From: Owenia fusiformis
Lineage: Eukaryota; Annelida; Polychaeta; Sabellida; Oweniidae
Length of the DNA stretch: 64,000 nucleotides
Reading direction: 5' to 3'
Assembly: GCA_903813345.2 (NCBI GenBank)
Contig: CAIIXF020000007.1
Span: forward strand, 21,191,564-21,255,563
Below are positions 1-64,000 of the stretch, piece by piece. Made by a program: the position numbers and the translations under genes. The notes under the pieces are model-generated. The model was not told the DNA's origin, did not search any database, and saw only the letters and a program-made list of their open reading frames with translations. Numbering within the stretch: the stretch's first letter is position 1; the number at the start of each line of letters is the position of its first letter.

Positions 1-2130
1 CCAAGATGTTGAAATAAGCAGTGTGCTACTAACAGGACTGCAAAACGTTGAAATCGTTACTGTCACAATCAAGAATACAGATGGCAACAATGTGGAAACG
101 GTATGAACACATAGTAGTGTCATAGAAATAAATGTTACTGATTAAAACCGAAGACACATGAAAGGAAAAACACTAAAAAATGTAGTGTTGTTCACTTTGT
201 CGAATTAAATTTGAAATACGTTCCAAAACTTACATCATCCTAAGATAAAAACAAACTTGTTTGAGTTGTCAATGCTTGGTCATCCAGTCAAATTCCAGCT
301 TCTTTCAAGTTACCTTTAATTAAAGCAATATTAAACACAAATTTTATAGACCATGTAAATGACATTTGCCTTTAAATGTAAATTTGGTTTACCAATATAT
401 CTTATGAGCTTATGAGACTAAATGTCCAATTAAATACCAATATTTTGAATAATTAAATTTTAGGATGAGTAGCCATGAACATCTAAAGTCAGTACACTAT
501 AATAAGGTAATTTGCTGATTTTTAGAAATCTGAAGACGTTGCTGGCGGGTCTGCCAAGATTACTCTTCCTCGACATACTGAAGGAGTTGAAGTTATCATA
601 TCATACAGTGTGATGACCGACACAACTTTTGAAATCGGAGATATGACAATAATTGCTTGCATAGAAGAAACAACAACGGTTGGAACAACTGCTGTGCCAG
701 CCACGACAAGCCAAGGTATGAATTACATGCAGTATTTATTATTAAAGATGAACTAAATCCTTGCAATATAAACTCATATTTTTTTAAGCAACATTAGAAT
801 CTTTATCGATGAGGCATAATAAATATATGCTTTCACTTTTATGATCTGCAGACTAAATTATTAGCCATGAGTTGGAGATATTGGATATATTCCAGCAACA
901 ATATTTTATAATTCGATTTTATTCCCCAGTGTTAGAGGATTTAGTGAATTTAACATCTCAATACTTGGGTATTCATTTTTCTAAACATTAGTCCATATTT
1001 ATTAACATTGTGTTATACAAATCAAAGTCAATGATCAAATTATGTTTTTAGCCAAAATCTTCTAGTAATCAATATATCATGAAGGTTAGTGTTGAAGTTG
1101 AATAACTTACCTAACGTTTTAGTTGTGATCCTCATCTCATTTGAAGCATACTTTTACTTGCAGCCTCTACAGTATCAAGTACTACTTCACCCAGTACATC
1201 ATCATTAGCTTCGACAACACAGCCCTCCACTAGTAAGACTTTTTTATGATTTACTCTATTACTGTATTTTCTGATGTCGTTTAAACCATTTCTCAATGAA
1301 TAAAGTCACCTTGTTGCTGTTAACTTTAAATGCAGTATCATTGTCTATGTTCTAGCATCGTCAAGCTCTACATTTACAACAGAGTCTGGTGTTAAAGATC
1401 AGACACAAACGACAACAACACCATTGATGCCAACAGGTATGCACACTCCAACACAAGGCACAGCTTCAGCACCATCATCAACTGGAGCAACAACACTTTC
1501 AGGAACCACACAAACTGCTACTGAAGAAATTTCAACAGGAACAAACTCTGGTAAATTTAGTACATAATGCTTTTGAGAGACATTAATAATAGATGAAGGA
1601 TGTGGGGTTTTATTGTAACACTTATGAGTTAGGGAGTTATTGACTGATGTTCCATGATATTTAATCTATAGCAAAAACTGAACACATGAAAATGACATCA
1701 CACCTTTCTCTGGAGCCATTACGGGTCACAATTATGCTGGAAATTTACTTTGGAAGCTATATTTAACGATATTTAGTGATGAAACTGGTATATAGATGTT
1801 GAAGATTTCCAGATAAAATATCTTGATTTACCTAATATGCTTAGTTCGATACCCACATGCAACATATCAGCATGTTTAGACAATATAACTCCACAAAATT
1901 CCTTTATTCAATGTTCACTCGTGTTTTTAAGATGACGCTTGTGTAGATCCTCGTGTAATTGCTTTTGTTTTATTATACCATGTGTATATTATTGTCAACG
2001 CTAGGTACAACGTCTGTAACCAGTTTCACATCTGCTCAAAGTACAACATTTGCACCAGGTACAACATCTACACCAGGTACATCATCTGAAACAAGTACAA
2101 CATCTGAAACAGGAACAACACTCAGAACAA
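1..2130 (+). CDS. Mucin cassette U0 (5'-truncated): two-cysteine domain plus Thr/Ser exons
   Basis: Exons are 1-100 (end of exon d), 526-715 (e), 1164-1232 (a), 1356-1550 (b) and 2005-2130 (c). Exon e starts after TTTTAG with Lys-Ser-Glu-Asp and carries the domain's closing cysteine in the motif IIACIEE. Exons a, b and c are Thr/Ser/Pro-rich linkers. The d/e junction is phase 0 and all others are phase 1. This copy is clearly diverged from the later array: the e exon has RHTEGVEV where array copies have QQTEGVQI. Its introns are only moderately similar to theirs, so it is an older member of the series. The window starts inside exon d, so the first cysteine is missing from view. Confidence 0.85.
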
Positions 2131-5100
2131 GTATGCAAAATTAGTTTATTCATTGACATTTACATCTTAGTTGTCCAGAAAGAAAAGTAGATAAGTTACA
2201 CTGCAATTAATACTCCTTCGACGCATGTCCATGCCTTGTGAAACTATTGATAATGTTTAATGAAGAGATAATTTCCTTTTAGGGGAATCCACATCTGGAA
2301 CTCCTGTCGTCACAACCATGGCACCATGTACATATGTTGTCAAAATGAGTGATGCGAATGTGGTTGACTTGACACAAAGTGAAATATTGAATGAAAATGG
2401 AGAATTCACACAAAGACCAGATCTAGGTGCTTTAACCGATGATAATCCTAATACAAAACTTGTGGGACAGTTTAGTTCAACGACAGAGTCACAAACTTTA
2501 ATTATGTCTACAATGCTTAAAACTAACAACCAAGATGTTGAAATAAGCAGTGTGCTACTAACAGGACTGCAAAATGTTGAAATCGTTACTGTCACAATCA
2601 AGAATACAGATGGCAACAATGTGGAAACGGTATGAACACATAGTAGTTTCATAGAAATAAATGTTACTGATTAAAACCGAAGACACATGAAAGGAAAAAC
2701 ACTAAAAAATGTAGTGTTATTCACTTTGTCGAATTAAATTTGAAATACGTTCCAAAACTTACATCATCCTAAGATAAAAACAAACTTGTTTGAGTTGTCA
2801 ATGCTTGGTCATCCAGTCAAATACCAGCTTCTTTCAAGTTACCTTTAATTAAAGCAATATTAAACACAAATTTTATAGACCATGTAAATGACATTTGCCT
2901 TTAAATGTAAATTTGGTTTACCAATATATCTTATGAGCTTATGAGACTAAATGTCCAATTAAATACCAATATTTTGAATAATAAAATTTTAGGATGAGTA
3001 GCCATGAACATCTAATGTCCATACACTATGATAATGTAATTCACTGATTTTTAGAAATCAGAAGACGTTGCTGGCGAGTCTGTCAAGATTACTCTTCCTC
3101 GGCATACTGAAGGAGTTCAAGTTATCATATCTTACAGTGTGATGACCGACACAACTTTTGAAATTGAAGATATGACAATAATTGCTTGCATAGAAGAGAC
3201 AGCAACGGTTGGAACAACTGCTGTACCAGCCACAACAAGCCAAGGTTTGTATTACACGCAATATTTGTCATTAAAAGATGAACTAAATTCTTGCCATATA
3301 AAATCATATTTTTAAAACAACATCAGAATCTTAATTGATGAGGCATAATATATATATGTGTCAAGATTTCTCGGGTGGGATTTTATGACCTTACAAATAT
3401 GCAATTAAAATAACATGATATTAACACTTATTAAAAGAATAATTTGTGTTCTTATAAATATAAAATAAATAAATGAATAATACAACAATATGTCACTAAC
3501 TAACACCCAACGCCTATCTTACTTAAAGATCTATCTGTCTTCAAATTAATTACTCTATCACTCCTAAACTTGATTATACATAAATTATAGTACTCAATTG
3601 TTCATCAGGAGATATTGTAGATCTATAGTTTTAAGATCACCCTGTATATCGCAATCCCTGGGAGATGCTTGTATATTAGGATTCCTCCCTAGATTATGGT
3701 ATGTTATATATGTCATATTGGTTAATGTTCACGAATGCAGCATCATATACCATATGGAATGTGCAATATCAGCAATATGGGTTCATGTACGCAGTATCAG
3801 CTGCATTATAACTATCACGCCAAAGTCAATCACAGGAATAATGATATTTCACCATATTGGTTATCATAAAATTGTAGCAATATACATTAAGTTCAGGAAG
3901 GTCAGGTCCCTCTGAGAATAATTAATAAATAGTTTGTCTCACCTCATATCAGGTAATTTTTCGCATCACAATTACCACATATGAATAGTCATTACTTCAT
4001 ACGCTATAGATATCACATTCTGCTACGAACTGCTAAGTCTCTTATTCAACAATATTATATTTTTCATACAACACTGAACACTTAAAATATAAAACAATTA
4101 TTTGCTAAGTAACCTGTCTAAACTCACTCAATTAAATCTAATATATGTAATAATTGAATAATATAGTCTATTAACATAACATCTACATAACAACGACAAC
4201 AACGGCAACAACTTTCTCATATTATTCACCCATCTGTGCCTGCCTTACTTGCCTTCTACACACAAATATTGCCCTACATAGCAAAGTAACCTTGTACCAT
4301 TTTAATCCTATTCATTGTATATGTTATAATTTGAAAGTGTGAATGCATTACAAAAGAAATTGTACAAAGGAGGTGACTAAAGTAGTGATATGGTTGGAGG
4401 GTCAAAAATTGTAAAAGAATTCCCGGGGAAAACTGGATAGATCAGAAAGTTGAAAGGATGGGTTCTGTACAGCTTGAATTGAAATCGTACAAGCAAATCC
4501 AGACTTTTGTAAGCAAGAGTGAAACTGTTTGATAAGAGTAAAATAAAAACACAGTGCGAATACCTTGGTGGCTTGCTTATCGACAGAGAATTAAATGGCT
4601 TCACAGATGAAAAAGACAAATCCATTTGAGATTGCACACAATAGACAGATTATTGCGTTTAAGGCAAATGAAAGCGAAAAATTGTTGCAGAGAGTCTGCT
4701 TGAAAACTTTACTCTGAAGGAGATTCAGGACAGGTTATCAGTTCATTCCATTGATGTATATAAATAAAGATATTGGTGTTTTATGTGTTAAATGCATTCA
4801 TCGTCTAAATTTTATTGCTTTTCTTACTTCGTGACACTTCCCAGTATTGGAAGGTTAAATCGAAAATCCCAATACTTGGTAATCAATTTGCAACCGGTAA
4901 AACATTTGCAACATCTGTACCAAGTACATATGATTCTGGAAAATTATAGCATGATTTATTTAAATGTTTATGATATTCTTCACTTTTTCTCCCTTTTCCT
5001 ATTTTTTCTGTATCCTGTTTTCAATATCAGGTACAACAACTGGAACAAGTTCAACATCTACAATAGGCACAACATCGTCACCAGGAACAACATTTGAAAC

Positions 5101-8100
5101 AACTGTAATTAGCTTGACATCTGGAACAGTTACAACATCTGGAGCAAGTACAACATCTTCAGCAGGTACAACATCTGCGGCAGGTACAACATCTGCATCA
5201 GGAACAACTTCTGCAGCAGGTTCAACATCTGCAGCAGGAACAACATCTGCAGCAGGAACGACACCTGCAGCAGGTACTACATCTGCAGCAGGAACAACAT
5301 CTGCACCAGGAACGACACCTACAGCAGGTATATCATCTGCAGCAGGTACAACATCTGTAACAGGGACAACATCTGCAGCAGAAACATCATCCACAGCAGG
5401 AACAGCACCTACAGCAGGGACAACGTTTGTAGCAGGAACAACATCCAGACCAGGTATAGCATCTAGGATATATGCAATATGCCATAGTAAAATTATTACA
5501 ATGAACTGGTGGTAATTATTAAGCCCACCATCTGAAAAATCAAATGTATAAAAGGTTCAGTTGATGCAATATCAAACTAAAATATTCATCAGGTTTGAGG
5601 ACTTATATAGGCATTTCAAATCAAATCAGATTGTTTCAGTGAATTAAACTTTCTCTCTTCAAATTAAAGAATAATGTTTTCATGTTAGTTTATTTCATTT
5701 TAATCACATTTGTGTATTAAAAAGCAAAAATACATAAATATTACAAAACAATGCAAATGAAATACAAGCCGAGGTCAAAGACACATTTGGCATGGAAAAG
5801 AATAATGATAGATCAATGTCTCCTCAGCTTGAGTAATGGTTTTATCGTGATACAATCCAAATAGCCAGCCATGGCGTTCCTGTTAACTTCGTATATCCCC
5901 CTATGTATGGATGTAATAATAAATTGTACTTTTTAAATTACAAAGAATCGCCACCATTGGATGATGACTGCATACCGAAAGATGGAATGTTGGAAGAAGA
6001 ACTTATTCCGACGACAGACATTGCTATTTCCCCAGAAAGTGACAGTGGCATTGATGATCTCAGAGACATTCCTGGGAGTCCAAAATTCAAGGGGAAAATG
6101 GGCGAGGATAGCGTAAACATTACTATTAGCCTAAAATCCCCAGTTGAACTGAAATGGATAGAATGGGTTGATCCTTCTCCAGTCCTGTCTTCAGTGAAGA
6201 TATTTATTGTGAGAAATACCATCCCCACACTGCTCGCAGAAATCAATGAGAATGATGTAAGTTTAAATGATATTTATGTGTCACTTCAATCGTAGATAGA
6301 CGAGTTATCAACCATTCTGCACTTCCGGAAAAAGCAAAATAATAACTGATTTTACATCAGACAACACCAAAAAAATTGAGATCTTTCTAAAGTATAGCTT
6401 TATTATACTCAAATAAATGGCACAATATAGTATTGGTTTTGTTATTTGGGACTCGTAAAATTTAAAATGACCGCCTTATGTAAGATTTCGCATACTTTTC
6501 TGATCCCTTTAAAGTATGTCTATGTTAAACTCAAATTGAATGAAATTAAGGGTAGATCATAATTATGGTATGTCTTTCTGATTTGTGCCTAGAGAAATTC
6601 AAAATGGCTGTCACCAGGAATATGCGTTAATTTTGAGATCTTTCTTATTATACTCAAATGAAAGGCAATTTAGAGTAGATTGCAAATATTGAATCGGTTT
6701 TGTATAATGATTCATGCAGATGTGCAGAATTAATATGTATATTTGACACCATCCGCTTACTATGGTCAGTATAGAAATATGCTTGCTTACACAAGTTTCA
6801 AGTCCAATAACAATACCGTACATTGTTTATAATCATAATTTTGGGAAGATTTTATATGTTTCTATATGGTGCCTTTAAGGTGTCACTAAGCTACCCGTTC
6901 TAAAATAATTACCCAAATTAGGTTCTTGAGATATGTCAATGGTACAATTTTGTTCTTTGTGTTTCCTCTAAGATTCCTCATGATTTAATTACACTGAAGA
7001 GGCATATTATTATATAGTTCCCTGGTTGCCCATGCCTCCCCCCTCTAAGATGGGCTCAGAAAAATGTTAAGGGCCGCAACAATTGTGGACCCAAGGATTT
7101 TGTAGGCCCTCAAAAATGGGCCTTTTTTAGGCCAAATCATCAACAATGGTCTCTTACATTTTCAAATCTTTTCCCGACCTTATGGTTAATGAGGCTTTTT
7201 CTTTGCATGACCGTTATACAAAGTTTATTTTCTTTCAAGTTATATTCTCATGTTAGATATAACACCAATTGAAATATGTACTTCTATTTCAGGCTAATAC
7301 AAAAGTGAACTTCCCGGAAAACACTGAAGCAGAGGAGATCATAGTGGCTCTAACTTCAACCGACATTGGTCCGGAAGACCACATTGAAGGAAAACTTAAC
7401 ATTTTTGGATGTTGGCAGTCTATAGGTATACTGATATTTTAGTTAAGCTCCGTCCGTCAATCCATCTGTACGGGGACTTTTTGTACACGCTTGTGTCCTC
7501 TATGTTGTTGCTCTAACTGAAAAAGTAGTTAAGCGATTTGTTTTATTTTAATATATGTGAATATATGTGAATGTTTAGAAGCATACTATACTTCCCAATC
7601 AAAAGTATTGGTTCCCAGAGTGCAACATCGATATTTTGTCCCATATATGGACATGTCGAATTCAAACAGCCGCCATTTTGCTAACCCTACTATCACACCA
7701 AACTAGTTCTCACTACGTTCTCAAAAACGGGCTTCAACTGTGTACGAACGGACTGGACCTACTAAAAACCGTTTGGGATCTATTAACAAACTTCATCGAA
7801 CGTACTCGAACGGGTAGGTCCTCTAGAACTTAGACAATGCTCAAAATGTTCTCGTGGTCGTCACGTTCTACAATTAGAACGAGTGACAACGTACTAACGA
7901 CGAGCTGGACGTACTACGAACGGAACCGTCGTACTTCAATCCTACTAGGGACGTTTTAACAACGAGTTGAATTGTCTGAGGACGTGTTGAGAACGAGGTA
8001 GAACTAATTGCAAACGGGTTTAAACTGATTGAGAACGTATTTAACACTGTTATGAACGAGTTAGCAAAAATATAGCTATCACACCAAACAAGTTGCCACT

Positions 8101-11100
8101 GCGTTCTTCAAAACTGTGTGCGAACGGAATGAACGTAGCTGCAACTTTCTAAGGTCTATTTACGAACTTTATGATCGTTCTCAGACGGGAATGTGATTTT
8201 AGAATTTTGAATCGATTCAAAATTCGATGGCGACCATAACGTTCTGTAATCAGGTCATGTTGACCTTCTAGACTAAGGGACGCGTTCTACTACGTTGCAC
8301 ACCGACGTGGTGCGACCTGAACGAACTGCGAACGAGAAGGACGTATTGAAGACTGTTTAAGAACGAAGAAGCTAATTATTTCAGACATATTTCCCGACCA
8401 CAGCCAGATTGAGCCCGTTTTACGACGTTTTCGTAGGACTGGCAAGAACGGGTAAGAACGAGTTTGGTGTGATAGGGGGGTTACTTCAGCATTTGAATCG
8501 TGAATTAACAAAAAATTCGAAAACTCACAAGAAATGATCGAGATATTGGTTCGAATCTTTTGAACTGTTTATTTTGAATTTACAGTCGGTTTTAATTTCA
8601 GAAAATAATGACATTTTCATTGTTGGAAAATATCGAGTTTCATCTTGGGAGCAAATCCTCTTTGCTTCCCAATGGATTTTTGGGTACTCGGTGGCCATTA
8701 TGAAAAAATGTGGTCATTTTCACCGTTTAGTTTTCGAAAACAACACGTCGTGGTGATATTTTGATAGATGTTAGCATATTCCTTACATCTTTCTTCATCT
8801 TGATGTGAAATAACAAGGTATGCTATTTGTTAACACGCCAGAAATTGACATACTATACTACGGAGTGTTTTTAGATGATTTCGAAACCAACATTGAATGA
8901 TGCCATCTGTAAGTCGAGTTGACTAATCAGCGACGAATTCTTCTCAACACACGATTACATTATTATATACAAATGTGTTCTCTGAACCCTGGTGGTTTTA
9001 CCCCTCTTATTTTTAGCTCACAAGGTGAGCTATTGTAATCACAATATTTTACATTTTTGCTATATATCTGAAAAGGAAATGGTAGTGTCCATATGTTCAT
9101 ATATCGTAGGTGACTACGAGGTATATTTCAACGTCCAGTGTAAATTTAGCCAATAAATGGGCATTTTGAATATGGTCATGGCTCTACAAAGGGATTTGCA
9201 GCGCTTTTATCTTGCTGTTGTCTCGTTTTGATATAGTAAATTAGTATTACTAGTATCGTATTTACTTTGAATATTGTATTTAACAGGTACACCTGCAGAA
9301 GGTACAACCTCTATAGCAGGTACAACATCTACACCAGGTACAACCTCTGAAGCAGGTACAACATCATTAGCAACAGGAACAACATCTGCAGCAATAACAA
9401 CATCTTCACCAGGAACAACATCTTCAGCAGTAATAACATCTGCAGCAGGTACAACATCTGGAGCAGGAACAACATCTGCAGCAGGTACAACATCCGCAGC
9501 AGGAACAACATTTGCAGCAGGTACAACATCTGGAGCAGGAACAACATCTGCAGCAGGTACAACATCTGCGGCAGGAACAACGTCTGCAGCAGGTACAACA
9601 TCTGGAGCAGGAACAACATCTGCAGCAGGTACAACATCTGGAGCAGGAACAACATCCGCAGCAGGTACAACATCCGCAGCAGAAACAACATCTGCAGCAG
9701 GTACAACATCTGCACCAGTAACAACATCTGCAGCAGTAACAACATCTGCATCAGGAACAACATCTGCACCAGGAACAACATCTGCAGCAGGTACAACATC
9801 TGGAGCAGGAACAACATCTCCAGCAGGTACAACATCTAAAGCAGGTACAACATCTGCAGCAGGAACAACGTTTGCAACAGGTACAACATCTGGAGCAGGA
9901 ACAACATCTGCAGCAGGAACAACATCTGGAGCAGTAACAACATCTGCAGCAGGTACAACATCTGGAGCAGGAACAACATCCGCACAAGAAACAACATCGG
10001 CAGCAGAAACAACGTCTGCAGCAGGTACAACATCCGCAGCAGGAACAACATCTGCAGCAGGTTCAACATCTAAAGCAGGTACAACCTCTGCAGCAGAACC
10101 AACATCTTCATCAGGCACAACTTCTGTGACAGGAACAACATCTGCAGCAGGTACTACATCACCAGCAGGAACAACATCTGCAGCGGGAACAACATCTGCA
10201 GCGGGAACAACATCTGCAGCAGGTACAACATCACGAGCAGGAACAACATCTTCAGCGGGTACAACATCCGCAGCAGGTACAACATCACCAGCAGGAACAA
10301 CATCTGCAGTAGGAACAACATCTGCAGCAGGAACAACATCTTCAGTAGGAACAACATCTTCAGCAAGTACGGCCTCTGTAGAAGGAACAACATCTGCAGC
10401 AGGAACAACATCTGCAGCAGGTACAACATCTGCAGCAGGAACAACATCTGCAGCAGGTTCATCACCCGCACCAGGAACAACATCCGCAGCAGGTACAACA
10501 TCCGCAGCAGGTACAACATCTGCAGCAGGTACAACATCTGCAGCAGGTACAACATCTGCAGCAGGTACAACATCCGCAGCAGGAACAACATCCGCAGCAG
10601 GTTCAACATCCGCAGCAGGAACAACATCCGCAGCAGGAACAACACCTGGAGCAGGAACAACATCTGCAGCAGGAACAACATCCGCAGCAGGAACAACATC
10701 TTCAGCAGGTACAACATCTGTAGCAGGAACAACCTCTGCAGCAGGTACAACATCCGCAGCAGGTACAACATCTGCAGCAGAAACAACGTCTGCAGCAGGT
10801 ACAACATCTGGAGTAGGAACAACATCTGCAGCAGGTACAACATCTGGAGCAGGAACAACATCTGCAGCAGGTACAACATCCGCAGCAGGAACAACATCTG
10901 CAGCAGGTACAACATCTGGAGCAGGAACAACATCCGCAGCAGGTACAACATCTGGAGCAGGAACAACATCTGCAGCAGGTACAACATCCGCAGCAGGAAC
11001 AACATCTGCAGCAGGTACAACATCTGGAGCAGGAACAACATCTGCAGCAGGTACAACATCTGGAGCAGGAACAACATCTGCAGCAGGTACAACATCCGCA

Positions 11101-14100
11101 GCAGGAACAACATCTGCAGCAGGTACAACATCTGGAGCAGGAACAACGTCTGCAACAGGTACAACATCTGGAGCAGGAACAACATCTGCAGCAGGTACTA
11201 CATCTGCAGCAGGAACAACATCTGCAGCAGGAACAACATCTGCAGCAGGAACAACATCTGCAGCAGGTACAACATCTGGAGCAGGAACAACATCTGCAGC
11301 AGGTACATAATCTTCAACAGGAACAACATTTTTGAAAAAATATTTTCGATCTATCAATTTATATATTTCACGTTTTTAGCAATTCCATTGAAAGATGCCA
11401 TTGTTGTTTGCATTATTTATCCATTCATTTTTAATCCAAGAGTTATTAAAAACATAAACTTTGTGAAAAGTGGTAATTCACTTCTTTTGATCTCTGAACT
11501 TCAAATGCTGTTGTCTATGCGATTAATTTTTTTCACTTCAGTATTTACCGAAATTAAAGTTTTAATCATATTTGATTGACTGTGCGAGTAACATGTTTCA
11601 TATAATAATTTGTCGTTTTTTCCTCAAAAATAAGCGCATTGCCTGTTTAAGATTAAATTCATAATATTGTGAGCAACTAGGTAGTGACATTTTGTCATGT
11701 AAATGCCTTGTACAATAAATAAAGTCACCTTGGTGCTGTTCAGTTTAGATACAATATCATTGTCTATGTTCTAGCGTCGTCAAGCTCTGCATTTACAACA
11801 GAGTCTGGTGTTAAAGATCAGACACAAACAACAACAACACCATTGATGCCGACAGGTATGCAAACTCCAACACATGGCACGGCTTCAGTACCATCATCAA
11901 CTGGAGCAACAACACTTTCAGAAACCACACAAACTACTACTGAAGAAATTTCAACAGGAACCAACATTGGTAAATTAAATAATGTTTTTTGAGAAATGAT
12001 GCGTTTGAATTGATGAATTTAAAAGGTATACTTTAATTTTATACTGTGTATATCCTATTTTGTTCAAACAAAGTTTGGATAGATATTTAATTTCCTTCTC
12101 AAGAATTGTAAGAATATAAGAAAATACAATTGAACAGAAAAACAAAAGTTGTTCACTGGAGCAATTATATAAAATACGCATAGTTATTTGATACTTGTAT
12201 AACAAAATTGTAATCCTAAAATCATTTGAACTTCTGAAACAGGTACAACATCTGGAACAGGTACAACGTATGCGACAGGACCAGCATCTACAGCAGCAGT
12301 AGCAACATCTGCAGCAGGAACAACTTCTGAGGAAGGTACAACACTAGCAGCAGGAACAACCTCTGCAGCAGAAACAACATCTTCATCAGGCACAACTTCT
12401 GTGACAGGAACAACATCTGCAGCAGGTACAACATCCGCAGCAGGCACAACATCAAGAGCAGAAACAACATCCGTAGCAGGTACAACATCCGCAGCAGGAA
12501 CAACATCTGCAGTAGGAAGAACATCTGCAGCAGGAACAACATCTTCAGTAGGAACAACATCTGCAGCAGGTACAACATCCGCAGCAGGAACAACATCCGC
12601 AGCAGGAACAACATCCGCAGCAGGTACAACATCTGCAGCAGGTACAACATCCGCAACAGGAACAACATCCGCAGCAGGCACAACATCAAGAGCAGAAACA
12701 ACATCCGTAGCAGGTACAACATCCGCAGCAGGAACAACATCTGCAGTAGGTACAACATCTGCAGCAGGAACAACATCTTCAGTAGGAACAACATCTGCAG
12801 CAGGTACAACATCCGCAGCAGGAACAACATCCGCAGCAGGAACAACATCCGCAGCAGGTACAACATCTGCAGCAGGTACAACATCTGCAACAGGTACAAC
12901 ATCTGCAGAAGGAACAACATCTGCAGCAGGAACAACATCTGCAGCAGGTACAACATCCGCAGCAGGAACAACATCTGCAGCAGGTTCAACACCCGCACCA
13001 GGAACAACATCCGCAGCAGGAACAACATCTGTAGCAGGAACAACATCTGCAGCAGGTTCAACATCCGCAGCAGGAACAACATCCGCAGCAGGAACAACAT
13101 CTGCAGCAGGAACAACATCTGTAGCAGGAACAACCTCTGCAGCAGGTACAACATCCGCAGCAGGAACAACATCCGCAGCAGGAACAACATCAGCAGCAGG
13201 AACAACATCTTCAGCAGGTACAACATCTGTAGCAGGAACAACCTCTGCAGCAGGTACAACATCCGCAGCAGGAACAACATCCGCAGCAGAAACAACATCT
13301 GCAGCAGGTACAACATCACCAGCAGGAACAACATCTTCAGCAATAACAACATCTGTAGCAGGAACAACCTCTGCAGCAGGTACAACATCCGCAACAGGAA
13401 CAACGTCTGCAGCAGGAACAACATCTGCAGCAGAAACAACGTCTGCAGCAGGTACAACATCAGCAGCAGGAACAACAGGTATAACATGTTGAAAACATGC
13501 AATATTTTTTGAAAAATATATCAGATAAATCTACCACATATATATAGAATACCATATCAAAATTACATCTTAGTGGTAATATCAGATTGAGACGATTCTG
13601 TTACAATACCCCAATAGGCAAATAATATACATATATTAAACTTTTAAATGCCAGCTACAATGTGAGCTATGGATCTATAAAAATACGCTTTGTAACTCCT
13701 TGAATTTCATCGTAAATCCTTCTATGTATAGATATTATAAATATATTATACTTTTATCAATTACAAAGGTTCACAAATGGATGATACCTGTGTACCGAAA
13801 GATGGAATGTTGGAAGAGGAATTGATTCCGACGACAGACATTGCTATTTCCCCAGAAAGTGAAAGTGGCATTGATTATCTCAGAGACATTGCTGGGAGTC
13901 CAAAATTCAAGGGGAAAATGGGCGAGGATAGCGTAAACATTACTGTTAGCCTAAAATCCCCCGCTGAACTGAAATGGATAGAATGGGTTAATCCTTCTTT
14001 AGTCCTGTCATCAGTCAAGATATTTGTTGTGAGAAATACCATCCCCACACTGCTCGTAGAAGTCAATAAGAATGATGTAAGTAAATGATTTTCATGCGTC

Positions 14101-17100
14101 TCTTTCAGTCTTAGTTAGGCAGCTTAGTGTCAACCGTTCTGCTTTTCAAGATAAAATCAATTATCGATTTTACATCATTTAACAACCCCAAAGCCGACCT
14201 ACTATATCTACAAGCAATCATTCCATGTTTTCACCAAAATCCAAGATGGCCAATGCACTGAATGCAAGTGTCTCAATATCATAGAGATAAACACATAGAG
14301 TGAAGTCTGCAGTTAAAAATCCCTTACATGACCATTATAACGTTTCATCTCATAGCTTGTTTAACGGGCATAGTTCTAGCTCAGTTACCAGTAACCAGGT
14401 TAAGATCTGCACTTTTAATCTGGTCCTAGTTAAAATTTAAGCATATAATACAGGATGTCCCGAAAGTATGCCCCTCTCCCTAGGCAGACATATACCAATG
14501 TCTCCATACTATGTGTCATATATGATTTTAAAGCTCATCCAAAGATACATTGATTTGCCAAGTATCATGGTCCAACTCCCGAATGGGAATGGGAAAATTT
14601 AAGTCAATATTACACCAAATGATAGTTGGTGTGTCTCCCGAGGCCATGTTACCAGCAGCAGTTTTTTCATATATGACCTAAAATGCGCTTCAAATACAGA
14701 TGTGACATTTTGTAATCCTCATAAAATTCCGCAATAGCACCCATATGTTCGGTCACATTCAGGTAAAGGCAGTTTCCGGGATACTGAAATGAACAAACAC
14801 TAAGTTTTGAAATGCCTGTGAGTTGGTGTGAGTTGAGCCATGATACACTTGGCAAATCAGTGTAACTTTGGATAAGCTTTGAAACGATATATGACACATA
14901 CCATTGAGACATTGCTATATGTCTGCCAAGGGGGCATACTTTCGGGACACCCTGTAGAATCTAAATGTATTGAAAATATAATGTCCTGCAACAAGAAGTA
15001 TATTTGTTGCTGTATCATCAAATGAATTTAAAGAATGGTGGGCTGGATACCGCGTGGTATCTTTTGAATGATGTGTGTAATTGAGGAGCTATGATTGGCT
15101 GAATTATATAAACAATGTGTCTGACCAAGACAACATCAACACGCAGTCCCTCCACACACACTTCACAAAACTTGTGAATAGGGTTTTAGTTAGCTATATA
15201 ATATAATGACACAATTTTGTTATAAATTATTACATAATTTTATATAACAATATTTTTGCCGATAGGACTAACAACCGCTGATTGTTGACTACGGCAGCTA
15301 GCCCAACCATATCAGATGTCATTATATTTTCAACACAATGATTCTTGTCTATAAGATTATGAAGATTTTGTATCTTTCCCTATAGATGCATGCTGAGTGA
15401 GAATATTGGTTCTTGAAAAATACATTATGCTTGCTTTTTGAACTTTTTCTTTTCTTTGTGAAGTCAGATATTACAAAAATTGCAATATGTACTTCTATTT
15501 AAGGCTAATACAAAAGTGAACTTCCCGGAAAACACTGAAGCAGAGGAGATCATAGTGACTCTAACTTCATCCGACATTGGCCCCAACGACCACATTGAAG
15601 GAAAACTTAACATTTTTGGATGTTGGCAGTCTATAGGTATAATAACATTTTAGTTTTCACATCGAACGAGTTCGACGGGGTATAGACAATGGGTCTGTCC
15701 GTCCATCTGTGCGGTCGTCCGAGTGTTATCATACATTTTTTTACTATTATTCGAATCATAATCATAAGCATGATATTCAATTCAATTAATTCAATTCAAT
15801 GTATTAGATTAAAATCAATCATACAATGTTTCATACAATACATGAAAAAGACATATACATTTCATGGCTAATTAGATTTTCAACAATCATGTTTTACTTA
15901 TAAACCAGAAGCAATTTGAATTTAATTGAAAAAAGAACAGATGGAAGCAAAAAGTACCACTGGTATTTATTAATAAGATCACGTTTGATCATTTTTGTCG
16001 AACTGTTTTATATGGTTTGCCTTTTTAAAATTTGTTGACAAAGAATTATAAAGTGTCGCTCCACTGACCGCAATTGATGTACGACCAGTTTCAGTTCTAA
16101 ATCTCTTTATTACCAAATTATATTTATTTCTCGTATCATGGGAATGTATGTCAATTCTCTCTTGAAAAAATGCTTGAAATTACGAGATGGAAAATCTTTT
16201 GATTCAGTCACAGTTTTCTGCACAAATGTAGCAATCTGAAATTTATTTGTCAAAAATATTTAATATATTGAACTTTCTGAAGATAGGATTCGAAGGAGCA
16301 GTTCTTGGAGAGTCTGTCATTATTCTAAGGAATTTATTTTGTAAAAGAAAAAGTGTGTTCAAATTATTTTTCGTTGCATTGCCCCACAGAATATTCCCAT
16401 AACTAAGATAGGAATAAACTAAAGAATAGTAAGTAGTTAACAAGGCATTCAATGTCAATTTATGCCGAGTTTTATATATCATACATTTTATATTTTACAT
16501 TTTCAAATGACAATTTGACGTCCATTTTTTCACAAAAGTCTGACATATTTACGAAGTTGGCGGTGCCTTTCGTACTAAGGGGCGGCTTTGAACCGTTCAC
16601 GTGACGTAAGTCCCACCTTTATTAGCGTATATGGCAGGTCGTCAGGGCATCATGTTATCTATCTCATTCGAACACGAGTGTATTCACGCCTTCTATAAAC
16701 TGTGAATAAAGTCACAATTTCACCACGTATTTATTCCTCGATACAATACCTTGACTGTACTAAGTGTTTCGTTCGGTGCTAAACGCTGAACCAGAAGTGG
16801 ACAATAAAGTGGCGCATTTGCAACATTTCGGTGAGTTTTCATGCTCGAATTGGCACAAAAGCTTTTGAACCCACAGGAAACCTGCTAGAAACGTTTGTGC
16901 CTAGCCCTGCAGTATTTATTGGTCGATATAATACCTGCTCTTTGGTCTATATATTTCGTAAATAAAACTTGCTATGTGCGTCTTTTTATCTAGTATATTG
17001 AAGATATCAAAAGGCATAGTGTGTTGACCCTAAAGGCAAGTTTTGCCTGTTAAACATGACTTTCAATAATTAAGTATCTATGATTTCATCTATTACAGGG

Positions 17101-20100
17101 ACGCAAGGCTCTACATTCACAACAGCAACAAACCAACAGAGTACAACTGCATCATTAGCTACAACAGTACCGTCACAAACAACCACAATCTTAACAAGTA
17201 AGTCTATTTATTGTTTATGTTTATCTTACAGGCTAATCACGTTAATTACGACCGTATATATACAGGTTAAACCCTTAAGAGGTATCGCTCACTTTCATTG
17301 TTGGTAAAAAGTACAAAACAGGAACTCTGCTCAAGAAAAATACTCCGTGAAGTTGCTGTTTCTTGTTAGTTTAAGTTGAAACATTTTACATTATATTTTA
17401 TATCGAAAAAACATGTGAAAGTTTCTATATAAATATTTACAAAACTTTCTGGCATTGGGAGATCTATCGACAAAGAGCTTGCGTAATTGTACTAAAAAAG
17501 AAACGATTATGTAACCATGAGATAATGATACGCAATAAAAGTGAAAAATTCTCATTATTCACAAATAACGGATATCAAATACTATCAATACCTTCAAAAT
17601 TGTATTAGTTATATAATTTTCTTAGGTATCTAGAATGACCAATAGTCATGTCACTTTAAAATTCATATTTTCTGATGGGTAACCCAACCCATTGAATAAA
17701 TAGAGGATATCCTATGATTTATGAGTGATATGATTTTTATCCACGAATGGATATGATATCTGCATGAGCGAGCGTATCGAGAGAGTGCAGATATCAATAT
17801 CCATGAGTGGATTAAAATCATATCACGAGTAAATCATAGGATGTTATTTTTATTCAATAGTTAAAGTCATCATCAGAATCGTCGGAAATTAAGTGATTTA
17901 ATTCGAATTTTCCAAACGCTCTGGCGATGTTGACACTTAACCTCGTTTTGAATCTGAAGTAGCAAAAATCCATATGTCATGGCTTAAACACCGTATGCTA
18001 TGGTTAAGTGAAAATTTGTCAAAAATATCATATTTTACCACTGGTTACAAAAATACAGTTTTTATTTTGACATGTTATCCTATAAATATCATGCTAACTA
18101 TAGAATAAATCAATATATTGTTTGATAAATCAGTATTTCCTATTTAGGAGAATCGTCATCTGGAATATCTGTCGCCACAACACCAAGAACTGTCGTCACA
18201 ACCGTGACACCATGTACATATGTTGTCACAATGAGCGATGCGAATGTGGTTGACTTGACAAAAAGTGAAATAATGAATGAAAGTGGAGAATTCACAGAAA
18301 TACCAGATCTAGGTGCTTTGACAGATGATAATCCTAATACGAAACTTGTGGGACTGTTTAGTCCATCGACAGATCCACAAACTTTAAAGATGTCTACAGT
18401 GCTTAAAACTAACAACCAAGATGTTGAAATAAGCAGTGTGCAACTAACAGGACTGAAAAACGTTAAAGGCGTTGCTGTCACAATCAAGAATACAGATGGC
18501 AACGATGTTGAAACGGTATGAACACACAGTTTCAAAGTAATGAATGTTACTGATTCAAAGCGATAAGACACATGTGGGAAGGAGAAACACTGCAAAATGT
18601 AGTGTTGTTCACTTTGTTGTAATAAATTTGAAAACCGCTCTATACCTTGCATTAACCTTAAATAAAATCACACTTGTTCCAGTTATCAATGCTTGAACAT
18701 CTAGTCCTGTTCATGCTTAATTTATAATACCTTTAATTAAAACCAAATTACCAACACATATATTGTGGACCATGTAAATGACCATGGCCTTTAAATGTTT
18801 TGGTTCACCGGAATATGATTAATGTTCAATTTAGTACCAATATCTTGAACTATGAACTTTTACGATAAGTAGCCTTCTACATCTTATGTGAATACACTAC
18901 AATGATGCAATTTGCTGATTTTTAGAAAACCGAAGACATTGCTGGCGACTCTGCCAAGATTACTCTTCCTCAGCATACTGACGGAGTTCAAATTATCATA
19001 TCCTACACTGTGATGACTGACATGACTTTTGAAGTTGAAGATATGACAATCATTGCTTGCATTGAAGAAACAACAACGGTTGGAACAACTGCTGCACCAG
19101 CAACAACAAACCAAAGTATGACTGACAACAAGCATTTATTATTATGGTACAAGATGAACTGAATCTTAGTCGATAGAGCTCGATAAATATATGCTCACAC
19201 TTATATGACCTGAAGACTAAATTATTAGCCATAGATCGGAGATAATATTGAATATATTCATGAAAAAATCGTTAATTATACGAATAACCATCCCAGTGTT
19301 AGATTAATTGAATCAAAAATCTCAATACTTTGGAATTAAATTTTATCTATAATAGTCGATATTTCTATATTAATATTGTGTATGCAAATCAAGGTCAATG
19401 ATCGGGTCATATTTTTAGCCGAAACCTTCTACTTATCAATATTTCGTGAAGGTTTGTATGGTTGAATATTTTTAACGTTTAAGTTGTAAACCTCAACTCA
19501 TTTGAAGCACAATTTTACTTTTAGTCTCTACAGGATCAAGTTCTACTTCATCCAGCACATCGACATTAGCTTCGACAACAGTACCTTCCACAAGTAAGAT
19601 TTTGTTATGATTTACAGAATTATTGTTTTATCTGATCCTTTTAAACAATTTCTCAATGAATAAAGTTCCTTATTTCTGTTTTTAAATAGAGTATCATTGC
19701 CTATGTTCTAGCATCGTCAAGTTCTACATTTACAACAGAATCTGGTGTTAAGGATCAGACACAAACAACAACAACACCATTGATGCCGACAGGCATGCAT
19801 ACTCCAACACAAGGTACGGCTTCAGCACCATCATCAACTGGATCAACAACACTTTCAGAAACCACACAAACTGCTACTGAAGAAATTTCAACAGGAAACA
19901 ACTCTGGTAAATTTAGAAAATAATGCTTTTAAGAGATATTAATAATGAGTGAAATGTTTGGAGTTATTCTAACACTAATGAGTAAGAGAGTTATTGAGTA
20001 ACGTTCCTCCCAATAAATCCATAGCCAATACTAAACACATAGGGAAATGACGTCAAAAATTTCTCCAGAGCCAACGGACATGAAAAGCATGCTGGGAATC

Positions 20101-23100
20101 CTCTTTTTATGAAAATGACAGATACAAGTCAAAATATTCCCCACTAGACTATCTTGAATAACCTTAAATGCCCTGATTTTGTTTGCTTGTACCATGTCTA
20201 TATTATTTTCAATGCCAGGTACAACGTCTGTTACCAGTTTCACATCTGCACAAAGTACAACATTTGCACCAGGTACAACATCTACACCAGGAACACCATC
20301 TGGAACGAGTTCAACATCTGAAAGTGGAACAACACTCAGAACAAGTATACAAAATTGGTTTATTCATTGATATTTTCATCTTAGCTGTCCAAAAGGAGAA
20401 GCAGATATGTAACAATGAAATTAATATTGCTTCGATGCATATCCCTACCTTGTGAAAATATTTTCAATGTTTAAGGAAGTGATCGTTTCTTTTTAGGCGA
20501 ATCAACATCTGGAACTCCTGTCGTCACAACCATGGCACCATGTACATATGTTGTCAAAATGAGTGATGCGAATGTGGTTGACTTGACACAAAGTGAAATA
20601 ATGAATGAAAATGGGGAATTTACACAGAGACCAGATCTAGTTGCCTTGACAGATGATAATCCAAATACGAAACTTGTGGGACAGTTTAGTCCATCGACAG
20701 ATCCACAAACTTTAATGATGTCTACAATGCTGAAAACTAACAACCAAGATGTTGAAATAAGCAGTGTGGAACTAACAGGACTGAAAAATGTTGAAAGCGT
20801 AACTGTCACAATCAAGAATAAAGAAGGCAAGGATGTGAAATCGGTATGAACAAACAGTTTCCTAGTAATAAATGTTAATGATTAAAATTAATAAGACACG
20901 TGAGAGAAGCAGAAACACTGGAAAATGTATTAATTGATCATCTAGTTGAATTAAATTTGAAATACGTCCGATACCATAGATAAAATCACACTTGTTCCTG
21001 TTAACAAAGCTTTGTCATCCAGTCCAATATCTGCTTAATGTATTATCCATTATTTAAAGCCCAAATGTCCAACACTTATATTGTAGACCATGTAAATGAT
21101 CATGGCCTTTAAGTTAAAATTTGTTTCCAAGAATATGTCTGATGTAATCTGTGAGCTTTGATGTTCAATTTAATACAAATATATTGAACAATGAACTGTT
21201 ATAGTAAGTAACCTTCTACTTCTTACGTGAATACACTATAATAATGTAATTTGCTGATCTTTAGGTATCACAAGAAATTGCTGGTGATTCTGCCAAGATT
21301 ACTCTTCCTCAGCAAACTGAAGGAGTTCAAATTATCATATCCTACACTGTGATGACTGACATGACTTTTGAAGTTGAAGATATGACAATAATTGCTTGCA
21401 TTGAAGAAACAACAACGGTTGGAACAACTGCTGTACCAGCCACAACAAACCAAAGTATGACTGACAACAAGCATTTATTATTATGGTACAAGATGAACTG
21501 AATCTTAGTCGATAGAGCTCGATAAATATATGCTCACACTTATATGACCTGAAGACTAAATTATTAGCCATAGATCGGAGATAATATTGAATATATTCAT
21601 GAAAAAATCGTTAATTATACGAATAACCATCCCAGTGTTAGATTAATTGAATCAAAAATCTCAATACTTTGGAATTAAATTTTATCTATAATAGTCGATA
21701 TTTCTATATTAATATTGTGTATGCAAATCAAGGTCAATGATCGGGTCATATTTTTAGCCGAAACCTTCTACTTATCAATATTTCGTGAAGGTTTGTATGG
21801 TTGAATATTTTTAACGTTTAAGTTGTAAACCTCAACTCATTTGAAGCACAATTTTACTTTTAGTCTCTACAGGATCAAGTTCTACTTCATCCAGCACATC
21901 GACATTAGCTTCGACAACAGTACCTTCCACAAGTAAGATTTTGTTATGATTTACAGAATTATTGTTTTATCTGATCCTTTTAAACAATTTCTTAATGAAT
22001 AAAGTTCCTTATTTCTGTTTTTAAATAGAGTATCATTGCCTATGTTCTAGCATCGTCAAGTTCTACATTTACAACAGAATCTGGTGTTAAGGATCAGACA
22101 CAAACAACAACAACACCATTGATGCCGACAGGCATGCATACTCCAACACAAGGTACGGCTTCAGCACCATCATCAACTGGATCAACAACACTTTCAGAAA
22201 CCACACAAACTGCTACTGAAGAAATTTCAACAGGAAACAACTCTGGTAAATTTAGAAAATAATGCTTTTAAGAGATATTAATAATGAGTGAAATGTTTGG
22301 AGTTATTCTAACACTAATGAGTAAGAGAGTTATTGAGTAACGTTCCTCCCAATAAATCCATAGCCAATACTAAACACATAGGGAAATGACGTCAAAAATT
22401 TCTCCAGAGCCAACGGACATGAAAAGCATGCTGGGAATCCTCTTTTTATGAAAATGACAGATACAAGTCAAAATATTCCCCACTAGACTATCTTGAATAA
22501 CCTTAAATGCCCTGATTTTGTTTGCTTGTACCATGTCTATATTATTTTCAATGCCAGGTACAACGTCTGTTACCAGTTTCACATCTGCACAAAGTACAAC
22601 ATTTGCACCAGGTACAACATCTACACCAGAAACACCATCTGGAACGAGTTCAACATCTGAAAGTGGAACAACACTCAGAACAAGTATACAAAATTGGTTT
22701 ATTCATTGATATTTTCATCTTAGCTGTCCAAAAGGAGAAGCAGATATGTAACAATGAAATTAATATTGCTTCGATGCATATCCCTACCTTGTGAAAATAT
22801 TTTCAATGTTTAAGGAAGTGATCGTTTCTTTTTAGGCGAATCAACATCTGGAACTCCTGTCGTCACAACCATGGCACCATGTACATATGTTGTCAAAATG
22901 AGTGATGCGAATGTGGTTGACTTGACACAAAGTGAAATAATGAATGAAAATGGGGAATTTACACAGAGACCAGATCTAGTTGCCTTGACAGATGATAATC
23001 CAAATACGAAACTTGTGGGACAGTTTAGTCCATCGACAGATCCACAAACTTTAATGATGTCTACAATGCTGAAAACTAACAACCAAGATGTTGAAATAAG

Positions 23101-26100
23101 CAGTGTGGAACTAACAGGACTGAAAAATGTTGAAAGCGTAACTGTCACAATCAAGAATAAAGAAGGCAAGGATGTGAAATCGGTATGAACAAACAGTTTC
23201 CTAGTAATAAATGTTAATGATTAAAATTAATAAGACACGTGAGAGAAGCAGAAACACTGGAAAATGTATAAATTGATCATTTAGTTGAATTAAATTTGAA
23301 ATACGTCCGATACCATAGATAAAATCACACTTGTTCCTGTTATCAAAGCTTTGTCATTCAGTCCAATATCTGCTTAATGTATTATCCATTATTTAAAACC
23401 CAAATGTCAAACACTTATATTGTAGACCATGTAAATGATCATGGCCTTTAAGTTAAAATTTGGTTTCCAAGAATATGTCTGATGTAATCTGTGAGCTTTG
23501 ATGTTCAATTTAATACAAATATATTGAACAATGAACTTTTATAGTAAGTAACCTTCTACTTCTTACGTGAATACACAATAATAATGTAATTTGCTGATCT
23601 TTAGGTATCAGAAAATATTGCTGGTGATTCTGCCAAGATTACTCTTCCTCAGCAAACTGAAGGAGTTCAAATTATCATATCCTACACTGTGATGACTGAC
23701 ATGACTTTTGAAGTTGAAGATATGACAATAATTGCTTGCATTGAAGAAACAACAACGGTTGGAACAACTGCTGTACCAGCCACAACAAACCGAGGTATGA
23801 TCGAAATGAAGCATTTATTATCATGGTACAAGATGAACTAAATCCTTGCCATATGAAATTATCTTTTTAAGGCAACATTAAAATCTTAATTGATGGAGCT
23901 CGATAAATAGATGTTCACACTTACATGACCCTAAGACTAAATTATTAGCCATAGGTTTGAGATAATATTGAATATATTCATAACAAAATCTATAATACTT
24001 TAAATAACCAACTCAGTGTTAGAAGATTAAATTAATCATATCTCAATACTTGGGAATGTTTTATCTATATTAGTCGATATTTATATTGTGTTATACAAAT
24101 CAAGGTTAACAATAAGATCATATTTTAAGCCAAACCCTTATAGTAATCTAAATTTCGTGAAGGTTTATGTGATGGTTGACTATTCTATACTGATATAACG
24201 ATTTAGTTGTGATCCTCAACTCATTTGAAGCACAATTTTACTTCCAGGCTCTACATTATCAAGTTCTACTTCATCCAGTACATCGACATTGGCTTCAACA
24301 ACACAACCTTCCACTAGTAAGACTTTATTACGCTTTACAAGATAATAGTGTTTTCTGATGTCTTCTTAACCATTTTCAATGAATAAAGTCTCCTTATTGC
24401 TCACCTTAAATAGAGTTATAATGTCTATGTTCTAGCATCGTCAAGTTCTACATTTACAACAGAATCTGGTGTTAAGGATCAGACACAAACAACAACAACA
24501 CCATTGATGCCGACGGGTATGCACACTCCAACACAAGGTACGGCTTCAGCACCATCATCAACTGGAGCAACAACACTTTCAGAAACCACACAAACTGCTA
24601 CTGAAGAAATTTCAACAGGAAACAACTCTGGTAAATTTAGAAAATAATGCTTTTAAGAGATATTAATAATGAGTGAAATGTTTGGAGTTATTCTAACACT
24701 AATGAGTAAGAGATTTATTGAGTAACGTTCCTCCCAATAAATCCATAGCCAATACTAAACACATATGGAAATGACGTCAAAAATTCCTCCAGAGCCAACG
24801 GACATGAAAAGCATGCTGGGAATCCTCTTTTTATGAAAATGACAGATACAAGTCAAAATATTCCCCACTAGACTATCTTGAATAACCTTAAATGCCCTGA
24901 TTTTGTTTGCTTGTACCATGTCTATATTATTTTCAATGCCAGGTACAACGTCTGTAACCAGTTTCACATCTGCACAAAGTACAACATTTGCACCAGGTAC
25001 AACATCTACACCAGGAACACCATCTGGAACAAGTTCAACATCTAAAAGTGGAACAACACTCAGAACAAGTATACAAAATTGGTTTATTCATTGATATTTG
25101 CATCTTAGCTGTCCAAAAGGAGAGGCAGATATGTAACAATGAAATTAATATTCCATCGATGCATATCCCTACCTTGTGAAAATATTTTCAATGTTTAAGG
25201 AAGTGATCGTTTCTTTTTAGGCGAATCAACATCTGGAACTCCTGTCGTCACAACCATGGCACCATGTACATATGTTGTCAAAATGAGTGATGCGAATGTG
25301 GTTGACTTGACACAAAGTGAAATAATGAATGAAAATGGGGAATTTACACAGAGACCAGATCTAGTTGCCTTGACAGATGATAATCCAAATACGAAACTTG
25401 TCGGACAGTTTAGTCCATCGACAGATCCACAAACTTTAATGATGTCTACAATGCTGAAAACTAACAACCAAGATGTTGAAATAAGCAGTGTGGAACTAAC
25501 AGGACTGAAAAATGTTGAAAGCGTAACTGTCACAATCAAGAATAAAGAAGGCAAGGATGTGAAATCGGTATGAACAAACAGTTTTCTAGTAATAAATGTT
25601 AATGATTAAAATTAATAAGACAAGTGAGAGAAGCAGAAACACTGGAAAATGTATTAATTGATCATTTAGTTGAATTAAATTTGAAATACGATACCATAGA
25701 TAAAATCACACTTGTTCCTGTTATCAAAGCTTTGTCATTCAGTCCAATATCTGCTTAATGTATTATCCATTATTTAAAACCCAAATGTCAAACACTTATA
25801 TTGTAGACCATGTAAATGATCATGGCCTTTAAGTTAAAATTTGGTTTCCAAGAATATGTCTGATGTAATCTGTGAGCTTTGATGTTCAATTTAATACAAA
25901 TATATTGAACAATGAACTTTTATAGTAAGTAACCTTCTACTTCTTACTTGAATACACAATAATAATGTAATTTGCTGATCTCTAGGTATCAGAAAATATT
26001 GCTGGTGATTCTGCCAAGATTACTCTTCCTCAGCAAACTGAAGGAGTTCAAATTATCATATCCTACACTGTGATGACTGACACAACTTTTGAAGTTGAAG

Positions 26101-29100
26101 ATATGACAATAATTGCTTGCATTGAAGAAACAACAACGGTTGGAACAACTGCTGTACCAGCCACAACAAACCGAGGTATGATTGAAACGAAGCATTTATT
26201 ATCATGGTACAAGATGAACTAAATCCTTGCCATTCGAAATTATCTTTTTAAGGCAACATTAGAATCTTAATTGATGGAGCTCGATAAATAGATGTTCACA
26301 CTTACACATCCTCCTAAACAGGTGTCCAGAATCCGTACCTCCTTCTTCCCCCTGCTATAAGCAGTTAGCATTTCCCCGATTAAGAACTCGCAATTTGATT
26401 GGCTGTCGCAACACTGCGACAGAAATCATGTATACGTCATCGGCGCATAATAAGATCACGTGATTTAGTTTAATCGGGCGCGTCCAACTTGGTTATAGCA
26501 GGGGGTAAAAAGAAAGAAGATATTCTGGATTTTGAAGCCCTGTGATAGGAGGATGCACTTACATGACCCTAAAACTAAATTATTAGCCATAGGTTTGAGA
26601 TAATATTGAATATATTCATAACAAAATCTATAATACTTTAAATAACCAACTCAGTGATAGAAGATTAAATGAATCATATCTCAATACTTGGGATTTTTTT
26701 ATCTATATTAGTCGATATTTATATTGTGTTATACAAATCAAGGTTAACAATAAGATCATATTTTAAGCCAAAACCTTATAGTAATCTAAATTTCGTGAAG
26801 GTTTATGTGATGGTTGACTATTCTATTCTGATATAACGTTTTAGTTGTGATCCTCAACTCATTTGAAGCACAATTTTACTTCCAGGCTCTGCATTATCAA
26901 GTTCTACTTCATCCAGTACATCGACATTGGCTTCAACAACACAACCTTCCACTAGTAAGACTTTATTACGATTTACAAGATAATAGTGTTTTCTGATGTC
27001 TTCTTAACCATTTTCAATGAATAAAGTCTCCTTATTGCTCACCTTAAATAGAGTTATAATGTCTATGTTCTAGCATCGTCAAGTTCTACATTTACAACAG
27101 AATCTGGTGTTAAGGATCAGACACAAACAACAACAACACCATTGATGCCGACGGGTATGCACACTCCAACACAAGGTACGGCTTCAGCACCATCATCAAC
27201 TGGAGCAACAACACTTTCAGAAACCACACAAACTGCTACTGAAGAAATTTCAACAGGAAACAACTCTGGTAAATTTAGAAAATAATGCTTTTAAGAGATA
27301 TTAATAATGAGTGAAATGTTTGGAGTTATTCTAACACTAATGAGTAAGAGAGTTATTGAGTAACGTTCCTCCCAATAAATCCATAGCCAATACTAAACAC
27401 ATATGGAAATGACGTCAAAAATTCCTCCAGAGCCAACGGGCATGAAAAGCATGCTGGGAATTCTCTTTTATATGAAAATGACAGATACAAGTCAAAATAT
27501 TCCCCACTAGACTATCTTGAATAACCTTAAATGCCCTGATTTTGTTTTCTTGTACCATGTCTATATTATTTTCAATGCCAGGTACAACGTCTGTAACCAG
27601 TTTCACATCTGCACAAAGTACAACATTTGCACCAGGTACAACATCTACACCAGGAACACCATCTGGAACAAGTTCAACATCTGAAAGTGGAACAACACTC
27701 AGAACAAGTATACAAAATTGGTTTATTTATTGATATTTTCATCTTAGCTGTCCAAAAGGAGAAGCAGATATGTAACAATGAAATTAATATTGCTTCGATG
27801 CATATCCCTACCTTGTGAAAATATTTTCAATGTTTAAGGAAGTGATCGTTTCTTTTTAGGCGAATCAACATCTGGAACTCCTGTCGTCACAACCATGGCA
27901 CCGTGTACATATGTTGTCAAAATGAGTGATGCGAATGTGGTTGACTTGATACAGAGTGAAATAATGAATGAAAATGGGGAATTTACACAGAGACCAGATC
28001 TAGTTGCCTTGACAGATGATAATCCAAATACGAAACTTGTCGGACAGTTTAGTCCATCGACAGATCCACAAACTTTAATGATGTCTACAATGCTGAAAAC
28101 TAACAACCAAGATGTTGAAATAAGCAGTGTGGAACTAACAGGACTGAAAAATGTTGAAAGCGTAACTGTCACAATCAAGAATAATGAAGGCAAGGATGTG
28201 AAATCGGTATGAACAAACAGTTTCCTAGTAATAAATGTTAATGATTAAAATTAATAAGACACGTGAGAGAAGCAGAAACACTGGAAAATGTATTAATTGA
28301 TCATTTAGTTGAATTAAATTTGAAATACGTCCGATACCATAGATAAAATCACACTTGTTCCAGTTATCAAAGCTTTGTCATCAAGTCCAATATCTGCTAA
28401 ATGTATTATCCATTATTTAAAACCAAAATGTCCAACACTTATATTGTAGACCATGTAAATGATCATGGCCTTTAAGTTAAAATTTGGTTTCCAAGAATAT
28501 GTCTGATGTAATCTGTGAGCTTTGATGTTCAATTTAATACAAATATATTGAACAATGAACTTTTATAGTAAGTAACCTTCTACTTCTTACGTGAATACAC
28601 AATAATAATGTAATTTGCTGATCTTTAGGTATCAGAAAATATTGCTGGTGATTCTGCCAAGATTACTCTTCCTCAGCAAACTGAAGGAGTTCAAATTATC
28701 ATATCCTACACTGTGATGACTGACACAACTTTTGAAGTTGAAGATATGACAATAATTGCTTGCATTGAAGAAACAACAACGGTTGGAACAACTGCTGTAC
28801 CAGCCACAACAAACCGAGGTATGATTGAAACGAAGCATTTATTATCATGGTACAAGATGAACTAAATCCTTGCCATATGAAATTATCTTTTAAAGGCAAC
28901 ATTAGAATCTTAATTGATGGAGCTCGATAAATAGATGTTCACACTTACATGACCCTAAGACTAAATTATTAGCCATAGGTTTGAGATAATATTGAATATA
29001 TTCATAACAAAATCTATAATACTTCAAATAACCAACTCAGTGTTAGAAGATTAAATGAATCATATCTCAATACTTGGGAATTTTTTTATCTATATTAGTC

Positions 29101-32100
29101 GATATTTATATTGTGTTATACTAATCATGGTTAACAATAAGATCATATTTTAATCCAAAACCTTATAGTAATCTAAATTTCGTGAAGGTTTATGTGATGG
29201 TTGACTATTCTATACTGATATAACGTTTTAGTTGTGATCCTCAACTCATTTGAAGCACAATTTCACTTCCAGGCTCTACATTATCAAGTTCTACTTCATC
29301 CAGTACATCGACATTGGCTTCAACAACACAACCTTCCACTAGTAAGACTTTATTACGATTTACAAGATAATAATGTTTTCTGATGTCTTCTTTAACATTT
29401 TCAATGAATAACGTCTCCTTATTGCTCACCTTAAATAGAGTTATAATGTCTATGTTCTAGCATCGTCAAGTTCTACATTTACAACAGAATCTGGTGTTAA
29501 GGATCAGACACAAACAACAACAACACCATTGATGCCGACGGGTATGCACACTCCAACACAAGGTACGGCTTCAGCACCATCATCAACTGGAGCAACAACA
29601 CGTTCAGAAACCACACAAACTGCTACTGAAGAAATTTCAACAGGAAACAACTCTGGTAAATTTAGAAAATAATGCTTTTAAGAGATATTAATAATGAGTG
29701 AAATGTTTGGAGTTATTCTAACAATAATGAGTAAGAGAGTTATTGAGTAAAGTTTCTCCCAATAAATCCATAGCCAATACTAAACACATATGGAAATGAC
29801 GTGAAAAATTCCTCCAGAGCCAACGGACATGAAAAGCATGCTGGGAATCCTCTTTTTATGAAAATGACAGATACAAGTCAAAATATTCACCTCTAGACTA
29901 TCTTGAATAACCTTAAATGCCCTGATTTTGTTTGCTTGTACCATGTCTATATTATTTTCAATGCCAGGTACAACGTCCTTAACCAGTTTCACATCTGCAC
30001 AAAGTACAACATTTGCACCAGGTACAACATCTACACCAGGAACACCATCTGGAACAAGTTCAACATCTGAAAGTGGAACAACACTCAGAACAAGTATACA
30101 AAATTGGTTTATTCATTGATATTTTCATCTTAGCTGTCCAAAAGGAGAAGCAGATATGTAACAATGAAATTAATATTCCTCCGATGCATATCCCTACCTT
30201 GTGAAAATATTTTCAATGTTTAAGGAAGTGATCGTTTCTTTTTAGGCGAATCAACATCTGGAACTCCTGTCGTCACAACCATGGCACCATGTACATATGT
30301 TGTCAAAATGAGTGATGCAAATGTGGTTGACTTGACACAAAGTGAAATAATGAATGAAAATGGGGAATTTACACAGAGACCAGATCTAGTTGCCTTGACA
30401 GATGATAATCCAAATACGAAACTTGTGGGACAGTTTAGTCCATCGACAGATCCACAAACTTTAATGATGTCTACAATGCTGAAAACTAACAACCAAGATG
30501 TTGAAATAAGCAGTGTGGAACTAACAGGACTGAAAAATGTTGAAAGCGTAACTGTCACAATCAAGAATAAAGAAGGCAAGGATGTGAAATCGGTATGAAC
30601 AAACAGTTTCCTAGTAATAAATGTTAATGATTAAAATTAATAAGACACGTGAGAGAAGCAGAAACACTGGAAAATGTATTAATTGATCATCTAGTTGAAT
30701 TAAATTTGAAATACGTCCGATACCATAGATAAAATCACACTTGTTCCTGTTAACAAAGCTTTGTCATCCAGTCCAATATCTGCTTAATGTATTATCCATT
30801 ATTTAAAGCCCAAATGTCCAACACTTATATTGTAGACCATGTAAATGATCATGGCCTTTAAGTTAAAATTTGTTTCCAAGAATATGTCTGATGTAATCTG
30901 TGAGCTTTGATGTTCAATTTAATACAAATATATTGAACAATGAACTGTTATAGTAAGTAACCTTCTACTTTTTATGTGAATACACAATAATAATGTAATT
31001 TGCTGATCTTTAGGTATCAGAAACTATTGCTGGTGCTTCTGCCAAGATTACTCTTCCTCAGCAAACTGAAGGAGTTCAAATTATCATATCCTACACTGTG
31101 ATGACTGACACAACTTTTGAAGTTGAAGATATGACAATAATTGCTTGCATTGAAGAAACAACAACGGTTGGAACAACTGCTGTACCAGCCACAACAAACC
31201 GAGGTATGATTGAAACGAAGCATTTATTATCATGGTACAAGATGAACTAAATCCTTGGCATATGAAATTATCTTTTTAAGGCAACATTAGAATCTTAATT
31301 GATGGAGCTCGATAAATAGATGTTCACACTTACATGACCCTAAGACTAAATTATTAGCCATAGGTTTGAGATAATATTGAATATATTCATAACAAAATCT
31401 ATAATACTTTAAAATAACCAACTCAGTGTTAGAAGATTAAATGAATCATATCTCAATACTTGGGAATTTTTTATCTATATTAGTCGATATTTATATTGTG
31501 TTATACAAATCAAGGTTAACAATAAGATCATATTTTAAGCCAAAACCTTATAGTAATCTAAATTTCGTGAAGGTTTATGTGATGGTTGACTATTCTATAC
31601 TGATATAACGTTTTAGTTGTGATCCTCAACTCATTTGAAGCACAATTTTACTTCCAGGCTCTACATTATCAAGTTCTACTCCATCCAGTACATCGACATT
31701 GGCTTCAACAACACAACCTTCCACTAGTAAGACTTTATTACGATTTACAAGATAATAGTGTTTTCTGATGTCTTCTTAACCATTTTCAATGAATAATGTC
31801 TCCTTATTGCTCACCTTGAATAGAGTTATAATGTCTATGTTCTAGCATCGTCAAGTTCAACATTTACAACAGAATCTGGTGTTAAGGATCAGACACAAAC
31901 AACAACAACACCATTGATGCCGACGGGTATGCACACTCCAACACAAGGTACGGCTTCAGCACCATCATCAACTGGAGCAACAACACTTTCAGAAACCACA
32001 CAAACTGCTACTGAAGAAATTTCAACAGGAAACAACTCTGGTAAATTTAGAAAATAATGCTTTTAAGAGATATTAATAATGAGTGAAATGTTTGGAGTTA

Positions 32101-35100
32101 TTCTAACACTAATGAGTAAGAGAGTTATTGAGTAACGTTCCTCCCAATAAATCCATAGCCAATACTAAACACATATGGAAATGACGTCAAAAATTCCTCC
32201 AATGCCATCGGACATGAAAAGCATGCTGGGAATCCTCTTTTTATGAAAATGACAGATACAAGTCAAAATATTCACCTCTAGACTATCTTGAATAACCTTA
32301 AATGCCCTGATTTTGTTTGCTTGTACCATGTCTATATTATTTTCAATGCCAGGTACAACGTCTGTAACCAGTTTCACATCTGCACAAAGTACAACATTTG
32401 CACCAGGTACAACATCTACACCAGGTACATCATCTGGAACAAGTACAACATCTGAAACAGGAACAACACTCAGAACAAGTATGCAAAATTAGTTTATTCA
32501 TTGATATTTTCATCTTAGCTGTCCAAAAGGAGAAGCAGATATGTAACAATGAAATTAATATTCCTTCGATGCATATCCCTACCTTGTGAAAATATTTTCA
32601 ATGTTTAAGGAAGTGATCGTTTCTTTTTAGGCGAATCAACATCTGGAACTCCTGTCGTCACAACCATGGCACCATGTACATATGTTGTCAAAATGAGTGA
32701 TGCGAATGTGGTTGACTTGACACAAAGTGAAATAATGAATGAAAATGGGGAATTTACACAGAGACCAGATCTAGTTGCCTTGACAGATGATAATCCAAAT
32801 ACGAAACTTGTGGGACAGTTTAGTCCATCGACAGATCCACAAACTTTAATGATGTCTACAATGCTGAAAACTAACAACCAAGATGTTGAAATAAGCAGTG
32901 TGGAACTAACAGGACTGAGAAATGTTGAAAGCGTAACTGTCACAATCAAGAATAAAGAAGGCAAGGATGTGAAATCGGTATGAACAAACAGTTTCCTAGT
33001 AATAAATGTTAATGATTAAAATTAATAAGACACGTGAGAGAAGCAGAAACACTGGAAAATGTATTAATTGATCATCTAGTTGAATTAAATTTGAAATACG
33101 TCCGATACCATAGATAAAATCACACTTGTTCCTGTTAACAAAGCTTTGTCATCCAGTCCAATATCTGCTTAATGTATTATCCATTATTTAAAGCCCAAAT
33201 GTCCAACACTTATATTGTGGACCATGTAAATGATCATGGCCTTTAAGTTAAAATTTGTTTCCAAGAATATGTCTGATGTAATCTGTGAGCTTTGATGTTC
33301 AATTTAATACAAATATATTGAACAATGAACTGTTATAGTAAGTAACCTTCTACTTTTTACGTTAATACACAATAATAATGTAATTTGCTGATCTTTAGGT
33401 ATCAGAAACTATTGCTGGTGCTTCTGCCAAGATTACTCTTCCTCAGCAAACTGAAGGAGTTCAAATTATCATATCCTACACTGTGATGACTGACACAACT
33501 TTTGAAGTTGAAGATATGACAATAATTGCTTGCATTGAAGAAACAACAACGGTTGGAACAACTGCTGTACCAGCCACAACAAACCGAGGTATGATTGAAA
33601 CGAAGCATTTATTATCATGGTACAAGATGAACTAAATCCTTGGCATATGAAATTATCTTTTTAAGGCAACATTAGAATCTTAATTGATGGAGCTCGATAA
33701 ATAGATGTTCACACTTACATGACCCTAAGACTAAATTATTAGCCATAGGTTTGAGATAATATTGAATATATTCATAACAAAATCTATAATACTTTAAAAT
33801 AACCAACTCAGTGTTAGAAGATTAAATGAATCATATCTCAATACTTGGGAATTTTTTATCTATATTAGTCGATATTTATATTGTGTTATACAAATCAAGG
33901 TTAACAATAAGATCATATTTTAAGCCAAAACCTTATAGTAATCTAAATTTCGTGAAGGTTTATGTGATGGTTGACTATTCTATACTGATATAACGTTTTA
34001 GTTGTGATCCTCAACTCATTTGAAGCACAATTTTACTTCCAGGCTCTACATTATCAAGTTCTACTCCATCCAGTACATCGACATTGGCTTCAACAACACA
34101 ACCTTCCACTAGTAAGACTTTATTACGATTTACAAGATAATAGTGTTTTCTGATGTCTTCTTAACCATTTTCAATGAATAATGTCTCCTTATTGCTCACC
34201 TTAAATAGAGTTATAATGTCTATGTTCTAGCATCGTCAAGTTCAACATTTACAACAGAATCTGGTGTTAAGGATCAGACACAAACAACAACAACACCATT
34301 GATGCCGACAGGTATGCACACTCCAACACAAGGTACGGCTTCAGCACCATCATCAACTGGAGCAACAACACTTTCAGAAACCACACAAACTGCTACTGAA
34401 GAAATTTCAACAGGAAACAACTCTGGTAAATTTAGAAAATAATGCTTTTAAGAGATATTAATAATGAGTGAAATGTTTGGAGTTATTCTAACACTAATGA
34501 GTAAGAGAGTTATTGAGTAACGTTCCTCCCAATAAATCCATAGCCAATACTAAACACATATGGAAATGACGTCAAAAATTCCTCCAATGCCAACGGACAT
34601 GAAAAGCATGCTGGGAATCCTCTTTTTATGAAAATGACAGATACAAGTCAAAATATTCACCTCTAGACTATCTTGAATAACCTTAAATGCCCTGATTTTG
34701 TTTGCTTGTACCATGTCTATATTATTTTCAATGCCAGGTACAACGTCTGTAACCAGTTTCACATCTGCACAAAGTACAACATTTGCACCAGGTACAACAT
34801 CTACACCAGGTACATCATCTGGAACAAGTACAACATCTGAAACAGGAACAACACTCAGAACAAGTATGCAAAATTGGTTTATTCATTGATATTTTCATCT
34901 TAGCTGTCCAAAAGGAGAAGCAGATATGTAACAATGAAATTAATATTCCTTCGATGCATATCCCTACCTTGTGAAAATATTTTCAATGTTTAAGGAAGTG
35001 ATCGTTTCTTTTTAGGCGAATCAACATCTGGAACTCCTGTCGTCACAACCATGGCACCATGTACATATGTTGTCAAAATGAGTGATGCGAATGTGGTTGA

Positions 35101-38100
35101 CTTGACACAAAGTGAAATAATGAATGAAAATGGGGAATTTACACAGAGACCAGATCTAGTTGCCTTGACAGATGATAATCCAAATACGAAACTTGTCGGA
35201 CAGTTTAGTCCATCGACAGATCCACAAACTTTAATGATGTCTACAATGCTGAAAACTAACAACCAAGATGTTGAAATAAGCAGTGTGGAACTAACAGGAC
35301 TGAAAAATGTTGAAAGCGTAACTGTCACAATCAAGAATAAAGAAGGCAAGGATGTGAAATCGGTATGAACAAACAGTTTCCTAGTAATAAATGTTAATGA
35401 TTAAAATTAATAAGACACGTGAGAGAAGCAGAAACACTGGAAAATGTATTAATTGATCATCTAGTTGAATTAAATTTGAAATACGTCCGATACCATAGAT
35501 AAAATCACACTTGTTCCTGTTAACAAAGCTTTGTCATCCAGTCCAGTATCTGCTTAATGTATTATCCATTATTTAAAGCCCAAATGTCCAACACTTATAT
35601 TGTAGACCATGTAAATGATCATGGCCTTTAAGTTAAAATTTGTTTCCAAGAATATGTCTGATGTAATCTGTGAGCTTTGATGTTCAATTTAATACAAATA
35701 TATTGAACAATGAACTGTTATAGTAAGTAACCTTCTACTTTTTACGTGAATACACAATAATAATGTAATTTGCTGATCTTTAGGTATCAGAAACTATTGC
35801 TGGTGCTTCTGCCAAGATTACTCTTCCTCAGCAAACTGAAGGAGTTCAAATTATCATATCCTACACTGTGATGACTGACACAACTTTTGAAGTTGAAGAT
35901 ATGACAATAATTGCTTGCATTGAAGAAACAACAACGGTTGGAACAACTGCTGTACCAGCCACAACAAACCGAGGTATGATTGAAACGAAGCATTTATTAT
36001 CATGGTACAAGATGAACTAAATCCTTGGCATATGAAATTATCTTTTTAAGGCAACATTAGAATCTTAATTGATGGAGCTCGATAAATAGATGTTCACACT
36101 TACATGACCCTAAGACTAAATTATTAGCCATAGGTTTGAGATAATATTGAATATATTCATAACAAAATCTATAATACTTTAAAATAACCAACTCAGTGTT
36201 AGAAGATTAAATGAATCATATCTCAATACTTGGGAATTTTTTATCTATATTAGTCGATATTTATATTGTGTTATACAAATCAAGGTTAACAATAAGATCA
36301 TATTTTAAGCCAAAACCTTATAGTAATCTAAATTTCGTGAAGGTTTATGTGATGGTTGACTATTCTATACTGATATAACGTTTTAGTTGTGATCCTCAAC
36401 TCATTTGAAGCACAATTTTACTTCCAGGCTCTACATTATCAAGTTCTACTCCATCCAGTACATCGACATTGGCTTCAACAACACAACCTTCCACTAGTAA
36501 GACTTTATTACGATTTACAAGATAATAGTGTTTTCTGATGTCTTCTTAACCATTTTCAATGAATAATGTCTCCTTATTGCTCACCTTAAATAGAGTTATA
36601 ATGTCTATGTTCTAGCATCGTCACGTTCAACATTTACAACAGAATCTGGTGTTAAGGATCAGACACAAACAACAACAACACCATTGATGCCGACGGGTAT
36701 GCACACTCCAACACAAGGTACGGCTTCAGCACCATCATCAACTGGAGCAACAACACTTTCAGAAACCACACAAACTGCTACTGAAGAAATTTCAACAGGA
36801 AACAACTCTGGTAAATTTAGAAAATAATGCTTTTAAGAGATATTAATAATGAGTGAAATGTTTGGAGTTATTCTAACACTAATGAGTAAGAGAGTTATTG
36901 AGTAACGTTCCTCCCAATAAATCCATAGCCAATACTAAACACATATGGAAATGACGTCAAAAATTCCTCCAATGCCAACGGACATGAAAAGCATGCTGGG
37001 AATCCTCTTTTTATGAAAATGACAGATACAAGTCAAAATATTCACCTCTAGACTATCTTGAATAACCTTAAATGCCCTGATTTTGTTTGCTTGTACCATG
37101 TCTATATTATTTTCAATGCCAGGTACAACGTCTGTAACCAGTTTCACATCTGCACAAAGTACAACATTTGCACCAGGTACAACATCTACACCAGGTACAT
37201 CATCTGGAACAAGTACAACATCTGAAACAGGAACAACACTCAGAACAAGTATGCAAAATTGGTTTATTCATTGATATTTTCATCTTAGCTGTCCAAAAGG
37301 AGAAGCAGATATGTAACAATGAAATTAATATTCCTTCGATGCATATCCCTACCTTGTGAAAATATTTTCAATGTTTAAGGAAGTGATCGTTTCTTTTTAG
37401 GCGAATCAACATCTGGAACTCCTGTCGTCACAACCATGGCACCATGTACATATGTTGTCAAAATGAGTGATGCGAATGTGGTTGACTTGACACAAAGTGA
37501 AATAATGAATGAAAATGGGGAATTTACACAGAGACCAGATCTAGTTGCCTTGACAGATGATAATCCAAATACGAAACTTGTCGGACAGTTTAGTCCATCG
37601 ACAGATCCACAAACTTTAATGATGTCTACAATGCTGAAAACTAACAACCAAGATGTTGAAATAAGCAGTGTGGAACTAACAGGACTGAAAAATGTTGAAA
37701 GCGTAACTGTCACAATCAAGAATAAAGAAGGCAAGGATGTGAAATCGGTATGAACAAACAGTTTCCTAGTAATAAATGTTAATGATTAAAATTAATAAGA
37801 CACGTGAGAGAAGCAGAAACACTGGAAAATGTATTAATTGATCATCTAGTTGAATTAAATTTGAAATACGTCCGATACCATAGATAAAATCACACTTGTT
37901 CCTGTTAACAAAGCTTTGTCATCCAGTCCAGTATCTGCTTAATGTATTATCCATTATTTAAAGCCCAAATGTCCAACACTTATATTGTAGACCATGTAAA
38001 TGATCATGGCCTTTAAGTTAAAATTTGTTTCCAAGAATATGTCTGATGTAATCTGTGAGCTTTGATGTTCAATTTAATACAAATATATTGAACAATGAAC

Positions 38101-41100
38101 TGTTATAGTAAGTAACCTTCTACTTTTTACGTGAATACACAATAATAATGTAATTTGCTGATCTTTAGGTATCAGAAACTATTGCTGGTGCTTCTGCCAA
38201 GATTACTCTTCCTCAGCAAACTGAAGGAGTTCAAATTATCATATCCTACACTGTGATGACTGACACAACTTTTGAAGTTGAAGATATGACAATAATTGCT
38301 TGCATTGAAGAAACAACAACGGTTGGAACAACTGCTGTACCAGCCACAACAAACCGAGGTATGATTGAAACGAAGCATTTATTATCATGGTACAAGATGA
38401 ACTAAATCCTTGGCATATGAAATTATCTTTTTAAGGCAACATTAGAATCTTAATTGATGGAGCTCGATAAATAGATGTTCACACTTACATGACCCTAAGA
38501 CTAAATTATTAGCCATAGGTTTGAGATAATATTGAATATATTCATAACAAAATCTATAATACTTTAAAATAACCAACTCAGTGTTAGAAGATTAAATGAA
38601 TCATATCTCAATACTTGGGAATTTTTTATCTATATTAGTCGATATTTATATTGTGTTATACAAATCAAGGTTAACAATAAGATCATATTTTAAGCCAAAA
38701 CCTTATAGTAATCTAAATTTCGTGAAGGTTTATGTGATGGTTGACTATTCTATACTGATATAACGTTTTAGTTGTGATCCTCAACTCATTTGAAGCACAA
38801 TTTTACTTCCAGGCTCTACATTATCAAGTTCTACTCCATCCAGTACATCGACATTGGCTTCAACAACACAACCTTCCACTAGTAAGACTTTATTACGATT
38901 TACAAGATAATAGTGTTTTCTGATGTCTTCTTAACCATTTTCAATGAATAATGTCTCCTTATTGCTCACCTTAAATAGAGTTATAATGTCTATGTTCTAG
39001 CATCGTCACGTTCAACATTTACAACAGAATCTGGTGTTAAGGATCAGACACAAACAACAACAACACCATTGATGCCGACGGGTATGCACACTCCAACACA
39101 AGGTACGGCTTCAGCACCATCATCAACTGGAGCAACAACACTTTCAGAAACCACACAAACTGCTACTGAAGAAATTTCAACAGGAAACAACTCTGGTAAA
39201 TTTAGAAAATAATGCTTTTAAGAGATATTAATAATGAGTGAAATGTTTGGAGTTATTCTAACACTAATGAGTAAGAGAGTTATTGAGTAACGTTCCTCCC
39301 AATAAATCCATAGCCAATACTAAACACATATGGAAATGACGTCAAAAATTCCTCCAATGCCAACGGACATGAAAAGCATGCTGGGAATCCTCTTTTTATG
39401 AAAATGACAGATACAAGTCAAAATATTCACCTCTAGACTATCTTGAATAACCTTAAATGCCCTGATTTTGTTTGCTTGTACCATGTCTATATTATTTTCA
39501 ATGCCAGGTACAACGTCTGTAACCAGTTTCACATCTGCACAAAGTACAACATTTGCACCAGGTACAACATCTACACCAGGTACATCATCTGGAACAAGTA
39601 CAACATCTGAAACAGGAACAACACTCAGAACAAGTATGCAAAATTAGTTTATTCATTGATATTTTCATCTTAGCTGTCCAAAAGGAGAAGCAGATATGTA
39701 ACAATGAAATTAATATTCCTTCGATGCATATCCCTACCTTGTGAAAATATTTTCAATGTTTAAGGAAGTGATCGTTTCTTTTTAGGCGAATCAACATCTG
39801 GAACTCCTGTCGTCACAACCATGGCACCATGTACATATGTTGTCAAAATGAGTGATGCGAATGTGGTTGACTTGACACAAAGTGAAATAATGAATGAAAA
39901 TGGGGAATTTACACAGAGACCAGATCTAGTTGCCTTGACAGATGATAATCCAAATACGAAACTTGTGGGACAGTTTAGTCCATCGACAGATCCACAAACT
40001 TTAATGATGTCTACAATGCTGAAAACTAACAACCAAGATGTTGAAATAAGCAGTGTTGAACTAACAGGACTGAAAAATGTTGAAAGCGTAGCTGTCACAA
40101 TCAAGAATAAAGAAGGCACGGATGTGAAATCGGTATGAACAAACAGTTTCCTAGTAATAAATGTTAATGATTAAAATTAATTAGACACGTGAGAGAAGCA
40201 GAAACACTGGAAAATGTATTAATTGATCATTTAGTTGAATTAAATTTGAAATACGTCCGATACCATAGATAAAATCACACTTGTTCCAGTTATCAAAGCT
40301 TTGTCATCAAGTCCAATATCTGCTTAATGTATTATCCATTATTTAAAACCCAAATGTCCAACACTTATATTGTAGACCATGTAAATGATCATGGCCTTTA
40401 AGTTAAAATTTGGTTTCCAAGAATATGTCTGATGTAATCTGTGAGCTTTGATGTTCAATTTAATACAAATATATTGAACAATGAACTTTTATAGTAAGTA
40501 ACCTTCTACTTCTTACGTGAATACACAATAATAATGTAATTTGTTGATCTTTAGGTATCAGAAAATATTGCTGGTGATTCTGCCAAGATTACTCTTCCTC
40601 AGCAAACTGAAGGAGTTCAAATTATCATTTCCTACACTGTGATGACTGACACAACTTTTGAAGTTGAAGATATGACAATAATTGCTTGCATTGAAGAAAC
40701 AACAACGGTTGGAACAACTGCTGTACCAGCCACAACAAACCGAGGTATGATTGAAACGAAGCATTTATTATCATGGTACAAGATGAACTAAATCCTTGCC
40801 ATATGAAATTATCTTTTTAAGGCAACATTATAATCTTAATTGATGGAGCTCGATAAATAGATGTTCACACTCACATGACCCTAAGACTAAATTATTAGCC
40901 ATAGGTTTGAGATAATATTGAATATATTCATAACAAAATCTATAATACTTTAAATAACCAACTCAGTGCTAGAAGATTAAATGAATCATATCTCAATACT
41001 TGGGAATTTTTTATCTATATTAGTCGATATTTATATTGTGTTATACAAATCAAGGTTAACAATCAGATCATATTTTAAGCCAAAACCTTCTAGTAATCTA

Positions 41101-44100
41101 AATTTCGTGAAGGTTTATGTGATGGTTGACTATTCTATACTGATATAACGTTTTAGTTGTGATCCTCAACTCATTTGAAGCACAATTTTACTTCCAGGCT
41201 CTACATTACCAAGTTCTACTTCATCCAGTACATCGACATTGGCTTCAACAACACAACCTTCCACTAGTAAGACTTTATTACGATTTACAAGATAATAGTG
41301 TTTTCTGATGTCTTTTTAACCATTTTCAGTGAATAACGTCTCCTTATTGCTCACCTTAAATAGAGTTATAATGTCTATGTTCTAGCATCGTCAAGTTCTA
41401 CATTTACAACAGAATCTGGTGTTAAGGATCAGACACAAACAACAACAACAACACCATTGATGCCGACGGGTATGCACACTCCAACACAAGGTACGGCTTC
41501 AGCACCATCATCAACTGGAGCAACAACACTTTCAGAAACCACACAAACTGCTACTGAAGAAATTTCAACAGGAAACAACTCTGGTAAATTTAGAAAATAA
41601 TGCTTTTAAGAGATATTAATAATGAGTGAAATGTTTGGAGTTATTCTAACACTAATGAGTAAGAGATTTATTGAGTAACGTTCCTCCCAATAAATCCATA
41701 GCCAATACTAAACACATATGGAAATGACGTCAAAAATTCCTCCAGAGCCAACGAACATGAAAAGCATGCTGGGAATCCTCTTTTTATGAAAATGACAGAT
41801 ACAAGTCAAAATATTCCCCACTAGACTATCTTGAATAACCTCAAATGCCCTGATTTTGTTTGCGTGTACAATGTCTATATTATTTTCAATGCCAGGTACA
41901 ACGTCTGTAACCAGTTTCACATCTGCACAAAGTACAACATTTGCACCAGGTACGACATCTTTACCAGGAACGCCATCTGGAACAACAACGACACTCAGAA
42001 CAAGTACAAATAATTGGTTTATTCATTGATATTTTCATCTTACCTGTCCAAAAGGAGAAGTAGATATGTAACAATGAAATTAATATTTCTTCCACACATA
42101 TCCCAACCTAATGAAAATATTTTCAACGTTTTATGAAGTAATCATTTCTTTGTAGGTGAATCAACATCTGGAACTCCTGTCGTCACAACTATGACACCAT
42201 GTACATATGTTGTCAAAATGAGTGATGCGAATGTGGTTGACTTGACACAAAGTGAAATAATGAATGAAAATGGAGAATTTACACAGATGCCAGATCTAGC
42301 TGCATTAACAGATGATAATCCAAATACGAAACTCGTGGGACAGTTTAGTCCATCGACAGATCCACAAACTTTAATGATGTCTACAATGCTGAAAACTAAC
42401 AACCAAGATGTTCAAATAAGCAGTGTGGAACTAACAGGACTGAAAAATGTTGAAAGCGTAACTGTCACAATCAAGAATAAAGAAGGCAAGGATGTAGAAA
42501 CGGTATGAACAGTTTCCTAGTAATAAATGTTAATTATTAAAATAAATAATACACATGAGAGAAGCAGAAACACTGGAAAATGTAGTAATTGATCATTTAG
42601 TTGAATTTAATTTGAAATCCGTTCCATACCTTGCATTAACCTTAGATAAAATTACACTTGTTCCAGTTCATTGCTTGAAAATCTAGTCCAATTCCTGCTT
42701 ATTTTATAATACCTTTAATTTAAACCAAATTTCAAACACATAAATTGTGGACCATGTTAATGACGATGGCCTTTAAATAGTTAATTTGGTTTACCAGAAT
42801 ATGTCTGATGTAATCTGTGAGTGTTAATGTTCAATTTAATATAAATTTATTTAACTATGAACTTTAACGATAAGTAGCCTTCTACATCATATGTAAAATC
42901 ACTATAATAATGTAATTCGCTGATTTTTAGAAATCAGAAGAAGTTACCGGAGAGTCTGCCAAGGTCACTCTTCCTCAGGATACTGAAGGCCTTCAAATTA
43001 TCATATCCTACAGTGTGATGACTGACACAACTTTTGAAATTGAAGACATGACAATAATTGCCTGTATAGAAGAAACAACAACGGTTGGAATAACTGCTGT
43101 ACCAGCAACAACAAACAAAGGTATGAATGACAACAAGCATTTATTATTATGGTACAAGATGAACTGAACCTAAATTGATGGAGCTGGATCAATAAGATGC
43201 TCATTTATATGAACTGAAAACTACATTATTAGCCATAGGTTGGAGATAACATTGAATATATTCATGAAAATATCTTTAAATATTCAAATTACCATCCCAG
43301 TGTTAGAAGATTAAGTGAATCGAAAGTCTCAATACTTTGGAATTGATTTTATCTATAATAGTCGAATTTCTATATTAATATTGTGTTAAAAATCAGAATT
43401 GTCGACAGGAAACAACTATGGTAGGCTGATAGATGATATTAAAATTGCGAATGTATGTCATAAAGATTTATATACGTTTTAGGGGAAATTGGTTATCACG
43501 TTCGCTGTTATGATACATGATCTATTAATGTACATGTACTTATAGGTACACAAAATCATCGACTGTAACTTCAACCTTGAAGCCATCGACTTGTTAGAAT
43601 TATACTGTCATATATTTCTTCGCTATACATTTGAAAATATATAGAGTAGTATCAAGCAATATTTTGATATGTTAATCAAGATTCAACATCTGAACTAGGT
43701 ACAACATCTGCAGCGGGCACAACATCTACACCAGGTACATCTACATCAGGTACAACACCTGGAACAGCATCAACCGGAGTAACAACAACATCAACAAGTT
43801 CATCAACAGCATCGGTTACAACGTCTCAAACAACCACAGAATTGTCCACAGGAAACAACTATGGTAAGTTGATAGATGATATTAAATTTGTGAATGTATG
43901 TCATAAAATAGGAATAGACTTATACATTATAGGGGACATTGATTACCAATTTCGCTGTTAAAAAACATGATTTATCTGTGTATTTCTAGGTACCACAAAA
44001 TCATCGACTGTAACCTCGCAGCCATCGACTAGTAAGAATAATACTATCATTAATTTCTTAATTCAATCTTGGTACTACACTTGTCTTATTTTGCAAAATA

Positions 44101-47100
44101 TGAGAATACTTAATCTGTAATATTTAAATATATAAGCTGTAAGCTGATAGATTGTATTAATGTTGTTAAACTATATCAGATTCAGATGTGTCAAGCTATA
44201 TTTTGAAATACAAATCTAGATTCAATATCCGAACTAGGTACAACATCTGCAGCGGGCACAACATCTACACCAGGTACATCTACATCAGGTACAACACCTG
44301 GAACAACATCAACTGGAGTAACAACAGCATCAACAAGTTCATCAACAGCATCTGTTACAACGTCTCAAACAACCACAGAATTGTCCACAGGAAACAACTA
44401 TGGTATGTTGATAGATTGTTTTAAAATTGTGAATGTATGTCATGAAATACGTATATACGAGGGGTGATCAGAAAGTAATGTACCTTTGGTTCTAACTCCA
44501 TCAATATTAACCCTTTCTATGTAATTTTTCTACACAATTTAACTTGTACATTGAATATTACACAGACAAAGTTTCGTTGTTCTGAAACATCACCTTTTTA
44601 TTTTTTTATTGGTTGCCATGTTTTCTAAGGTATGTTCAGAGCAAATGTGATATTTTATTGTGTTTTTCAAAATATTTTCGACAATCGCTATATATTCAAT
44701 CAAGTCTGAATAATGTCAAACACTTGTTTTTTAGCACTATTGTATGTTCACAAAGGTAGAGCCAATGGTCCATTACTTTCTCATCTGCCCTCGTACGTAT
44801 ACGTTATACTGAATATTGGTTACCAATTTCACTGTTATAAAACATGATCTATTAATTTTCTTTTAGGTACAACAAAATCATCGACTGTAACTTCAACCTC
44901 GCAGCCATCGACGAGTAAGAATAATACTGTCATATATTTCTTAATTCAATCTTAGTATTACACTTGTCTTATTTTGCAAAATATTAGAATACTTATATCT
45001 GTAATATTTAAATATATATTAATGTTGTTAAACTATCAGATTCAGATGTGTCAAGCTATATTTTGAAATACAAATCTAGATTCAATATCTCAACTAGGTA
45101 CAACATCTGCAGCGGGCACAACATCTACACCAGGTACATCTACATCAGGTACAACACCTGGAACAGCATCAACCGGAGTAACAACAGCATCAACAGCATC
45201 GGTTACAACCTCTCAAACAACCACAGAATTGTCGACAGGAAACAACCCAGGTAAGTTGATAGGTCAACAAAACCATCGGCTGTAACTTCAACCTCGCAGC
45301 CATCGACTTGTAAGAATACTACTGTCATATATTTCTTAATTCAATCTTGGTATAACACTTGTCTTATTTTGCAAAATATGAGAATACTTAATCTGTAATA
45401 TTTAAATATATATTAATGTTGTTAAACTATCAGATTCAGATGTGTCAAGCTATATTTTGAAATACAAATCTAGATTCAATATCTGAACTAGGTACAACAT
45501 CTGCAGCGGGCACAACATCTACACCAGGTACATCTACATCAGGTACAACACCTGGAACAGCATCAACCGGAGTAACAACAACATCAACAAGTTCATCAAC
45601 AGCATCGGTTACAACCTCTCAAACAACCACAGAATTGTCCACAGGAAACAACTATGGTAATGTTTAGCACATTTTAGAGATATATGAAGGAACGACATAG
45701 TAACAGGTGACATTGACTGTAAATAATTTGTCTTTTTAGTGATTTTTTCGGAAATGCCTTTCGGTATTGCTCCATTAACGATTGAGCACGAGTGAGGGAA
45801 CATATAAAATGAATCTTTAAACCTGATTCAAACAATGTCTTTAATCGATTTTAACGGTTTTGGGGTCCCCTGTAGGTATCTGAAATCAAGATGAAGTTCG
45901 ATCTTTTGATCAATTCGAATAGACTTGGAATATAAAATAACTGAATTTAACTTGTATAAAACACACATTACGTACACGTATTGTTACTATTTTCTTTTAA
46001 GGTACCACAGAACCATCGATTGTAACTTCAACTTCACAGCCATCGACTGGTAAGAATAATTCTGTCATTTTTTCTAAGTTCATGGAATCCTCACCCGGGA
46101 ATCCTCACGAGTCTAACAATATCTCACAAAGTTGACCATCAGATTCCATTGTTCAAACAACTTGTTACTTTTTGAAACGAGGCACCTCATATATTATTAT
46201 GCACTGTATATATTTAATATTTATCAACGGCGTGTGAAAAGGGTTAAGAGAGACAGATTTTTAAGTGTCATTTGCATGCACATTTCTTTTAAAGAAGGAA
46301 GAGATTGTTGCGCAACTTAGGTTGTTCACTTTCCAAACTAATTTTCATTTCCTGTGATTTAGCAACTCCAGGCTCTACATTTACAACAGTCTCTGGACCA
46401 ACACCTACAGAATCAACAAGTGTCACTATAACTGTTCCTGCCTATACGAACCAGACTACAGAATCTACTGTTCAAACGACAACAGTTGTTAGTGTGACTT
46501 TCATCTCTACATTAGGATCCACTTTGTCCACAATAGCAGGACCGACGACATCGGTTATGCTGACAACAACCGAATCATCAGTTTGTGGAAGTATGTCAGT
46601 TTAATTAGCCTTGTAACATGAAGAGTGACTGTCAACTTTATATTTTTATAGTTTGCCATTGTGTAAAATGTTGTTTTCTAAGTAGAGAAATAAATTAAGA
46701 CATAGGATTACTCAAGTTAAATGCAAGGTTGAAAGATCTATGTCAGGAATTTGAGGCTAATAATAATGATAGTGAGTGCACTAATTGCTGATATAACCTT
46801 TTATCACCGAAGTATTATTTCCACCATGCAATACTTAAATTAAGCTATTTGATAGGGTTTGGTACGTCACCATTTGTAATTTCTGTATATATGATAGGCT
46901 ATATTTGTGGTGGTTGATACCAATCATTTTTGATTGGAGTAGAAATTCCATATAGAGAAATCATCTTGTAATAAGAGAATGGTTAATATTTTGCTAAACA
47001 TTACGAAGTTTTGATCTTGGTTTAAGACAAGTAACAATAAGCCGTGATACATATAAAATGAAGATTTTCTTTTCAATGACGACCATGTTGATTTTCTTCC

Positions 47101-50100
47101 AGTTGACATATAAGTAATTTATCATCCCTCGTAAGGTAAACCTGTCTTTTTTTTACAGCATGCAGATATGACGGCGAAATATGTAATGAAAATAAAATTA
47201 GGCCAACGTTAACATGTGAAAATGTCGATGACATCGACAATTCAGCAGCTATTATGTGGGATTCGAGTGAGGCGCAGTGTGACTGTCCCGAAAATTATGT
47301 CCTCTACAACGATGAATGCATTCCTCGCACGAGCTGCCCTTGTTATATACAATCTCTGGATAAGGTTCTGCAGGTATGTATATCGAGAATAGTACTATAT
47401 TCTTTACCTGTCTCTAATTTGATCAGATTGCATATTTTCCTTCTTATGTCTATTATGTGTCAGCATTATCCTTCTAAAGAGCAAAAGAATTGCATATATC
47501 TGAAAGATAAAAACACAATTCAAGTTGCCTGTATTCAATCAAAAAGTTATATGTTTTAGTTGGGAGAACAGACAACTGAAAAGACAAATGACACATGTAC
47601 AAAGTACACATGCTTGTTCGAACTCCAAGAAGAGAATGTCAGCTGTGACACGGAAGGTTGGATTTTCATTTAGTTCTTCATATTTAAAAATGAATGAATT
47701 TCAAAACAAGAATACATTGCATTCAAGAACGATTTTGTGTAAGTCTTTGAAACATGCAGAACCTCAAAGGAAATTCCTTAGCATTTGAAATGGAATTCGG
47801 TTTGTAATTTTAGAAACATGCGAGGAAAGGGGTATGATCTTGGCTGAGCCAAATGAGTGTAATTACATGTGTGGAGATAATACAATGGAAGAATGCGAAT
47901 CTAAAACCACAGAGAAACAATGCGTATGCGCAGGCGATATGGTATTTGACAAAGAAAGTGGGCGTTGTGTACGACCAGACCAATGCAGCTGTGACTATTA
48001 CATGGATGAAACAAATACTAACGATTGTTATGAGTATGCCTGTAGGAACAACACCGTCACTCGAGAAAAGGCTTGCAAAAGCTGCGAAGCGGTAATTAAG
48101 CTTATATTCTCAGATTTGATAGTTACGCTAAAATTCTCTCATGATCGTGGATAAGCCAGTACTATATTTTTAAATCAGAGGTATCAGTTTTAATTAATTA
48201 TGTACGATGTAATACTTTCATATAACCTAAAATGAAAAAGTTTGCTGTGTCTAAGTTGAAACTAACGTCATCTAAGACCCCCCCCCCACATGCCTATCGC
48301 CCTAATCTAAGACCCTTACTTCCCTGCATAATTCTGCATGCCCAATTGTGTTGCTGGTCACTCACTTGATGTCACCTTTAGTTATATTTTGAACATTTTT
48401 GTAAGGTACAATCTGAGTAGTGCTGTAAAAGATATTAGGCAAATTTCAGTATTGCTCGAAGTTAAGTTAATTTGAGAAAAGTAAAAATGATCCATGTTAA
48501 CTCTGAATTACAGACATAAAAATTACTTATATGTAACTAATTAAATGGTATCATGCATTCTTGACTACAACATTTACTTTATGCCTTTTTTATTTGGTGG
48601 ATGATTTGCCAACAAGTTCCACAATGTTAAAAAGATCATGCCAGCTCATGCTACATTTACAAACTGGTTGTGTCAAATTTACTGAATCTATGACGTGTCC
48701 GTGTTGCAATAATTTTTACACAATGATACAATCCCCAAAAACCCACATGCCCCTACCCAAAACCACATGTCCATAACCTAAGATCCTCACATTATCCCAT
48801 CCCAAGACACGTATATTCCCATTTCCCAAAATCCTGCGGGCCCTTTAAACCCTATAATGACAACAATAGTAAATATGATCTTTTTTCTTAGATAATGATC
48901 ATAAATTAATAATAATTATACTTAATGTTATATATGACATTAATAGGATCGCAAATACATCGACTTTGAATGCTGGACTGTGTAAAGTATAATCTTCAAA
49001 AGCTTCACCTACATCTGAAATCATTGTTTGTTCGGAATTTAAAAATAAAATTGAGTAAATGCAATGACTTATTTAATTTTAGGGCATGAGGCAAATAATG
49101 GTAGATGGTTGCTGTAAATGTGAAAAAGACTGTGGTGATGGATGCCTTGTCAAAACTGCTACTTCTGAGATGTGTATAAACGTAAGATATCAAATAATTT
49201 ATCTCAGACTTGGATGAATTAGATATTAAGTTAACCCATTCTGTGAAAAAAATCGCAAAAGGTAGAGGCACAAATACAAACAAACCCTCGAGTTTTTCAC
49301 AAGATGAAAAGGGAGAAGAGCTAAAAGTAGGCCTATTTCAAGAAATGGTTTTGAGGTCATTTTAAATGATTAGTTAATTTGGTTTAGTCATTTTTCTTAA
49401 GTTGGCCATTATTTATTACATTAAACATGTTGAAAGTATGGAGAAAAGTAATGTTTTCTCGACGATGAAATTAAAATTGATTTGAAGTGAAGTCTTGAAA
49501 GCGAGCAAAAACCAAAGTTCCAAAAGATGACCTCATTATCCGTGGACAATTATTTCTTTTGATTAATCATTCCTTGAGTATCATCTGCAAATGTAGTTAA
49601 ATAAGTAAATGTAAGTGTAAATACTTAATCAGTGGTATTTAGATTGGTGACAGAAATTCAAACCAGAGTATTTGTTATATAATAACCCTAAGTTATCACT
49701 CTAATGGGCTCTATCTTCTTATTGCAGAAAGGGGCAACTGTAAAACAATCGCCTTGCCAACACGCAAAATGCGAAGCTGGTGGAATAATTACAATAATCA
49801 AGACAGAGGTTGATTGTCAGTTGGGCTACATTCGGGAACTTGGAGAAGACGGTTGTTACATCTGTACACCTGAAACATACACTACACTACCTATGACTAC
49901 ATCTACCCAACCAACAACAGTGACTGAAACTACTACAGGTACAGGTTCACAATGTTTGGTCATATGGGAAATACATACTCAAAATAAGAATTGAAGGCAT
50001 TGAATAATCTGTTGGAATGATTTCCAAAATGCATTGCCCCCCCCCCCTGTTCTACTTAAACTTAAAACAGATCTCAACAACACATATGTGTAATGTGTAT

Positions 50101-50758
50101 AGGATTTACACATTTAAACCTAGACTTTTTGTGTTCTAGAATCAGAAACAACAACTGAGGTACCATCGTCTTCACCAACACTTACTCCAACAACAGAAGT
50201 AACAAACAACCTTACTACTGAAGTTCCCCCTACGACTCCCAGACCTGATGAATGCGCTGCAACTAAGCTACCACCAAGGAATGTCAGTGCAACGATCGAG
50301 TCAGCTTTCTGTGTCTCGGGTGAACCAATTGAACTGATGCAATGTAGTGGAACATGCATGAGTACAACAACAATTATGGATGACGGAAGTTACGAAAAGG
50401 GATGCACATGTTGTCAACCAGGCACGGCTAGCTACAAGAAAATAACCATGAACTGCGGTTAGTATAATCTGATATTCCTTTATTCAATACTACGTAATTG
50501 TTAGTTCTGATTTTTCGAATTGTTCTTATGCTGTTGTGAAAAAGCTGATTGTCCAACAGCAACGTATTCTTGTACATTTAATCGTTTTGAGTTAAAAATA
50601 AGCTACAAAAATGTTCCTTCGCTTCAATTAACAGCTTTGTACTTGCATTACCAAAACGCCTTTCTTTAATTTCAGATGACGGCACCACAAAAGAACATCA
50701 AATCTTCACAATTGACTCGTGTGGCTGTAAAGAATGCAGCTTTGACGTTAGAAGATAA
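1..50758 (+). CDS. Giant secreted mucin, 3' portion of gene (83 exons; overview)
   Basis: This entry is the whole gene; its parts follow. Exons were traced by eye from AG acceptors, GT donors and phase. Every junction keeps frame, and the summed length leaves one 5' base plus exactly 6,066 codons, stop included. The product is about 6,065 residues of Thr/Ser/Ala/Gly-rich mucin segments alternating with domains that carry one cysteine near each end. It finishes with TIL-like, VWC-like and C-terminal cystine-knot domains. That ending is the known signature of gel-forming mucins and von Willebrand-type proteins, which are secreted and disulfide-linked through the knot. Signal peptide, VWD domains and promoter are not in the window and presumably lie upstream. 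Almost all exons are phase 1-1, which allows duplication without frame damage. The exact member of the mucin family is not recognised, so no symbol is given. Confidence 0.88.
2283..3244 (+). CDS. Mucin cassette U1: two-cysteine domain only (exons d, e)
   Basis: Exon d is 2283-2629 (347 nt) and exon e is 3055-3244 (190 nt). The domain runs from the cysteine in APCTYVV to the cysteine in IIACIEE. This is the closest relative of U0: the last 100 nt of U0 exon d and its following intron are nearly the same here. Exons a, b and c are not found after this copy. The intron loses similarity to U0 near 3359 and continues as unrelated sequence, with only a decayed piece of exon c near 4885-4935. The exon e donor is GTTTGT rather than the usual GTATGA, so it is weaker but still GT. 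Splicing to the exon at 5031 keeps phase 1. Confidence 0.85.
3359..4880. other. Intron sequence without recognised content
   Basis: This stretch replaces exons a and b of cassette U1. It has no similarity I can see to the other cassettes and no coding or structural signature I recognise. Short open frames here, including one at 4377-4637 on the minus strand, are low-complexity and look spurious. It may be an old mobile-element insertion, but I see no terminal repeats or target duplication. Confidence 0.5.
4885..4935 (+). pseudogene. Decayed remnant of exon c
   Basis: The sequence GTAAAACATTTGCAACATCT, followed by GTACCAAGTACA, resembles the middle of exon c, where the intact form reads AGTACAACATTTGCACCAGG and so on. 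It has lost the repeat register and lacks a clean acceptor and donor. It lies where exon c of U1 would be expected, so I read it as the eroded exon. Confidence 0.45.
5031..5453 (+). CDS. Thr/Ser/Ala-rich mucin exon (141 codons)
   Basis: The acceptor is TATCAG before 5031 and the donor is CAG/GTATAG after 5453; the exon is phase 1-1. It starts with a less regular stretch (GTTTGTSSTSTIG) and passes into 6-residue repeats of the form GTTSAA, with variants such as GTTPAA, GISSAA and ETSSTA. Thr plus Ser is near half of residues and there is no cysteine, as expected for an O-glycosylated mucin segment. It is a short version of the arrays at 9287 and 12243 and directly precedes the first type B domain. 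Confidence 0.85.
5946..7425 (+). CDS. Type B two-cysteine domain, copy 1 (exons 5946-6256 and 7293-7425)
   Basis: The first exon (311 nt) begins after TTACAAAG and encodes ESPPLDDDCIPKDGM; the second (133 nt) ends in LNIFGCWQS. Cysteine to cysteine is 136 residues, with alternating hydrophobic strands such as VNITISL, LKWIEW and VKIFIV. An NIT glycosylation sequon is present. The intron between the halves is phase 0, exactly as in the cassette domain, and the C-terminal halves align (K-x-x-x-P-x-x-T-E, then a hydrophobic strand, then a strand ending in Cys). I infer a shared fold. One disulfide joining the ends of a beta-sandwich would resemble discoidin/galactose-binding-like domains, but I cannot assign a named family. 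Confidence 0.82.
6257..7292. other. Intron inside type B copy 1
   Basis: The intron contains two diverged direct copies of a short segment, near 6378-6425 and 6632-6680. Both carry TTGAGATCTTTCT followed by a TTATACTCAAAT motif. No gene or terminal-repeat element was recognised. Confidence 0.4.
7690..8475. mobile_element. Foldback MITE-like element with nested internal terminus
   Basis: The left end reads CTATCACACCAAACTAGTTC and the right end is its inverse (AGTTTGGTGTGATAG). A second copy of the left end (CTATCACACCAAAC) starts at 8076, followed by sequence similar to the first 120 bases of the element. It is therefore either a partial tandem duplication or one element inserted in another. 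The interior is rich in GAACG/CGTTC motifs. No transposase frame is visible, so it is non-autonomous. Target duplication is unclear. Confidence 0.7.
8476..9286. other. Intron sequence before the large PTS exon
   Basis: No gene is seen here. At 9015-9050 there is a TTAGCTCACAAGGTGAGCTAT segment, a short palindrome (AGCTCAC/GTGAGCT) that resembles dispersed repeats of molluscan genomes. That resemblance is memory-based and weak. Confidence 0.35.
9287..11302 (+). CDS. Very large mucin PTS exon made of 6-residue repeats (672 codons)
   Basis: The acceptor is TTTAACAG before 9287 and the donor is CAG/GTACAT after 11302; the exon is phase 1-1. It encodes about 112 copies of a 6-residue repeat with consensus GTTSAA. 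The last two positions vary (GA, PA, SA, KA, RA) and Gly is occasionally Glu, Val or Ile. There is no cysteine. Half the residues are Thr or Ser, so the region should be densely O-glycosylated and extended. The frame is intact for the full 2,016 nt even though the DNA is a minisatellite, which argues for selection. It joins type B copy 1 to the exon at 11775. Confidence 0.87.
9299..11302 (+). repeat. 18-bp minisatellite with 108-bp higher-order repeats
   Basis: The base unit is GGTACAACATCTGCAGCA and variants; GGT alternates irregularly with GGA, and TCT with TCC. Toward the 3' end (about 10845-11170) the variants follow a period of six units: GA, AA, AA, AA, GA, AA at the two variable residues. 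That is a 108-bp higher-order repeat present about three times. Such structure shows recent unequal exchange or slippage within the exon. Confidence 0.9.
11775..11969 (+). CDS. Orphan copy of linker exon b
   Basis: This is a 195-nt, phase 1-1 exon after the acceptor GTTCTAG, with donor GTAAAT. It matches exon b of the cassettes almost fully (FTTESGVKDQTQ, then TTTPLMPTGM), with few changes such as TNIG at the end instead of NNSG. The upstream intron end, including the phrase about ATAAAGTCACCTTG, is also cassette-like. Here the exon stands alone between two minisatellite exons, so it is a cassette fragment left from an older duplication. Confidence 0.85.
12040..12175. repeat. Dispersed repeat copy also found near 52150
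   Basis: The segment with TTTGTTCAAACAAAGTTTGG, followed by ATAGATATTTAATTTCCTTC and CAAGAATT, matches 52160-52210 with few changes. It lies in the intron before the exon at 12243. Confidence 0.5.
12243..13478 (+). CDS. Second large mucin PTS exon of 6-residue repeats (412 codons)
   Basis: The acceptor is GAAACAG before 12243 and the donor is ACAACAG/GTATAA after 13478; the exon is phase 1-1. The first 35 codons are irregular (GTTSGTGTTYATGPA), then the 6-residue GTTSAA repeats take over, with variants SVG, VAG, RAE and ATG. It has no cysteine. At 12451 and again at 12685 the rare RAETTSVAG block recurs, so the exon holds a 234-bp (13-unit) higher-order repeat. This is independent of the 108-bp pattern in the other exon. 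It is followed by type B copy 2. Confidence 0.86.
12400..13470 (+). repeat. 18-bp minisatellite with 234-bp higher-order repeat
   Basis: The 18-bp unit is the same as in the array at 9299. The block beginning ATCAAGAGCAGAAAC occurs at 12451 and 12685 (distance 234 bp, 13 units), and the intervening variant order is repeated. All length changes are multiples of 3, and nearly all are multiples of 18. Confidence 0.88.
13769..15636 (+). CDS. Type B two-cysteine domain, copy 2 (exons 13769-14076 and 15504-15636)
   Basis: The first exon (308 nt) encodes GSQMDDTCVPKDGM and is one codon shorter than copy 1 at its start; the second (133 nt) ends in LNIFGCWQS. Residues are largely identical to copy 1, and the flanking intron ends are also similar, so the block was duplicated together. 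The phase-0 intron inside the domain is 1.4 kb and carries a MITE. The acceptor of the second exon reads TCTATTTAAG, whereas copy 1 has TCTATTTCAG. Skipping this exon would break frame (phase 0 into phase 1), so it must be used if the protein is made. Confidence 0.82.
14451..14954. mobile_element. MITE with TA target duplication (Tc1/mariner-like ends)
   Basis: The left end is CAGGATGTCCCGAAAGTATG and the right end is its near-perfect inverse, CATACTTTCGGGACACCCTG. TA flanks both sides (14449-14450 and 14955-14956). The arms stay complementary with mismatches for well over 100 bases (for example TGTGTCATAT against ATATGACACA). Interior frames show no transposase. It sits in the intron that splits type B copy 2. 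Confidence 0.82.
15979..16482 (-). pseudogene. LINE reverse-transcriptase C-terminal fragment, frameshifted
   Basis: On the minus strand, 16482-16243 encodes residues typical of the region just after the RT domain of non-LTR retrotransposons: a YYSLVYSYLSYGNILWG stretch and an LLQNKFLRI stretch. After frame changes the reading continues through FQIATFVQK to RTETGRTSIAVSGATLYNSL and stops near 15979. The upstream palm domain is absent, so this is a dead 5'-truncated copy lying antisense in the mucin intron 15637-17098. Confidence 0.7.
16483..17098. other. Intron remainder, possible LTR-like debris
   Basis: Around 16560-16880 there is a GC-richer stretch with TGAATAAAGTC and AACCAGAAGTGGACAATAAAG phrases that recall an LTR end followed by a primer-binding region. 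I cannot find the partner LTR, so this is only a weak suggestion. The polypyrimidine tract and acceptor of the next exon end at 17098. Confidence 0.25.
17099..17197 (+). CDS. Short Thr/Ser-rich linker exon
   Basis: A 99-nt, phase 1-1 exon between acceptor TATTACAG and donor GTAAGT. It encodes 33 residues with the core GSTFTTATNQQSTTASLATT, Thr/Gln-rich and without cysteine. It links type B copy 2 to the first cassette of the ten-copy array. It resembles exons a and b in style (the phrase GSTFTT also occurs in the exon at 46363) but is not a close copy of either. Confidence 0.75.
17691..17858. mobile_element. Small foldback element (168 bp)
   Basis: The left arm begins ATTGAATAAATAGAGGATAT and the right arm ends with the inverse, TTATTTTTATTCAAT. 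The internal segments TCCTATGATTTATGAGTGAT and ATCACGAGTAAATCATAGGA also pair. Nearly the whole element can form one hairpin. It has no coding capacity and lies in the intron before cassette U2. Confidence 0.7.
18148..20344 (+). CDS. Mucin cassette U2
   Basis: Exons: d 18148-18515 (368 nt), e 18926-19115, a 19525-19593, b 19712-19906, c 20219-20344. Exon d is 21 nt longer than in the other cassettes because it adds seven residues before the first cysteine (the region reads SVATTPRTVVTTVTPCTY). The domain is somewhat diverged (LTKSEIMNESGEF, LKNVKGVAVTI, KTEDIAGDSA). From exon e on, exons and introns are nearly identical to U3. U2 is thus a hybrid: an older 5' part joined to a recently duplicated 3' part. 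Confidence 0.88.
20497..22683 (+). CDS. Mucin cassette U3 (reference description of the cassette)
   Basis: Exons: d 20497-20843 (347 nt), e 21265-21454 (190), a 21864-21932 (69), b 22051-22245 (195), c 22558-22683 (126). The total of 927 nt gives 309 residues. Exons d and e form one domain of 146 residues from the Cys of APCTYVV to the Cys of IIACIEE. It has exactly two cysteines and alternating strands (VEISSVEL, VESVTVTI, VQIIISYTV). Exons a-c give about 130 residues of Thr/Ser/Pro/Gly linker for O-glycosylation. Phases: d 1-0, e 0-1, a, b and c 1-1. Exon e begins VSQEIAGDSA, unlike later copies (VSENIAG). Its role is presumably a repeated bead-and-string segment of an extracellular mucin. 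Confidence 0.9.
22836..25068 (+). CDS. Mucin cassette U4
   Basis: Exons: d 22836-23182, e 23605-23794, a 24248-24316, b 24436-24630, c 24943-25068. Exon d and the intron before it match U3 (2,339 bases upstream) with very few differences. From the e exon on, this copy switches to the second intron type (donor context CCGAG/GTATGA, exon a beginning GCTCTACATTATC after CTTCCAG). Exon c has Lys where neighbours have Glu (STSKSGTT). U4 is therefore the junction between two sub-families of cassettes. Confidence 0.9.
25221..27707 (+). CDS. Mucin cassette U5 (carries a transposon in its e-a intron)
   Basis: Exons: d 25221-25567, e 25986-26175, a 26886-26954, b 27074-27268, c 27582-27707. Coding sequence is close to U4 and U6; exon e reads MTDTTFEVED where U2-U4 have MTDMTFEVED. 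Exon a starts GSALSSST (Ala) where neighbours have GSTLSSST. The e-a intron is longer only because of the element at 26307-26555. That element is intronic and away from splice sites, so the coding product should be unaffected. Confidence 0.9.
26307..26555. mobile_element. hAT-like MITE with 8-bp target duplication
   Basis: Terminal inverted repeats are CATCCTCCTA and TAGGAGGATG, and the arms stay partly complementary further in (CCCCCTGCTATAA against TTATAGCAGGGGG). The 8-bp direct repeat CACTTACA flanks it at 26299-26306 and 26556-26563. The undisturbed sequence in other cassettes has CACTTACA once, which proves the insertion and its boundaries. An 8-bp duplication is the habit of hAT elements. 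There is no transposase inside 249 bp. It is absent from all other cassettes. Confidence 0.9.
27860..30093 (+). CDS. Mucin cassette U6
   Basis: Exons: d 27860-28206, e 28629-28818, a 29273-29341, b 29461-29655, c 29968-30093. Private changes in the coding part include VVDLIQSE (Ile for Thr), IKNNEGKD (Asn for Lys) and TTRSET in exon b (Arg for Leu). Exon c begins GTTSLTSFTS where most copies have SVTSFTS. All are single substitutions, the frame is intact, and both cysteines are kept. Confidence 0.9.
30246..32478 (+). CDS. Mucin cassette U7
   Basis: Exons: d 30246-30592, e 31014-31203, a 31658-31726, b 31846-32040, c 32353-32478. This is the first copy with exon e starting VSETIAGASA, exon a with TPSTST and exon b with SSSTFTT changed to SSTFTT-type spelling (CAAGTTCAACATTT). 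It is also the first with the second exon c subtype, GTSSGTSTTSETGTT. The d-e intron shares marker bases with U3 rather than with U4-U6, which indicates exchange between non-adjacent copies. Confidence 0.9.
32631..34863 (+). CDS. Mucin cassette U8
   Basis: Exons: d 32631-32977, e 33399-33588, a 34043-34111, b 34231-34425, c 34738-34863. It is almost identical to U7 across exons and introns. The coding difference noticed is LTGLRNVE (Arg for Lys) in exon d. The period to both neighbours is exactly 2,385 bases. Confidence 0.91.
35016..37248 (+). CDS. Mucin cassette U9
   Basis: Exons: d 35016-35362, e 35784-35973, a 36428-36496, b 36616-36810, c 37123-37248. Exon b begins CATCGTCACGTTC (Arg for Ser in SSRSTFTT), a change shared only with U10. 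U9 and U10 are therefore the most recent duplicates; I saw essentially no other differences between them. Confidence 0.91.
37401..39633 (+). CDS. Mucin cassette U10
   Basis: Exons: d 37401-37747, e 38169-38358, a 38813-38881, b 39001-39195, c 39508-39633. It shares the exon b change with U9. Frame, cysteines and all splice sites are intact. Confidence 0.91.
39786..42003 (+). CDS. Mucin cassette U11 (in-frame length variants)
   Basis: Exons: d 39786-40132, e 40555-40744, a 41198-41266, b 41386-41583 (198 nt), c 41896-42003 (108 nt). Exon b has one extra ACA codon in its Thr run and exon c lacks six codons, reading GTTSLPGTPSGTTTTLRTS. Both changes are multiples of three. Exon d has VAVTIKNKEGTD, and exon e returns to VSENIAGDSA as in U4-U6. 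The array is thus flanked by the older sequence type on both sides of U7-U10. Confidence 0.9.
42156..43120 (+). CDS. Mucin cassette U12: two-cysteine domain only (exons d, e)
   Basis: Exons: d 42156-42502, e 42931-43120. This is the most diverged copy of the array: MTPCTYVV, QMPDLAALTDD, VQISSVEL and KSEEVTGESAKVTLPQDTEGLQ. The exon e start (Lys-Ser-Glu) matches U0 and U1 rather than the array's Val-Ser-Glu. Exons a-c are absent downstream and are replaced by the g/f linker cassettes. Both cysteines and the phase-0 intron are conserved. Confidence 0.88.
43394..43592 (+). pseudogene. Decayed g/f linker cassette
   Basis: Bases 43394-43420 match the 3' end of exon g (CAGAATTGT, then ACAGGAAACAACTATG), but the rest of exon g is gone. 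Bases 43546-43592 match exon f (GTACACAAAATCATCGACTG) but lack one base relative to intact f exons (47 instead of 48 nt). They end in GTTAGA instead of GTAAGA. Including this exon would shift the frame, so it is a dead cassette. Confidence 0.7.
43699..46049 (+). CDS. Thr/Ser linker cassettes g and f (seven small exons)
   Basis: Exon g copies are 43699-43863, 44238-44402, 45098-45250 and 45492-45656 (165, 165, 153 and 165 nt). Exon f copies are 43990-44031 (42 nt), 44867-44914 (48) and 46002-46049 (48). All are phase 1-1. Exon g encodes GTTSAAGTTSTPGTSTSGTT, then a Thr/Ser/Val stretch ending ELSTGNNYG; exon f encodes about 16 residues (GTTKSSTVTSTSQPST). None has cysteine. They are O-glycosylation linkers between the last two-cysteine domain and the C-terminal part. 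The third g exon has lost 12 nt and its following f exon is dead, but g-to-g splicing keeps frame. Confidence 0.78.
44458..44793. mobile_element. MITE with TA target duplication (mariner-like ends)
   Basis: The left end is CGAGGGGTGATCAGAAAGTA and the right end is its inverse, TACTTTCTCATCTGCCCTCG, with TA on both sides (44456-44457 and 44794-44795). The body is 336 bp and non-coding. The CAGAAAGTAATG motif near the end is typical of mariner relatives. It lies in the intron between the second g exon and the next f exon and is absent from the sister introns. Confidence 0.83.
45263..45309 (+). pseudogene. Dead exon f after intron collapse
   Basis: The exon f sequence (CATCGGCTGTAACTTCAACC) directly follows the preceding g exon. 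The former intron is reduced to GTAAGTTGATAG, 12 bases, far too short to splice. The exon is 47 nt, one base short of a frame-neutral length, and reading through from exon g meets a TAA. The most likely product skips it: exon g ending at 45250 joins exon g at 45492 in phase. Confidence 0.72.
46363..46590 (+). CDS. Thr/Ser/Val-rich exon ending in the first C-terminal cysteine
   Basis: A 228-nt, phase 1-1 exon between GTGATTTAG and GTATGT. It encodes 76 residues: ATPGSTFTTVSGPTPTESTS, then a Val/Thr-rich stretch with VSVTFISTLGSTLST, and ends ESSVCG. It marks the change from mucin linker to cysteine-rich C terminus, because its Cys is followed at once by CRYDGEIC in the next exon. An AYTNQT segment gives one N-glycosylation sequon (NQT). 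Confidence 0.82.
47159..49938 (+). CDS. C-terminal cysteine-rich region: TIL-like and VWC-like domains (five exons)
   Basis: Exons: 47159-47373, 47560-47656, 47814-48091, 49083-49181, 49728-49938. The first ends in a TIL-like run, CDCPENYVLYNDECIPRTSC; the second is VWC-like (DTCTKYTC and NVSCDTEG). The third is a clearer TIL domain, CVCAGDMVFDKESGRCV then DQCSC, running into the next VWC start (DCYEYACRNNT). The fourth has GCCKCEKDCGDGC, and the fifth a further VWC-like unit (SPCQHAKC to GCYIC) before a Thr/Pro tail. In vertebrate gel-forming mucins such modules precede the cystine knot. Sequons NDT, NVS and NNT are present. Phases 1-0, 0-1, 1-0, 0-0 and 0-1 agree. Donor GTTGGA at 47657 is unusual but GT. 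Confidence 0.83.
48092..49082. other. Intron inside the TIL/VWC region
   Basis: No exon or element is recognised. There is a C-rich run (CCCCCCCC near 48275) and several CCCCA-type segments, likely low complexity. Confidence 0.4.
50140..50758 (+). CDS. C-terminal cystine-knot (CTCK) domain and stop (exons 50140-50457, 50676-50758)
   Basis: The first exon opens with a Thr/Pro stretch carrying NLT, then the knot begins at DECAATKLPP. The pattern CAATK, AFCVSG, LMQCSGTCMST, GCTCCQPG, TMNC, then SCGCKECSFD fits the CTCK spacing of mucins and von Willebrand factor: C-x-G-x-C, then CxCC, then CxCxxC near the end. Known function of this domain is disulfide-linked dimerisation in the ER. The protein ends DVRR with TAA at 50756-50758, only five residues after the last Phe of CSF. 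The donor at 50458 is GTTAGT. Confidence 0.9.
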
Positions 50759-51165
50759 AATCGAACATCAAACATTTTTCAAGTAGATGTGAATCAGTGA
50801 ATGGAACTAGAGAGAATATCGACATGTAACCCACCCATGGACTGAGCGTTCTGTCAATCACATGTAGACATCATCGCATAATATACATTTGCTGTGAACA
50901 ATGATAAATTTTGGCTTACCATCAATGATAAAGTCTAGACTTTTGAAAGGCACTTTATTATTAACATAGTTATTCACATCATTTGAAAGTCAAAGTAAAT
51001 ACATTTAGAAAATCCAGTGTAACAAACTATCTGCAATGGTTAAATGAAACCTGTATAGCTCATTTATGTACTAAAATATCTTACATCTTATTTAAATCTT
51101 AAAATGTGTGTTCTTATAATATTTATTGATTGACAGAAATAAAACTGCATTCGAAAAAATTAATA
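50759..51165 (+). other. 3' untranslated region of the mucin gene
   Basis: This AT-rich sequence from the stop codon to shortly after the poly(A) signal shows no further exon or open frame. The exact cleavage site is not visible; I place it 10-25 bases after the signal. Confidence 0.7.
51138..51143 (+). terminator. Poly(A) signal AATAAA
   Basis: AATAAA lies 380 bases after the mucin stop codon and is the first well-placed canonical signal downstream. Cleavage would follow within about 10-30 bases. Confidence 0.75.
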
Positions 51166-51183
51166 ACATAGTTCTGTCATTTG

Positions 51184-51416
51184 ATTTAACATGGTTGGTT
51201 TATTATTTCACCACCACAAATGGGTGACATATTTTTATGGTCTCTAACTTTTTGTGGACGGCAGTCGGAGTTGGGCGTCTGTATAAATGTCATTACCCCT
51301 GTCACCTATGTTAAATATTGTAAGTGTGCTAAATCCAATGCTCTGTGTGGGAATCGAACCTAGGGCTTACCACACCCAGGCGCAAAGGATGATACAACGT
51401 ATGCTATGATCCCATA
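51184..51416 (-). mobile_element. tRNA-headed SINE, copy 1
   Basis: On the minus strand a tRNA-like head begins near 51413 (GGGATCATAGCATACG) and contains a B-box-like GGTTCGATTCC before CACACAGAG. It is followed by the tail TTGGATTTAGCACACTT, which is shared with the copy at 51492. The body may extend to about 51190. The lower limit is uncertain, with no poly(A) tail seen. Confidence 0.6.
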
Positions 51417-51491
51417 TCTTACACCAATGTGGGCGCCCCAGGGAAATTAACTAACGTGCATAGTGTAACAAGACAAATACAGAATTGAAAG

Positions 51492-51590
51492 AAAGTGTGC
51501 TAAATCTAATATCCCGTGTGGGTACCGAACCTAGTACCTTTAGAACAAAAGGCTGATGATCTATCAACTGAATTATGACACTAATACAGC
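51492..51590 (-). mobile_element. tRNA-headed SINE, copy 2 (tRNA-Lys-like head)
   Basis: On the minus strand the head reads ATTCAGTTGATAGATCATCA, then GCCTTTTGTTCTAAAGG, then a B box TAGGTTCGGTACCC. This order closely recalls a tRNA-Lys body. The tail TTAGATTTAGCACACTT is the same as in copy 1. The copy appears truncated soon after the tail. Confidence 0.6.
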
Positions 51591-51625
51591 TGGGCTGTAG
51601 TAGCAACTTGCTATCCAGGGCCGTT

Positions 51626-51656
51626 ACATACATACATACATACATCCATACATACA
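51626..51656. repeat. (ACAT)n microsatellite
   Basis: About seven copies of ACAT, with one ATCC interruption. Confidence 0.9.
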
Positions 51657-51964
51657 GTTATATTTTCAACTTATATCATCTAAATGGTAAGTCTAGTCAG
51701 GATAAGGACTTTGAAAACATCAAAAAAGGCTTGGTAGCGATATGGTGAACTAAACTGAACACAAATTCTGACAATTTTTCACATCGTCAATTTAATGTTC
51801 ATCTTTTGAATGGCAACAATTTAATAAAAATATCTTTATCTATATACTTACAGTTTTAGAAAACACATCAGACACTTGTTTTCTTCTTGGTACAATATTT
51901 TCGGAATGAGATGAAATATCTATCTAAACCTCTTTGATATAATCTGACATATACACAACGTTTT

Positions 51965-52137
51965 TAGGTCTCTCAATAACAAATAAGGAAAGTTGGGTTC
52001 ATTCAAAATAAGTATCTTGTTAATGAAATAAAGGGTATACTTTATTTTTTTAAAATCTATTTTGGGTGTTTTTGTTTAAATCTTTTGAATACTTTTTTTT
52101 AAATGAACCCAAATTTCCTATGATATTGAGAGATCTA
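51965..52137. mobile_element. Small foldback element (173 bp)
   Basis: The left arm TAGGTCTCTCAATAACAAAT with GGGTTCATT is inverted at the right end as AATGAACCC with ATATTGAGAGATCTA. The hairpin arms are about 40 bases with mismatches. No coding capacity. Confidence 0.65.
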
Positions 52138-52149
52138 AGAAAATGTACA

Positions 52150-52275
52150 TTATGCTACTTTTTGTTCCAACAAGGTTTGGATTGATATTTCATTTCATTC
52201 TCAAGAATTCGGGTAGAAAGGAACAACAAACAATTGCATTAAAAATAAAAATTGTTAACAAAAACAATAATGTAT
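52150..52275. repeat. Dispersed repeat copy, partner of 12040-12175
   Basis: TTTGTTCCAACAAGGTTTGG, followed by ATTGATATTTCATTTCATTC and CAAGAATT, matches the mucin-intron copy. This shows a mobile or anciently duplicated sequence shared by the gene and its 3' flank. Confidence 0.5.
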
Positions 52276-52533
52276 TATATAGAATAAAAAATAATCTTCA
52301 CATTAAATTGTTGTCAATCAGTGAGCATTACATAAAGGATCGTGTTTTTTAAACATAAAGGAATCGTTTTTTTCAATGATTGGTTCAGAGAAAAACAATG
52401 TTGAATTCAGTTCACCATATCGATACCAATCCTTTTAGAAAACCCAAACTCAATCACACATACTTTTAAACGAAATATCTTATCCTTCTTCTGAGAACCC
52501 AAAATATCAATTAGATTCCAAAGCCAATGCATA

Positions 52534-53898
52534 AGGCCCGGTCACACCGCCCGGACGTTGCTGGAGCGTTCCTTGAACGTTGAAAAAATTCATCAACGCT
52601 CGTCAACGCGCACAAAATGGGGAAAAAAACAAAAACACGGGCGTTGGCTTAGCGGTGCACCGCTGAAGCCGGCGTTGCTTTAGCGTTGGTTAAGCGGTTG
52701 CGAGCGGTAGCTAGCGTTTGTTTAGCGGTAATGCGAGCGTTGGTATAGCGGCGTTCTGCGCATGAGAGCGTTGCCTCGGCGGGGGTATAAATAGCAGCAG
52801 CGTTGGTTTAGCAGCATATCGCGTTTGACTACTGGGAAATTATTTCAAGTGGGAAGTGTTTAAGAGTAAAGACCTTTATTGGAATTTGTAACTTTAACAA
52901 AAGTCACAATTTAATCGTTGCATTTCCATTACTTGGAACCGATTTACGTTCAAATTGCTTTAACAATGTCAAATAACATTTACAGCAAAGTAATAATCAT
53001 GACGCATGACAAATTTTTGCATTGCTGTGCGCGCATCAACTTTTTGTATAATACCATGACGAGTGCAACATTTTACAAGCTGCGCAGAAAATAATTTATT
53101 GAATTGCTTGACGTAAAAACACTAGGTATATACTATATTTGAATAAAGGTCTCAGTAAAAGTCTATTTGTATTAACATTTAATGAAAAACAAAAATCGCA
53201 TAATTCACCTTTTTAAAATCCAAAATCACAAACTTTGAGCGCTTAATTTAGGAATTTACAATGCAAAAAATTGAAATGCCAGACATGAATATATATATCA
53301 AATGTAAAATGCACAAGTGTCTCCACAGTGTTCTACACAGTGGTGCATTTCTCCACGTATTTATGGCCAAATTCTGGTCCCGCTCCGACACCTCTATACC
53401 AACGCCAAAGCAAAGTTCATCGCCGCCATGGAACGCTGCGACAACGTCCGACACCGTTCCAACAACCCCATGTACGCTGATAAAACGCTAACAACCGCTC
53501 CACCGACGTTTGTGCAACGTTTGATCGCCGCCCGGGCAACGCTGGCGAAGCAGCGGTGGTCCAGCGTTTAAGATTTCTGCGTTGGTCTAGCGGATTCAAG
53601 CGTCCACGAACTTGCGTCTAGCGGTGCCAAACTTTGACTGGGCGTTGGTGGAGCGGTGATAAACTTTGCCAGGGCGTAAAATTGTCCCTTTTTCAACGCT
53701 CGCAATATTTTGAGCAGCTCAAAACTTTTGGAGCGTTAGGATGGCCACTCGAGAAACATCCGCGTTGGCCGAGCGTTTATAGCGTTGCTTTAACGGATGC
53801 CAACTTTTGTTAAACGGTGGTGAACGTTACGAGCGTTGATGATTTTTTTCAACGTTCAAGGAACGCTCCAGCAACGTTTAGGCGGTGTAACCGGGCCT
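52534..53898. mobile_element. 1.37-kb foldback transposon with GCGTT/AGCGGT sub-repeats
   Basis: The ends are AGGCCCGGTCACACCGCC and its inverse GGCGGTGTAACCGGGCCT. The arms continue through TTGCTGGAGCGTTCCTTGAA and remain complementary for about 70 bases. ATA flanks both sides (52531-52533 and 53899-53901). Inside each arm are many short GCGTTGG/TTTAGCGG motifs, inverted in the other arm, while the middle (about 52830-53250) is AT-rich unique sequence. No transposase frame is present. Superfamily is unresolved; a 3-bp duplication would suit PIF/Harbinger, but ATA is not their usual target. Confidence 0.8.
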
Positions 53899-53901
53899 AT
53901 A

Positions 53902-55189
53902 GCAATATGCATTTACTTGAATTAAAAAGAGTTTAGTCCAAATACTAAATTGTCCTACACCAACCTTTCTAAAACGCCTTGGGAATTTTATAGAATAAAA
54001 GAAGAATATACTTGTCTTGTCTGTTTACAAAAGTAAAACATGTAAAACTCGGATTCTAAGGATCGGTAATCATTTACACATGAACAGCTTCTGCCCCGTG
54101 ATCCACCAAACCTTCGACCCCCTCCCCACTCCCTTCGTCTCGAACCCCCCACCCCACCCTTTCGTTATGGACTCCATGTCGGGAACGAACCACATTCTCA
54201 GAAAGATGTCTATTTTTGCAGGAACGATGAATCGTACTTTTATACTAGCAGGGCCATAGAGAGGGGGTTTGGCGGGTTCGTGCCCCTTCCAAATCTTGCC
54301 TAAAAAAATATAAACCCAGTACCATTTTTGGCAATTATGCGAATACTTCCTCCAAAATATTGAGTTAATATCTTTGCAGCCTTTAGTTGTTTTATTGTTT
54401 TTTGAATACATAAGATATTTGAGGTATACGTAAAGATGAAAATATATGAGATAAATAACTTTATTTTGAGTAAAAAAGATTAAAAACTCAGAAAGATGTA
54501 TTTTGAAGGGCGATCATACATGTACCCCGGTTTCCACTTCATACTTTAGGCTTGGAATACTGATTTTATTGAATCGTACGAATAAAGTACAAGACCGTGG
54601 CTAGTTGAAACTGTTGAATGGCGATATTGATATAACGCCAAAATGGATATGATGTACGTAACAGTAGGACGGCACATTGAAAAAACCCATTGTTGTTTAC
54701 CAAACTTTATATCAAAGTGGTGTAGCGATATATGACGTCATCGCACTACTTGTTTCTGGTCCGTTGGCTACCATCTTTATGAGGTCCAATGAAACGGGAA
54801 ACATTTAAACATTTGAAAATGAAAGTGACGGATAGAATTCTACTGATCTCTTCTTTCCAACTATCTCGTTTTAATGTTAGAAAAATGCACATAAATGGGA
54901 GTAAAATGCAATCAAACACGTGGGACTTTCACTCATTTTGTACCCTATATTCGTGCGAAATTAACATTGATTAAACATAATTTTTTTAAATGTCTGAATC
55001 GCTTAAAAGTTAAAGTAAATACGATATTCTATAAGTACCAAATATCAATCAGTTCCGATAAAATGCCTTCATTTGTTACATTTTCTACGAAAACGGCTGG
55101 GCATAATTTCGGTAGAAATGTGTATTTTACGACGTTATATGCATGGTTGAATCCAAAAAGTAGCGTCATTCAGGAAATTATCATGTGTG
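53902..55189. other. Intergenic stretch without recognised genes
   Basis: Short open frames on both strands show no domain or splice logic. A C-rich segment at 54090-54160 resembles one at 61205-61245 (the phrase AGCTTCTGCCCC), suggesting a minor dispersed repeat. Confidence 0.4.
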
Positions 55190-57110
55190 CGTAAAATCAT
55201 GTGGATATTTCATTTTGAGTAACTGAATTATCAAATTGACATATATATTGTCTTTGGAACATCACCTTTACACAGAATTATTTTCATAATGATTGCTCGA
55301 TTTGCTCCATGATGAAATGCAATTTTAGACCTGGAGCTGACTCGTATCAAAAAGTATTTAGCAATGAGTTCAGGCTCACTGATTTTAAAGATAGATAAAA
55401 TGAACGAAAGGGAAAAGGTTATGTGTGCCTAATATAAAAGCATGTGGATATTTAACCTTCAATAAATGAATTACAATTTTGATGTTTATATAATCTGAAG
55501 AACATCAGTCACCTTTACACATAATTATTTTATGATAATTGTTCGATTTCTTTCATGATAAACTGCAATTTTAGACCTGACACGTATTAAAGAAGTATCG
55601 GACAATGTATTTAGGCCTACTGATTTTGAGGATAAATAAAATGAGCAAAAGAAGAAAAGGTCACGTGTGCGCAAAAGCGTGTCAGTATTTGGATTTGAAG
55701 AAATGAATTAAAGTTTTGACATTAATATTATTTGTGAAGCATCACCTTAACATAGAATTGTTTTCATAATTTTTGCTTGATTCCTTCCATGAGAAAATGC
55801 AATTCTAGACCTGGCACGCGTATCAAAGAAGTATTTGGCAATTTCGTCCAGTCTCATATTGGTTTTCAAGGTAAATGAAATAAGCAAACTGAAAAAGGTC
55901 ATGTGTGCGTAAATGCGTGTCAGTATTTAATTTTGAAGAAATTAATTCATTTTTTGACATAAATATTATTTGTGAAGCATCACCTTAACATAGAATTATT
56001 TTTATAATTTTTGCTTGATTCCTTCCATGAGAAAATGCAATTATAGACCTGGCACGCGTATCAAAGAAGTATTTGGCAATTTCGTCTAGTCTCATATTGG
56101 TTTTCAAGGTAAATGAAATAAGCAAAACTGGAAAAGGTCATGTGTGCGTAAATGCGTGTCAGTATTTGGATTTGAAGAAATGAATTAAAGTTTTGACATA
56201 AATATTATTTGTGAAGCATCACCTTGACATAGAATTATTTTTATAATTTTTGCTTGATTCCTTCCATGAGAAAATGCAATTATAGACCTGGCACGCGTAT
56301 CAAAGAAGTATTTGGCAATTACATCCAGTCTCATTGATTTTCAAGGTAGATGAAATAAGAAAAACTGGAAAAGGTCATGTGTGCGTAAATGCGTGTCAGT
56401 ATTTAATTTTGAAGAAATGAATTCATTTTTTGACATTAATATTATTTGTGAAGCATCACCTTAACATAGAATTATTTTTATAATTTTTGCTTGATTCCTT
56501 CCATGAGAAAATGCAATTATAGACCTGGCACGCGTATCAACGAAGTATTTGGCAATTGCGTCCAGTCTCATTGGTTTTCAAGGTCAATGAAATACTGTGC
56601 AAAACTGGAAAAGGTCATGTGTGCGTAAATGCGTGTCAGTATTTAATTTTGAAGAAATGAATTAATTTTTTACATTAATATTATTTGTGAGGCATCACCT
56701 CTACGCAGAATTTTTTTATAATTTTTGCTTGATTCCTTCCATGAGAAAATGCAATTATAGACCTGGTACACGTATCAAGGTTGTATTTAGAAATTGAGTT
56801 CGGTCTCCTTGGTTTTCAAGGTAAATTATATGAGCAAAACTGAAAAAGGTGTGCTTAAAAGCGTGTGAGTATTTAATTTTTGATAATTTTTTTGACATTT
56901 TTGACATTTATTATATCTATGGGGAATCATCTTTACACAGAATTATTTTTCGATTCAAATTTAGTTCCTTTATTAGAAAGGCATGGCTAAGATTGGTTCT
57001 TATGTACAACTGTAATGAGATTTTTATGTTTGAATCGCACAAAAAGAGATAATGTCAAATGTGCGTGAATGCATGTCAATATCTTTTTTTTAAAACTGAA
57101 TTATGATTTT
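55190..57110. repeat. Satellite-like tandem repeat, period about 238 bp
   Basis: The landmark ACCTGG/ACCTGA recurs at 55329, 55575, 55809, 56047, 56286, 56523 and 56761 (spacings 246, 234, 238, 239, 237 and 238). Each unit carries CACGCGTATCAA, GTCATGTGTGCGTAAATGCG, TTATTTGTGAAGCATCACCT and GATTCCTTCCATGAGAAAAT. The central four are most alike; the outer ones are diverged, as expected when a tandem array is homogenised at its centre. Confidence 0.9.
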
Positions 57111-57498
57111 GACATTTTCATAAGCTTTAAACCATTGCCTTTCCACATATTTATTTATTTTAACATGAGAACTTTAAAAACGTTCATAACTGAACGGTCA
57201 ATGTGAGTTGAATTAAAATAAAAAATATCAATTATCTGAGCATTTTCGTTACATTACGTCATACGGGATTTCGTGCTTTAAGTGGGCTGAAAGTGGAAAT
57301 GGCACGTGTGCAAAAACGTTTGTTATCAATTCATCTTTCAAAACACATTTTTATTTTTTACATATCTATGATCTATGATATATAACCTATGAAAAGAATT
57401 ATTTTCAAATTAATTGCTAGGTTAATTCAATAAGCAATTCTGAGGTATATTTGAACTTTAATTTAACAAATTATTTAATATTAATTTATGGATATGTT

Positions 57499-59151
57499 CT
57501 AATTTAAAAATGTATTTAACATATGCTTAATATGCTTGGCACAAAGAGTGATCAATTTTTCCCATTGAATTTGATCAATATTATAAAGGAGATCTGATCT
57601 CCCCCCTAAAAGGGTCTCTATTATAATATCTGTTTCTGAGTTGAACAACATAACAGAATCTGCCACATTTAAAACGTCTACTATGTCTTCAAACCAACAA
57701 TCTCTGGTTTTAAACAATTTTGGACAAAAGAGTAAGGTATGTTTGACAATATCAGACGTGCTTTCGTTGCAACCCAAACAAATCATGTCACCATCTGTAT
57801 GGAGAATTAAGAGATAAAGAAGTTGAGCATAATCCCAAGCATTCGCTGGGTATTTCATACCTAGTTTCCAGTGGACAATGTTTTCATATTTAGTATGAAC
57901 ATTAGAAAATCTTGTCAGCTTAGGGTTAATGGAAACTGATTCTGTCCAAGCGTTTTCTAATTTAAGTTGAATTTGACCATTAACGGCCATTTTCCATTTG
58001 TCTTTTGACATGTAGCTGCAATTTTTCAAATACATTTCCAATGATTCATACAAAATAGGGTATTCGTGCAAAATCTTAATCACGTCTTGCAAGAATCCTT
58101 TATTTTTACAATTAGTGTCAGTTCTTACAATGTAACTGCTTAGTCTGGTTAAAAATATCTTTTTAGGGATTGAGTCCCTATTAAACCTACAGAGTCTGCC
58201 CAAAAATAATAATTTCATTTTGTTAATGTAGTCTTTGACTGGCCATAGGCCAATGCAACTCAAGACACAGTCAGTTGGGGCTCTTTGTTCCATACCTTGG
58301 AAACGCTTTGAGACATGACGTTGTGTTTTTTCTAAATTTTCAATTTCTTGTTTAGTTAAACAATTCCATAATTCGCAGCCAAAAAATGCCTTTGGTAATA
58401 TGAAGCGTTTCCAAATATTGGAACTTGTGATTGGATTTATACCATATTTTCGCATACCAATATTGCAGATTGAGTAAAAGGTTCTTTTTGCTAATTCACA
58501 TGATGCATCAATAGTGTTTTTACAGCTTAAACTTCTATCGATGATGTTTCCAACGTAAACTTGTTCAGTTCTCGTTGGAATTGGTTCATCACCTAATTGC
58601 CAGTAAGATGGATTTTTGGCTAGAGCACTTTTACCAAATACAACAGCAGCACTTTTGCCATTTATGCCTGAATGATAAAGTAAACGCCAGCGTTTGCTGT
58701 AGTCATATACAATATCTAAAAGATGTTGGAGCCCTTTGGGAGTATTGTCATCAGCGACCAGTAATGTGGGCAATGTCAGGTTTCCGACTCGGACGCCATA
58801 TGGTGACGCACATAGCTCGGTAATCAGCTCATCAATATATACCATGAACCAGATTGATGAACAGACCCGGCCCTGACCACATCCCTGCTCTACAGTGAAC
58901 ATTCTAGAGTACTTGCCTTGATATAATACCCTGGCTTTTGTTTCAGTGTAACTCATAACAATTAATCTCCAAGATTTGCTATTTATTCCAAGTCTGAAAA
59001 GTTTAACAAATAAGCCTTTTCGATACAATAAATCAAAAGCCCGGATGTTATCAAGAAAAGCAGCAAAAACTGGAGCTTTCCTCTCTAAATTATGTTCTAT
59101 GGTTTCCCTTAATACAAAGGTAGCGACTTGGTTCAGTTCTCTCATTTTCAA
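57499..59151 (-). CDS. Non-LTR (LINE) reverse transcriptase, 5'-truncated, open for 550 codons
   Basis: The minus-strand frame begins at a TTG near 59151 that is unlikely to be a true start. RT motifs in order: A at residues 32-40 (FLDNIRAFD), B at 87-101 (VEQGCGQGRVCSSIW) and C at 132-135 (VADD, the catalytic pair). Long C-terminal thumb and connection segments follow. A zinc-knuckle-like CxxC...H...C with C458, C461, H471 and C476 (CLGCNES to LLFCPKL) is typical of LINE C termini. The endonuclease and finger regions are missing, so the copy is truncated just before motif A. The frame carries no stops, suggesting a young insertion. Clade not assigned. No relation to the mucin gene. Confidence 0.85.
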   Translation of the reverse strand: MKMRELNQVATFVLRETIEHNLERKAPVFAAFLDNIRAFDLLYRKGLFVKLFRLGINSKSWRLIVMSYTETKARVLYQGKYSRMFTVEQGCGQGRVCSSIWFMVYIDELITELCASPYGVRVGNLTLPTLLVADDNTPKGLQHLLDIVYDYSKRWRLLYHSGINGKSAAVVFGKSALAKNPSYWQLGDEPIPTRTEQVYVGNIIDRSLSCKNTIDASCELAKRTFYSICNIGMRKYGINPITSSNIWKRFILPKAFFGCELWNCLTKQEIENLEKTQRHVSKRFQGMEQRAPTDCVLSCIGLWPVKDYINKMKLLFLGRLCRFNRDSIPKKIFLTRLSSYIVRTDTNCKNKGFLQDVIKILHEYPILYESLEMYLKNCSYMSKDKWKMAVNGQIQLKLENAWTESVSINPKLTRFSNVHTKYENIVHWKLGMKYPANAWDYAQLLYLLILHTDGDMICLGCNESTSDIVKHTLLFCPKLFKTRDCWFEDIVDVLNVADSVMLFNSETDIIIETLLGGRSDLLYNIDQIQWEKLITLCAKHIKHMLNTFLN

Positions 59152-59284
59152 TCATACCAAGGTGATAGATTAACATAAGTGACCTTTCGAAAACATACCA
59201 TTTTTGTAGAAAATGAAAGAAAATCGCGTTATAACACGAGTAATTGTCAAGTTCACGTCTTAAGTTTGATGTGGTAAAAAGCAT

Positions 59285-60440
59285 TCTTCATAAGTCACAC
59301 ATTTAAGTTAAGGGAAGCCAAGATCATTTTAAAAATGAAACATTCGAATAGATATTTTTAACATTGAAATAAGAAAGAAAGTAAGCTTATACTAGTAGAT
59401 TTGCTAGAACTAGCTGTTTGGAATTCATCAACTTTTCTCCACAGGATCATTTCGTAGTACAAATGCAGGTCATTCAAAGGAAATATAGGTTTCAACATCC
59501 CCGTATATGAATATTGATCTTTTTCAGACAGCAAAGGTAAGTTTAAAATAGAATTACTTCTTACGAATCCAAATTACACTTAAACTTAGAATTGTGATCT
59601 ACGATCTTATGGGTATGTCACAAATTTGATTAGATACATTCACTCAGCAGGCCGTTAAACATGTAATTAACTTTACAAGCGTAACTATAGGCAACTTCGA
59701 TTTTAGTATGTTCAAGTTCAAGTTCTGTAGTCTCGAGAGTCAAACGATTATCATAGTTTATTTGGTCTGCTTTTAGAATTGGGAAAACGAAGGCAAGGTT
59801 TATGTTTTATGAACATTCCGATTTGATAGCAAACTTTATTTTTGAGTGTATTAAATCAAATAAAGCTTATTGCGTCGGGACCTGTACGTTCGCCCAATTA
59901 AAAGCAAATGTGCCGTCAATTAAAGAAACATGCACAGTGGTACACCCTTTTTGGAAAACATAACACTGATAATAAAAATTCATCAATTGTTATGAAATTT
60001 GCACCATCATTAAAAAGAATCTCGAATTTCATGATGACAAAATATCGGATAAATATGACAAGAAATAAAAATTTGTTACATTTTTTCCCAAAAAGTTGTA
60101 AAATAAAAATAAACTAAAAAAATAATATTTTCACGACAAAAAATAAATAGGTCAACTGTATTGATTATACATGACGTTTTCAAAGAGTAGAGAGCTAGAT
60201 TCAAAGCACCGTTCCTGCAAGTTTCAAATGAAAATATTAAAAACTGCGCGAGTAAGAGGACCGCAACTTTTTATGTCTACACTGACAAAAACGTGAAATT
60301 CCCGTTGTAAAGATATAGTCCATCGCGGAAGTGCACGTCATAAAGCTGATGGGTTAAGGCAATGTGCCGTCCAACTGTAAGCTTATACCAGTATCACGAT
60401 ATGATATGTGTAACAGACAAGGTAAGTATATTCTTCTTTA
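59285..60440. other. Intergenic stretch without recognised genes
   Basis: AT-rich sequence; small open frames only, no splice pattern, domain or repeat structure that I recognise. Confidence 0.45.
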
Positions 60441-60989
60441 ACACCCCAGTCACATTTCCTACGGCGACCGTGCGGTCTATCATTTCTGCTGTCAGTAACA
60501 TTTCTACTACACGCTCTCCGTGGAATTTCTGCAGTCGGATACCTTTGCAGTCACATTTAGTGCAAGTAATTAAATGTAAGTTGCTGTAGCATCAGTTACT
60601 TTACATCAAACAGTATACAGTGTGCTTACAGCAAATCATATGAGCGAAAACTGACATAAAAACTGTTTCCAAAGGTGCATTACCCATCAAACCCTGTTAC
60701 CCTACAGCAAACGCAAGTCAACGGCAACCCCGATGTGCGGCCACCGTTGGACCTTTCTGCTGTCTGGCAACGGCCTGTTGATTTCTACGGGGACTGCAGA
60801 ATGAACAAATAGTATAACTCCGAGTTACACTGATTTCTACGGCTACCCTGCAGCCTGTAAAAAACTGGATTCGCCGTACGGAAACCGCAAGGCGAGTGTA
60901 GTTTTTCTACGCTCGCCGCAGAAATTTACTGATTTAATTAATCTGCGGTCGATCGCACGGCCTCCGTACGACAAATGTGACTGGGGTGT
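60441..60989. mobile_element. MITE with 5' ACACCCCAGTCACATTT termini
   Basis: The left end is ACACCCCAGTCACATTT and the right end is its exact inverse, AAATGTGACTGGGGTGT. TA stands on both sides (60439-60440 and 60990-60991). The interior has several CTACGG/CCGTAG and CGGCGA-type motifs, GC-richer than its surroundings, that also pair between halves. No transposase frame. TA duplication fits Tc1/mariner-type insertion, though other readings of the boundary are possible. Confidence 0.8.
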
Positions 60990-61383
60990 TATTCATACTT
61001 TCGAACATTCTCCGTTCATTTTTCTTGGACTAAGGGTGGTGTTTTAAGCATAGAAATCATTTTAAGGAAGTGAATATTTGTTTCAATCACTTTTTTGTAC
61101 AAGACAAATCGGAGTTCTTTGCATCTTAATTTCCATTTTTAAATGCAGACTATGTCTTTCAAGACCGGTGAACACTCGTATGACCGGTTGTTATACTAAT
61201 TTACATAGGAATAGCTTCTGCCCCCCCCCCCTTCTGCCCCGTGTGGATCAAGCGGAGTATTTTACTCAGTGGAAATCATGGCACTGGCGTGTTCACAGGT
61301 ATTTTAACAAAGGAGGGACTACTTTCCTTTCAATTTTAGAATGAGTTGTAACCAAACCTGAGCAAATTCGTTCACTGTTAAAC

Positions 61384-61542
61384 CCTGAGGCCCGGGTATA
61401 CAGTCATTAATAAAAAACGATCAGTCTTATTCTTATTCAATGTAAGTAAATATAGTAATATATACATGTATACACCACGCATTACCAACTCACTACACTA
61501 GGGGACTTTTTAAACATTTTTAACGTATTCCTGGGCCTCAGG
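61384..61542. mobile_element. Very small inverted-repeat element (159 bp)
   Basis: CCTGAGGCCCGGGTATAC at the left is mirrored as TATTCCTGGGCCTCAGG at the right. The direct repeat TTAAAC flanks both ends (61378-61383 and 61543-61548). The core TTAA could point to piggyBac-type insertion. Non-coding. Confidence 0.68.
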
Positions 61543-61548
61543 TTAAAC

Positions 61549-62394
61549 CTTATATCTGCTTCAGAAGGGCTATCAGCCTTTTGCACTGGATTATCGATGT
61601 AAATGTGGATGCGTGATGCACCTAAATTCTGAACGCAGTTTGATAGTGCTTTTTGGGTAATGGTATCTTGGATTCATTAATTTCATGATGATGTTGCTAC
61701 CACTTTTAATTCAGCAACTATACATGCATCCTAAGCATAGTCCTATGTGTAGTAGAGCCGGTGCATAAAAATAATGGCGGACTCAAAATAAGTACGACCA
61801 GATAGCTAACGAAAACAGTGTTCGTTCGTATTTTTAATGAATCATCAACTTCCTCATTTTTCTGAAAATTCCAAACTGCAAACAGCGAAACACACAAAAT
61901 GGCGCAAAGAATCGTTCTTCAAATAATCATAGATTGGATATGCTTATTGATAGGTAGGGATTCCGCTTGTTAAATTTGAGATAAAGTTTCAGTAAGATAG
62001 GGGTCATTTTTGTTAGACATTCCTTGATAATGTGGTTGGAACTTGGAAATTCTATTTTTATTTTTTTTTCAATTTATTTTTCTAGGCTAGGCCAAGAGGG
62101 GCATTCTCAAAATTCATTTCGTTTGTTGCGTACCTTCACTACCTCTCTGGCGTTTTTAAAATAGTTCTAAAATTCCCGGGGCACGATCTGAGAAAGTTTC
62201 AGAAATTAGTACGATCTGTAATACTTTAGACGCCAAAACTTTAATATAGTCTAACATAAATTATAGAGTTTACAAATGATTTTACCATCGAAATTGGTAA
62301 TTAATGTTGTATTTGATGTGTTTTAAGTAAAAATCTCCGTGGAGCAACAAATTGTAAAATGTCAAGATCGATAATCACTGGGTTACAACATTAC
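61549..62394. other. Intergenic stretch without recognised genes
   Basis: No open frame, RNA gene or repeat structure was recognised here. Confidence 0.4.
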
Positions 62395-63225
62395 TACTAT
62401 TTTTTTCAAGGCCTGTCTGCGTCGCTAACATGCTAAATATAAGAGTTAGCTGACGTTTGGGAGTCTGACTTACCTTCTAAAGGTTAGAACCCGAATCTTA
62501 ATGAAACTATATCACCTTTGTTGCGTCGATGATGATGCATAAACATAGCATTTGATAGAAATTAGCGTAAATGCTTTTCCGACTTTTTCATTTTTCATCA
62601 ATGTTGACTTCCGGGAAGGCATTGTAGTTATCACGAAATAACGCATTGACCCTTGAACTTTACTTTGTTGACGTGTCAACCAAGCATGTCTGGTGTGAAA
62701 ATTAAAAGAATATTAAGCAATGTTCTACATCCGCCAAGCTAAGTGAAGTAGTCAATATTAAAAATTACCAATTTCAAGTGAAGTACGCAACGAACGAAAC
62801 TGCGTGATCTACACTCCCACTATTGGTCTGAATGAAATGCTACGTAGAAATATGAGCCGTCTGCTGTATTAGTCGATTAATAGAGAAAGACCTGTTGGTG
62901 ATGCTTTATAATTTAGACCAAAACATTGAAGAACAAACGAACCTGTAAATCGTGAAAACAACGAACAAATATTCGGTTTTCACATATGTTCGGTAATTTT
63001 TCGTATTGAAACTTCCGGAACTTACAAGGAAATCATTTATTTTCTCGATCCATGATTTACCTCTTGGATGTTGTGGCAAATGCTCCATGGTTGACGGAAC
63101 AAAGGTGATATGGTTTCATTAAGATTCGGGTTCTAACCTTTAGAAGGTAAGTCAGACTCCCAAACGTCAGCTAACTCTTATATTTAGCATGTTAGCGACG
63201 CAGACAGGCCTTGAAAAAAATAGTA
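62395..63225. mobile_element. Foldback element with about 128-bp near-perfect inverted arms
   Basis: The left arm 62395-62522 (TACTATTTTTTTCAAGGCCT to ATATCACCTTTGT) and right arm 63099-63225 are complementary almost base for base over about 128 bp. The loop is about 575 bp of non-coding sequence. High arm identity implies a recent insertion or arm correction. Clear target-site duplication was not found (TTAC on the left, CATG on the right). Confidence 0.85.
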
Positions 63226-63649
63226 CATGTTTTCAAGATGGCGGTGTCAAAATTTTCTGAAAACGCTTCAAATAATATTATGTGAATTTCTGGCGAGTTC
63301 ACCAATATCATAACTTGTTATCTAGTAACAAGATAGAGAAATATGTAAGAAATTCAATTTTATCGATTAAAGCATCATTACGAATATGGGGATGACGTCA
63401 CTTCAAATCGAACTGCATAGCAACGGTGTTAATAATAAACAATTTCTGATCGGAAGTCCTTACAAATAAGTATTCACTTATTTTAACAGTTTGTTACAAA
63501 TTACTTAAACCTGCACATCGCTCCAAAACGCAATATGTTGACATATATTGTTTTTACATTTTCAAGCTCTAATATAAAGTTTATGTAAATAAAAATTGTT
63601 TTTTTCTGCGTAATATCAAAGAACAATCATTTAGTTAAAAAAATAAAAA
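63226..63649. other. Intergenic stretch without recognised genes
   Basis: Only AT-rich sequence and short T runs. The T run on the minus strand just below 63650 could end Pol III transcription of the tRNA-like sequence. Confidence 0.4.
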
Positions 63650-63719
63650 GACGAATGCGGGATTCGAACCCGGGCCTCCTGCGTGTTAAGCGAGGATTCT
63701 ACCGCTACACCACCTTGTT
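63650..63719 (-). tRNA. tRNA-like sequence (Gly-like body, AAC in anticodon position), probably degenerate
   Basis: The minus strand has an A box (TGGTGTAGCGG), the phrase GGTAGAATCCTCGC, an anticodon loop TTAACAC, and a B box (GGGTTCGAATCCC). It is followed within a few bases by a T run. Overall it follows tRNA-Gly closely (GGTAGAAT-TCTCGC and GGAGGCCCGGGTTCGA), but the anticodon reads AAC, which would be Val. Acceptor arms (AACAAGG and ATTCGTC) pair poorly, and the anticodon and T stems each have a mismatch. I judge a pseudo-tRNA or a tRNA-derived repeat head more likely than a working tRNA. Confidence 0.6.
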
Positions 63720-64000
63720 CTTATGAACAATGGAAGTAATTAAACGCTACTTATTTTGAATGCAATGATTCGGAAGTGACGTCACATTCTTCATTTAGAA
63801 ACCTTTCCAAAATCATAACGCCGGCTCCGATCGCAGCAAATTCAATAAAAAAATCTTTGAAATGACACATTTATCGTAAGTATTTCTACACAAGATTTGC
63901 CCCATTTGTTCATCATTCTATAATCTTTCATTAAGCTCAAAATGATCAAGTTCACCCCCGAAACAACCCAAGATTGCGTTTCGGAGCGAAGTCCAGCTTT
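63720..64000. other. Window end, nothing recognised
   Basis: No gene or repeat structure was seen in these last bases. Confidence 0.4.

Follow-up and report, generated by a model that had tools for sequence, protein, structure and literature searches.

A tandem array of ten five-exon cassettes

The window analysed here is a stretch of 64,000 nucleotides from the annelid Owenia fusiformis, and the features described below lie on its + strand unless indicated otherwise. Using BLAST of reference exons together with splice sites, we located ten tandem five-exon cassettes at positions 18148-42003, running from the first base of E1 in cassette 1 to the last base of E5 in cassette 10. These limits are exactly those of a first-pass annotation, which had described a 309-residue unit of five exons and about 2.39 kb, repeated ten times with splice sites, frame and both cysteines retained. 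Indeed, the E1 exons start at 18148, 20497, 22836, 25221, 27860, 30246, 32631, 35016, 37401 and 39786, and the units (measured from each E1 start to the following E1 start) are 2349, 2339, 2385, 2639, 2386, 2385, 2385, 2385, 2385 and 2370 bp long for cassettes 1 to 10, all built of five exons. The coding length is 927 nt (309 residues) in eight of the ten, 948 nt in cassette 1 and 912 nt in cassette 10. No cassette contains a stop codon, each encodes two cysteines, and the intron phases are uniform (1-E1-0-E2-1-E3-1-E4-1-E5-1), making the cassette 1-1 symmetric. The figure of about 130 Thr/Ser residues added per cassette proved too high, the total of T and S in a whole cassette being 113-123.

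Exons E1 and E2 encode a folded two-cysteine domain (henceforth domain A), which precedes a T/S-rich tail; in cassette 8, T and S together account for 80 of the 148 tail residues. About 1.46 kb of the 2.4-kb block is intron. A MITE-like insertion of ~250 bp with inverted ends (26307-26556, no strand assigned) is unique to cassette 4, where it lies in intron 2.

The array as part of a larger gene

While the ten full cassettes stand, they form part of a larger array, with cassette parts on both sides. Upstream, a cassette truncated by the window start occupies positions 1-2130 (E1 tail 2-100, E2 526-715, E3 1164-1232, E4 1356-1550 and E5 2005-2130, located by the same BLAST and splice-site evidence), followed by a domain A with its two cysteines and without a T/S tail (2283-3244; E1 2283-2629, E2 3055-3244). 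Next lie a single T/S exon of phase 1-1 made largely of 18-bp repeats (5031-5453), a second type of two-cysteine domain, B1 (5946-7425; exons 5946-6256 and 7293-7425, phases 1-0-1), a single T/S exon of ~2.0 kb with 18/36-bp repeats (9287-11302), an isolated copy of cassette exon E4 (11775-11969), a single T/S exon of ~1.2 kb with 18-bp repeats (12243-13478), domain B2 (13769-15636; exons 13769-14076 and 15504-15636, phases 1-0-1) and, between B2 and the array, a short T/S exon (17099-17197). Downstream, we found an 11th domain A lacking E3-E5 (42156-43120; E1 42156-42502, E2 42931-43120), a smaller tandem series of T/S exon pairs (43681-46049; 183/171 nt and 42/48 nt, of which our model has four long copies and three short ones) and an eight-exon C-terminus comprising a T/S exon, a cysteine-rich region and a cystine knot (46363-50758). 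The stop codon lies at 50758, with an AATAAA motif 3' of it at 51138. The proposal that the multi-exon block is the unit of growth is supported by the array and has to be widened, since 18-bp repeats occupy most of three single exons (~2.0, 1.2 and 0.4 kb) and the gene also grows through single-exon repeats and through duplication of exon pairs.

Our hand-made model of the window has 83 exons, is open for 6,089 residues and ends at 50758; all 82 introns are GT-AG, the exons outside the cassettes having been chosen partly by open frame and GT-AG. With 1,519 T, 878 S and 273 P, the product has the composition of a mucin PTS protein. Its C-terminal cystine knot matched Pfam PF00007 at 28.2 bits (cut-off 24), with von Willebrand factor (VWF) as the best PDB match (E 7e-4), and such a C-terminal knot is what is expected of gel-forming mucins and VWF. 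It was the sole Pfam match in the 509-residue C-terminus, where TIL, VWC and VWD were not matched. The product put at 6,065 residues in the first-pass annotation has 6,089 residues in our model, which is without an N-terminus because the window begins inside the gene. The single gene-like frame, rich in T, S and P and ending in a cystine knot, agrees with the earlier placing of the mucin in one gene. Judged from these features, the gene looks like a secreted mucin with its N-terminus outside the window, where a signal peptide and the N-terminal VWD domains expected of gel-forming mucins and VWF would lie.

Two types of two-cysteine domain

We compared domain A with Pfam and PDB, and no family matched above cut-off. 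SEA was not matched by two domain A copies searched against Pfam to E 1 or in PDB sequence searches to E 10; the fold may nonetheless be that of a very diverged SEA domain. CysD domains have many cysteines, and we rejected this identity for domain A on the basis of exactly two cysteines per cassette in 10/10 and the lack of a Pfam match above cut-off. Other candidates were dismissed as weak: the IgA Fc receptor for domain A (PDB match, E 0.22-0.35), peptidyl-tRNA hydrolase for domain B (PDB match, E 0.057), and CUB, FlgD_ig and other Pfam matches, all below cut-off. Two AlphaFold runs on exon E1 alone, each with eight input sequences (both B copies together with six of the 12 complete A copies in the first run, eight of those 12 in the second), returned mean pLDDT values of 46.0 and 50.3, mostly strands and no usable fold. 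A pattern search for E1 relatives gave 75 matches in genome_contigs and nine in viral_contigs, none of which was confirmed; these are prokaryote and viral contigs with little bearing on animals.

Domains A and B are likely to be kin, as suggested mainly by their shared exon phases and cysteine placement. The argument is based on these because the other scores are weak: profile comparison aligned no more than 21 columns (E 0.05, probability 1.1%), and pairwise scores reached z values of 2.4-3.2 against 2,000 shuffles, with 7 to 43 shuffles equally good.

Exchange between cassettes

The inner cassettes 3-9 are 97.9-100% alike, their introns 97-100% alike in the pairs listed, and cassette 1 is 88.4-94.3% alike to the other cassettes. 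Cassette 2 is a recombinant that joins inner-type sequence to sequence of the cassette-1 type, the switch falling in the comparison segment that contains exon E2: across the first 800 alignment columns it shows four mismatches to cassette 8, and from position 967 of the unit onwards two mismatches to cassette 1. This points to exchange between copies. The four-gamete test on the ten cassettes (132 sites) indicated at least 12 exchanges, and permutation of neighbour compatibility matched the observed value in 0/2000 trials for all ten, in 737/2000 without cassette 1 (not significant) and in 4/2000 without cassettes 1 and 2 (significant). These data show that at least some cassettes have traded sequence with one another, the inner copies being near-identical and the edge copies diverged.

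Assembly, decay or optional exons

Near-identical long arrays are difficult to assemble, and cassettes 8 and 9 differ by a single base in 2,385, as would be expected if a shorter array had been inflated by repeated units during assembly. We consider this improbable, since the adjoining pairs 7/8 and 6/7 differ by seven and nine bases, cassettes 3, 4, 5 and 10 are ~1.4-3% from each other and from cassettes 6-9, cassette 4 carries its own intron insertion, and clear divergence marks cassettes 1 and 2 as well as the parts outside the array. The artefact that the first-pass annotation had allowed for would be confined to the 8/9 pair, which alone could be an assembly duplicate; the other copies are distinct by substitutions, indels and the cassette 4 insertion. 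That the cassettes are pseudo-exons of a decaying remnant, carried along by duplication, might be read from dN/dS values near 1 in closer pairs, but examination of 12 E1, 13 E2, 11 E3, 12 E4 and 11 E5 copies revealed no stop or broken site, and exons were less diverged than introns in 4/4 distant pairs tested, at 0.35-0.59 times the intron rate. The differences in exons versus introns were 51/570 versus 219/866, 51/534 versus 113/410, 41/534 versus 76/415 and 74/912 versus 169/1224 (Fisher p 9e-16, 5e-13, 1e-6 and 3e-5, respectively). Values of dN/dS were below 1 in the five distant domain pairs and in the three T/S pairs involving the window-start or first cassette; for the domain they were modestly so (0.35-0.79), and closer pairs were ~1 or uninformative (e.g. 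1.04 for cassettes 2 and 8). Differences in E1 between the window-start cassette and cassette 1 fell 12, 7 and 8 on the three codon positions, with no third-position excess. On balance, we regard decay as highly improbable.

An unlikely reading, to which we give somewhat more weight than to either of these, treats the cassettes as alternative exons that are individually chosen or skipped, or divides them among several overlapping genes. Phase 1-1 applies to E3, E4 and E5 singly and to the cassette as a whole, so that skipping any of these would keep the frame, and internal poly(A) sites may exist within the array because it contains 33 AATAAA motifs. There are precedents as well: repeat number varies among transcripts of Schistosoma mansoni SmPoMuc (PMC2576457), and one tumour is described as having had shorter MUC16 transcripts without whole repeats, perhaps through alternative splicing (PMC10829539). 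By contrast, all cassettes are open in one frame with identical splice sites, and skipping would not explain the constraint on distant copies. We infer from this arrangement that all cassettes would be joined in one transcript.

Discussion

Our main reading, which we hold at a probability of roughly 80%, is that the window covers the middle and the C-terminal end of a single animal gene for a secreted mucin with a terminal cystine knot, and that tandem duplication of a 2.4-kb five-exon block made this middle longer. As the block is bounded by phase 1 introns, its gain or loss as a whole preserves the frame. Duplication would have proceeded by unequal crossing-over, meiotic or between sister chromatids, perhaps with gene conversion, and would have used the whole 2.4-kb block, including ~1.46 kb of intron, as homology, so that the protein would gain or lose 309 residues per step. 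What each unit would add is a putatively O-glycosylated tail of 148 residues and, ahead of it, a folded domain, probably all-beta, whose two cysteines, Cys16 and Cys161, would bond to each other. The folded domains might then form evenly spaced nodes along a bottlebrush chain that the cystine knot would dimerise.

A further-reaching proposal, which we put forward tentatively and rate at somewhat below even odds, is that a secreted cystine-knot mucin independently reached the growth mode of MUC16, with an undescribed two-cysteine family (of at least types A and B) replacing SEA. Repeats at three nested scales (18 bp, pairs of exons and the 2.4-kb five-exon cassette) would be kept in frame by phase 1 introns, giving length steps of six, tens and 309 residues that are likely to differ between individuals. 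According to a recent preprint, the repeats of all canonical mucins lie within a single large exon (PMC13345508). The present gene looks like a clear counter-example to this rule, with both growth modes side by side. Its cassette introns record exchanges between copies, and the gene is a natural case in which to test whether intron homology together with 1-1 phase symmetry allows folded domains and glycosylated spacers to be gained jointly.

How, then, does the gene compare with known mucins? In its C-terminal cystine knot and in the alternation of PTS stretches with small cysteine-containing domains, as described for gel-forming mucins (PMC1552070), it resembles MUC2, MUC5AC and MUC5B. These are reported to hold repeats and cysteine-rich domains within one VNTR exon (PMC13345508), in contrast to the multi-exon repeats and the domain with two cysteines, rather than CysD, found here. 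The PTS domain of chicken Muc13 is likewise spread over several exons instead of one large exon, with one exon for each repeat (PMC1552070), whereas each repeat here takes five exons, two of them for the folded domain. SmPoMuc is similar in that an exon and introns are repeated as genomic units, in that case of ~1 kb and with introns >94% identical; gene conversion is favoured there and unequal crossing-over is also held likely (PMC2576457). It differs in its repeated exon of 27 bp (nine residues) and in being a multigene family, and a hammerhead ribozyme is reported from its intron (PMC2576457). An Rfam scan of our window had no match at gathering score, hence no hammerhead ribozyme. Nothing on exon-wise repeats appeared in passages from PMC10475054 (snail mucus) or PMC9578598 (MUC3B). 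Among the matches listed from the open-licence PMC literature, as represented by titles and the starts of abstracts, none described an invertebrate mucin of gel-forming type with an array of multi-exon cassettes, which does not establish that such an array is absent from print.

There is also a close likeness to human MUC16, whose repeat is described as five exons, ~1.9 kb and 156 residues with two conserved cysteines, made up of a folded SEA domain plus a tail rich in S, T and P (PMC3431878). A long-read model counts 19 such repeats (PMC10829539), and their number is reported to be almost constant in humans, with three alleles that differ by 3-6 bp (PMC13345508). Both genes have a multi-exon growth unit of five exons that encodes a two-cysteine folded domain and a T/S-rich tail, a likeness in working that does not imply membership. 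They differ in that MUC16 has 156-residue SEA repeats and is membrane-anchored, whereas the unit here has 309 residues and no SEA match, and the C-terminal exons of our model encode a cystine knot up to the stop at 50758 and not a transmembrane segment. The contrast with known mucins, which the first-pass annotation took to grow usually by long single-exon repeats, was drawn too strongly in view of the five-exon repeats of MUC16 and the exon-wise ones of Muc13 and SmPoMuc, even if the multi-exon block itself is real. We conclude that the five-exon array is real in the sequence and unusual, yet growth by multi-exon repeats is already described for MUC16.

The cassette array is part of a longer, partly repetitive gene

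The array of ten tandem cassettes (18148-42003), each a block of five exons E1-E5, is a genuine and well preserved feature of the mucin gene. In a BLAST search of one unit against the window, the tandem copies showed 84-100% identity to the reference unit from position 18190 onward; the beginning of E1 in cassette 1 was subsequently set at 18148. The exons of the reference unit (347, 190, 69, 195, and 126 nt) are flanked by GT-AG splice sites and sum to 927 nt, exactly 309 codons. Splice sites and frame are intact in all copies examined (n = 12 for E1, 13 for E2, 11 for E3, 12 for E4, and 11 for E5) and each of the ten cassettes has two cysteines, bearing out the first-pass annotation that the ten copies retain splice sites, frame and both cysteines. 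That annotation had also described a 309-residue cassette repeated ten times: the ten copies stand, and the length holds for eight of them, cassette 1 encoding 316 and cassette 10 encoding 304 residues.

The gene is already under way at the window start, which cuts a cassette (V, 1-2130), and further includes a domain without a tail (W, 2283-3244), a lone E4 (11775-11969) and an eleventh domain (42156-43120). Our hand-made 83-exon model, which draws on homology, splice sites and open frames, stays open over 6,089 aa with its sole stop at 50758; all 82 introns are GT-AG, with phases consistent from end to end. The model is less secure outside the array, because non-cassette exons were picked partly for openness and flanking AG/GT.

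Repetition extends beyond the cassettes. Three single exons (5031-5453, 423 nt; 9287-11302, 2,016 nt; 12243-13478, 1,236 nt) consist mainly of 18-bp units akin to E5, and a T/S exon pair is repeated at 43681-46049. A second domain type, domain B, is present twice (5946-7425 and 13769-15636), and both copies share the plan of domain A, the folded domain encoded by E1 and E2: a cysteine near the start of exon one, a phase 0 intron and a cysteine near the end of exon two. Sequence similarity between A and B is weak. By eye, CAGGTAC occurs within some 18-bp units of the three single exons and of E5 exons; these are the letters of the E5 acceptor junction (CAG/GTAC) and resemble the donors picked for these exons. 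Exon borders may therefore have arisen from the repeat, or may shift within it in 6-aa steps.

Other elements were also detected. A ~340-bp element with 42-nt inverted ends, 83% complementary (44456-44795), lies in one of the introns of the T/S exon-pair series and resembles a MITE or mariner-type insertion, and the intron from the first domain B to the 2-kb repeat exon holds a degenerate short tandem repeat (7987-8062; 21-bp, 3.6 copies, 69% matches). A tandem array of ~238-bp units (55181-56880; 7.2 copies, 84% matches) lies downstream of the gene. On the minus strand, a 550-aa open frame (57499-59151) weakly resembles reverse transcriptase (PF00078; 23.5 bits, short of the 29.6 cut-off) and is probably part of a retroelement.

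Some cassettes have exchanged sequence and the copies appear moderately constrained

Cassettes 6-9 are the most alike (99.6-100% identity) and cassette 1 is the most divergent (88.4-94.3% identity with the rest). Only one base separates cassettes 8 and 9, seven separate 7 and 8, and nine separate 6 and 7. Against cassette 8, cassette 2 shows 4 mismatches in the first 800 alignment columns (E1 and intron 1) and 10 in the next alignment window, which holds E2; against cassette 1 it shows 13 in that E2 window and 2 over the rest of the unit, from position 967 onward. The switch therefore falls within or adjoining E2, inside the folded domain. In cassette 4, and in no other, intron 2 holds an insertion with inverted ends.

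Compatibility was assessed at biallelic sites that had no gaps and showed each state in two or more copies, leaving out the remaining sites. For all ten cassettes, 1,086 of 8,646 pairs among 132 sites were incompatible, implying a minimum of 12 exchanges; neighbour compatibility was matched by 0 of 2,000 permutations. Without cassette 1 (33 sites) it was matched by 737 of 2,000, which is not significant, and without cassettes 1 and 2 (26 sites) by 4 of 2,000.

The copies also appear to be constrained. Exons diverged less than introns in all four distant pairs taken from 15 listed (V, W, the eleventh domain and cassette 1, each against cassette 8; counts were back-calculated from rounded percentages). 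For distant pairs, the dN/dS of the domain was 0.52 (1 v 8), 0.35 (11 v 8), 0.54 (W v 8), 0.79 (W v 1), and 0.37 (W v 11), and T/S exons gave 0.34 (1 v 8), 0.22 (V v 8), 0.26 (V v 1), and 0.41 (2 v 8). Closer pairs were near 1 (domain 2 v 8, 1.04), below 1 from few changes, or uninformative, the third-position excess was uneven (none in E1 of W v 1), and gene conversion restricted to exons could likewise have reduced exon divergence. These comparisons therefore support constraint, but of moderate strength.

Domain A matches no Pfam family above cut-off and the C-terminus carries a cystine knot

The final exons encode a cysteine-rich region that by itself matches no Pfam family, together with a cystine knot that scores above the Pfam cut-off and, among solved structures, is best matched by von Willebrand factor chains. 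All 29 cysteines that the model has upstream of residue 5,655 lie inside folded domains, two per complete domain, which would favour disulphides closed within each domain over cross-links between chains. Domain A matched no Pfam family above its cut-off and no solved chain below E 0.2. AlphaFold models of E1 alone, which lack the 45 residues that complete the domain as far as the second cysteine, are mostly strands but unreliable (pLDDT 46 and 50), and would speak only weakly against an alpha/beta SEA fold.

Growth resembles that of MUC16

The first-pass annotation had contrasted the multi-exon cassette with known mucins, which usually grow by long single-exon repeats. Passages of PMC13345508 (a preprint) and PMC1552070 agree in placing PTS repeats in one large exon, but the contrast does not extend to MUC16, whose 156-aa repeat is described in PMC3431878 as spanning five exons and about 1.9 kb, with two conserved cysteines and an S/T/P-rich tail; 19 repeats are reported from long reads (PMC10829539). 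The sources differ in wording: the preprint includes MUC16 among its mucins, with five-exon repeats unmentioned in the passages concerned. Chicken Muc13 and SmPoMuc, as described, likewise have exon-wise repeats. The gene thus grows in the manner of MUC16 but does not qualify as MUC16, having no SEA match and, in the model, no membrane anchor. Its cystine knot agrees with the gel-forming/VWF group, as judged from the C-terminal end. The apparent novelty lies in how these features come together: a mucin ending in a cystine knot, a domain that matches nothing above cut-off, repeats on three scales within a single gene, and introns preserving a record of exchange.
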